From NCBI RefSeq assembly GCF_041296385.1, contig NC_091023.1:26909924-26973923 (forward strand): DNA of 64,000 nt, written 5' to 3'. The DNA comes from Aphelocoma coerulescens (taxonomy: Eukaryota; Chordata; Aves; Passeriformes; Corvidae). The position numbers and the translations under genes are program-made. A model generated the notes under the pieces. It did no database searches. It saw nothing but the letters and a program-made list of their open reading frames with translations, and was not told where the DNA came from. Positions 1 to 64,000 of this stretch are shown here, piece by piece. The stretch's first letter is position 1, and each line of letters opens with the position of its first letter.

Positions 1-2340
1 CACTTCAGCCTCACTGTGTGATCTTATTGAGACCTTTTGTCAGAATATTCAGTTAGGGAGTTTGCTTATTCTTTTCTTTCAAGGAAAATTGTTGAAGCAA
101 AAGATCAGCTTTATCTTTTCAATGGAATTTTGGGGATTTTAAAAACAGAGCATTTCAGCATCCTCAATATGAGATTGAATATGAATTTGAATATTGAATA
201 TGAATATTGTTTAAAACAATAAAGGGATATTCATGACACCAAACTGCAGACTTAAAATTTAACCAATTAAATAGGGTCTTTTTATTTAGGTCCTGAGAGA
301 AGTTCCTGCTTTTCAGACACCCTCTGAAGATAATACAGACTTGAGAAGCTGAGGTACTTTGGCCAGTTTTTTGAGTTCCTTAAGAAAAAGATAAGAGGAG
401 TGTGCTTAGGCATACAGATAATCTGAACGTTTGGGGGAGGCATGATTAGAAGTGGGAATGGAAAAATATTGCCTGTCAGAAGTTTTTGTTGTATTTTTAC
501 ATAAGAACAACATACAGTTATTTTGCAAATCAAGGAAGAGTAATTTAGAGGATTCAGGGGTCTAAGGCAAAGTAAAGTTTATATTTTTACCCTCAAACAA
601 ATGTAGAGATCTCAAGGGCATTGCTCATGTGGTTTTTCTCTTTCTCAATCAAATGGAAATCTGAAAAAAAATAAACCAAATAGCCTACATATGCACGAAC
701 AACTTATTTATTAAGGACTGTATTAAGGAATGACTTTGGATTTAAGTATTATAAGAGGAGGTAAATGTTTTCTCATTTTTACCTCACTTAATTTACAAAT
801 GGGGCAGATGCAACCTGGGTAAGTTGATCTTTCCACTGCGCTATTGATCTTCATCCATGGCGAAGGAAAAAAAAAATCCCTACAGAAATAATTTTGAACA
901 TGTGACATCAACCTGTGAAACTCCAGAATTTCATCATAGATTTGGTCAGATTTCGAAATCTCAGCTTTGGCTTACTCATTTAGAGAGAAGCAGAGTCCTC
1001 CATTTAATTCAGATGTGTTTAATTCAGAAGGTTCCAGAAAGTGAGATTTAATTCATTTAATGCAGAAGGTTCCAGAAAGTGAGACTATGAAATTCAGTAT
1101 TCTGACAGTGCCTGATAGGAATAGTGATTAAAATTGGTGAATTATTGTATACCATAGTCCAGGTCAATAAAACTTAGATTTTTGTGTCATTACAGGGAAA
1201 CTGCTATACTTTTGTTATGTTCTGAATCTTAGTCTTCTATCCAAAATAATCATAATTTTTGTGACCAGTATTAAAATAGGTGCCAAGGAGATGGTGCTTA
1301 TTACAGATAATTTTAAGTTGCCATACAATGGAAAATTGTAATTGTAATTTAGAATGAATGTGACTGTGTCAGTGCTCAGAGCACAGATGACATTTTTTAA
1401 AAATTCCCAAGTGACCAAAAATGCATATTTTTTAATAGAAGTTTGCAGGTGGCTTTGTATGCCTAAAGCTTCAGACACAACCATGTTGTAATGGATATAT
1501 ACTCAAAGAAAGTGCCATTGCAAACTTTAGTTAGGTGGTTTTTAAGCTTTCTGTGTTTAAGGTCCAATTTTGTTCTTATTTTTCAGTGAGACTGATACAA
1601 AATGTTTACAGAACTTGAATAAAGCAAAAGAAGCCTTTGGCACTGGGTAGTGCATTTGGATAATGGTAACAGTTAAGATTATCTGGATCTTATGTTTTTA
1701 ATCATTGAAGAGTGTGGCTTATCCTGTCTGGCAACAGATTAGGAGGAAGATAACATAGCGGGGTCATTTTGTGGAATTTCTGAGCCTCATTTCAGCAATA
1801 CTAAAACTGCTTGGAAAGGGGATGAAAACCTCCCCACCTCCATCTATGAATATCTGGGCCTTTCTATCCCTAGAAATCTATGCCACACTTTGTGCTAAAA
1901 TTACATTTCCAAGGGAACTGTGGTGGGTAGCAGAGCTAACACAAGCACGCACTGGTGGGCACACTGATCCCAGTGACCTCAGTCCTCCCTTTTCTGCTTG
2001 TGCTACACCAGTTTGGTAGTGTGAACAGGTAGGAGCGGGCACAACTTGGCCTCCTTTTGTCAATGCAGAGCAGATACACAGAGAAGAAGTGTCACTTAGA
2101 ACTTTTCACAGTGTGCTTGAGAAATTGTGCTCATGTGCCACATATCATAGGGATTATTTTCTCAGTAGCATACCAGCTGTAGAGAGAGTGATGAAGATAG
2201 TGAAGAATGTAATTAAGCTTAGTCTGTAAATCCATTTAAATTTGCTTTCAATTCAGTGACAAGATTTATTCTAATATATGTGATTGCAGGTTGGCAGAAA
2301 TAGAAAAAATTTCTTTGATTTTCTGAACTGACGAGGTTAC
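1..2340. other. CP upstream intergenic DNA
   Basis: AT-rich DNA with no reading frame resembling a known protein and no repeat family that I recognise. The one clear structure is a short direct duplication at 1,025-1,084, listed separately. Distal CP regulatory elements could lie here, but nothing in the sequence singles one out. Confidence 0.5.
1025..1084. repeat. 22-bp direct repeat, period 38
   Basis: The 22-bp word beginning cagaaggttccag occurs at 1,025-1,046 and identically at 1,063-1,084. The surrounding tttaattca text is also partly duplicated, so this is a small tandem duplication of about 38 bp. It has no coding content. Confidence 0.8.
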
Positions 2341-2350
2341 CAGAATCTTT

Positions 2351-2470
2351 TGTTTGCTCTTGACACACAGAGACATTGTGCAATTGGTTTTATTGTGTTC
2401 ACAAAAGCAAACAGGAGCAGGGAGGGGGAGGTAAGGATGTGGGGAGTAGGAGGGATAGGACCATAAAAAG
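2351..2470 (+). promoter_or_regulatory. CP: Probable CP liver-type promoter
   Basis: Three motifs are clustered within about 190 bp upstream of the CP start codon. TGTTTGC at 2,351-2,357 fits the FOXA/HNF3 consensus. attgtgcaat at 2,375-2,384 is a palindromic C/EBP-type site overlapping an inverted CCAAT (attgg). A TATA-like cataaaaag lies at 2,462-2,470, about 70 bp before the ATG. C/EBP and FOXA factors drive hepatic acute-phase genes, which suits ceruloplasmin. The motifs are seen in the sequence; their function is inferred, and the transcription start is not determined. Confidence 0.4.
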
Positions 2471-2534
2471 GGAAATTGCATGTGCCTGTTCTGTGTTTTT
2501 ATTTCATGTTTTCCACAAGGTTCATGAATGCAAA

Positions 2535-5500
2535 ATGAAGCTATTTCTCCTAAGCTGCTTGCTGGTTTCCTGCTGTTGCCAGGTTGGGGCAGTGAACAGG
2601 GAGTACTATATTGGCATTACAGAGACTGTCTGGAACTATGCACCTGGTGATGCCAATGCCATCTCTGGGCAGCTTTTTGCCGAAGAAGAGTAAGTAAAGC
2701 AGTGTCACTGGTTGAGTTTTATTTACAACTTCATCTGGTTTAGACACCAGGGCCACACTGAAAACCTGATGAGTCTTGTTGGTGTCAGTGGATTTTCTGT
2801 CAGACATATAAGGGAATTTCAATTTTTTTTTCCTGGCTCGCTTGAGAATTGCATTCCAATGTTCTACTAATTCAGAGCATTGGAATATGTAGGGGGTGTG
2901 AATTTTTTGCAATGAAATATTTACTAAGTAGAGACTAGAATAAGACCCTCAATGTCTAATGGTGTTTAATTTTGAATGTCTAAGGTGCTAGTGCTGAAGG
3001 GATGATTTTTGCTGTTGTTTTTAAATGCAGAAACTTGACAAATTTAAAACTTTCCTACTGAGCACAGGTTTCCTTTTTAGTTCATTGTTGGCAGGGGTGG
3101 TCTTCACTGGTACAGAAGCACAGCTGAGTACTTTCACTCACCCCCTGTGGAGGAGCTGGGTTGCTCGTTACGAGGCAGGGAGGGTCCTGTGCAGAGTGAG
3201 AGCAGTTAGTAGGCTGAAGATATGTAGGGTGAGGAGGAAGGGAGCACCCTGGAAGTCTGAATAATCAATAAAGAAAACTCAGATATAAAAGGCATCAGAA
3301 AAATACTTGAGAGAGAAGAAGTATTCCTTTCTTCTATTTTTTCAGTGCCTTTAAAATTAAATAGAACTATATCAAAGCTAAAACAATGATGAGAGAAATC
3401 AGAAATTAGAAAAATCTCAAAAATGCAGTTCTCATTTGGTTTGTGGGTGAGGGATTAGACGATTTCCTGTGGTTTGTTTTCTTTAGTGAGGGCCTCAGCC
3501 ATAACCTGCCACTCGATCAGGTGTGAGGTGAAGCAGTCAGCTTTTTACTTTTTCCATTCACAAACTTTGTGAGGTGTAAGATGCTGCCAGGGATTCAGCA
3601 GGCTAGTAATTCTGATCAGAGGTGGAAACAGGGCATCTTGTCTAAGAATTGCAGAGCTGTGTTGTAATAAAACAGGCCACTCCTGTTCACTGCTTTTCTC
3701 TGGTCCGTGGTGACCTGCAGCATGCTACATTAATTTCAGGTTTTCAGTGGTTGTATGCCTGCAATGGAGCTGGTCCCTTGTATTGTACTTTTCAGTTTCA
3801 GCTTCTCTGATTCCCCTTCTCCTCCAGGACCCTTTATGAGGCTGTGCATGTGTGGAGATTGCTATTTATAGGAGCAGGGGAAAGCAGAGTGCAGAAGGAA
3901 TACTTTACAACTAAATTTTGTCTGTTTAAATGGTCCAAGCAGAGCCAAAACATGTTTGTTTATTTAGGTTGTAGCTCAAAAGCCGCATGCACTCAGAATG
4001 ATAGTAACTGGGCCTTTGCAACTCAGTTTATGTTCCCCAAGTGGAGCTCTGAACTGGCATTTTAATTACACTTCAGACCTGTGCTTGCCAAGGTACCTAC
4101 AATTCCTTCCCCATATGCTCAAACAGTACTCCGCCTCGTAGAAAATACTTTGCATTTTTCGGCAGTATTAACTTATTTCACAACAAGGCTTGCACACAGT
4201 TGTGCACAGCACTGCAGAGGCCTGGTCTTTATTTGAGACTATTAATTAGAACCACACTACAGATGTGTTTGTGTATTTTCTTTACAGGCAGGCTGAAGTC
4301 TTTCTCAAAAGAGGTCCACACAGGATAGGAAGAACTTACAAGAAGGCTATCTACATTCAGTATACCAATCATTTATATGATGTGATACTTGACAAACCTT
4401 CCTGGCTGGGTTTTTTAGGTCCTATAATTAAGGGAGAAGTTGGAGATTCCATTACTATTCACTTGAAAAACTTTGCTTCAAGAAACTACACACTGCATCC
4501 ACATGGTGTAAGATACACAAAAGAAAATGAAGGTAGGCTTGATTCATGTCTGTGCCAGAATTTATCAAAAGTTAATTGTCCCTCTAAGTGGTACTCTCTC
4601 ATCGGAGAGAAGACTGGTCAAGTAAATAGAGATTTAAATTAGGACACAATCAATTTAAAATATAATCTAAGTTTGATAATTTTTCAAGAGTGAAATACAA
4701 AGCCAAAAGTGGAATTTGTAAAGGAGGCAATTTTAGATCAACATTTTACCTGAAATAAGAGTATTTGTGTTTCAACCAAAATAAGGGTATAAAGGTACAT
4801 AAGAGATTCAGATATGGGGGGGTATAAATAAAAATTTGATGCTGTGAGGAAGATATTGTTAACAGCAATAAAGTACTTTTCTAAGTTCTTAACACTAAAT
4901 TTATGTATATGGTATATAAGATACACAAGAGTTTCTTAAAATGGAGAAACAGATTCTGCTCAATAAATAATTAATGAGATGAAAGTCTGACACACTCTAA
5001 GATGTATTCAGGGGTTCTATTGGGATAGGTGATGGCTTGCCCTTGCAATAGCCAGTCTGGCCACACTCAGGCAATGGGGGATTTTCTGCACTGGATGGCA
5101 ATATGGCTGTTGAAAGTTTTATTACCGAGCCTTTAAAAAACAGTGTGTGAATTGTTGAGAATATGATGTCTCAAAATCACTCTTTAAAAATCCTTCATTA
5201 GAAGAATTTATGAAGTATCAACCTAGCTTCTAGTATTTTGTGGACTTTTTCATTACAACTAGTCTGTGTCTTGATAGAGACACTCTGTAGGATCAGAACA
5301 GTGTATTATTATGTAGCAGTATGTACACTTTTTGGAATTTTTTTCTATTGCTATCATTGCAGTAACACCTATATTCCTTCAGGGCATATGCAATTTTTTA
5401 GAACAGGTTACAAGATTAATATTTAACAAATGTTTTACAAATATTTGAATTGTTACATTTTTACAAGAAGTACATAGTCCCCTCCCAATAAATTAAGGAC

Positions 5501-8500
5501 TAGCTTTAATGGGCCATTAATCAAAGTACTCCTATGGACTTCAAAGGCAAATGAAAAGATGCCTAAAGAGAAAGAAAACATCTACTAATCTGATTTAAAA
5601 GTTGTGGGGTTTTAACCTGTATTCAGATGTTCAGTCCATTTTTCTGCAGCATGTAGTCAACTTTCAGCATGGCAGGTGCTATCCTGACACCCTATTGTGA
5701 ATGTGTTATGCTAATGGTGGCTGTATGGAACTCTTCAGGTGCTCTTTACCCTGACACCACCAAAGATTTTCAAAAGCAAGATGATGCTGTGGAGCCTGGA
5801 GGCCAGTACACTTACACATGGGATGTGACAGAAGATCAAGGTCCAGCTAAAGGAGATGCAGACTGCATAACCAGGGCTTACCACTCCCACATAGATGCTC
5901 CAAGAGATGTTGCCTCAGGGCTTGTTGGGCCTTTAATAATTTGCAGGAAAGGTAAACCATAAATAAATGAGTAAACAAATACATATGCAAAGTGATTGAT
6001 AATGATCATTGATAAATATCAATGAAGTAAATTCCTGGAAGAGGAGAAGACTACAATTTATTTTGAAATAACTGCTTTTGGTCTTCTCAATTAGCTGCCT
6101 TCAATAGTGTAGGAAGTAGTCAGATTTTGTGTATGAGAATGAACATAATTTGCAGAATACTTTGTCCACAAATCCATGTGAGTGAAATGTGCTATGCTAG
6201 CCATGTGCAAGGAGTAAATACTGATATAAGAAAGAGATTAACATGCAATATTTATTCTCAGTAATTTTATAGAATCTATCAAAAGGGATTTTTGTTTCCT
6301 GAGTATGTCTGTAAGTTTATGTGTACAGTCACACTCAAGAAGTGTCAAAACATGAAGTAAACAGGGTCCAGCCTTACTGAGACTAGAGTTAAAACTGACA
6401 AAAAAATAATGTCAGTTACCAAAGATTTTGAATACACCGCTTTCTTTTTCAGATACAATGAATAGGGACAGTGATCAACACTTTGATGCTGAATTTATCC
6501 TTATGTTTTCTGTGGTGGATGAAAATCTCAGTTGGTATCTAGAGGACAATATCAGAACATACTGTTTTGAGCCTTCCAAAGTGGACAAAGATGATGAAGA
6601 CTTCCAGGAAAGCAATAAAATGCACTGTGAGAGAACATTATGTTAATGTTGCTTGCCACTAATATTGTGAAGTAATATTTTTCTGTCTTGTCTCTTTTAA
6701 AGATGAATTGTAGATTTTTTGTTCTAATCAAGTCTCTTTTTAGAGGATTAAGAAAGATTCTTTTAAATAAAAATTTAAAAAGTTTAAAAGTGATGGCAGA
6801 TATTGTACAATCAAACCTTTGGAGTTGTGATATAAAATTCTTAGGGGCCAAGAAGCTCTTTGCCAGTGTAATTTTCCCAGGCACTCTGAACAGATTTGTG
6901 TTACTTTGCTCTGTTTATTAGTCCTGAGCTCTGTACTATAATTTCACAGTTTAGAAAAACAGTTTTTACAGTTAGTGTAAACAAAAATGACACCTCTGGC
7001 TCTGACATGGATTCCAGAATTATAGCTATGTAGAGGAAGCATGTGTCTGATACTGGCACTGATTTTCAAAGGTGTGGAGCTTTCTTTTGAGGCTCTTTCT
7101 ATTTTGAAAAATAGAGCACTGATAAAAAATAGAGTATGATACCTGCATTTGAAGAAAAAATCCTAAGGTCTGTGAAGTTAACTGTAATAAACAACATTTA
7201 TTTTAGCAATCAATGGGTACATGTATGGATACCTCCCAAACCTCACAATGTGTGTGGAAGATAAGATAAAATGGCATCTTTTTGGCATGGGTAATGAAGC
7301 TGATATCCATTCAGCCTACTTTCATGGACAGACCTTAATAGAAAGGCATCATCGAGTTGACACCATCAGCCTCTTCCCAGCCACATTCATTGATGCTGTC
7401 ATGGTACCAAGGAGCCCTGGGGAATGGCTGCTCAGCTGCCAAGTGAATGACCATATTGAAGGTACAGTACAAGTTTCAGTGATCAGAATTCTTTTAGCTT
7501 GAGCTAAGAGTTTGCTGAGTCACTTTTGCAGGGCTCTTGACCTCGTGATATGCCAGGCATTATTCTCCTCTAGGTAACAAAACTCTCATAGTAATTAAAA
7601 TTGAAATGCCTACAAGTGCATTAGATGGGTTTGAGCACGTAGCCATGGGAATCAAGGGATTCTTTTCTCTAATGGACATCATCATCAGCTGGCAGCAATT
7701 AGCACAGCTGCACTTTTGCAAGCCTCACCCTTGGACAAAAAACCAGCATGACGTTTGCCTCTTGCTGGAGATAACTAACCACAATTTTCTGTCTGCCAAC
7801 AAAAAAGTTGGGGCTCATTCCATGTTTGGCAAGGGGCACAGGACAGGCAGGCTAACTTGCCTGCTGACAAATACATGTTCTGGAAAGTGCATTGGTGAAC
7901 AAGCAGAGATGTTCTTTTCTCTTCCCTGTATTATCCTGTATTTTCAGTTTTAATACCCATGTGAAATACTTAGAAGCTAATTCCATGCTTTTGAATGATC
8001 TGTATTCCTGTAAGTGAGGGAAGTAATTTGTCACAGAAGTGAGAAAGAACACAGAACTGAAAATCATTCTCCAAGATTTTAAAACTCCGTTATAAAAAGA
8101 AGTATGTAACTGACAGATTCAATTACACAGAGGTTCCAAGCTTTGAAATAGTTATCACATCAAGCAATATCCTGATATAGATGAAGCATCCTGGGCAAGA
8201 CTTAAATCCTACAAATTGGCCTGATTTATAGCTGCAAAAGGGCTCTTTTCACTATATTATTTGTATCTCCAGCAAGCAGATTTGCTAACTGCTTCCCTTA
8301 GGATGCAGAGACTTGGGAGTTCCATAAGTAAGCGGTTGATTATATTTAGATGCAGAATGGTCAGTCTGGTAACATCTGACCTTGGCTGAAGTGTTCTCTG
8401 ACAGCACTGTGTCCACCCTCCCCTAATCTTCTCTGCCATGCCTGTTGCAGCTTTACAAGCGGAATGCCCTTTACCACACCTGTCTGCCTGCTGTAGATAC

Positions 8501-11500
8501 CATGGCTGTGTTTCTACATCCTAGCTCAGCTGGCGTGCCTTTTTTTATAGCATTCATCTTCCATTTTGTGATTTTCATATCCATCAATGGCGTGGGAATT
8601 GTCCAGGGAACATAAAAGCTGTTGGACACAGGGAGAGAGAAAACAAAATGCTGTTCCTTCTCTCTAGGTTTCTCTACCTCCTTATTTTCCAGGTGGTATG
8701 CAGGCTCTTTTTAAAGTAGAAGATTGTAAGAAATCCACATCAGATCACAAGGAGAGTACAAAGATAAGACAGTACTTCATTGCTGCTCAAGAGATCATCT
8801 GGAATTATGGCCCATCTGCAGTGAACCATTTTACAGGACAAGAATTAATCCTTGACAGGTAAACGCCTCTAATTAAAGAATTTTTATTTTCCAAGCAGAA
8901 TTGATTTAAGCATGCTAAGTAAGGTAAGACTTATGGTAGAACTGACTTCTAAGCAGAATTGCTCATCTGTGCTTAAATATTAATGCTAGAATAAATATCA
9001 GACCAAATTACGTCAGTTGTTTTCCTTGTAATCTTATCTTAAATTTTGCTGCTATGTTAGTCACTTCACTGGGATTAAGATTAATTATTATGTCATATGT
9101 AGGCTGTGACTCCTGATTATTCAAGATGGTTGATTATTTTGAGTTAGGGAACAAAGTAGGAGTTCATGACCATTGCCTTAGATGATGAAACTCATGCTAA
9201 CGGCATCTCATCTAGGAAACAGCTTGCATGACATAGCTTTGCCCTTTGCACTGTGTTTACATATTTAAGACCTGGATCGATTCACTGAATACATTGATTC
9301 CTCAAGGTTTTCATCTGTGAGTTAAAGCATACTTACCTCTTCCACAAGCGACGAGGCACAGTTCATTGTTTGAATAGTGCTTGAAAAACACTGAAAGGTC
9401 CTTTCTTAGAGAGTAAAACTGTAGACTGAATCTTCTCACTTTGTATATAGATGTTACATATTCTTGGTGTTTGTATCTGCTCCTGTTGAATTTTTGTAAC
9501 TTCTAATTAAAAGAAGAATAAGCTCAAGGTTATGAAATGTTAACTAGAAATCATCCTTGGTGAGTCTCTAAGCACACTGGCTTTGTAAGGGCAACACAGC
9601 ATAGTGGCCTTTTCTTAATGAGAAGTTAGTGGAGGATAATGGATTCCTGCACATCCTATATGGGACTGCATGTAAGTGTGTGGCCATACCACTGAAAAGA
9701 AACCCAAAAGACAAACTCAGCATAGCATACCTCAGAAAACAGGGTTGAGGTCTGACTGCCTTTGTACAACCAAGCATTTTGACTTGAATTGTTTGCGTCT
9801 ATTGCTACTTCTTCTACACAGTGAATCTCAGATCTTTTTTGAACAAAGTGGGACAAGAATTGGTGGCTCCTATAAAAAAGCAATTTACAAAGAATACACA
9901 GATGGTTCTTTCACTGAACATAGAAAAAGGCTTGCAGAGGAAGCACATCTTGGACTCCTAGGTAAGAGAGTAACTGTCACCCCAAGACAAGAGTCTAAAA
10001 TTTTTTCATGTCAAAGATTTATAAGAGTGAACAGTCACTTCCACTGGTTAGTGAGCAGCGCCCCCACTCTCCAAGAAGTCCTCAGCTCTCCCTGCCTCCA
10101 GCAGTCGCTAGTGCCTGTGGTTTCCCCCAAGGTGTAAAGAAGCTCTTAAATGCAACACTGTCATGGTACCCAGCTTCCCTGAAGGACCATGCCATGGTCT
10201 CCAAAGGTCTGGCTCTGAATTACAAGGCCAGACTAGGTGAGTCTAGTCCTACTGATAACCTTGCTGCTTCTGGCATGGGTTGGTACTAATGTCTGTAAAT
10301 CCCTTTCCAAAGAGAGGAACTGGCCTGAAAGTCACTGGACCTCCACGTGAACTGGGAATGGTTGCTGCTGGGCTGTTCTGTGATTCAGGCCATATGCCAG
10401 TGTCTTGGGGTGACTTTATGATGTGTATCCCATACTGCTGCCCTATGGCCAGAAATTAATTTTTGCACCTTTCTATGCCTTTAAACTGAGCCTGAGAGGC
10501 GGAAGGAAAAACTGAGCAAAACTTTTTCAAAGCAGTTTGCAGCTTGTTCAAGGTCGCACAGAGATAACGACTTTTTTTTTCAGCTGCGGCAGGAGAGCGA
10601 GAGGGAAGGGAAGGGAAGCACCCGGCTTGCTTTTCTTTCCAGTTGGCTTTTCGGCAGTTTTTTTTCCTCAGCTCTTTTTCCTTCGGAGAGTTGAACTTTT
10701 GTTTTCTTGGGACTTTGTTTTTCCTCCTTTTCTCTCTGCTGGACTGTTTCAACATCAGAATACATTGGGAGGAGTTTCTACTGAGGCCTTAGCCCTGGAG
10801 GTGGGCCCACCACCCCATCCCAGCTCCAAGGAGGAGGAGAGAGAGATCTACGGAAGGACTCTGAAATTTTCCCAGGTTTCTCTCAGCAGATCGAGAGGTT
10901 TTATTATTTGGCATCATTATCCCTTTTCCTGTGTGTTTGTTAAATAAATAGTTTTTATCTCTTTCACTTTTCTTCAACGAAAATTTATTTTTTCCCGAAC
11001 CTGGTGGGGGAGGGATGGTTGTGACCTGCCTTCTCTCAGAGGATATATTTCTAAATTTGGCCAAACTGGAACAGCCAGGGACCTGGTCTGTGGCCACAGA
11101 GGCCTAGGGGCATTCCTCATGCAAGGGTAAAAGCAGCCGGCCACTGAATGCCATAAGTTTGTGGTGACCTTTACACCATTTGATAGAAATATCCTGTAAT
11201 TAGACCATGTACACTTTTCTAGGACCTGTGATCAAGGCTGAAGTGGGTGAGCGCATCAGGGTGACCTTCCGGAACAATGCCAGCCGCCCGTTCAGCATCC
11301 AGCCCCACGGTGTGAGTTACCACAGGAGCGAGGCAGGGGCACGGTATGGCACTGCCCCCAGAGGTGAGCCACGGATGGGGTGCTGCAGCATCTGAGCACA
11401 CACTGTCTTACCTGTCCATGTATTAAAGGTGATAAAAGAAAGAATGTTCACTAGGCATAATTCCCAACGCTGATTTCCATAATAGGTACCGAATCTCCAG

Positions 11501-14500
11501 CCTCTCATGTGAGTCCCGGAACTACATTTACATATGAATGGGATGTGCCAGAAGATGTGGGTCCCACAGACCAAGACCCAGACTGTTTAACCTGGCTTTA
11601 TTACTCAGCTGTGGATGCAGTCAGAGACACCAATTCTGGCCTTGTGGGTCCTCTCCTGGTGTGCAGGAAAGGAGCTCTGCTTTCTTCTGGGAAACAGGTC
11701 GGTAGAAGAAGAAAAGTGGAAACCTTTGCATCATCACAGCTGAGTCTGCTTTCTCCTCCCAGACTGCACCACCTTTTCTCCACATCACGGTTTCACCCAT
11801 GTCCTAAGGGGAATACACAACATGAAGAAAGTGGGGTTGGTTTTCAATCTTGCTCCAGATAGACAGTCACTGCAATGTGGAAAAACCATCATCACAAGCA
11901 GCTGCTGGCATTCAAGTCTCAGCTATGATGAGAATCTCTAGGAAAATGTAGAAATTTTAAAGACCAAAATACAAACTCACTTCCAGAGGTGGTCCCTGCT
12001 GGTAGAAAGAGTGTCAGCAGTAGGTACTTATCACCAGATACAGCAATTACAGAGCTTTGAGATTATCAGAATGAAGTATCAATGTATGCATTTACTCTAT
12101 TTTGTGACTTGTACTCATAAATTATTATGTGAATAGGATTTTTCTCACTGACATTTTCTGTTCACTCATTTCTATTTTTCTTTCTACTATTTCTTCTCAA
12201 CAGAAAAATGTGAACATGGAGTTTTTTCTACTTGCCACAGTATTTGATGAGAATCTGAGCTGGTATTTGGATGATAATATTTTGATGTTTACACTAAGTC
12301 CTGACAAAATTGACAAAGATGATGAAGACTTCCAAGAGTCTAACAAAATGCACTGTAAGAAAATTATTAGTTAGCCAAATATTAATTTCTACAATAAGGT
12401 TTTTACTTTTATGGTTTCACGTTTGAAGCTGGAAAGCTGTATAGTGCAGCGACATTTCATTCCTTTCCAGTGGAAAAAAACCCAGAACATTTCGGTGCAA
12501 TTCAGTTTCAACTAAATGTGATAGTTCAAAGCATAATGCCAGCTGTTCAGTGTCTTGCATGGCAGTTGAGGATTTAGCATGGTTATGTACCACTTTGAGC
12601 AGATAGAAGGAGGAATTAGGTCTTTGGCCTGTGTGCAACCACTACAAGTGCAACCAGGCAGCAAGACAAAACTGACCTCTGCTCTACAGATGATATAGCT
12701 GAAAGGAGGTTTTTCACACAGTTACAGAGCAGTTGAGGTTGGACGGAACCTCTGGAGGTCACCTGGTCCAACCCCCTGCTCAAGTAGGGCCACCCAGAGC
12801 CACTTGCCCAAGACCACGTCCTGATGACTTCCAAATACCTTCAAGGATGGAGACTCCACCATCTCACTGGGAAGCCTCTGCCAGTGCTTGGTCAGCCTCA
12901 TAATTTCCTGATGTTCAGAGGGAATCTCCTGTGTGTCAGGTGGTGTCTGTTAGTGTCAGTTGGGCTTCTGTCCCTATCACTGGGTACCACTGGGATGAGC
13001 CCAGCTCCATCTTCTTGGCACTCCCCCCGCAGGTGTTTGTACACGTGGGTGAGATCCCCCAAGCTGCCTCTTCTTCAGGCTGAAGGGTCCCAGCTCTCTC
13101 AGCCTTTCCTTGCAGGAAGAGATGCTTTCTTGTCCCTTCATCATTCTTGTGGCTCTTTATTGCCCTCTCTCCACTATGTTCATGTCTTCCATACTGGGGA
13201 GTCCAGAACTCAGCACAGCCCTGCAGGTGTGGCCTGAGCAGTGTGAGCAGAGGGCAGGGATCATCTCCCCCAACCTGCCAGCTGGACTTTGCCTCAGAAT
13301 GAGTCTTTGCCTCTTTAATAGGGCAGAACTGAGTTTCACACTGATCAGTGTTTTAGTACTGCAGAAATGTTTTTCAAGTTTCATGGGAAAAAGACGTTTT
13401 TATCCTCAGGCCCTAGCTCCCTGCTAGTAAGTCCTAATCTTTAAGCATATTTATTTGTGCATTTTAAAAAATGTTCCCCTCAGGGCCATTCCTGTTTACA
13501 GACTCTTGGTGCAGAGCATTCAGTGGTACCTGTGAAGCCCAGGATTTGAAAGTTTTGCAAAGGACTATCTAGAAAGGGTTAGTAACTCAAACTAAAAAAA
13601 CCCTTCTGATTGCCTCCCCTTTATGGCTGGAGGGTGTTGCAGGGTGTAAAGTGGGATCCTTTATGCATCCTGAATATGTGACGAGTAGAAAGCAGGGAAA
13701 GTTCCAGTTGGTCAAGGCAGCAACATGTGCTGTAGACATTGAAAAGGGAAACAGTTAGAAATTATTTTTAAACACTGGGGTTTAAAAGCTGTTTTGCTTG
13801 AATTGATTCCTTAGTTTTGTTCATATGATATTTTATTATTGATATTTCTGTCAGTCTAAGGCATGACATTACATCTGAAGTGTTTATTAATTAATCTCTA
13901 TTGCAGAATTAAGTAATATATTAATCAAGGTGGGTTTTGCTTTCTCAAATCTTCCATAGCCATTAATGGTTATATGTATGGAAATCAGCCTGGTCTTGAG
14001 ATGTGTAAAGGAAGTGTTGTTTCCTGGCATTTGATGGGCTTGGGTTCAGAAGTTGATGTCCATGGGATATACTTCTCAGAAAACACATTTGTAACTAAAG
14101 GAACAAGAAGGGATACAGCAAATCTGTTTCCACATACAGCTCTTACAGCTATTATGAAGCCTGACTCCGAAGGTAAATGTCTTGTTTAAAAATGTTGTTA
14201 GTAATGCAGAAACTGTTACCTATGAATGTTTTGTGCATAGAGACAAGCTTTAAGTAGTTGATATATTGATCCTGGTGCTAAAACTGTGTACAGCCGTGTT
14301 TGAAGGGCAGCAAACTGTAAGGACGTGTTCTTAATGCTAAAACCTTGATTTTTCTAGCTCCTCTGTATGCTGAATTTTATTACTACAAGTAGCCATACTG
14401 CACAAAGATTTTGGACCTTATATGAGCAATAACCTGTTTCTGAGTCTCCTCAAGTCTTTGTTTCTCACATGACCTCTAGGAATTTTTGAAGTGTCCTGCC

Positions 14501-17500
14501 TGACAACAGACCACTACACTGGGGGAATGAAACAGAACTACAAAGTGAAAAAATGCCATTGGTGGAATGCAGATTTATCTATGTATTTGCATGAAAAGAT
14601 TTACTACATTGCTGCAGTGGAAGTTGAATGGGACTATTCTCCTAACAGGACATGGGAATTTGAGCGGCACCAATACCATGAGGAAAGGTACTTTGGTATA
14701 TACACAGGGAAAAGAAATACAAAAAAAGCAAAGGAGCAACTCACTTCTCCTCTGAACCTTTTCCTCGTCCAAACATTTCTAGACACACTTTCTTTTCACA
14801 CATATTGTTTTGGGCTCACTTGAGTCTGTGGTCCTTCCCCAGTAGTGTTGCCATGTAACTGAGCCAGACAGCAAACTGTTTGAGAAATAGTCCAGCACAG
14901 ATCTTCTGCGGGACAGGTGTAGATTTTAATGGATCCTGGATAGTGCATGTGCATTTATTATTTACTGATGTTGGTAGTCCTTGACATGGAAGGCTTAAAA
15001 TGTTCATTGTCATCATACCTATGATGACTATGTCCTGATAAAAAAAGTCTCTGTCTCATGTTTATTTGTGGTCTGAGTAAGGTTCTTTCCGGCCCCTCTC
15101 AATTTCATGAGCTTACACAAGATATGTCCACGATTGAATCCACTCACCATGAAGCTTGTTGTTTCGGTGTTTTATTTCCAGTACTTGAATCTCAATGAGA
15201 GAGAATTGATTGGATCAAATAATTCCTGCCAATTAGCAGAAAAGGCTATACAAGAATGATGAATTTCTGTGTTCCACCTGAATAACTTGAGTAGCAGATT
15301 ATAACTGTAGTTTGTTATTAGCTTAATTGTATTTTCTTCTTTTTTCTCTGTTTGATAGCACATTTCCTTGCCCTGTACACTAGTGGACTCTGACATAATT
15401 CTAAGCACAAGTAATATGGGCTGTGCTGTTACCAGACTTTTTCCCCCCTGTTGTGTCCAGCCCCCATGATCTCAGCAGAGCATCCCTCACATTTAACATC
15501 AGCAAGGCACTTAAGCTTTACAAGTTTTAGGCTTCATTTCAGATGTACACAAGTAGACAAAGGCTCTGTTTTTCAGTATGCAAGTTGCTATGCATCTTCT
15601 TCCAATGTGAAGTATTTGCCAGGCCAAGCACTCAGCATTTTTCCAAGTACCATAGAGACTTGATCTATTTATAGTGGGTTTTTTAACCTTTTAATGAAAA
15701 ACCTCCCAGCTTAACTAGAATGTTTGCATGTTGAAGATACTAGCAGTTTACGAGATTACTCTTTCACTGAGCCAGATTCTTGCTTGATAGTTAATTGACA
15801 TACCTGCAAAAGATGTTCTAAAATACATGAAGGAATGCATTTCTTTCTTCTTCTGGCAGCCCTGGAAATCCATTTTTAAATAAAAATGACAAATTCATTG
15901 GCTCAAGGTACAAAAAGGTAGTATATCGCGAGTACACCGATCAGACATTCAGTACTCCCAAAAACAGAGCAAAGGAGCAGCATCACCTGGAAATTCAAGG
16001 TAAAGTCATCAGGTTCAGTTTTGGAAATGCAAAAAATGCAGTGACACAAATCAGAAGATACTATTTGAATAATATTGAGTACAGTTCTACCCACAAAAAT
16101 TGCCTCAATCTAAGTGGAAAACCTACATGGAATTGCTACTTTTATTGTGGTACTTTCCCTGCAAGATAACATTGCTTGCTTTACAAGGAAAAAAAAACCT
16201 TTTGGTTTACTGCCTGATCAGAGGCCAGTTTTTCGTAAGTCAGCATAAAACTGGGCAGCAACATCCAAACTGACTTCAGGTACACAGTAGGTGCTCAGAA
16301 CTTGAGACTTAGAGGCCTAACTTCAACATCTCAAGTCGGCACAGTGAACATTATCTTTATACAGTTTTCAGCTGAATTATAAGACAGTGTTGTGAATTTG
16401 AACACAGCGAGCTGGCTCTGTCTGCCCTGATGTTTTGTAAAACCAAGTTAATCTTTCTTTTCAATCCAACAGGGCCACTGCTTGTGTCAAACACTGGAGA
16501 TAAAATTATAATAGTTTTTAAGAACTTAGCATCAAGACCTTATTCTATCCATGCCCATGGAGTGAAAACAGACAGTTCTGTTGTTGCTGTAACTAACCCA
16601 GGTATCAAACCACCCATCTTTATTTCCAGCAGGTAACATCAGGACTTCTGGTAAGATTTAGCAAGCTTCCAGATAGCAGGAAAGACATAATTTTTGTTTG
16701 TCTTGCCTCAAGTTCTTAAATTTTTGATGGTGATTATGACAAACACTTCTACAGTCCAAATGCCCCTGCTAACTATTGCTATGTATCTTAGTCCTTGACT
16801 GATGAGTAATTTTTTGACACAACATGGCTGCACCTTTTATGAAAGCAAACAGATTTGGCTCCATAGGGAAAGCATAGCTTATGCTATTACTTCTGAAGTT
16901 CCTCTGTGATCTTTACAAAAGATACCAACTTTATTAAGTATAGTGAACTGGACAGTGCAGAAACACACTCCCACATACACACAAAACTATTGTCAAGAAG
17001 AATCAGGGATTTGCAGAAGCGGCCATCAGCTAGCCAGTGCACTAAATGGGAAGTTCAAGATAAATGTAAGCTGTAAATGGAGATAACATCAGCTTCAGGA
17101 TGACCTCTTGTAGGTCAGCACACTGAAAACTTCAAAAATTAATTGATACTTATTTAATTCAGGTGAAACAAAAATGTATGTCTGGAAAATCCCAGAGAGA
17201 TCTAGTCCTGAGAAAGGAGATTCACACTGTATTGCATGGGCATACCATTCAACAGTGGACATTGTTAAGGTATATTATTGATATCAGTTTTGTTCATGTC
17301 TCCAACATACATATAGCTGAAGGAGATGAGCTTGAAATTTTTTCTGCTTTCTTTGTCAAGTTATTTCCCCTATTACCATACCTTTGAATTTAAGTGTTTC
17401 TTGAAGGCAAATTGCAAGAAAATCAGGGCAGAAATTGAATGTCACAGGCATTCATGGTTTTGCTTCCTGGTTGTTCTGCAGTTGGTATAGATCATCTCAG

Positions 17501-20500
17501 ATTCCCTTCTTACAGCTAACACTTTATAGCTTGCTCCATCTCTAATCAGTCATTTGTGGGAAAACTAACATGCAACTGTGAAACACAACTCTGGCATTTT
17601 TTACCAAGCACTAATTACCTTAACATAGTATTTTTAATGGAAATTAATGTATTCCTGCCTTTCTCTCAACAAAAACAAATAAAGTGTCAAGAAACATATT
17701 TTGAATGGAAATCAAGGTCAAAATTATAGAAATAGTTTGAAAAAAGAGTAGTAAATTAATATGGAAAAAATGTTTATTTCTAGTGAGAGATGAAGATGAG
17801 GCAGTCTTCATTGAACTTGATCCCTGGGTAGCATATAACGGTGCAGAATTAACTTTGTTTGACACTGGCTTCCCGTATTCCCAGATACTGACAGCTGTGA
17901 AGATAGTAAGAGGATTCATGTATGTCATTAAAAGTACTTCTGCTTAGTTACATCTTGCAATTATGTGGGTTTTCATCTGCCATTTCAGGACACTTACAGC
18001 GGATTAATAGGCACACTCATTGTGTGTCATAAACATTACCTGCCATCATTTCATACTAAAAAGAAAGTTCAGTTTGCTCTTCTTTTTATGGTTTTTGATG
18101 AAAATGAGTCATGGTACTTGGATGAAAACATTAAAACCTATTCTACCAACCCACACCTTGTCGACAAAGAGGATGAGGAATTCCTTGAAAGTAATAAAAT
18201 GCATGGTATGTTTCCCAATTTAGTTCATCTAGCTCTGGGAATTCTATTAAATTATATCTTTGAAAGCACTGCATATAAATTCAACTTTCTCAGCCCCCTG
18301 AATTTCCAGTTCCAGGATAGAAGTTCTGAAAAATTTTACTCAAACTGTTTGAAAACACTGCTAATGACAGTGAATGACTTTTTTCTCACAAGTTTAAAAA
18401 AAAACAACGCCTAACAACAACAAAACAACAACAAAACCCCCTAGTATATTCCCATGTTGAAGTTTTGAGCAGAGAAAGTATAAAAATGAAATTTGAAGTT
18501 CTGATTTGATGTCAGTAAACAAATGTTCTGAATATGGTGGAAAGGCTATGTGCATCCTGAGAGCATGTCTTTGTAAAGCTAGCTCTTTAAAAACTGCAAT
18601 ATTAGCACTGGTGTACAGCAAAGAAATTTTCTTTATTATGTCTTTCTTTCTAGTTTAATGTGGAATATAAACACAACCATTCATAATGTGCTGTCCAAAG
18701 CCATTACTTTTGTCTGGCATTGGCTTTCAAATCTTTCAATCTGTATTACATTAGAGATCAACAACACACAATACACAAAATCTTAATTGTTTTCTCTGAC
18801 TTACTTTCTTTCTTTTTAGCCATTAATGGAAAGGTGTTTGGAAATTTGCATGGCCTGACTATGCATGTTGGAGATAATGTCATCTGGTATCTGATGGGAA
18901 TGGGCAATGAGATAGACATTCACACAGCACACTTCCATGGCCACAGCTTTGACTATAAGGTATCAGGTCTTTTTCACTTATTTCTTGCTGTATTAAGAAT
19001 GAGAGGTAAGTCAAATACCAAGGACTGTTATCTATGGTGAAAAGTCACGTTACAATATTAAGCAGGGTTTGTACTTTGACCATAAGATTTTTATGCCCCA
19101 AACCTGTACTTGATCAACATACAAGAGCCAGAGAATATCTGTCAGTAGCATTTGCTCACTGTTAACCTCAGAAGTTGCTTTAATAAGATAGCTGTGAATT
19201 TTTCATGGCTGTGGTAAGACAAAAGCTATAGTTTTCCTTCATTTTCACTTAGTTGCTAGTTTATTAAACTTTGGAACATGAAGTGGATGTACAAAGAGAT
19301 GCTTCAGAAGAAATGTGTGTTTAACAGTTTAACTGTTGCTTCTTTTTGTCTTGAAGCAAACAGGGGTTTACCGGGCAGATGTCTTTGATCTGTTCCCTGG
19401 GACATTTCAAACTGTGGAAATGACCCCACAGAACCCTGGAACCTGGCTGTTACATTGTCATGTTACTGACCACATCCACGCAGGCATGGAAACTACCTAC
19501 ACTGTGCTCCCAAAGGAAGGTAAGAGCCATCTAGCTTAGTAATGTTCATTATGTTTAAAGATGCACAATGGGGCTCACAGACATGCCATCATACTTAGAA
19601 CCAGTTCAGGCACCCAGCAATATTCCATGTCTAGAAGCCAAGATGTTGCAAGCCACCTGGTCATACTTCCCTCAGCGCTGCTCAGGAAAGTGAAGTAGCT
19701 AAAGGACTGGATGATAACTGACTATAACTTTGACTTACCATTCATGAAATCTAAGTGACATATTTTTCTATTTTAAAATAATTCTTCATGAGACAGAGTA
19801 TTTCTGTACCCAGGAAGTGCCAGTAGTGTCAGACATCATCTCAGTCTTTGTTCAAAACAAGCACAGTTGGTAAATACAGCTGAATTCATCATCCATATAC
19901 AGCTGAAGTAGTGAAAAACTAAAACAGTGGTTACTTTCTCAAGGGCATGTTGTAGCTTTACAGACACTATTACCTTGCTCTAGCAATATTACCAGTGAAA
20001 AAGCTTGAATTTTGAAAGTTCTTGTTTCTAAAAAGTTAATACAATTTTAAAAACAGCACTTTCCAGTACTCAAAAGATCAAGCATAAGGTATTTCTTGTA
20101 GTTAATTGACAGAAAGAGAACAGTAGAAATAATTCAAAATACGTGATGTATGTATATGTATATATATACACGCACACAACTATATGATTTACATTTATAG
20201 CTATACTAAAAATACAGAGTGCAGTGTTAAATAGAAAATCTAGTTCTATTTGATAAACCACTGGAATGTGAAACACAACCTAATTCTATTTTATAAACAC
20301 TACTGATTTACAGAGTATGTTATGCCAAATCTCCACAAACAATAACAGGGCTAATTTAAGAGTACAAGAACAACATGTAAAAGGAGGCTTTCAACTTCTA
20401 TCAGCACTGTGTTAGATTTTTTATTATTAGCCATCTAGAGTGCATTAAAATGTACCCTTCTGTGCATCTTAAATTTGTTTTTAAATCTTACTCACAATGG

Positions 20501-20676
20501 CCAGAAGGTACTCAGATCCTCTGTGCTCATTTTGGACTCTGTTGGCCCCATGCACAGAGTATTCTTTTGATGAAATGTAACAAAAAACTATTTTTCCCCT
20601 TCTAGAGAAACAGTCTCTGTTCCCAAGATTATTCAATCAGTTCAAGTGCAAGGGCATGCCAGTCACTCAGGAATGA
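2535..20676 (+). CDS. CP: Ceruloplasmin (multicopper ferroxidase), complete, 19 coding exons
   Basis: Secreted plasma ferroxidase that oxidises Fe(II) for loading onto transferrin. Exons: 2535-2689, 4288-4532, 5739-5951, 6453-6626, 7207-7461, 8693-8858, 9822-9961, 11223-11363, 11486-11697, 12204-12354, 13960-14172, 14480-14687, 15860-15999, 16473-16601, 17163-17269, 17989-18205, 18820-18959, 19357-19519, 20606-20676. All borders are GT-AG, and the sum is 3,240 nt (1,079 aa plus stop; human 1,065 aa). A Cys-rich signal peptide ([15 protein letters not shown]) precedes six cupredoxin-like domains. Trinuclear-site ligands are present: H122/H124, H182/H184, H993/H995, H1035/H1037. Type 1 sites: domain 4 H652, C695, H700, M705; domain 6 H990, C1036, H1041, M1046; domain 2 H297, C340, H345 and M350, where human CP has Leu. 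The C-terminus ends in a 23-residue polar tail instead of the short human one, with no GPI-like hydrophobic end. Introns 7 and 10 hold a solo LTR and a CR1 copy. Confidence 0.96.
10401..11073 (+). mobile_element. Solo LTR of an ERVL-type endogenous retrovirus, in CP intron 7
   Basis: The element begins TGTCTTGGGG and ends CTGGAACA, so it has TG...CA termini and is 673 bp long. It is flanked on both sides by the same 5 bp, gccag (10,396-10,400 and 11,074-11,078), a perfect target-site duplication; 5 bp is typical of ERVL and some gamma-type elements. A polyadenylation signal aataaa is present near 10,944, giving plus orientation. No internal viral gene, primer-binding site or second LTR adjoins it, so this is the product of LTR-LTR recombination. 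Reading frames inside it (for example 10,537-10,947) are not genes. Family assignment rests on remembered passerine LTR sequence and on the duplication length. Confidence 0.85.
12725..13290 (-). mobile_element. CR1 LINE 3' fragment, in CP intron 10
   Basis: The plus strand reads as the complement of a CR1 3' end: 'gaggttggacggaacctctg' near 12,735, then the characteristic blocks 'ccatctcactgggaag', 'gctgaagggtcccagctctc' and a run ending in 'ctgcaggtgtggcctgagca'. This is the usual 5'-truncated CR1 structure, inserted on the minus strand. The reading frames over this stretch (12,824-13,237 and 13,110-13,427) are by-products of the repeat. Confidence 0.8.
17784..17917 (+). other. Exon-like open segment in CP intron 15 (unassigned)
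   Basis: A pyrimidine-rich acceptor (tgtttatttctag) ends at 17,783, and a good donor (ata|gtaaga) follows 17,917. Between them the frame beginning (V)[14 protein letters not shown] is open, and it stays open to a TAG at 17,945. It is not part of the CP reading frame: CP exons 15 and 16 join perfectly at phase 0 without it, and inclusion at phase 0 would hit TGA at once. The stretch [14 protein letters not shown] faintly recalls IPT/TIG domains, but this may be chance. It could be a poison exon, a fossil exon or noise. Confidence 0.25.
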
Positions 20677-22705
20677 TGAAAGCATTTTAACACAGTGATC
20701 CTCCAAAGTCTACCTTCAGTGAAGCATTTCTTGGAAAACGCTCCCGTCTGGACCACTCACCTCTACATGTTTTGGAAGATTTCACATAGTGGCCATGGCT
20801 AAGAAAAGAACCACAGATTAAGACAGCTGAATGGATGTAACAGCTTACAAATATTTTTTTTTATAAATGAAAATAGTATCTTGCAAGCAAAACAATATCT
20901 AGGTCATGGTTAATCCATGTTATTTAGCAGCTGAGGAACATGGAAGAGCTAATGAAATGTACTTTAAATTTGCAAATAACTCTGAATAAGAGCGAAATTC
21001 GGGGTATCTGTCATCCTACTGTCACATTTTACAAGACAGGTATGTGTGTAGTAACTGCTTAGTAAACAGGAATTTGGTTATCACTTTACCCATAGGTTCA
21101 CACATATATAGTCTTGTGTAATTGAGCAATTACCAAAATAGTTCTGTTGTTTCTGTTAAATTACTTTATCATTTTATTCAGTAGTATGTTTCAAGAGTAT
21201 GCATTTAAAAGATTTGATTTCCTGTTATGAAAATAATTTCAAGGCAAAATTAGGCTGAAATAAGCCTGATGAGGTGCAGACAGTGAAGGCCAAAACTTGG
21301 TGACTATGGTACTGAAGAGCTTTGCTTTGATGACTCTTAAGTAACTCCTGAAGTGGAATCATTTTGCTACTGCAACTCTTGGCAAAGGAAAAAGGAAGTG
21401 TTTCCTGACAGATGGAAGCAGCAGTATTAGAGTATGGCTGATGCTGGTCAAAAATGAAAACAGTAAGAGCAGACATGGTCATGCCATCCAGTTGTGTTTC
21501 AGTAACCAGTTATGTTTCAGTAACCCAACTCCTCATGTTAGACCTGTGTCAAACGAGAGGGACAGGCATATGGGACAGGCAGGGAAAGCAAGACGTCTGG
21601 GCTTTATACTTCTAAGAATGAAATTGCTTCTCTGTAACAAGCCTAGATTGCTTTGGTATTTTTCAAAGATTATACTGAAACTGGCATAATACCTACCACT
21701 AAATCAGATCATTGATTTTACCTGTAGCAGGAATGCTATGTGAGTAAGTTAAGCTACTTTTGATTTATCTTTTTTTTGTTAATGCATTTTAGCTGAAATA
21801 TAGATGATCTCTTCTGACTGACTTCTACACATTTAAATAACATTGCAACTCCAGTGAAAACATTTGATAGAGTCAGTGTCAGCTAATTAGGCCTACAGAT
21901 GGTTTAGATGATTATGGGATCACGGGAGTCACTGTATTTTTGGTAATTGTCAAAAACCCCAAACTAAATTCGTAAGAAAGTTATAAACATTGTGACAGTT
22001 TATTACAACTGAATTCCAGCTCTGAAGGAGCAGAAAGATGCTCTCTGCTCACAAGACAGACAAACATCAGTACACACATGCACAAGCACCTGAGATGCTT
22101 ACCAAAAACTGTAGAAGATAGGAGAGTTTTCAGCTGGATTTACAGCCTAGTGGTACTTCAAATACTGTCTACTGACTGAGCACAACAGGAGAAGAAAGAA
22201 AACAAAGACCAGCAAGCCAACAGTAGTCCGTATCTTCCACTTTTGTTTTTTTTGGTTAATGACCTTTTCTTGTGAATTGCTAAATTAAAACATTTTCAGT
22301 ATAACACTTGCCTGGGTATGTAACTAAGATGACAGAGCAGCGGCCCGATTTTGCCAGCTAGAATTCAAGGAAATGTCTGTGTTGCAAAATTAAGTCAGTT
22401 GGGCGCAGTTCTACTCGGAAGAACAAGGTACTCACTTTTACTCGTACAGTTAGATACATGCCTGAGCCTGAATTCCTCCCTAGGTCAGTGATCCAGCACA
22501 CAGATTTAAGACTGACTTTCTACTTTACTTTCAGTGAACACTGTATGTTCAGTTGTACTGTAGAGTCTGTATTTCCTAGCTGCTTTGGCACCAGAATTCA
22601 CTTCAAAACAGATGCTTTGCCTCAGGAAACAGCTGTCCTTCCGTAGCTGACATAAGATGTATGTGAAGGGAGTCCCACAATACCTTATCGAGTTCTACTG
22701 TTTTT
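20677..22705. other. CP 3' UTR and CP/HPS3 convergent spacer
   Basis: About 2 kb separates the CP stop codon from the HPS3 polyadenylation signal. It should contain the CP 3' UTR, but I see no perfect plus-strand AATAAA; an ATTAAA at 22,284-22,289 is the best candidate. No repeat or coding segment is recognised. The two transcripts converge here and could overlap at their ends. Confidence 0.5.
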
Positions 22706-22711
22706 TTTATT
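22706..22711 (-). promoter_or_regulatory. HPS3: HPS3 polyadenylation signal (AATAAA)
   Basis: On the minus strand AATAAA lies 46 nt after the HPS3 stop codon, which would make a very short 3' UTR. A second minus-strand AATAAA near 21,999-22,004 is an alternative that would give a 3' UTR of about 750 nt. Confidence 0.5.
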
Positions 22712-22756
22712 ACAGCACATTCTTTGTAGTTGAGTGGATAGCAGACTTTCATTGTT

Positions 22757-25700
22757 TTAGGTCAGCAGCTTCCTCTGGCTGCAGTGAAGAAGATGTGGCA
22801 GAAAAAATGCTACGGTTCCATCCTCTGGTAGAAGACTGAGGAAATCCCTTAGCTCCAGTTCCACTGCAACAACTGATAAAGTTTCTGCTCAGAGCAGGGG
22901 AGAAAACATTGTTTAGGTATGTTGCGTTTAGAACAAAGAAAAAACCCCAAAGCATTAACCATGTAATTACTAATTAAAGTCATCAAATTACTTAAATATT
23001 GCATCTGGAATGAAATTTGAGACATAGCCATTTGGGTGCAAACAGAACTATGGGAAATCTAAAAAGTAAACTGAAATTATGACTTAGATTAAAACCATAC
23101 CTCTATCTTGACTCATCGGGTCTGCATATGGCACTTACACTAATGAAGTCTGGTCTAGTACTTCACATGTTTTGTATGAAATGCAGAGCAAGCCCTAGAA
23201 ATCTTACTAGTACCCTAACTCAACACCATCTGTAAAACTGGATGCTTTGCAAGAAGCTTCTCAGACCAAGGTGCACAATGTTATGTTCTTAAGCAATTAC
23301 AGCACAGTTACTGCATGAAAATAATTCCAAAGAAAATCTGCTGGCACCAGAAACTAAAGCTTTATGATAGAGCATGGCAACCTGTGCTGCACAATCCAAC
23401 CCCACAATGCTATTTTTCTCAGGCATTCCAATGGCATATTTTTAACAATATATGTGCTTTATTTAACATTCTTAATTTGTCAAAACAATCACACTGGCCC
23501 CTCAGCTATACACAATATTATTAACTTCTTACAAACATGTAACAATAAGACTACAGAACTACTAGGGTTGATTTCTCTACTTCTAGTATTAACACACTGT
23601 TTTTTTCAGTCTATGACTTAAACATCAATACACACTTAAACCTCCCCTGTGTTAACAATAGCAGCCTATTACCTAAGAACCATATAGCCATTTAGCCTAG
23701 AAGCCAATCACATTTAGTTCTGTTTAGTAGGTTTTTTAATGGTGTCTATTCCTGACCTATACAGAAAGAGTATCATTACAACAATTTACCTGTTTTCAGT
23801 ACAAAATGAATGCCACGATTTTTATGAGGCTACACTGCCTACATTGCAGAATTCTGTGCAGGCTGCTAAACTGTATTAGCTTTAACTGAAGAAAAAGATC
23901 CCCTGTTTTCCCAAAATCGTATCAGTAGTCCTTAGTCTGAACAGTTATTAAGAATGTCAGCTGATGTACAAAGCCTTCTGGAGCTGAGTTACAACCAACT
24001 GATTTACCTTTGAGTGATGAAATAAGAACAGGGCAGTCATTTCCAATAAGTCTAGCTCTCTTGCAAAGTTCAGGAAGCAGCTTGTTCCACCACAGAGCCT
24101 AATGCACAAAAACCCATAGCAAAAGTGTAAATCAACAAGGACTGCAACTAAGAGTATGAAAGACCTGCTAAAAATACCCTAAACTAAGATCAGATGTGTA
24201 AAAATAGAGGTCAGTGATTATGAACTCAAAAATTAGTTTACATAATGGTTTGAAATGCAGTGATTTTGCATATGTTGTGTTTTTCAATCTTCAGTGCAAC
24301 TTCTTTCGGCTCAAAAATCTTTACACAGTGTCCCTCATACCTCTATAGAAAGAAGTTTAGAACACAGAAAAAGTCACATAATTAGCAATACCAACGCAGT
24401 CAGTTTTATTTTCTCTCAAAACAGCTCCATGGAAAGTTGTAGGAACCCAAACTGCCGAGAATATTTCTCTGCCTGTTTTTAAGGGTTCTTACCCCCCAGA
24501 ACAACACTGTTTTAACCTCCAACCTTGGAAAAAATTACCAACGATCAGACAAGAACTAGAAAATACAGTGGTGTGAATTAGGTGATAGACTACTATGTAA
24601 GATTGTCACAGGGTGAAAAATTTAGAGGTTTTGGGCTTCTCTTTGTAGTAAATAGATAAGGGTAAAAAATATCAAAATGGAGGATTGTTGTTGTTCTCTA
24701 AACCTTCTTCTCCTTCTTCTACTACTCCATGTTCTGCAGTAAAAGTAGCTTGGGATGATTGGATAGAGAATTCCACAGTTCCTGCCTGTGTTACTGAATA
24801 ATTGGTAGGAAAGTGAAAATAATATACGTTTTTAGTAACTATTAGTTAAATTATCTTTAAAAGGCCATGTAAATCTTGATAATTAGACTTCACTCCTGCT
24901 TTCAGTGCTCTGTGCTGTACCTGGGTCACGTTAGTGGCTCTGTTCCTCTGATAAGACTTAATAAACAACTATCTGGCAGCATTGAAACTCCAAGAAAAGT
25001 CTCAGTTTATCTTTGAAACTCCTTGCAAGGACTTTTAGAAAATTCTCTCCCACCAGGAGGGATTTTATTTATGGCACGGTTCAGTGTCAATAGTGAATAA
25101 CTGTATTGAAAGTAGCGCACCTGATTGTCACCTTTCAGCTCATGCTGAGCGTAGAACACAGCTGCATCAGGACACCTTTTGAGAAGCTGGTCAATAGCTT
25201 CCTCATACTTGCCCAGATGGGTATTGCAGAGAACACGGATGGTGAGGCCAACATTGTCAGCCTCTGTCAGGGGCTCCAAAACAGGCAGGGCTGAAGCTAT
25301 ATTGATTGACCGACTACATAAAAGAGACTGAAGACAAGAAGAAAAAGCATTGCTTGGATTGAAGACAAACGTTGCAAAAAACACTAACCATAACCTTAGA
25401 ACAGAAGCCCTTACTTGCTGGAATAATTCTGAAATAATACTTAGTAAATATTGCTGAAAACTGAGAAAGCAAGTTTAGAGTGGATGCAAACGTAAATATT
25501 GTTATCAACAGAACTCTTCAGTATTTTTTTCTTCCATCAATTCAGCCGACCATTTATTTTGACTTAGGTAACTTAGGGGGAAGAAGGAGGAGAGTCTGCT
25601 GGAGAAAGTTGTTCATACATACATGAACATTTGCAGAATGAATCTAAGATGTAAGCAGTAAGATGTAATACCTGTTTCATACCTGTAGTCTTGAGATGTC

Positions 25701-28700
25701 TTCATGGTAATCTTTGTCAGACGAACATCCCACCGACATTATGGAAGTTACCCATGGGAAAATCAACCCAAAATGACTACAGGAGTTTATCTATACAAGA
25801 CAGAATCAAGTTGCAATAAAGAAACATTTCTGTTAGTAATAGTCCCATGTGAAACTCACTGCAAGTAAAGAAAATTTTGATTTCAAATAGGATAATTTAG
25901 AAGAGTGCCTATCCTTTCTTTCTTGGTTAATGCAATTTAGTAACAAATAAACTGGAAACTTCTATTTAGCTCTTTTTCCTGTTCGTAATTCTTTAGAATT
26001 CATCATTCACACAATTTTCTCATTTAGTTAGCTTTCTAAAATTGTAAATAATCCACCTGACAAATTCTCATTGTTTCGTTTTAACCCTTATTTCTATCCA
26101 AAGCTGAGATTCCTGTTGGAAGTATAGTTGCAAATCTCCCCAAGGAGCAGGACTGCCCAGAGCCAACAATACTAATTTGTAACTGCACACCACCTTATTT
26201 GATTTCACTCTTGCTTCTTTGAAGAGATAAACTGTCTAGAATCAAAATATTAAGGATGGTACTTGGATAGATTTTGGAGGAACATTGCAGTCCTAAACTT
26301 CCTCTGTGTGGTTTACAACTTACTAGATCCTCTGTTGTTTTCAATGGCTTAGTCTCAGGAAGTTGCTTCTTTGATATTCTCCAAACATACTGAGAAGTAA
26401 CCCTCAGTAGGAGCTCCTGAATTATTTCTTCCTGAGAGGACACTACAAGAAGAGCTTCCCAGAAATCCACCAGGAGCTGGGGAATAGTGTTTTCACTGCT
26501 ACTACACAACATCTAAGAACAAAAACGACAGAAGACAGACAGCAAGTTAGACTGCGGTGATTATGAGTAGCAAAAGTTAGAAAAAACAGGAGGAACAGTT
26601 TTTCACTTTTACTAGAAGCAAAATTTTGATTCCTTTTTTGTCCTGTGATTCTATGTTATACACTTCTAGGCAAAGTAAAAAGTTCATGAAATGATTTTAT
26701 GGTAATCAATTCTGACCAACAGTTTGATTTCTTCTTCAATATTTACTCCACTGCCAGAAATGTCAGTACAAATGTCAGCAAATATTTACAGATTGCTAAT
26801 GAGGAGGATTTTTATATATGCCAATACACAAGTAGGTGTCTTCAAAGGAAGACTCTATAGTCCACGATAAGATACGTTGTGTAGCTCAGCTGGGTATCAT
26901 GGGTAGCACCCACAAGGAAGTGCCAGCTTTGTGCCCGCAAAAAGGACTTTCATTTCCAAATGGTTTTAAACAACACTTGGTCTAGTTGGAACTATGTGAC
27001 TTGCTCTTTTTCATACAGGTCTTTCAAAGTAACAGACATAGTAAGATTGCAACACACGTACAATGAAGAACACATGTTTTAACCCAAGTCTTGCTATTCA
27101 TTGTAGATAAAAGAAAAAAAGGTTTGTCTATTCCCAGCTGAAAGAAAGAAAACTTCAGGGACACTAGAAAAACTATTAGTATTTCTTCTTATAAACTGAA
27201 GACACACACTTTTCACCAATTTATACAGATCATCAGAACATTATGTACCTTCACATTTAGGCCTGATTCTTTAGAGGTCTGTTTTAATCCTAAAGATTTC
27301 TTTAAAAGAAGCTTATGGAACTAATATAAATTCTGTTAAATTTCAGTGGCCTTAAGAAGCTTGATCACTAGGAAGCCACTGAAAGAGCTCTGAGATCAGG
27401 GTATTTTCCATTCAAATGATAGGGTAAAAGCAAAGAATTTAATGGATTTTTTTTTTCTTTACTTAACCACTATTTTGTTCCAGAAGGTCCAGTTTCTGAC
27501 TATGTAACCATCTGTCTTGACTAGAATATCTCCAACCCTCATCTTGCTATTTCTGAAGAAATGCTGAAATATGAGTGAAGGAGCAGCTGAGGCTGCTTTT
27601 CTTACCCACAACAATGTCACTATAAAAAAAATAGAAGCAAAAACATGATCACAGGCCAACCTTGAAAAAGGTATCTGCTTCTTCTAGTTCAATTTTACTG
27701 TTCTCATGTAAAGCCACAGTGGCAGCCACCAGTAAACCAGGCTGCATCTCCTTCAGGTGAACAGCAAACTCAGTTGGCATAACAATTCCTTCCTTACGCT
27801 GCTGCAGGAGTCGTGGTTGCCCAATGAAGCCACAAGCCAGTGTTGTCTACAAGCATAATTAGATATAAATCAGGTAAAGAATTCAATATATATATGATTC
27901 TAGTCAGTAAACTCAGTATTTCCTCAGGCAGTGAAATTTAGATGGAAGTAGCCAGGAAAGAAAGTAAATCCTTTCTGCAATTCATAGAGTAGCTCTCTGG
28001 GGACCGAGATCCAAATCATGTTCTGGAGCAGCGACTCCTGAAAAACAGGCATTGTGCCTAAACACTGAAAGTAACATGCTGTTGAAAGATGGAGTTAGTG
28101 TGCACATAAGAAAGATGGATTTCACAAAGAAATCCAAGACATTTGATATACAGAGTGGTTTTAAAAATCACTGGCTGACTTTTCAAGAGGCTACTTTGCT
28201 AAATTTCAGTAGACTACTTTGCTAAAGTACGATTTTTATTTTGAAAATACCCCTGAAACAACGATCAAAATGTGCTGCACTTTGTGCAACAGGAAGCTAT
28301 TTCAGGGTATGTGAGTGCTTTTGAAGGTGACTATAACAATATATTCCCATTTTAAAGACAAATGATGGAAAAATGATGCCTAAGTAAATTAAATGAATTA
28401 CACAAGAAATATAAAGCAGATCTAGAAGGAAAATTCAGATTAGCTTTCTGAAAGTGGGTTTTTTTTCCTAGTTTGAAATAAAATGCTTTTTTAAAGGTAA
28501 AGTGCAATAGAATATATTTAATAGCTCAGATTAGAAAGAAAGAAAATCCAACCAAAACAACTCAAGCCTAAACCACCTTATTCTCAAAATAACATCCATG
28601 CAGTGTGTGTTTGCTCACAACATGGCAATTTCATTTGATCGTGCTGCAAAAGCAGTTGGTGCTGAATATAATTCTTGAAACAGCTCCCCATAGTTCTCAC

Positions 28701-31700
28701 CTTGCAAGTAAAAAAACGGTTAACTTTAAAAACTCTGCAGGACTTCTTCCACCAAAGCATGATACCTAACTTTGAAACAGCTATCCACTTACTTCAAAAG
28801 TGTTTAGACTCCAAATACCTCACTGTAAGAAAAAGTCTCTGCTTCAAACTCTATCACCTTTCAATATTCCACAGTCTTGATCAAATTTAGCAAGAAGTAA
28901 TTTACAGACTGGTCTCACACATGTGAACATCTATGGCAGAGACAGCTCCACTAACATTTCTGCCCCCAGTGATGAGGAATTCTTACTTTGATAGCACTGA
29001 AGTAGGTTCTGATCTGGTCTTGGTAAGAGTTAAGTGCTTTGATTCCACATAAGATGTGAAATTGTATACAGAAACTTCTGTTTCTGAGCACAATGGACAA
29101 ATATTCTGCTCAAGAGCAATTTTCTAACAGCTGTTCACATACAGATGGTGTTTTCATGGGCATATCACATATTAATTACAGGGGGAGAGGCGTAGAAATG
29201 CGACTATACAATCCTCCCATGCAGCTGAAGAGCACTGGCAGAGTTGGTTACATCCCAGTAAACAACATTTAATTGATCAAGAATTAAGAGCTTCAAAACT
29301 TGCTTGTTTGGTAAGTCTTCACCCAAGACAAGACTACCCTACCTCCACGGTAAACTGTACAGTCCTCCATTCTACTGTACAGCCCTCCATTCTACTGTTA
29401 CTGCAGACATTCAGTGGAGTCTACACAGCATATCAGGAGGAAGGGGAGTAACCAAAAGTTTCTTTCACCGTAAAATGCAACTACAAGTCAAACTATTGAC
29501 TTGGACTTTGCAAAGCTTGAATAGCTCATGCCCTCAGCATAATTTACCTCCTTATAGGAGTCCATTTCATGTTCATACATTGTCAGGTCTCCCATTTTCA
29601 GAGCCAAGAAAGCCTTAGTAAGTGTCAGGACCACTGATGGCATCATCTTTTCTACTTTCTGAAGATACTTCACAGCTGTCAAAGGACATACGTTTCTCAT
29701 GCAGGGACTGCAAAGGATATGAGGCAGCTGCACAGGGTCCGCGAGATAGAATACCTGGAGAACTTTATTTCCTGATTCCTATTGAAATAAAAGCCATTTG
29801 ACAGTTTAGACTTTTTCAGATATACAGTCTTCTATGGCATATGAAAGTAGTGCCATTCTGTTGTTGTTTTGTTTTTTGTGGTTGGTTTGTTTGGTTTTTT
29901 TCAAAACAGGCAAGTTCAGCTTAGCTATCAAACCACAGTGCCTTTCTTGCCTCTCTCCTCCCCACTGGTAGAAGAGAAGGATTTCTAACTGTTAGTGATT
30001 CAACCCATTTTCTGGTGTGCCGGGAGAACATCCACCACCAAAATGAATTGTTTTTAGCAAACTGTATAATTTAGCAATGTTCAAAGAAACATTTGATTTT
30101 GCTACAGAAATGAGAGATGACAGAAATTTGAGGCAGGGCTTTCCTAAAACAGAAGTGTCTCTGTGCAAGTGGGAACCAGATCCCTAGCAACATGCATCAT
30201 GATAGCCAAATCTGTAAGAAGTTGCTTGAAAGCAGTCCAAAGCATCACAGGTGCTACTTGCTATGCAACAAAAATGGGAAAAGAAAAATAATGTGAAAAA
30301 GAGTAACTGTGAAACTAAAAAAGCAGCTCAGCATTTTCAAAGGGAAATTGATTTATATTTGATACACAGTTCTTAAAATCAGAACTAAATCAGCAGATTA
30401 CAAATAAACCAACTTATTTCTACCTTACTTAATTCTTCATTGGAGTCTTCATTAAGAGAATGAGTTAAGTAAAATATAAATCCTCTCTCGTATGTCTGCA
30501 TTTCATCACCTTCTGAAACTAGTCTCTTTAAAACTTCAGTCATGGATAAACCTGACATTCTGTAGTATGGCAAAGCAAGGTGGTAATCCTTTGTGTCAAA
30601 CCTGAAGGAAATAAGACAGGAAGGAAAAAAAATAACAAAACAACTATGGGCAATGCTTTTGCCATCCCTCTTTATAAGAACTACGACTACATCAAACAAA
30701 GTCGCCGGCACATCAGTTATCAGCATATATTGTTCATATTCAACATAGTGTTCAATTCTGTTTAATGACAATAAAGACAACCAGATACTGAAGAGAGGAT
30801 TAGATTAAGTAGGTTTTGTAAAACAGAAAAATTTGTGTTATATATGCAATACTAATGTAAAATAGCAAAGAATTACGGATTTTCATTTTAAGGTTACACT
30901 ACTGGAAACACAGCTCACCTATACCATTTTGATAACTAAAACATACCTGCTATAGCAGTCTCCTAAGAAGGCACAACTTTCTCTGAATGCTCTTAGAAGA
31001 TCGTCCTTCTCATCTGATTTAAGGAAATGAGGATCCATTATAGCTGCTCTGACCAGTAAGTGAGCCTCACTTAAAAGATGGATGCAGCTCTCAGTTTTAA
31101 CATTTTCGTAAGTTCTACTATAATCTACCTAGAACAGACACAGGATATACTTAGGCTGCTGACAAAAATTAGGAATATGGAGGAACAATTCTAATGAGGA
31201 TGGCAGCTATTTGAAACAGGATTATGGGCTATTAGTAACAAATGTATTACACTATATTCAGCAATGACGTGCATCAGAGATTAATTAACATTAGCTATTT
31301 TTAGTTAGCAAACAACAAAAGCAAGAGTTGGGCAATACCATTTCTCTGTAAAGCTGAATTGTTGAAACGGTGTTTATAATATATAAATTCCAACCAGGCT
31401 CTGACTCAGAATTTGTTCTGGATTTGATGCTGTCAGCCTTTCTGGAACTAGAGGAAAGGAAAAGAGTTGAGTTGTCAGTGTTGAAATAAACACTGCACAA
31501 CCAAAAAAACCCACTCATTTCATAATTCAAATGCATAAATAGGTATGTTTGCAGACTAGTAAGTGCTGGAGAGTGAATTTAAGTCATACTGGCTAACAAC
31601 AGAACAGGGATGGGCATGTTCATACATCAGAGACATCATCAGAACTGTCCACTACATCTTCTTCTGTGTTAAACACCAGGGAATATCAGAAATCATAGAA

Positions 31701-34700
31701 TCATCAAATGGCTTGGCTTGAACCTTAAAGATCATCTAGTTCTGACCCCCCTGTCATAGGCATGGCATGCCACCCACTGAGCAGGTCAGACTGCCCAGGG
31801 CCTTATCCAACCAGACCTTGAAGAGGTAAGTAATTTAAATTAGCTGTCTACTCACCTCCTGTAAGGACTTAATGCATGTTTGCCCCTGCAGCTCTATCAA
31901 AGTATTTGCCAAGTCATGGCATAAAGAGTTACCAGAATGCTTTTATTCTAAAACATTGGCTCGGTCTATAAAGCCCTGAGGTTAAAAACATTGTAGGAAA
32001 ACAGACTCTTCTTGTTCTGGTTTTTGGTTTTATTTTAACTGTACTAGGATAGTTACATCTTTATTTTCAAATTATGGCACTAAGGAGCTTAATTTTGTCC
32101 AATTTACATTCTTTACAAAAGGCAAGAAATGTATCTTCTTCAAATGCCAATTAGAATATTTGAAACAACACAACTGGCAGAAAGCATCCTTTATACAAGA
32201 AAACTACAGTATTTTGAATAGCCATTTTCCCTGACAGGTTTCTCCTTATCTTCTTCTGAATAATGTCTGCCCTAGACTTTAAGAAATATTGGTTCAAATA
32301 ACTCCTCAATCAACTAAAGTTGTCCCACTCTTGTTAATTAACTTACACTGACTTTAATAAAAGTGGTTTCTGAATAGCTGTTTAGAATAGTTGCTTAGCT
32401 GTTTTATGAAGCACCTTCAAATACGGAAGGGGAATAGCAGTTTCCATGGAAACTTGTAAAAAGTTGCATATGCCTCTGGCTACATACATGCTACAACAGT
32501 AACTCGGGGCAAAGTCTGATCCAACTTTTGTCACGGATAACTACAGTGGTGTTCGCAACTTTCTTGGAAAGAACCCTTAGCCAAAACCAAGACATTTAAA
32601 TGTTGTCCTGCAACATATTTTGTAACCTGTAGCTTTGGTGCTATATATTTTTGGTACTCTATAGTTTTTTTCAAGATAAGTATTTTTTTAATTCTCAGGA
32701 TAAATTCTTAGCAATGTTATTTTAACATTTTGTTGATTTCAAGCATTTGTGACTTTATGCTAATTTCTTCTATGTCAGTAAATACAGTAAAAATGAAAAA
32801 AAAAAACTTGATTGCTCTTCTCAATCACTAAGAAGAGAATTATTTCTAAAGAGTTTTGTAAGAGAGGAAACACTCTTCAACTGCAATATCCACAAGTTCA
32901 GCACTGTACACAGAGCTAGAAGTACCATCTCCCTAAAAGACACAAATCCTTACAGCATCCTTCTTGTAGGCTTTCTTCTTTCAGTAATATCTTCTGTGTC
33001 TGCCTTAGTCAAAAGAATTATATGGTTTTTGAAATGACAGATAGCTCTTGGTCCTATAAAAAGCTGCATTCTTAATGTACAGACATCCAGTGTGACAGGT
33101 GGACAAGCCTATAAAGGAAAGCGACTGTTTTGTAATTTCATTTGGTATGTACATTGAGTTTTTAAATAAATCAGAAAAAAAAAATAACCTTTGTACAATG
33201 ATCTGACATTAAAAACATTCACCGGCTTTGCTTACTTTGAGTGCTTCATTTGAGCAAAAAAAAAATACTCATAAACGCCTAACAAGAATCATTTAATAAT
33301 GAGTGAAAAAAAAATTATTTCACTCTTCAAAGCAACTGCACAGTTTCAGCTATGTTTCTCAAAATAATAGAACCTGAGGTAGATGCCTAACATGGAAAAC
33401 TTCATCCCAAATAGTTTGAATTTGGCCAAGTTTTAAAAGACTGCCTGGTTATAAAAGTCTTGATTTCAGTTGCTTATAAAAAGCAATTACAGATAGAAGT
33501 ATTATATTTGCTTGCCTATTGTTACCTTACATAGCCAGTATTATTTCCCCAATTTGTTCTACATGCACTTTTCACGTAAAACATATGCTATCATCTATAC
33601 TGAACTAAAAATTGAAAAATGCAACCTCATTTGCATGGAAATATTCTAAATTTACAGCCTTAAAAAGATAAAATACTACACTTACAAATTAACATACACA
33701 GTGAAACAAGACAACACAGCACTCTATGTGTAACCTGCTTTTAGAAGACACCTCAACCTTTCTTGTAAGAGGTGGAGGCCTACGGTGGTGATCTGGAGGC
33801 TCTAGACCGCCCTGGGCTAGTGAGACCCAGAATGAGGTGGCTCTAAAACTGGTGTAAAAAAACAGCAGGAAAAATAGTAATAGCAAGTAATAAAAATAAC
33901 CACCATCACCCATCACACTTCAAACTCCACACTGGGGCAGGGACACCCCTGAGGGACTGTAGCCCATGCAGGGATCCATGCCAGAGTGGGTGGGCAGACT
34001 GTGGATGGCAAGATGCAGCATGGAAATCTGTGCAGGATTGCAGCCTTCACACCTCTCCAAAATTCCTACAGAGACAGGAGGCAGCCTATTGCCTGACTGG
34101 AGGAATTGTGACAAATTTCAATGTAACCCATAGTGAAAACGCAGAAAGTTGAGACTAGAGAATGGACGGAAAGATTGTGTCACGTGCCAGTATTAGCTAT
34201 CCAGAGCAGAGAATACATGTTTGGCTCTTGAAAATTTTATAAAGCTTCTACTGTCCTATGGTTTCTTTATGTCTCCTGTCTACATGCTCAGAAGAAATCC
34301 TTAAATGCTATCTTAAAATACACCTCCGTCTATCTTTCCTACTACTTTTATTAATGTGTATCATGATCTTTACATTCAATAGATTTTTACTGATAAGCAA
34401 TTTAAGGAAGGGGAAAAGTTTAGACCTCCAAGGATCAAAAGCCCTCCTCCTAAAAAACATGCCCTAAATATTTGGTAGCAGACTTGTTCAATTGCCTACG
34501 TGCCTCTTAGAAAAACTGGTTTTTCAAGGACACCTAAGAGAGAGAAACATCACACAATAAAAGAAAACTCTTCACTCTTCCTTCAGTTTTATACAGAAAA
34601 GCATGGAATTTAGTTTTAAAAAGAAGTGATTTTATAGCTTTTCACGTTTTTGAAAACATTCTGCTAATGGTCTAGAATTTTACATGGCAATAATAGACTG

Positions 34701-37700
34701 TTTCATTGAGAGATCTGTAGACCACCAAAATACAACATGCCATAGCCTGAAGTAAAATATTCATTTTGGATGTTATTTTATTGGTTCAGCCACTAGAAAC
34801 TAACAGGATCTCAAAAGAAAATGTAAGTCAACTAAGTGCCATACCACTACTCCCATTCTTTTAGTGAGATAATGAGAGGTGTACCTTCACCGTCGTGTCA
34901 ATATATGGATCCTCATCACGAGCTGCTGCTGCACTGCATCTCACTGTGAAGCACTGCAGGTTCTGACTAGAGGGGAAAGAAGAAAACACAACAATGAAGG
35001 AAAGAAATTAAGACTTGCAAAAATCAAGTAGCCAAGACTACAGTGAATCAGCTCTTTTTTCTTTGAAGAAATGGGCTTTAAAGCCTAAGCAGGAAGGTAT
35101 GCTGAACTAATACACGAGCCAGAGATTTCCAGGAGGCTATGAGGGACGTATCAGAGGGGAAAAAAAATTTAAAAAGGACAGCAGCATAGAGAAACATAGT
35201 AATACTATCAGTAGAATCATAAACATAGTACCTTGTAATGACATGCAGGAACTGTGGAGTGAGGACTGCCTGCTCTGACTTCTCCGAATATTGGTAAGTA
35301 GAAATTAGTTCTACTAACTTCCCAATAGAGTAGAGATATCCAACATGAGGTAAAGAGAAAAAGCAAAAGAGACTCAGAAGTTTTCTCTCATTCTCAGTTT
35401 CCTCACAGGCTGTTGCAGAACTTCCTAGATGTAACAATAAGAAAGGTATTTTATGTACTTCATAAATCAAAACCTGGCAATTCCATTCCAAGCCTGATGC
35501 CTAAAAGATACAATCAAACCTGCCCAAGTTGCAGACTAGTTTTCTTAGTAGCTAGTAAACAAATAGTTTTATATGAAGCTCAGTGCACATGTCAAAAATT
35601 TGTATGACGTTATCTCATTTGGAGGCATATTCACAAAAATATGGACGTAGCACCTAGTGAAGAAATTCTATAGATGTAACAGCATTAGAGAGTCTTGGTA
35701 AATTCACCACAACTAAGCATCCGTGGATTTAAAGTCTGATCTTAGACAATTACTTTTAACGTGGAATGAATGCTCATCCAGAACTGCAGCTCACAAAAAA
35801 ATAGGTCACCACTTAAGAAAGGAAAGGCTGGAAATGGCAGAATTTATTAGGACGCCACTTTAGCAGGTAACAGCTGTGTTCATTTTCTACAGACCCTCTT
35901 GTCAAAGCCTGTAAATCACATGAGAGCATAACACAGCTGGAGTTAAATGGCAAGCAGCTCATTCTTTTCAGTCAGCTGCAAGTTAAATGAGGCATTGCTA
36001 CTTAGCAGACAGTAAATAATCTAAAACCGAGTGAGAAGTCAGTAAAAGGCAAGGGCCAACCATACCCTGGGATGCATCAGGCACAGCACTGCAAGAGGGG
36101 CAGGGATGGTATTGTCCCACTCTGCTCTGCTCTGCACTGGGCCAGCATTATCTTGAGTCCTAGGGACAGTCCTAGGCACCACAATACAGGAAGGATATAA
36201 AGCTATTAGAGAAGAGGCTAAGGGAGGGCTAAAAAGATGGTGAAGAGTCTGGAGGGGAGGCCATAGGAGGAGCAGCTGAGGGCACTTGTTTTTTTCAGCC
36301 TGGCAGAGACTGAGGAGAGACCTAAGAGCATTTTACATGCAGTTCCTGAGGGAATGGCATGAAGCTGTGTCAGGGGAGGTTTAGGTTGGGTATTAGGAAA
36401 AGGTTCTTTCCCCAGAGGGTGGTTGGGCACTGGAACAGGCTCCCCAGGGCGGTGGTCATAGCCCAAGCCTGCCAGAGCTCAAGGAGCATTTGGAAAACGT
36501 TCTCAGGCACTTGGTGGGATTCTTGGGGTTCTCCTGCACAGGGCCAGCAGTTGGATTTGATGATGCTTGTGAGTCCCTTCCAACTCAGGACCTTCTATGA
36601 TTCTATGACATCTGACTGCTAACATACAGCATTAAATTCTTCCATAGGTCTTTTGGGGCTTGAGCTAGTGAACCCCTAAAATCTGCATTCATCCCTTCCA
36701 GTTTTAATTAAAGCCCTTCAGGAATGTAACCAGTATCTTAGTGATTATTAACGTTTACTACTCTGATTTCCTCGGCTGGCTGAGAGGCAGTCTAGTATCT
36801 TGTAACTCTACGGAGAATTTTATTAATGCAATGTGAAGACTGACTGTTTTGCAACACAAAATTTATCAGTAAAGAACTGATAAAAGCTGATTTAGTCACA
36901 CTTTTTGTGTGATGAATTGGTATGTTAGTTCAAGGTTTATGTAGAACTTGGACAAATTAAGACTTTTTGTTAACAGAAGCTCAGTTTAAACAATTGAAAA
37001 GGGAGGAAGATCTCAATTTAAAAACAAATCATACAGAAATCACGCAGTGTACAAAACAGGATATACAAAGAAGCTCCTTCCTTTCACAGGTCTCCTATGA
37101 CACAGTCCATAGTGCATTCATGCATATCCATATACCTGTCTGGTATACAGGAAGCAGTTGAAGAGAGTGCAACTTTGTCTCTTCGCAAAACCCAAAAGGC
37201 GACTGATCGGGTGCAAAACGTCTAGAAAAAAGTCCAAAACAACATGGGACTGCAGTGAGAAATTATGATGATAAACTCTGGACAAGTAAACAGCACTGGT
37301 TATAAGAGGCACAGCTCATGTTTCAACACTCAATAGTAATGCATACTCTTACTACCAATGCCATTGTAGAAGCCAAGAAGCAGCACAGCTAGCTAGAACT
37401 ATATTGAGTTCCTGCAACCAAAATCCTCTCTCTTTGCTTGTCTGCAAGATGCACGTCAAAGTCTGAGATCACTGAAGAAATCCTGCAATTGATTTTGACC
37501 TCAATTTAACCTTCTTTTTCCTCTCTCTTTCTATTCCACTGAGCTATATGGAACATCATGCCATCTACAATACAATTTTTTCCCTATTATGTGACATCCT
37601 TTTCCCTCCTTTGCTTTGGAATTCACTGTTGGACCCTGACATCAATTCTTCCTCAGCTTTTGATAGAAATTTTGATGAAAGAGGAAGACTAAATCAGCTT

Positions 37701-40700
37701 CCTGAGGAGGGGACCTGGAGAGGCAGGTGCTGAACATTTCCCCCTGGGATCCTGGGACAAGATACCTGGGAAGGGCTCACAGCTGTGCCAGGGGAGGTCC
37801 AGACTTGACATGAGGAAGCATTTTCTTACCGAGAATAGTGAAACACTGAACAGGTTTCCTAGAGAGGTGATTGATGCCCTAGACCTGTCACTGTTTAAGA
37901 GGCGTTTGGACTGTGCCCTTAATTATATGCTTTAACAGTGGCTCACCCCAGAAGTGGTCAGGCAGTTGCACTAGATGATTGCTGCAGATCCCTTCCAAGT
38001 GAAATATTCCAAGATAGTAAAAAATGGGCTTTATTTGGTATCCCATAATCGCCTCAGTTCCAAAGAAACATCAAACCTTATAAAAACCCCAGAAGTAAAA
38101 ACATCAGGAGTTTTCTTTCAAAAAGACAAAACACACAACTCAGTTTGGTGTTTTGCAGTAAATCAACCCATAAAAGGGAAAGTATGTCTGTAATACCTGA
38201 AAAGCAGATACTGCACTTGGAAGCGCTTTATGTCTTCTGTAGGTAACTCTGTGGATTCCAGTGTGATGGGTATCTCACATAGCTTACTTTCTTCCCCAAG
38301 CAGTTCCACTGGCTTCTGACATATGATGAACTCATCTAATTCAGGCTGTAAAGTATGTGTTGAAGGACTTTCATCTCTCACACCTGAGCAATGAAAATGC
38401 TATCTTAATTGTTCAAACCATTCCACTCGGCAGTAAGAAAATGGTATGACATAATATCAATTAAACGCTCCAATTACAGCTAGCTAGCTAGCACTGGCTT
38501 CCTCAAACCACAAGATTTTGAAAACAACCATGCTAGAAGATGGGAACAATTCCTATTTAAACCTCAAAAGTCTGAATACTTAAGAGTCAAGATTTCTGGG
38601 GAAAAAAAACCCAAACAGTAAACGGTTCATTAGAAGGCGAGTCCAAGGCAACCAGTGCCGCAAATGGCTGGTCATCAAAAAATGTTGACTTTTGCCTGAA
38701 GAGGTTTTGAGAAGGCAGAGGCAGCTATCACAGGAAGCTGTGTTATCTTAAACTCACTTAAGTCCTGGAAAGCAAATCCTAATAACACTCACAAAGTAAC
38801 TGGAACTTTTCTATGTAGTTTTCAGTAATAAAAACAACTAGGGGTAGGACGCCACTATCTGGGAAAAGATCCATGTTCACTCAGTGAAGAACATTACATT
38901 TATATTGTTCCCACCTGAAGAGTCTTATTTACCTTTAAATTTTTTCTAGGTACAGTTTCCATTCCTAAAAGACCATCCTTTTAAGTTTCTTCAATTATAA
39001 AGAAAGGACCTTCCTAAGGTTTGTTGGTGTTGATCTGATACATATACGTTTGGAAAAGTGGGAATTGATAATTCATTACATACAGATTGCTATCTTGCAA
39101 TACACAGGAATGAAACCTCCTGAGTACACCTATTTCTGGGATTTCTAGAATTCTAAGGCAAGCCCCTGAGTAAGATAACGGCCTGAAAAAGGAGAATGTG
39201 CTTTATTATGGCAGGTTCTGAGCCTAACAGTTACAAAAGCACACAGACATCACAACAGAAACATTCTTAATTGTGTAAGTCAGTTACTTAGGCAGTGACA
39301 CTGATAGAATAATTTTTCTGAACACAGCACACTGAACTACTACCACTTTAACTTGGCCCATTGTGGCACCGTACAACAGGGAACTAATTCCGTGTCTGCA
39401 GAGGCTGTACTACCCTCTAAGTGTGATGGCATATTAGTATGAAATGTTACCTCCAACTGCAGGTTGGTACAACTTTTCACGCCCTACATTATTCAGCTGA
39501 TAGTCAGTGATAGGACGATCTGGAAATATTTTCTGAAGGGCAAAGACCCTGTTTGAGACTACTTTCAGAACAACAGGAATCAACTAGCAGATTCTTGGAG
39601 ATAAAAAAAAAAAAAAATTAAAATTATTTCAGGACCTACCTCCATCCTCAGCCTTTTCTGGTGCACTGACTCCCTGAGCACATTGCTCTGTCCTGTCTGC
39701 ACTTTGCTGAACCAGTTTCAGGATTAGAACATCCAGCTCTGTTGTTACAGCTATATGTCTGGCACAAAATGCAACTTCAGCAGGAATGAGGTTATCAATG
39801 TGCAAAATTAATGAGCGTTCAAAATCTAACACAGTCAAATTCTGGTTTATGACCAGGTATTTCAAACAGAACATGACTAGTTTATTCTTGCAGCCCACAA
39901 GAAGATCTCCATTCACAGGACAACATGAAATGCACAGTGGAGGATCTGAAAGTGGCATTTCAACAACTGACATCTGTTCTTTTAAGGTTTCACTGTATGA
40001 CTCTTCCATCTTGTGACCAACCATCCGAACGCACACGCGAGCACTCCCTGAAGACATGCATCTCCAGTTCATATATGCTCTCAGGAAAGTTGCTTTGCTT
40101 TTTTCTTCAATTGTCACCAGATAGTCTCCTTAAAAGAAAGCATACTGATATATCATTAAAAAATAGAGGACAGTTTCTGAGCTCTTTACCTGCTGTAGTA
40201 TGCTACAAAGTACATCTTCAAGTCTCAACTCTTACCAAAAATTCCAAAAACAGTTTTCACCGATTTTTCTCTAATTAAATACAAAGTGCAAATTTCTTTG
40301 CTGGGTGGCACACACTTCACACACCAGTAAAAAACAGGACTTACAGATGTAGATCCAGAGTAACTCCTATGTGAATCATCTCTATGAGTTGTGACTGCAG
40401 ACAAGGTCCCCCCACTCCCCGCCTCCTCACACCCATTAATGAGGAAATGTTTTGTTCTCTACAGACCATGGAAAGCAATAGACTTATGAAGAGCTGTAGG
40501 ATCGGCTGGAACGACCACCCACTCCGTGCTCTAAAAACAAAAACAAAAAACCAAAAGCAGGGACGGGGGCACAGACCGCAACCGAGGCGGAGGCAGACGA
40601 CGAAGGGAGATGCGGCCCGCACCCTCTCTGCAGGCTCAAGCGCTGCCAGCGCTGGGACCGGCCCGCGCTTCCCAGCCCAGGCCGCCGGGCAGCCCGCTCC

Positions 40701-41196
40701 AGCAGGCGGGCCGTACCTCGGGCTCGGAGGGAGCCTGAGAAGGAGCCTGAGGGGAAGTCTGAGGCAGAGACGGGTGGGAGGGCCAGGTCGTCCTCCCGCG
40801 GCGGAGCCCGAGCGGCTTTGTTCGCCGCGCGCCACCCACCGGCCCTGGTCCCGGCCCGACCGGCCCGCCATCCCCGCCCGGCGGACCCTCAGGGCCGGTC
40901 CACGCACTCGAGCCTGACACGTCCCGGCCTCCCCAGCCGAGCACTGACGGACCCAGCGGTCGCCGGGACTGACCTGCCGAGCTGTGCGCCATGCGCAGCA
41001 CGGGACCCAACGTGGCGAAGGAGCCCAGGGCCTCGCAGCGGCCCTGCTCGCGCACGGCGAACACCTCCACCCTACAGCTGGCCGCCGTGCTGGCCACGAA
41101 CAGCACGTCTTGGCCGCAGCAGAAGTGCGCCGGTTCTTGCTTGCAGGGCACTACTCGCTGCGACCCGAAAGGGTGCAGGTTGTAAAGCTGCACCAT
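22757..41196 (-). CDS. HPS3: HPS3, BLOC-2 complex subunit, complete, 17 coding exons
   Basis: HPS3 joins HPS5 and HPS6 in BLOC-2, which steers cargo to melanosomes and platelet dense granules; human mutations cause Hermansky-Pudlak syndrome 3. Exons in transcript order: 41196-40974, 40128-39640, 38383-38197, 37221-37136, 35424-35232, 34966-34885, 33108-32954, 31447-31339, 31128-30947, 30601-30424, 29778-29548, 27846-27661, 26512-26324, 25790-25683, 25327-25121, 24098-24008, 22884-22757. They sum to 3,024 nt (1,007 aa; human 1,004). The start [13 protein letters not shown] matches the human start, and the tail [15 protein letters not shown] matches the human end. The clathrin-binding motif LLDFE of human HPS3 reads VLDFE (residues 174-178). 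No frameshift or stop is present. Introns carry several CR1 copies. The gene starts in a CpG-rich region and converges on CP. Confidence 0.96.
31690..31827 (-). mobile_element. CR1 LINE 3' end, in HPS3 intron 7
   Basis: The plus strand begins 'aatcatagaatcat', the complement of the CR1 terminal ATTCTATG repeats, then runs through 'cttaaagatcatctagttct' and 'gcccagggccttatccaacc', the standard 3' UTR text of CR1. About 140 bp remain; the element is heavily 5'-truncated. Confidence 0.85.
33700..34120 (-). repeat. Possible degraded retroelement, in HPS3 intron 6
   Basis: This block is GC-richer than the AT-rich intron around it. On the minus strand it contains phrases such as 'catgggctacagtccctcag' and 'gtccctgccccagtgtgga' that resemble avian LTR sequence. 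I cannot define termini or a target duplication, so the family is uncertain. The short reading frames here (33,689-33,916 and 33,920-34,114) have no recognisable product. Confidence 0.3.
36050..36608 (+). mobile_element. CR1 LINE 3' fragment, in HPS3 intron 4
   Basis: A plus-strand CR1 copy. It opens with 'caaccataccctgggatgca', passes 'ggcaccacaatacaggaagg' and 'agggtggttgggcactggaa', and ends in the diagnostic double octamer 'ttctatgattctatga' at about 36,593-36,608. About 560 bp are kept. Frames overlapping it on either strand are by-products of the repeat. Confidence 0.9.
37690..38015 (+). mobile_element. CR1 LINE fragment, older, in HPS3 intron 3
   Basis: The plus strand carries CR1 phrases 'gccaggggaggtccagactt', 'gaacaggtttcctagagagg' and 'gcagatcccttccaagtgaa'. 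It is more diverged than the copy at 36,050 and lacks a clean terminal octamer repeat. Confidence 0.75.
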
Positions 41197-41445
41197 ATTC
41201 CCGAAAACTTCGGCCGCAGCAGCGGAGACAGCACTCGCCGGCTCTTGGGGCGGCGCCCTGCACTTCCGCGGTGGGCAGAGGTGCCTCCGGGCGGCGCTGT
41301 GCGAGGGCGGGTGCGGCCGGCAGAGTGCGGCTGCCCCGGGGCAGGTACCCTCGTACGAGGTTCGGTGTGGCCTTAGCGTGACTCCGTTGCTGTGTGAGCA
41401 CTGCCGGGAATCCTCCGTCATGGCAGAGCAGCGCTGTACACTGGC
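40560..41445. promoter_or_regulatory. HPS3: CpG-rich HPS3 promoter and first exon
   Basis: GC content and CpG density rise sharply over this stretch compared with the AT-rich DNA on both sides. It covers HPS3 exon 1 (40,974-41,196), its 5' flank and the start of intron 1. Such islands mark broadly expressed promoters. Long overlapping frames on both strands here (for example 40,384-40,917, 40,636-41,421 and 40,818-41,381) come from the lack of stop codons in GC-rich DNA; only the 41,196-start frame is HPS3. Confidence 0.7.
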
Positions 41446-42170
41446 GGAGCTCTCGAGTGGGGAGATAAACTGGAAGTGATCCTTGAGGAGCGTGAGACGG
41501 ACTGGGAACGGTGGCTGATAAATGGAAGACCTTGCTGACGGGTGTTTGGTCGGTGGTTTGTGTGCGGATCGGCTTTCACTCGGGCACGGCTTGGAGCAGC
41601 TACCGTTGGCAGCAGCGTGCCTAATGCCTTAGGCTGTTGAAACCTAGGTTCTTTCAGGCTCCCAGAGGCAAAACCAGAGCCTTTTTTGTATTTAAATACA
41701 GCAATTCTTTCTTAATAACAAAAAAAAAAAAGAAAAATCACACCCCAACCAACAAACCCCCCCAAACAAAAGCCTAGTTATTTCACAGAATAGTCCCACT
41801 TGTAAGGGATCCACAAGGATCACTAAGTCCAACTCTCAGCTGAATGGCCTTATGGGGATTGAAACCACAACCTTGGTGTTGTTAGCACCATGCTCTAACC
41901 AACGGGGTCAGCACTTTTTACATAAGCCAAGTGTCCCATGATAGAGCTGCTTCCAATCTGTCTCTAAAGCTTTATTCATGTGACCATACTGGTAAAGGAT
42001 ATTAATTTTTTTTTTTTTTACTAGGCCAATGTAGGAAGGTAAAAATTACCATGCACTTTTAAAGCAGGTAACAGATCCACTAGCAAAACCTGCCATCTCA
42101 AATGGTCCTTCCCTCATGAATACACACATTAATAGTGAAGAAGAAAAAGCAGCAGTATAATCTCTGGAAC
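41446..42170. other. HPS3 - tubulin spacer
   Basis: Apart from the SINE at 41,783-41,914, this 0.7-kb interval holds the HPS3 5' flank and sequence past the tubulin 3' end. There is an A-rich stretch at 41,719-41,735 and a T-run near 42,007-42,019. No other gene is seen. Confidence 0.5.
41783..41914 (-). mobile_element. tRNA-Ile-derived SINE with CR1 tail (TguSINE1-like)
   Basis: On the minus strand, 41,914-41,845 reads like a decayed tRNA-Ile: GTTGGTTAGAGCATGGTGCT, then AACACCAAGGTTGTGG and CAATCCCC. It runs on into a CR1-type 3' tail (41,844-41,783) with 'gatccttgtggatccctt' and a final attctgtg octamer. A tRNA head plus a LINE tail is the standard SINE structure, and a tRNA-Ile/CR1 SINE is known from zebra finch and other passerines. 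The A and B boxes are mutated and the anticodon position reads AAC, so this is a fossil insertion and not a tRNA gene. Confidence 0.75.
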
Positions 42171-42176
42171 TTTATT
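42171..42176 (-). promoter_or_regulatory. Alpha-tubulin polyadenylation signal (AATAAA)
   Basis: Plus-strand tttatt at 42,171-42,176 is AATAAA on the minus strand, 78 nt beyond the tubulin stop codon. The short 3' UTR this implies is normal for tubulin genes. Confidence 0.65.
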
Positions 42177-42253
42177 TAGAAACACATTTGAAAACAAACA
42201 GGGTTCTGCAATTTTTTTTTTTGGTAAATACATTTTTCCAGGCTTTAGTTTTC

Positions 42254-46142
<3,889 letters not shown>

Positions 46143-46255
46143 GGTGCCTTGCTAAGATGACGAACTCCGGCTGCGCCACAAAACGTCCGTCGCCGCCACT
46201 GACCGACACCAACTGCCGACCGTTAACCGCCTCAAACCCCTCGCCTCAAGTGCTG

Positions 46256-46510
46256 GCTCTCCATTGGCCCTTACCCGCGTGGGCTACGCAGGAGCGAAGA
46301 CCGTTGATTGGCCCCTCTCCTCAGCTTCTGACTTCCCATTGGCCATTACCCGCGCGGATTGGGCGCGAGGGAAGGTCTCTGATTGGCCGAGGGCGCTCTT
46401 CTCCCGGCGAGGGGGAAGACTGCCACCAGTTGGGGGCGTGTCCAGGGGCGGGGCTTGAGCGGCACGGGGCGGGGCTGGGTGTGTGCGTCCTGCCCTCTGG
46501 AGGCGGGAAA
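46256..46510 (-). promoter_or_regulatory. CCAAT-rich putative alpha-tubulin promoter
   Basis: Four GGCCAAT motifs on the minus strand lie within about 135 bp (near 46,261, 46,308, 46,337 and 46,382), 115-250 bp upstream of the proposed ATG, in GC-rich DNA with GGGGCGGGG runs near 46,445-46,480. This is typical of an NF-Y and Sp1 driven promoter. The motifs are seen; the assignment to the tubulin gene is inferred from distance and orientation. It may once have served HLTF on the other strand as well. Confidence 0.45.
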
Positions 46511-46559
46511 CGCCATCTGGGGTGCCGGGGGTTTGCTACGTAGGCTTTGAGTAAAAATG

Positions 46560-47570
46560 AGGTGGTACCACAGTGCTAAGCTGTTTTAATATGTAAACGT
46601 GATCTATACTGGTTATGATGATATAAAAGTACTACTTCCTGTAGTCTCTCCCGATAGTAAAAGGATACAGATCTGCTTTCCCAGTGGGGATTTACTTGAT
46701 AGAAATACAAAACTGGAGTGGTATTGTCATTACTGTGCCACTCCATGAGCAGTGAGCACACTTTCCATTCCCTGCTTTTGAGTAGGCAGATTCACTTTGG
46801 CACTTCTGGAATTTGTGTGACTAACTCCTCAAACCAGCTGAGGAAGGGGGAGGAGACAGGTGCCTTTTTGCTTACATGCTCAGAATGAAATATTACTGTC
46901 TGAGAATGTCAAAGTGCCAAATAAAGAAATTTATTGCTCTTGAAGTATAAGAACACTAGGGTATTCCAAAGAAATAGGTCAAAATATAACATCTTCACCC
47001 CTTTGAACATTAGTGTTATTTACAGGTTTTCTAAGACAACAAGAAGGAAACCCTTGTTGATTTTTCAGGATACCGGAAGATCAATGAGATATGGTCAGAA
47101 TCTTTTTTAGAAGGTTGTTGTTTATCTTCCTGAAGAATACAGGATGAAAAAATTATTTGAAAAATGTTCAGTAATTATTTAGAGCTAAATTATTAACTGA
47201 GTATGACTTGAATTTCTTTACTTAAAATAGAAAGCAATCTTAACTATAAATAGTGTCACGTCCACAGTATTGTTGCTACTTGAACAGCTGCCATATGAAA
47301 ATTGCTTATTCCTATTAGGCATTGTGTTGAGGTACTTTTAAGTTGTAATTACCATTTTTCCAAGTAAGATTACTCTTAATATATTTTGAAATAGTAGGTC
47401 AGAATTTTCTGTAGTATGGGGCAGCTTGTGTTTTTATGTATTGTAGGCCATATCCTCATTGTGTATCAAGTGTTCTGACTGCATTTTGATCAATTGAACT
47501 GTTTTGATGCATGAGCGCTCAGAGTGCTTCCTGTATGGAAATCTCTGGGTTTAAGTATGTTTCTATATTT
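46560..47570. other. Stretch without recognised genes
   Basis: AT-rich DNA between the GC-rich promoter and the first HLTF relic. The N-terminal two thirds of HLTF (HIRAN domain and helicase motifs) would be expected upstream of 47,571, but I recognise none of it here or elsewhere in the window. Confidence 0.5.
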
Positions 47571-47753
47571 GCAAATGATAAAACTCTTGAAGAATTGCGT
47601 GAGGCATTACCGAGTAAAATTAAGTTGGTTCTGAGCTCTGGTTCAGATGAAGAACGCACAGTTTGCTTGGAATCATTGACTCTTCCTGTGATAACACACT
47701 GTGCACATATGTTTTGTAAACCGTGTATTTTTGAAGTCCTCATAAATGAACAA
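47571..47753 (+). pseudogene. HLTF: HLTF relic 1: first half of the RING domain
   Basis: The frame reads LEELREALPSKIKLVLSSGS and then PVITHCAHMFCKPC, clearly the HLTF segment before and within the RING finger. The first zinc-binding Cys (human DEECAIC) is Arg here (CGC at 47,655-47,657). The left edge (ttgcaaatgat) has no AG acceptor; the right edge keeps only a poor donor (gttggt). An upstream ATG makes the frame look like a 111-residue ORF (47,511-47,846), but its ends are intron sequence. Confidence 0.9.
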
Positions 47754-50700
47754 GTTGGTTATTCTATGGTTAAAAGTTACCGTAATAGCTATTCGAAAGC
47801 AATGAACTGCTATCACCAGAAGGCCATCTGGCTATTGTTCTTTTAAATCATGGTGAAGAGTGCAAACAGTTATCAGCTGGCTTTTAAAAACTCTTGGCCT
47901 GAAGTCAATCTATGGAGAGAGTAGCTGTCAAACTGAACAATGGTAAGGTCCATCAGTATTTTCAAAAGCTTGTTCTGTAGTTCTTACCTTACTTTTTCCT
48001 TCCTCCTGGGGTAAAAGTGTGCACTGTTGTATGCCTCCTTATGGCTGGGTGCCTCTTCACTGCTTCTATGGGATGTGATGCACGTAGATATTATTGTGCT
48101 TAAAAGAGACCAAAGCTGTGTATTGGAAGTGGACTGTTGAATTAAAATCATGTCTACACTCCTTTTTCCAAGCTGATAAATTTTGACAGTGGGCCATCTT
48201 TATGGCCCTTCTCTGGGCTCTATCCAGAAAAAACTTGCGGATGAGTATACTTTAACTGCTCTTTTGAAAACCATAGTATTTATTTTTCTTGTGTGCTTCT
48301 AAGTTATACTTTTCCTTTTTGTTTGCCCTTTTCTTTCTAGGGCAATATAATGGCATGGTAGTCTCACCATCTGTATCCAGCGCTGCTGCACTTACTCTTG
48401 GGAATTGTTCTGCCTCCTCTTCAGCCAGAATAGAGCTGCAAATGTTAGCACAAACCTGGGTGGTGTTCTTTATTAGGAACAAGCAGGGATAGATTAGTCC
48501 CTGCTTGTGCATAGTCAGTCAACCTAAGAAGACAGAGGTGGCAAGTGTGGTCTGTCTGGCTTCTGGACTGACATTGTTCCATTGCCACATACACAAAATT
48601 TTGATGCAGCTATCCCACTCTATAGAGTTCCTGAGAAATTTGTGGGAAACTAATGAAGGAAAGAGCACTTGCAGAGGCCTTTTTCCAGTGCAGAGGTTCT
48701 TGATGTGTCTGTAGCAGTCAGTGCCTCTACTGAACCTTCTGGTGCTTTTAACATGCAAGAAATAAACTGGGTTATGATGTGATGAAATTATCATCATTAT
48801 ATACTACTTGAATGTAAAGTCCAATTACTTACTATGTTTTGCATAGAAAGGACCATGGAATCTCCAGAACTACTGCCTTTGTCCAACCCCATGTTATCTA
48901 TAGATTGCTTTCATAGTAGTGAAGCCTGAACAGAGGTGGGTGTGCATTCTGCTCTTTTGAACTATCATAAGTTTCTAAAACAGTGAGTGAATAAGCCTTT
49001 CTTACCTTCAAAATGATTCCTGATTTCAGTCAATTACCAAGGAGGTTTTTGCAGCTTTTAGCCAAAACTCTGACATGCATCTAAATCCCAGCGTTGCGGA
49101 ATTCACTGTTTCCACATGATAGGTATTAGTCCTAGTACTGCATCTGAGCTGGGTAGTTTCTGTGCCTGAATGGCTACAATGCAAATCTCTCCTAGTAAAA
49201 AACGTGGGAAAGCACTTTAGGTATCACCTTGAAAACAAAGGAGACCAACAAACTGCATACCCTCTCCCCAAAGCAGCTCGGGTTCAAACATGATTCTTCC
49301 AGGCAAGATAATGGTTGCCATTATTAATACAAATGACAGCATTAAATCATCAGTGAGACATGAAATGTGAAGCTGCAAACACAAAACTGCTGAGTAAAAA
49401 GTTTGGCCTGTCATTGTATTACGAATTTGGCAGTTGTTTTATCTTTCTAATGCTAACCTAAAAGCATTTACCGAGATTGGAAAAACTTCTTAGTACTTAA
49501 CAGCTTGAGAGTTAACACGACCTTCATTTCAGTCTTCTGTTGAGACTAAATTTAGAGTTGCGCAAGTAAGTAAAGATCCTATGCAGAAGTAAGATCTCTA
49601 CAGAAATCTCATGTCTTTGTGTATCAACTGCATTCTTATAAAAGCTTGCCAGATATGCATTCAAACATTTTTTCTTCTTCTAGCTGTTCATTGTGAGACA
49701 TTTCTTGTCATTTTCATATGCTTTTACCGTTAGTCTTCAGTACCTGTGTTGGCATTGTTCAGCTGACTTTTGTGTTTTGTTTATAATTACAGTACTAAAG
49801 TGGATAAGGGATGCAGAAAGATGCGAGCTTTTTTAAAAAAAAGAAAAAAGTTTTTATGAGCACTGTTAGGATTTTTTTTTTTCCAGAAGACTTTTTTTCA
49901 CATTTAATAGAATTAATTTATTTTGTCTTGTCACTGGAGGATTTTTGGTTTGCTGCCAAATCAGGAATGGCTCATTCGTTCACTGCCAAATCAGGAATGG
50001 CTCATTCATTCAGTACATTTGGAAAACTGTTATTTCAAATTTGTGTTAAGATTCTGTCTCTCAAAAGGATGCCTTTACTGCTGCAATAAATTAAAATATC
50101 TGCCAGTCTCTTTAATTGACTAGTGACTCATTCCAGATTAGCAGCCCCCAGTATTCATGTGCTTTGTGAGGTCTGCTTTGTAGCCTCTTTAAAGATGCCT
50201 TGGTTCCGTGGTCAGATTTCTGTAATTTTAAAGGGTTGCTCTGTTAGGCAGAAGTTTTTCACGTCTGTCATTTTTGCTTCACAAAGTTGTCCATTTGTAC
50301 AGTGCACACAGTCTTCTGTTAAATTTTGTGAGTAGTCCTATGACAGTGCTATTGTATAAATTTTGCTTTACCTAGAATATACTTCAGAGAAAAAGGCTTT
50401 TGGTGTTAAATTATGTCTCATTTCATGTGTCTGTTGAGGAAAAAGAGAAGGTACCCCGTGTCTGGTCCTGACAAAGCATATTTCATCAGGCTGCTATTAT
50501 TTCTGTGCAGGCTTTGAAGAAAAAGGGTAAAAGGTCATTCTTTGTTTGTAACTAAGAAAGATATTGTCTTTGAAAGATGGTTTATTTCTTTCATATTTTA
50601 AATAGTCTCACTCCCATAGCCCAAATATATCCTTGCTCTAAAACTCTGAGCTATTTATTTCAATATAAATATGCTCAGAAAGAAGACCACTTCGCTTTTA

Positions 50701-50948
50701 AGGAAGGCTGAGTATTTATAAAATGTGTAGTGTTCATGTCATGTTAATGTTCTTGCAAATGAAATATTTTGACTGTCATGTCAGAAATGACAAAGTGTGG
50801 GACAAGAATGAATCCTTGAGGATTTTTTTTACACGAACATCAATATAATAAATGCATAAAAGGTGCTTTGTAAAGGTGATATTTATCATTCACTATAAAT
50901 AACTAGATTTAATATGTTTCTTTTAATGTTGTTTGGGCTTTTTCATAG
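47754..50948. other. Fossil HLTF intron with small repeats
   Basis: No coding segment recognised. A short minus-strand CR1-like phrase (ggcccttctctgggctctat near 48,207) and a 30-bp tandem duplication at 49,953-50,012 are the visible structures. The frame at 48,252-48,512 (minus) has no recognisable product. Confidence 0.45.
49953..50012. repeat. 30-bp tandem duplication
   Basis: A 30-bp unit starting ctgccaaatcaggaatggct at 49,953 is repeated immediately at 49,983 with one or two differences, suggesting a recent duplication. Confidence 0.85.
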
Positions 50949-51071
50949 CCAAACACCCTCCCTGCAGGAGTGAGCTTCAAGTAGACAACTTAGTGGAACG
51001 GTCCCCTAGAGGAGGAAAGAGGCTCCAGTAATGGAAAGAAGCCTGATCAGGAGTGGATATCTAGCTCAAAG
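50949..51071 (+). pseudogene. HLTF: HLTF relic 2: end of the RING domain and linker
   Basis: The acceptor ttttcatag is kept. The codons for PNT are followed by a deletion of about 7 nt that removes one of the last RING cysteines and shifts the frame. The shifted frame reads CRSELQVDNLVER (human CRNDIHEDNLLEC). A further 1-nt insertion then moves to a third frame reading LEEERGSSNG and DQEWISSSK (human ..MEWTSSSK). The indel sizes are judged against the remembered human protein. Two frameshifts make this exon non-coding. Confidence 0.85.
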
Positions 51072-52494
51072 GTGCTATTGTGTTTTATTTAGCTTTCATT
51101 ATTAGCTTTCATTATGGTTTTGTAGAGCATACTCTATAACTGTGTAAATATACTGAACGTATTATGCATATGGATAACATTCTTCAAGTTATTGTTTAGA
51201 AGTCTGTCCAGCATGTCTAGCCAGCACAGAAGAAAATGGGTACTAAAATCATATGACAAGCAAATTTTGCAGCAGGGAAACAAGACAAAAAGAATACCAG
51301 TTGTAATGTGATGCTGGTCATTGTTCAGTATGTAGATGTGTGTTAATTAAATAAAACTTCTAGTAAAGAGCTTTGCCTTTTGTTTCAGTTTCTGAAGATA
51401 GAGCAGATTTATAACCACTGAAACTTATTGGAATCTTAATTTATTTTTGGAAACAAAATCTAAAGAAATCCTTCTTTCTTAAATCTTATTTAAACAATAT
51501 ATATTCTGCTCTAGAGGGGAAAACTAAATGGGCATATGTTCAATACAATGCTTATCAGGAAAAACATTGTGATATTGTTATTTTACTTGGTAGACTTGTT
51601 TCTCAAGGTCTGCCACATCATTTTTCTTTGCCTCACTCTCATTTGCTGCCGGAATTTGTATCTTCCTGCTCATACTTTGACCTTTTTGTTTTGAGATGGC
51701 TTTTCTGAAACATTAAGTTTTTAACTTTTTATGAAGAAATTGTTCTTTCACATGCTGGTTACAAATTTATTCCCTAAAAATCTTTTTGTGGGGACCTAAG
51801 AACTCATTTCAGGCATTATGATCTAGAATAAATCAAGATTTTAATTATTTTCTTTTTTAGCTGGTGCAGTTACTTGCATTCTCTAGTTAGTTCTTTACCT
51901 CCTAATAGCTAAACCTTACTGAGAAAACGAACAGTGTTCTTCTGCCTCAAAATCCCATTCCTTGTCCTTTTGTTCTCATGCTGGTTCCAAGAGAGCTTCT
52001 GGTGCCTCCTTATCCCCTGTCATACCTAGCCAAGGGTCTTGCATATCTTATTTGCCTCACTATTTGTGGGGGAAGCCTTTCTCGCTTCTTGAGTATTGCT
52101 ATGGTAGAGCACTTGCCTTGGGGCTGTCCACTGCTTAAGCCTTATTTTCTGAAGTTCCAGTACTTTGTTCCTATTTTCCATATACCCTGGAGATAGGGGA
52201 CTTGCAGACTTCTGACAATGTGAAGTGTGTTTGGAAAATTGGCTGTGAATCCTCTTTCCCAAAGCACTCTCAATCACCCTGTAGTTTGTGACCATTAAAA
52301 ATGCTGAACCCTTAGTTTCCTATGGAAATTAAAAGGAAGCCTACCCACAGAATTCAAGATTAGTTAATTTAAAAGGTATTATTGAACAGTGATTTCTCTC
52401 AATTGATGTGAACTTTATCAAAGCCATCTGTAGGAATGGACTCCAGCCAAGTCAGAATAAGTTCATTTTGGATAAATGCTTTATTTGATTTCGG

Positions 52495-52607
52495 ATAAAC
52501 GTATTTATGCATGCTTCAGTAGAACTACGGAGGGATAGTCCAGCAGCTAAATGTCTGGTTGTTTCTCAGCTTACAACTTTCTTGTCACTGATAGAAAACC
52601 CCTTGAA
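52495..52607 (+). pseudogene. HLTF: HLTF relic 3: MHA..LVVSQ segment
   Basis: The open frame reads INVFMHASVELRRDSPAAKC and then LVVSQLTTFLSLIENPLK (human INALMHALTDLRKKN.. and LVVSQFTTFLSLIEIPLK). The donor (aa|gtaagt) is intact and in the correct phase for relic 4. The acceptor has changed from the expected ttcag to ttcgg, so this exon could not be spliced normally. Confidence 0.9.
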
Positions 52608-52786
52608 GTAAGTAGAATTGATGTTATTTTCAATAAATGTGTTTTTATGGTGTTTTAGAAAGACCTCTTAAAGGAAACAGAATTTTACATACACATTTCA
52701 AAGCAGAGATTAGGCTTTTATTGTATTTATTTCCTGTTGTCACTGAAAATGGATTGTTAAATTGAACATTTTTACTTTCTCTTTAG

Positions 52787-52972
52787 AGAATCGGGGTTTG
52801 CCTTTACTCATTTGGATGGATCAGTGCCACAGAAGAAAAGAATGGAAGCAATTTGTTGTTTCCAAAGCAACCAAGCAGGGTCCTGAACTATAATGCTTTT
52901 GTCTGTGAAAGCGGGTGGAGTTGGATTAAATCTGACAGCAGCTTTCCGAGTGTTTTTAATGGGTCCCATGAG
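52787..52972 (+). pseudogene. HLTF: HLTF relic 4: helicase C lobe with premature stop
   Basis: After a good acceptor (tttctctttag) the frame reads ESGFAFTHLDGSVPQKKR, then an in-frame TGA at 52,884-52,886, then TIMLLSVKAGGVGLNLTAAF (human TIMLLSLKAGGVGLNLSAAS). The right end reads gtcccatgagtaac, where a donor G-GTGAGT would be expected; the GT is gone. Two independent disabling changes lie in a segment that is otherwise well preserved. Confidence 0.92.
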
Positions 52973-55834
52973 TAACGGGTTGTTCATAATGATATGGCTT
53001 AATCTAGGTGAAGCTTCTTTGGTGTTTTCCTAAGAGGCAGAAGGAAATCCCGTCTGAGAATGAATGACACAGATGACTATCTGTTAAAAGGCAAATAGGA
53101 CTTTTCTTCTTTTTTTTCCCTAGCATCTTCTTGTTTCAACTCTGTATTTTTGTGCTGTCCATTTATTTACTGTGAGTGGGAAGAATGCTAGTAGTACTAC
53201 TAACAGTCATAGTACTTCACCTTACAGTGTAGCATATGCTATCTGTTCCTTCTTCATACCTTTCTTTCTTCCTGATACTTTTGAATGAGGTTTCCTATTT
53301 GTTGTTTATGGACTTCAAAAGCCATAAAGTGGAATTTGAGGAACAGTATATATTTAATGTAGTGCTTGTCTGCTCTAGTCTCTTTTGTTATTGTTGAGAA
53401 TTTATTTATAAATTAAGACATTCATCTGAGGTTACCTTTTGTGGTCATGGGAGACTAGTAATACCTAAATTTAGAAAGTTTTTTCCTTTCATTAAAGCAC
53501 TCAGAGATGCAAAATTATTTGTAAGGAATAAAAATGCAAATTACCTTTATTGATAGCAAAATGGTATTCTTAGCAAAATTGGTTCATGTTCTGTGTCACT
53601 GTACAACATCAAGCTTTTTCTATTCACTTCCTGCCTTCCCCCCATTTACTCCTCTGCTGTAATGTCCAAGTTTTTTGGCAGTTGGAAACTGAAACAAATT
53701 CTGCACTTGAAAGAAACAAAATTATAGTTTAGCTTTGGACTTGGACATCTGTCACCACCAATAGTAAAGGAAAGGTACTAGCCTGGACATCAGGGCAGTG
53801 ATATTGACAGTATGAAGACAAAAGCTATTTATTTAATACATGAAAGAAATTAAGTATGAGTAAGAGTATAGAGAAATTGCCGTGAAACAATTTTTTCTTG
53901 AATCACAATGCATCTTCAGAAATATGGTCTATGTATGTACTGCATTGACCCGTTCAGTTGGAAGGGATCTACACTACCATAATGCCATCGAGTCTGACTG
54001 CTGCTTTTTTTTTTTTTTTAACAATTCTCTGAATACTTGTGGAAACTGCAAGAGAATTTTAATCTGTGAAAATAATGAATGAGGTATAATGAATTCATCA
54101 TATTGTGGCAAGCAGTTCTAAGAAAATAAGCTAAGCATTGTTAACACCGAGTCATCTACAGTCTATAGTTATACCTAACAACCCTGGGCCAAATATAATT
54201 GCAGCCTTTATACACCACTGAACAGCATCATCCTGCTGGTAGCCATCCTGTGAGGGTAACCATCCCAAGGGGCAGTGGTTGACTGTGTGTATTTGACGGA
54301 GGAGCAGTGGGCCCACATGACCCTTTACGACTTGAATAATCAGTGCCGAATGAGATTCAGTCATGCATTAGCATTCCTTGTAGTGCAGTAGCAGCAATAA
54401 TAGGATTTAAGAAGCAGAAATACCAGTGGAGTAACCAGTTTTTCAAATTCTGTGGATTTATTGTAGAACTGTAGCTTGGAGGTCTGCATTCCTTCTCTGA
54501 GAGGTGTAATACCACAGTGCAAGGCAGGAATATTTATCCAACCATAGATTACTTTCTCCCTCTGCCCCCCCCCCCGACCTCCCCCCCTTTAAAATTTTGT
54601 TTGTTTAAATACAATCATAGATGCAGAATTCTCACCTTTAGGAAGAAATACGAACTTTTAATGTGAGAATATCACAAGTATACAGATGTTTCTCTATGGC
54701 TTAGGCTTTTTAATATTTTCCAATGTAAAATACAGTATCCTTTGTATGAGATACTGCAGAAATCATAGAAGTACTGCAATTCACTTTTCCTGTGCTGGAC
54801 TGATGAGAGAAGAGTGAAAGTAGTACACTTCAGTCTTTCTTGACTACAGCAAAAATAGAATGGAATACACTTCTGTATGTTTGGGCTACATCTTTCCTCC
54901 AGACCATGTTGTTCTCATACAGTGAGATTAATATTAGAACAGTTTGCCATATATAGCTTGCCAGGAATGTTCATCTTGCAGTGACAAATACATAATTTGT
55001 TGCTCTTTTGCTTACTACCATAGATTGGAGAAACAAAACTTGTTTGGCTTTTATCTTGCAGCTTGATGTCTCTAAGTGTGTGTAGGCATCAGAGGTTCTT
55101 AGAATCTGAAATGAGTCCTTAGAAGAATTCTTAGACAACTTGCAGTATGTGGGTGACATGACAAGGAGAGCCCACTGCACGAGACTTATCAGAGACAGGA
55201 CATTATTACAGTTTATGTAGATTTAAGTATCTATTCTCTGAGAACTAGTAGGACTGTACCTCTAGATAGATAAAACATGCTGGAAAAATGCAGAACACAA
55301 ACTTGGCATTTCATAGATCCTTATATTTAATGTTACATCCAAAGTATAAGTAGTAACAGCTACACTATCGATTTGCATTCAGCAAAGTTTCTTCTTTACC
55401 TAACATGGTGATTATTGTATACACTAATGAAAGCATACGTGGGCTTTCTTAACAGTTCAGTTTACTGTTAAGTAACTGCCTGTGTCCGGCTGATTTAGAT
55501 TTTGCCATCAGGTACGGAGGCAGTTAGTATATGCAGTGTTTGTTTCAGAATTAAAATAACAGGATTGTTTTGATATCTCCTAGATTCCTGACAAACTCTG
55601 TTTTTAAAGCATTTACCTGAAGTTCCTGCTTGTTATGAACATATAACCCGAAGTTCCCAAAGCTATCTTTATAGCAGGATACTTAAAGAGTAAGACATTA
55701 GTTTGGAAGTAATTAATCTGCAAGCAACATTTGTTCAAGAGGTGATGGTACAATATCTGCTTTGTGATTCCGTGTGCACTATTACTATGTTTTGAAGGGA
55801 GGTTATTTAACTTGTTCATTTCTGCTACTAATAG
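52973..55834. other. Fossil HLTF intron
   Basis: Mostly AT-rich. Near 53,950-54,015 the phrase 'ttcagttggaagggatctac' resembles a minus-strand CR1 or SINE 3' tail. An 11-C run and a 7-C run lie at 54,565-54,587. Nothing else is recognised. Confidence 0.4.
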
Positions 55835-55914
55835 CTTGGAACCCCACTGCAGAAGACCAGTGTTTTGACAGGTGTTGCAGGCTGGGTCAGAAGCATAATG
55901 CTGTTATTACTAAG
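55835..55914 (+). pseudogene. HLTF: HLTF relic 5: helicase motif VI
   Basis: Following an acceptor (ctactaatag) the frame reads (A)WNPTAEDQCFDRCCRLGQ and then KHNAVITK (human AWNPAAEDQCFDRCHRLGQ..). The conserved His of the HRLGQ motif is Cys (codon 55,876-55,878). Downstream the frame soon meets TGA, and the expected FIVKDSVEE text is not there. Confidence 0.9.
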
Positions 55915-58900
55915 GGGAATTGAAAGATGATCCCAACAGTTTTCTGGTTATGAATAAATAATTATTTTCCAGGAAGCTTTACTGTGTTTTAAAAATAGTG
56001 CCATCACGGTCTCACCAGTAAAAATAAATTGTGGAGTGACTGTTGAAGTGTGTTTTGGATTGTCAGATTTTAATATTAGAAATTAAATGTCTCTGTTGAG
56101 CCATTTGGAATGACTCAAATGGGGTAGCGCAGCTGTTGGTTAGCCTGGCTATTACAGCTCATTATGGTGGAGATATGTAGAACACTTTTGTTATTGTCGT
56201 AGCAACTTGTTTAGCTGTGTAAGTGCTGCTAGCCTGCCTCATTAATATTCATCACAGAAATTGAAGACAGGTTCTCTTCTAATAAAAGTAGCAAAGAAGA
56301 GATAGAAATCCTTCCAATAAATGTTTAAAACACAAAAAGCACAAAAAAATTAAAATACCAAATCTTTTTGTCCAACTGCTTTACATCCCTTTTCTTCGTG
56401 TTTACAAAGTAATAGCTAAATAATGTAACTGTACTTAGGCTACTCAGCTCCCTCGCATTTATTTTCCAAAATACCTACATTTCTCATCCTAAACTTTTAT
56501 TTAGAGAAAAATAACATCTTCATTTCAGTGCTTTGGGGTCTAACGAAATTAAGGCTGTGATTGATTTATACCTTGATCCTGTGTTATTTTGCATAAACAT
56601 ATTTAATATTTTGGATAATACTTCTCTTCAAGTTACGCATCCCCAAAAAAAAATTTTTCAGTTTTGCTGTCTTCGCGTCCAAAATATAAATGCTTCAAAT
56701 AAATGGTAAAAAACTAATTTGCTCCTAAATGTTAATTTAGAAGCACACAAACTCCTGAAATTTTTCCAGTGTTCATTTCTTCAAAAGGTTGCTTGTTAGT
56801 ACAATGCTTAAGAACACACAAAAACCCCTCAAAACCAAAATGCGTATTCCTGCATTCTAACTTGCACATATTTAATCTCATTTTAGAGGTGAAAAGGTAG
56901 TAAAAGGTAAATAATGTGTCTTCTCCTTCAGACAAAACCCTCTATAAATGAATTAGTTTCATGTTTCTATCTTAGTATTGCCTGATAAACAAACAGATCA
57001 TCTGGACTGATTGTTTCAGAAAAGGTGGTGAGTGACACTTTGTAAGGAATTCTTATTTTTGCAGGCTATGTCCAAAGATGGAATTTAATTCAAAATTTTA
57101 AAGTATTTTTACTATTTCTGAATAGTACACAGGTGTAGGAGGGAGTTCCTCTGTTGATTACTCCCCAGGAATTTGTAAAAAGGAAGTGCTTAAATTTGCG
57201 AAACACTTTCTTTTAATGTTTTACTTAACAGAACTCCAATGATTTTGTAAAAGTAAAGGGTTTTTTTTATAAAATACTATAATCATAGGCATGTATTGAC
57301 AGCATGCTATCTAGCAATTTCAGTAGACACTTTGAACAATAAGACTGTGCTATATGCAAAGTAGACTCTAATCCACTCATGTGTCAGTGAATGAGTTAGT
57401 CCTTGTAAAATAAATTAAAACAAACAAATTATTTAATAGCTGCCAGCTTTCTAACAGTTTTCCTGTACTGCTTTTCCTGTAGTGGAAAAATGGCATGTTT
57501 TTCACTGCCATACATATGTCTTAATGGAATGCTGATCTGCATGCTGCTTGATTTACGGAGGAAGACTTTGGTAAACTACACTTGTTCATGTCCCACCAAG
57601 TAAAAAACAGCACTGAAGAATCTCAGTTGAGTATTAGTTGAATATTCTTGTCTGTTCCTTTCTTTCCATTTGATTGTGGTCTTCTGATATGTGTTCACCT
57701 AACATCCTGCTCCCTTCACTATGATGCTCAGACTTTGAACTGGAGGCAGAGATTGCTATATTTAGGTCCTGTCTAGATTTGGGAAGTGTACTTGGCAGCA
57801 GAGAAATGGAGTCTGCAAAGCTTGTAAAGCCTTTCACCTCTTAAGTCTGAGAATATCAGCCTGCTGATTATAAGATGAATTGCAAACATAAGTAATGGAA
57901 AAGGACTGAGAAATAGAGGGAAGATGTCTACTATTTGGAGAAAGTGAGCCAATGAAAGGAGTGAGAAAGGAATTAAAAACAAGCAAACTAACAAACTGAT
58001 GCAGTTTTTGGAGAGCCAGCACCTTAGCTATGGAGAGAGGCATACTTTAAGTCTGTTAGAGAAAGAATTACAAGGACACGAACAATGGAAGACAGCATGA
58101 ACCCCAGTATCTGATTGTCACTGGAAAGTTGAAAAAGAGCAAGAAAACAGAGCTAAACCTGACTGAAGTTGGGTTTTGAGTGGGGTTTTTTTGGGTTGTT
58201 TTTTTTTTCGTTTGGTTGTTTTTTTTGGGTTTTTTTTGCACAGAGTTTATGTGAGTTAAACTTTTTTTGTGTTTTTCTGGTTCAGATTGTGATATTAAGC
58301 GATAAGATGGAAAAATAATTTGCGATTATAAAGGACAGATTTGGGGTTTTTTTGTTATTTCCATTTTCCAAGTAAAAATTTCACAGGCAAGAGAACCATT
58401 TCTACAACTAGTCAAGCTATATCATTACTTGTGTGAAAATATGGTGATACTTTGCAAAATGGCTTAGTATGATTATGAAAACAACTGAAAACAGTTACTA
58501 GTATTTTTTTGTCTATTAGATGATGATTTCCATGTTCCAAAGCCATATAAAACTTACTGAAGGTAATACTACACTGCATGGTCTCTCCTAAGAAAGCCAT
58601 TAATGTATCTGAGAGAAAAGAGGTAAAAGCTGAGCACAGAAAAGTCCTGTCTGATTTGATGGAGCTGTTCAGTAAGTCGGGTGGTTAAACACCTTGGTGT
58701 TCTGGCTGTTTGGCCTTTTTTTTCTGCTTTTCATGATCTGTAAGTAGTCTTTGGCTTTTGGCATTCTCTTTCGTGGAGTTTGAACAGCATGTTCTAGAAG
58801 TGAGCTTTTGGAATTATTTTTAATTCCAAAGATTGAGTTAGTAGTCTATCATTCTGGTTTTGGTTGGGTTTTGTTTGTTTGGGGGTTTTTGGTTTTGTTT

Positions 58901-60811
58901 TTTGTTTCTTTCCCCCCACCCCCCATACATAAAATAAAGATGTATATGGAAAAAATGCTTCTTAAGCTTTTAAGGGTTGCTGAGTTGTCACCATTTAAGG
59001 AACACCTTAGATTACAGGCTTCATAAAGGCAAATGAAGTTCCAATATTTGAGTTGCAATCTCAGCAGTGCTGTGATTCTTCTGAATAATGATGTTTAGAG
59101 TATAGTGCTGCTTTGAGTACCTTCAGATTAGAGTAGAAAACTGCCTATGTATCAAGTGATGCTATTGCAAGGAATAAAAAGGGATCTCTGGTTTTCTGCA
59201 AAAGCTGCCTGCAGCAATTGTGAAGGAAATAGTGGCAAATAATGACATAAAAGGTCATTTTATTGAAAATAAGCTGCATAGAATTTGGTATAGATGTCAT
59301 ACCTTTTGCTTTCCTGAGGCTGTGATCGTATATACTTGATCATAGTATGAGTTACAGAGGCTACGACAGAATGATTTTCACAGGTTATCTTTCTTCACTA
59401 GCTGTATTTGTTAACCAAAAACATGCCGGTTTTCATCTTATTCAGCATCTCTCCTTATCTTATTGTATTAACGTAACAAAACTTACATGCTAAACCAAAT
59501 TTTCAGGCAGGTAATAAGTATCATACTTTTATATTTGGTTCTCTCCAACTAAGCTTAAAAAGAAGTAACGTGCCTATTCTCAAGTATGAATACAGACAAG
59601 GGGAAGAAAATTTAGACTGTTTAGCTTAAAGAGAGTATTTTACCATTTTCCATAGAGTATTCTGTGAGTATGCAGAACTCTCCAGTATTTGTTTGATAAA
59701 GTATACTTTTGTCATTATAGACTGTAACTAGTAATCCCTCCTGCTTTCACACAACTTCAAATTTATCTGTTAAAAAAAAAAAAACAAACAAAAAACAAAA
59801 ACACAGCAAAAGAAAAACCCATACAGGAAAGGGCTAGTTACAACTGGGAGATACTATGTTCTTTTAAGTAGCTACAAGCTACCCTGGTTTGGACCTCATC
59901 TTTTAGCATTTTTCCTAAATGGTGACCAACTAAATCTTAGAGCAATTAAGTAGTGAAAACAGTTAACACGGACTAACCCTTATACTCATATTATGTCTTC
60001 TGCTTTACCAGCAAATGGTGATAGCTTGTTGATTGTTTATTTTATCTCTAGGCTAAAGCTTTAGCACCATCACTAGATTCCAGCCAAAATCCTCCTTTAT
60101 TAGGAAATAATGAAGTAATATTTTCTTAGTGTTTCTGGATTAGTACAGGGTATAGCTGTCAAAGAACACTACTTTTGTTCTGTTTAGACTTTTGGCTGAA
60201 GGACAGATCTACACCTTAGTACAGATAACAGCCAATCTCTGTCTGTCATCAGCATGCTTTATTTTTACTGTTTTTCCATGTGTCTTGGAATACATGTAGC
60301 CTGAGTGTGGCAAAAAAAGCACTTTCTTTTACTCTCTTTACACATGGAAAGAGTAGTTTTCCTTATTGAGGTAGGTGCAGTTAAGTTACTTAAGCAGCTA
60401 TGTAATCCTTCTTTGCCAAAGTAGTATCACTGTTGTGTTTAAGACTAAGTTCAGCATACAGGGCTCATATTAGGGATGATGTTTCTTTAGTCATTTGAAA
60501 GAAAGATATCTTCTTCCCAAACTTCAAGTTACTAATGCAAGCAGCTTCAGCAGGCACTTCCTCCAGTGCCCTGTCCTCTATTTATGGCAAGCTAATAAAG
60601 GGATTGACCCTAAACAGCTCCCTGGCAAATTACTAAGTACTTCTAAATAATTACAAACTAAAAGCTGGACATTTTCTAATGAGAGCTTGAGTAGCATTAG
60701 CAAAGCTTAAGGGTTATTTATACCTGTTAAATATTTTAGTTAGACTACTTTGGAGCTCCCTTTTTCTTAATTGCTCAAGAGTTTAGGGAAGACAGAAATG
60801 CATGACAACTT
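55915..60811. other. HLTF/GYG1 spacer
   Basis: About 4.9 kb of AT-rich DNA between the last HLTF relic and the GYG1 3' end. The final HLTF exon would be expected here, but I could not recognise it. T-rich (58,180-58,245) and A-rich (59,769-59,810) simple stretches are present. No other gene is seen. Confidence 0.45.
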
Positions 60812-60817
60812 TTTATT
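60812..60817 (-). promoter_or_regulatory. GYG1: Probable GYG1 polyadenylation signal (AATAAA)
   Basis: Plus-strand tttatt at 60,812-60,817 is AATAAA on the minus strand, about 610 nt past the GYG1 stop codon. It is the best candidate seen; other signals were not excluded. Confidence 0.45.
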
Positions 60818-61427
60818 TTTGTATCAAGTGCAACATTGCAAGGAACAGATAAAACTCAGTTTACTAGTCCCATAGTATACAGAACTGAAAAACGCATTCT
60901 GCCATGCTGCAGGCACTGTGCGTAAGAACCTGGTCAAAATTTCAGTGCAATTGTGACTGGAAGAGCAAAGCAGTGCTATTACTGTTACAACTGTATGTAT
61001 CCCAGTGTCATTAATACATTTATGGTAAAGCAGAATGGCTACCACTCCAGTGTATGAGCAATCCCATGAATTAGATTTTACATCTAGAACAGCAAGCAAA
61101 GGAATCAATGCTAATCACCTTAATGAGGTGAGGTAACAAACCCAGTTTAAAGAATATGTTGAGCCAATTGATCAAAACAGAAGAAATTTTAAGCTGAAAA
61201 TACCTGGTTTTATCTAGTAGGGAGAATTGGAAATTGGGCAGTAATAGGTGGCCCAAGGATTCTGCTTCCTAGCTTTTGCTCAGTCTTCATCTGTAGCACT
61301 GCAGAGGCCTTCAGCCAAGAAGTTTTTCCTCAAGCTACTAGCAAGTGTAACTGACCACCATCTATACCTTTCTAGCTGTTAGTTCTGGAACAAGTCCTTG
61401 CATCACCACTGTCTGAGACAGGCATTT

Positions 61428-62761
61428 CTACTGCAGGTAGGTATCAAGTTTCTTCTTGATGTTGTCAAAGGAATCCACTCCCATATAGTCAGCTTGGCCC
61501 TGTTCCCACCGTTCCTTGCGTTCTTCTGAAGATTCAGTTGGTAATAGTGGTGATACTGATACGTGGGACACTGCCTCTGTAACTTCTGCCTAAAAGGAAA
61601 AGCAGAGTAAAAATATACAAGTACTTTGTACAGCTAAAACGAGCAACAGGCCATAAAATGGGACAAGAAAGTAGCTGCTATCATGCACAGTAGCAAGCAG
61701 TGCCAATAGGAAGGGATTGTGCAGCTTTCCTAGCAAAATAACAAAGCAGAGTTACAGAAGTTAGCAGGGGAGGAAAAAAAAGAAAAAAAGTAAAGTTTAA
61801 GTTCTTCATACCTCTCTACAGAAGCCACAAGAGAAAGCCAGAGTATAGACCAAGCCCGATAGCTGCAAATAGTTTGTTAGAAAGATGCAAGATTACCAAG
61901 AGAAGCACATCTTAAGAGATCAGTAACTTTGGTCTTAGAAAGGCTGAGAACTTAAACTGGCCCATGTACTAAGCTAAGACTAAGAAGTCTGCAGTCATGC
62001 AGGCTACTAAATTCTGTGAATGAGAACTAGAGTTAGAAGCGTTACTTTGGTTTTAAAAAGTATTGGCATTCATCACTGCCTGTTTATGTAAGTATTGATT
62101 CTCTAGTTATCTTAGGCTTACCTAAATGTGATTCACCATGCAAGATGTGTATGTACATATTTGCATGCTGAACCGGGGTTCTTCTGCTTGAGAACCTTAT
62201 TAGCTGCAACACACTGAGAGCTGGGCCCTTCTCTGTATACATTAAAGAAATTAGTACATCAAAGAAGTTACTACAGTACAATATCTGGTGCAACATTAGC
62301 TACCTACAGAGTTTGTTTTAGGCAAGCATACAGCTATGTCCAAGACCTGTCTAGCATGCTTCTCTTTTGTAGTATTATTTATTCCAAGCTTAAAAGGACA
62401 AAACTAAAATACCCTGCGCATCCCACAAACTAAACCACACCCATGCTTTGAGATGGACAGAGGGAAGGGAAATTGATGCAATGGTAAATAACCTGTCATC
62501 CATACTTAGGCATGGATGTACAAGACTATTAGAGCACGTACCATGTTTGCCCCTGTAGTAATTTCTTTAACAATTCCGTGCTGTTCTAGTAATGGTAAAA
62601 CATCAGCTATGTAGGTATCCCACCACATGTTGAGGAATTCTGGGTGAACTATTTTAGGGTCGTCCATGTTGCCCTTTATGCTTTTTGTTCTGGAGTCATA
62701 TGTATAGTTCCATGGCTTTGTGCTTCCCAGGAAATGCACGACCTTAGTATTTGCACCAAAC
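61428..62761 (-). CDS. GYG1: Glycogenin-1, last three coding exons (partial)
   Basis: Glycogenin attaches glucose to its own tyrosine and builds the primer that glycogen synthase extends. Exons in transcript order: 62761-62542, 61862-61812, 61589-61428, phase-consistent with GT-AG borders. The first carries [12 protein letters not shown] and KPWNYTYD; the His in VVHFLG belongs to the metal/UDP-glucose site of the GT8 fold. The second is a 17-codon exon reading [17 protein letters not shown]. The last ends [20 protein letters not shown] and DTYLQ-stop, the conserved C-terminal segment that binds glycogen synthase. The catalytic DxD and autoglucosylated Tyr exons are not in the window and should lie to the right of 64,000. 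The gene is tail-to-tail with the HLTF relic. Confidence 0.95.
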
Positions 62762-64000
62762 CTGTTGGACAGAAAAATTTTAGAAGCCAGTTTGTACATG
62801 TGTCTAGAAAATGAGTTTTGACTGGCAGACATAATTTCTTCTAACCTGCTATTTCTTATTTGTCCAGAAAACAGAAATATGAATATATTTAGGAGGCTAA
62901 ATGCTAAATGATTGAACTGCCAATGCCTATTGAGACTGAAAGCATTGCAATACAACAGAAACAATGCAAACTGAATTCTACATTACACTAGTCAGAATGC
63001 AGCCAAAACCTAGTGGTCTGGGCTATTTAAATACTTACAGACAACTCAAGCCTTTAGGGTGATGTCCATAGCTCAGGAGAGAGCAGTCTCAAGCAGCCGT
63101 TGCAATCGGAACTGGTTTTAAAAGTGAAAAAGATTCTACTCCAAAGTCAGCAAGCCAGAGAGTTAAGCATTACAAGTATTATGTGGAAAAGGGTCAGTAT
63201 TAACAGTTAAACCTTTCAGTTTATAGCCCTGTAGAAATGGATCATTGGCTGCCTCTGCTGCAAGAAGACCATGTCCCTGCAAAATAATAACTTTGTGTAA
63301 CCAAGGCATTTCAGAAGACTCCTGATCTTGGTGCAGCGGGGTCTTGCTAGACTTAGCCCTTACTTAACCCTTATTTCCTAAATAACCTTAGGGCAGCCAT
63401 GCATGGGTTTGGTGGTGGGCTGGCTTGTTTTTTTGGTTTTTTTTTTCCTTTTTGAAACCATTTAAACTCCATTTTCAATATGGACTTCCAGCTTTGCCCC
63501 AACTGTTATCAGTATGTTCTTTGGTATTAAAAGTATAGCCAAGATGCACCTCTTCTCAAGTAAAGAACTTGACACTGAAAGAGACAACATTCATTTCATT
63601 CTCCTACAGTTCCAGAACTAGGTTTCAGCTTGATTCAGTTTTGTGAACAAGCAATACCAGTCTCTCTACTACCAGTGACTATCTCACCTAGTTCAGTTTA
63701 TATCACTTTAGGCTTTCTTCTCAACATAATATGACTGAAATGGAGAGTAATGTCAAAGTAGCTTGTCTAACATTTTATTAAGCAGACGCAGATCATTTTG
63801 ACCGGGACTCAGGCATTAAAGAGTTTTACATATGGAGACAATACAGGTGTGTTTCAAAAGCCATAGAATATTCAAACTGAGTATGCGTGTGGGTGGGGGT
63901 GTGGGTTTCATACTATTTTAAGGTTCTTGACTGTATTTCAATGTTCATGTTCAATGTTTTGAATATAACCGATCTTATTGCAGAATGAAGACTTATGTGT
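62762..64000 (-). other. GYG1: GYG1 intron sequence up to the window edge
   Basis: No exon matching the preceding part of glycogenin (..NLSSISIYSYLPAFK..) is recognised, so this is probably one intron. A short exon-like segment at about 63,220-63,283 is discussed under findings. Confidence 0.5.

Follow-up and report, generated by a model that had tools for sequence, protein, structure and literature searches.

A decayed HLTF gene at its native locus in the passerine bird Aphelocoma coerulescens

Vertebrates have two orthologues of Rad5, and HLTF is one of them. It acts in DNA-damage tolerance, where it assembles ubiquitin chains on PCNA and restructures forks that have stalled. Birds without this gene are not new: a review describes the chicken as lacking HLTF, citing Tomi 2014, and SHPRH-null DT40 cells as having no detectable defect in PCNA ubiquitination (PMC6316486). 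Passages on human TK6 cells report that deletion of HLTF does not substantially raise damage sensitivity. Gene loss in songbirds has been described for cornulin (CRNN), which, according to Feng 2020 (PMC7759463), is disrupted or absent in Passeri and has been lost in cormorants and Accipitriformes as well. HLTF is unmentioned in the main text of that paper and in the main text of Lovell 2014 (PMC4290089), and in the open-access literature, with the chicken literature covered only in part, we found no report of HLTF loss in songbirds or other birds.

Here we follow up an earlier note which, from the DNA letters alone, read a stretch of the A. coerulescens genome as a wrecked HLTF gene at its native place. 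The window is the whole stretch analysed, 64,000 nucleotides long (contig NC_091023.1, positions 26,909,924 to 26,973,923), and positions below are those of the window. As far as the assembly shows, this first reading is supported for this bird. The type of event, gene death, is ordinary and the gene is unexpected; what this analysis adds is a check of the whole genome, a placement of the relic among passerines, and arguments that the loss is old and distinct from that of the chicken.

Five disabled exons between alpha-tubulin and GYG1

The window was searched by tblastn with a human HLTF sequence, with six bird and reptile database proteins (Alligator, Struthio, Calonectris, Dromaius, Anseranas and Chauna) and with two suboscine proteins (Manacus and Smithornis). 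All queries recovered the identical five plus-strand exons at 47571-55914, colinear and covering human residues ~732-959, just as the earlier note had ordered them; exon B matched in two frames. The relic and its neighbours are as follows.

25007..40129, minus strand: HPS3 exons, all five ORFs scanned having a Pfam match to HPS3_N or HPS3_C
42254..44805, minus strand: alpha-tubulin gene adjoining the relic, with Pfam matches in three of three ORFs and solved structures
47571..47753, plus strand: relic exon A, first part of the RING, corresponding to HLTF residues ~732-792 in human numbering (tblastn, part-match to Pfam RING)
50949..51071, plus strand: relic exon B, last part of the RING plus linker, residues ~795-835 (tblastn, two frames)
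52495..52607, plus strand: relic exon C, first part of the helicase C-terminal lobe, residues ~835-872 (tblastn)
52787..52967, plus strand: relic exon D, helicase lobe, residues ~872-932 (tblastn)
55835..55914, plus strand: relic exon E, residues ~933-959 (tblastn)
62506..62982, minus strand: GYG1 (glycogenin-1) exon, with solved structures at E 1.6e-27 and the whole ORF without a Pfam family

Manacus HLTF matched exon A at 47568-47753 (79% identity, 98 bits), exon B at 50948-50998 (71%, 27 bits) and 51003-51074 (79%, 44 bits), exon C at 52492-52608 (82%, 68 bits), exon D at 52785-52976 (81%, 100 bits) and exon E at 55819-55914 (81%, 59 bits). With the Manacus and Smithornis queries together, exons A, C, D and E scored 57-102 bits; in exon B the first half reached 25-27 bits and the second 44-47 bits. 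The chance maximum in 40 dinucleotide shuffles of the whole window with the same queries was 29.3 bits. Because the shuffles reach that value, the first half of exon B is not significant by itself and is assigned from its place and order. The closest solved structure to exon D is RAD5 (6l8n); no HLTF-named chain occurs among the best 60 of 76 and of 75 solved-structure matches for two relic pieces.

The remainder of the gene is missing from the window, as had been claimed for the 5' exons. At E<=1, tblastn left the 5' two thirds of HLTF unmatched, finding nothing before residue ~703-717 of the queries from birds and reptiles, and nothing past the ITK of exon E, where the last exon should follow; the exceptions were scattered matches with E values of 0.37-0.82. 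The SNF2 ATPase N-lobe is accordingly absent from the relic, and among the best-scored candidates elsewhere in the assembly it was met in paralogues only. There are no repeats of at least 40 bases at window positions 45-62 kb.

The position of the relic agrees with an original gene. In what we take to be the human gene order, GYG1-HLTF-HPS3-CP, HPS3 and GYG1 are the neighbours of HLTF; the relic lies between HPS3/alpha-tubulin and GYG1 and therefore at the native HLTF locus, and the earlier note's placement between a tubulin gene and GYG1 is borne out by the identification of all three neighbours. One HPS3 ORF is without any solved-structure relative. An exon near 5.7 kb resembles coagulation factor V and ceruloplasmin, and from synteny we take it to be ceruloplasmin. 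The alpha-tubulin gene (42254-44805) stands between HPS3 and the relic, a position where mammals presumably have no alpha-tubulin gene; its promoter may lie in a GC-rich stretch at ~45.4-46.5 kb, which perhaps once served as a promoter of HLTF too.

Each of the five exons carries damage. The first RING cysteine, in exon A, is replaced by arginine (CGC at 47655-47657), and a second RING cysteine, in exon B, by histidine (CAC at 50954-50956). Exon B also has one extra base in CGGT at 50999-51002, a +1 shift. The acceptor of exon C is GG rather than AG (52493-52494), exon D contains an in-frame TGA (52884-52886), and the donor GT is gone after both exon D, which runs into ATGAGT (52968-52973), and exon E, which runs into GGG (55915-55917). 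In exon E, the motif HRLGQK has its histidine changed to cysteine. The earlier note counted at least six disabling changes with one cysteine and one donor among them; the lesions are present, and two of each are lost. It also claimed two frameshifts, and here the shift at CGGT is seen directly, whereas the other, a start of exon B that is probably short by about 7 nt, is suggested by comparison with protein only rather than with intact DNA. The relic thus holds no complete C3HC4 RING, two cysteines being replaced and the domain being split by the change of frame, and no open, spliceable frame through Helicase_C, given the TGA, the GG acceptor, the two donors without GT and the +1 shift. GT donors are intact at 47754, 51072 and 52608 (that of exon C reading GTAAGT) and AG acceptors at 50947, 52785 and 55833; three donors and three acceptors left in exons spread over 8.3 kb show the relic to be intron-bearing and not processed.

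Search for a working copy and alternative readings

The earlier note had named an intact HLTF elsewhere in the genome as the finding that would count against it. The assembly searched comprises 1.33 Gb in 660 contigs, of which C11 (27.1 Mb) carries the window, and genes are met in it exon by exon. The relic accounts for four of 47 assembly matches of Struthio HLTF and five of 47 of Manacus HLTF, at 57-80% identity; all other matches of these two queries are at 51% identity or below. The candidates scored were the best 46 of 196 for Struthio, 46 of 184 for Manacus and 45 of 3044 for Anseranas, and among them nothing matched residues 1-451 of Struthio or 1-465 of Manacus. The HIRAN domain, present in both bird HLTFs scanned, had 0 matches in the bird's own assembly at E<=10, in a search without a vertebrate positive control and for a domain likely split over exons; Corynebacterium gave the only match among 14 control genomes. 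An SNF2 search listed 106 stretches, showing that such genes are detectable here. At the assembly level, and among the best-scored candidates, there is no functional HLTF elsewhere.

Two sets of matches were set aside. The strongest outside the relic, at C6:21.416 Mb, is a single long SNF2 frame, which we take to be ERCC6L, and HLTF's other domains are absent in the stretch examined. Matches of Anseranas HLTF at up to 61% identity belong to a repeat-like insert (~residues 316-422) and not to HLTF; Struthio and Manacus were chosen as queries because the Anseranas search was swamped by them. The insert in the annotated Anseranas protein matches dozens of places in this genome and is probably an artefact of the gene model. 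At C34:20361115-20459936, on a contig of 21 Mb, there are pairs of SNF2 exons with equal scores, inverted and ~75-100 kb apart, a palindrome-like arrangement; C34 is, at a guess, W.

Along its length the relic has lost residues that intact genes keep. Over 226 aligned residues it shows 15 private changes at 115 columns that are invariant in the others, while each of 46 intact sauropsid sequences, hand-picked from 263, shows between 0 and 5, the five being those of a turtle. In a FastTree phylogeny its branch measures 0.194 against 0.025 for Smithornis. These private changes at invariant columns argue that purifying selection has been lost. Under assumed neutral rates and split ages this would translate into ~24-61 Myr of unconstrained decay. 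The estimate is no more than a rough guide, since its upper end exceeds one of the assumed split ages.

We therefore regard the relic, with high confidence, as a unitary pseudogene: the bird's own HLTF at its native locus, long dead. Its 5' two thirds and last exon were probably deleted, and its death probably fell tens of millions of years ago on a passerine line. It is very unlikely that a working HLTF exists elsewhere, with the relic as a dead partial duplicate, or that a working copy stayed unassembled. The genome searches cover the best-scored candidates, an assembly of 660 contigs may have gaps, and a divergent copy is conceivable; on the other side, the relic occupies the place of the original between HPS3/tubulin and GYG1, and, outside the repeat insert, neither another HLTF match above 51% identity nor a HIRAN match was found among the best-scored candidates of an assembly in which 106 SNF2 stretches were listed.

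Harder still to credit is a present use of the remnant, whether a 112-codon ORF at 47508-47846 makes a small RING-like protein or the locus gives a non-coding RNA. This ORF is open and has a partial Pfam RING match, but its first RING cysteine is arginine, the remaining part of the RING is in a different exon that is frameshifted, and invariant positions have decayed along the relic. Least likely of all is a living gene disguised by assembly or sequencing errors: seven or more separate lesions within 8 kb are unlike errors, and so are the missing 5' and 3' parts and the 15 changes at invariant columns, which are distributed along the relic.

If the relic is such a unitary pseudogene, deletions would have taken the last exon of HLTF and, at the other end, its first two thirds together with the promoter side, and either these or the small lesions could have come first.

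Passerine placement and extent of the loss

Residues that distinguish passerines from other birds place the relic within the order. Of 14 columns where passerines differ from most other birds, the relic agrees with passerines in 8, and in all five of the cleanest, defined, by a cut chosen after the list was inspected, as columns with the residue in at least 6 of 7 passerines and at most 1 of 36 other birds. The passerine clade including the relic has a support of 0.967 (FastTree), compared with 0.981 in an earlier tree with two passerines. Contig sizes of 121, 169, 126, 80, 80 and 72 Mb are also in keeping with a passerine karyotype. Within it, the relic stands beside Smithornis (0.639), and that pair is next to the tyrant-manakin group with antbirds outside (0.900). 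Taken literally, this nesting among suboscines speaks against an oscine loss; it probably deserves little weight, as a placement from 226 residues on a long branch with no oscine gene for comparison.

The protein lists point in the other direction. With a Manacus HLTF query, the passerine rows among the best 120 of 7784 are Manacus, Pithys, Cephalopterus, Myiozetetes, Tachuris, Smithornis and Sakesphorus, of which we take none to be an oscine, and so no oscine HLTF occurs among these 120. A songbird orthologue would be expected near the top of such a list. With lists that end at the best 120 and were built from 90% clusters, and with the presence of oscine proteins in the database being our assumption, the oscine absence is a lead and not a proof. 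Galliforms and ducks are likewise absent from the best 120 of 7784 with Manacus and the best 120 of 7995 with an alligator query. Anseranas and Chauna, unlike ducks, do appear in the best-120 lists, which makes ducks candidates for a further loss.

An HLTF death tens of millions of years ago would belong to a passerine line; its assignment to the songbird line, and to early oscines in particular, is a guess. Oscine songbirds make up about half of all bird species. We see about an even chance that HLTF died once, early in oscines and independently of the chicken absence, and that songbirds are natural HLTF knockouts in which other enzymes have kept up PCNA chains and fork remodelling for tens of millions of years.

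Damage tolerance without HLTF and comparison with known losses

With HLTF gone, its ligase and fork-remodelling roles are either dispensable in this bird or taken over. Cells would have to manage without the PCNA polyubiquitin-ligase and fork-remodelling activities of HLTF, and SHPRH would be the nearest candidate substitute, with other ligases possibly filling in. SHPRH sequence is present on C4, with the helical domain above cut-off and five stop-free SNF2 stretches just upstream. For ZRANB3, which the earlier note had suggested beside SHPRH as a possible substitute, one guessed stretch at C7:29.30 Mb gave no convincing match (best E 0.011). A passerine loss on top of the chicken absence would, if true, mean that vertebrates can dispense with HLTF over long times, which agrees with the reports on SHPRH-null DT40 and HLTF-deleted TK6 cells. 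It would offer a natural experiment on the rewiring of damage tolerance, and it cautions that the human set of fork remodellers should not be assumed in bird cells.

Set against the HLTF/Rad5 family, from which it derives (64-88% identity per exon to Manacus and Smithornis by tblastn), the relic is no longer a member: where the family has HIRAN, SNF2, RING and Helicase_C, it has neither HIRAN nor the SNF2 N-lobe, nor a complete RING, nor an open frame. The cornulin loss is comparable in that a gene is disrupted or absent in songbirds, and it differs in concerning another gene, one also lost outside Passeri. The nearest parallel for HLTF itself is the chicken, likewise a bird without the gene, but a galliform where ours is a passerine. 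The earlier note considered HLTF loss in a bird lineage to be notable; this holds to the extent that passerines are another lineage, and less so in that a review already describes a bird without HLTF (the chicken, PMC6316486). Many birds between chicken and passerines have an annotated HLTF, and the two losses therefore look independent.
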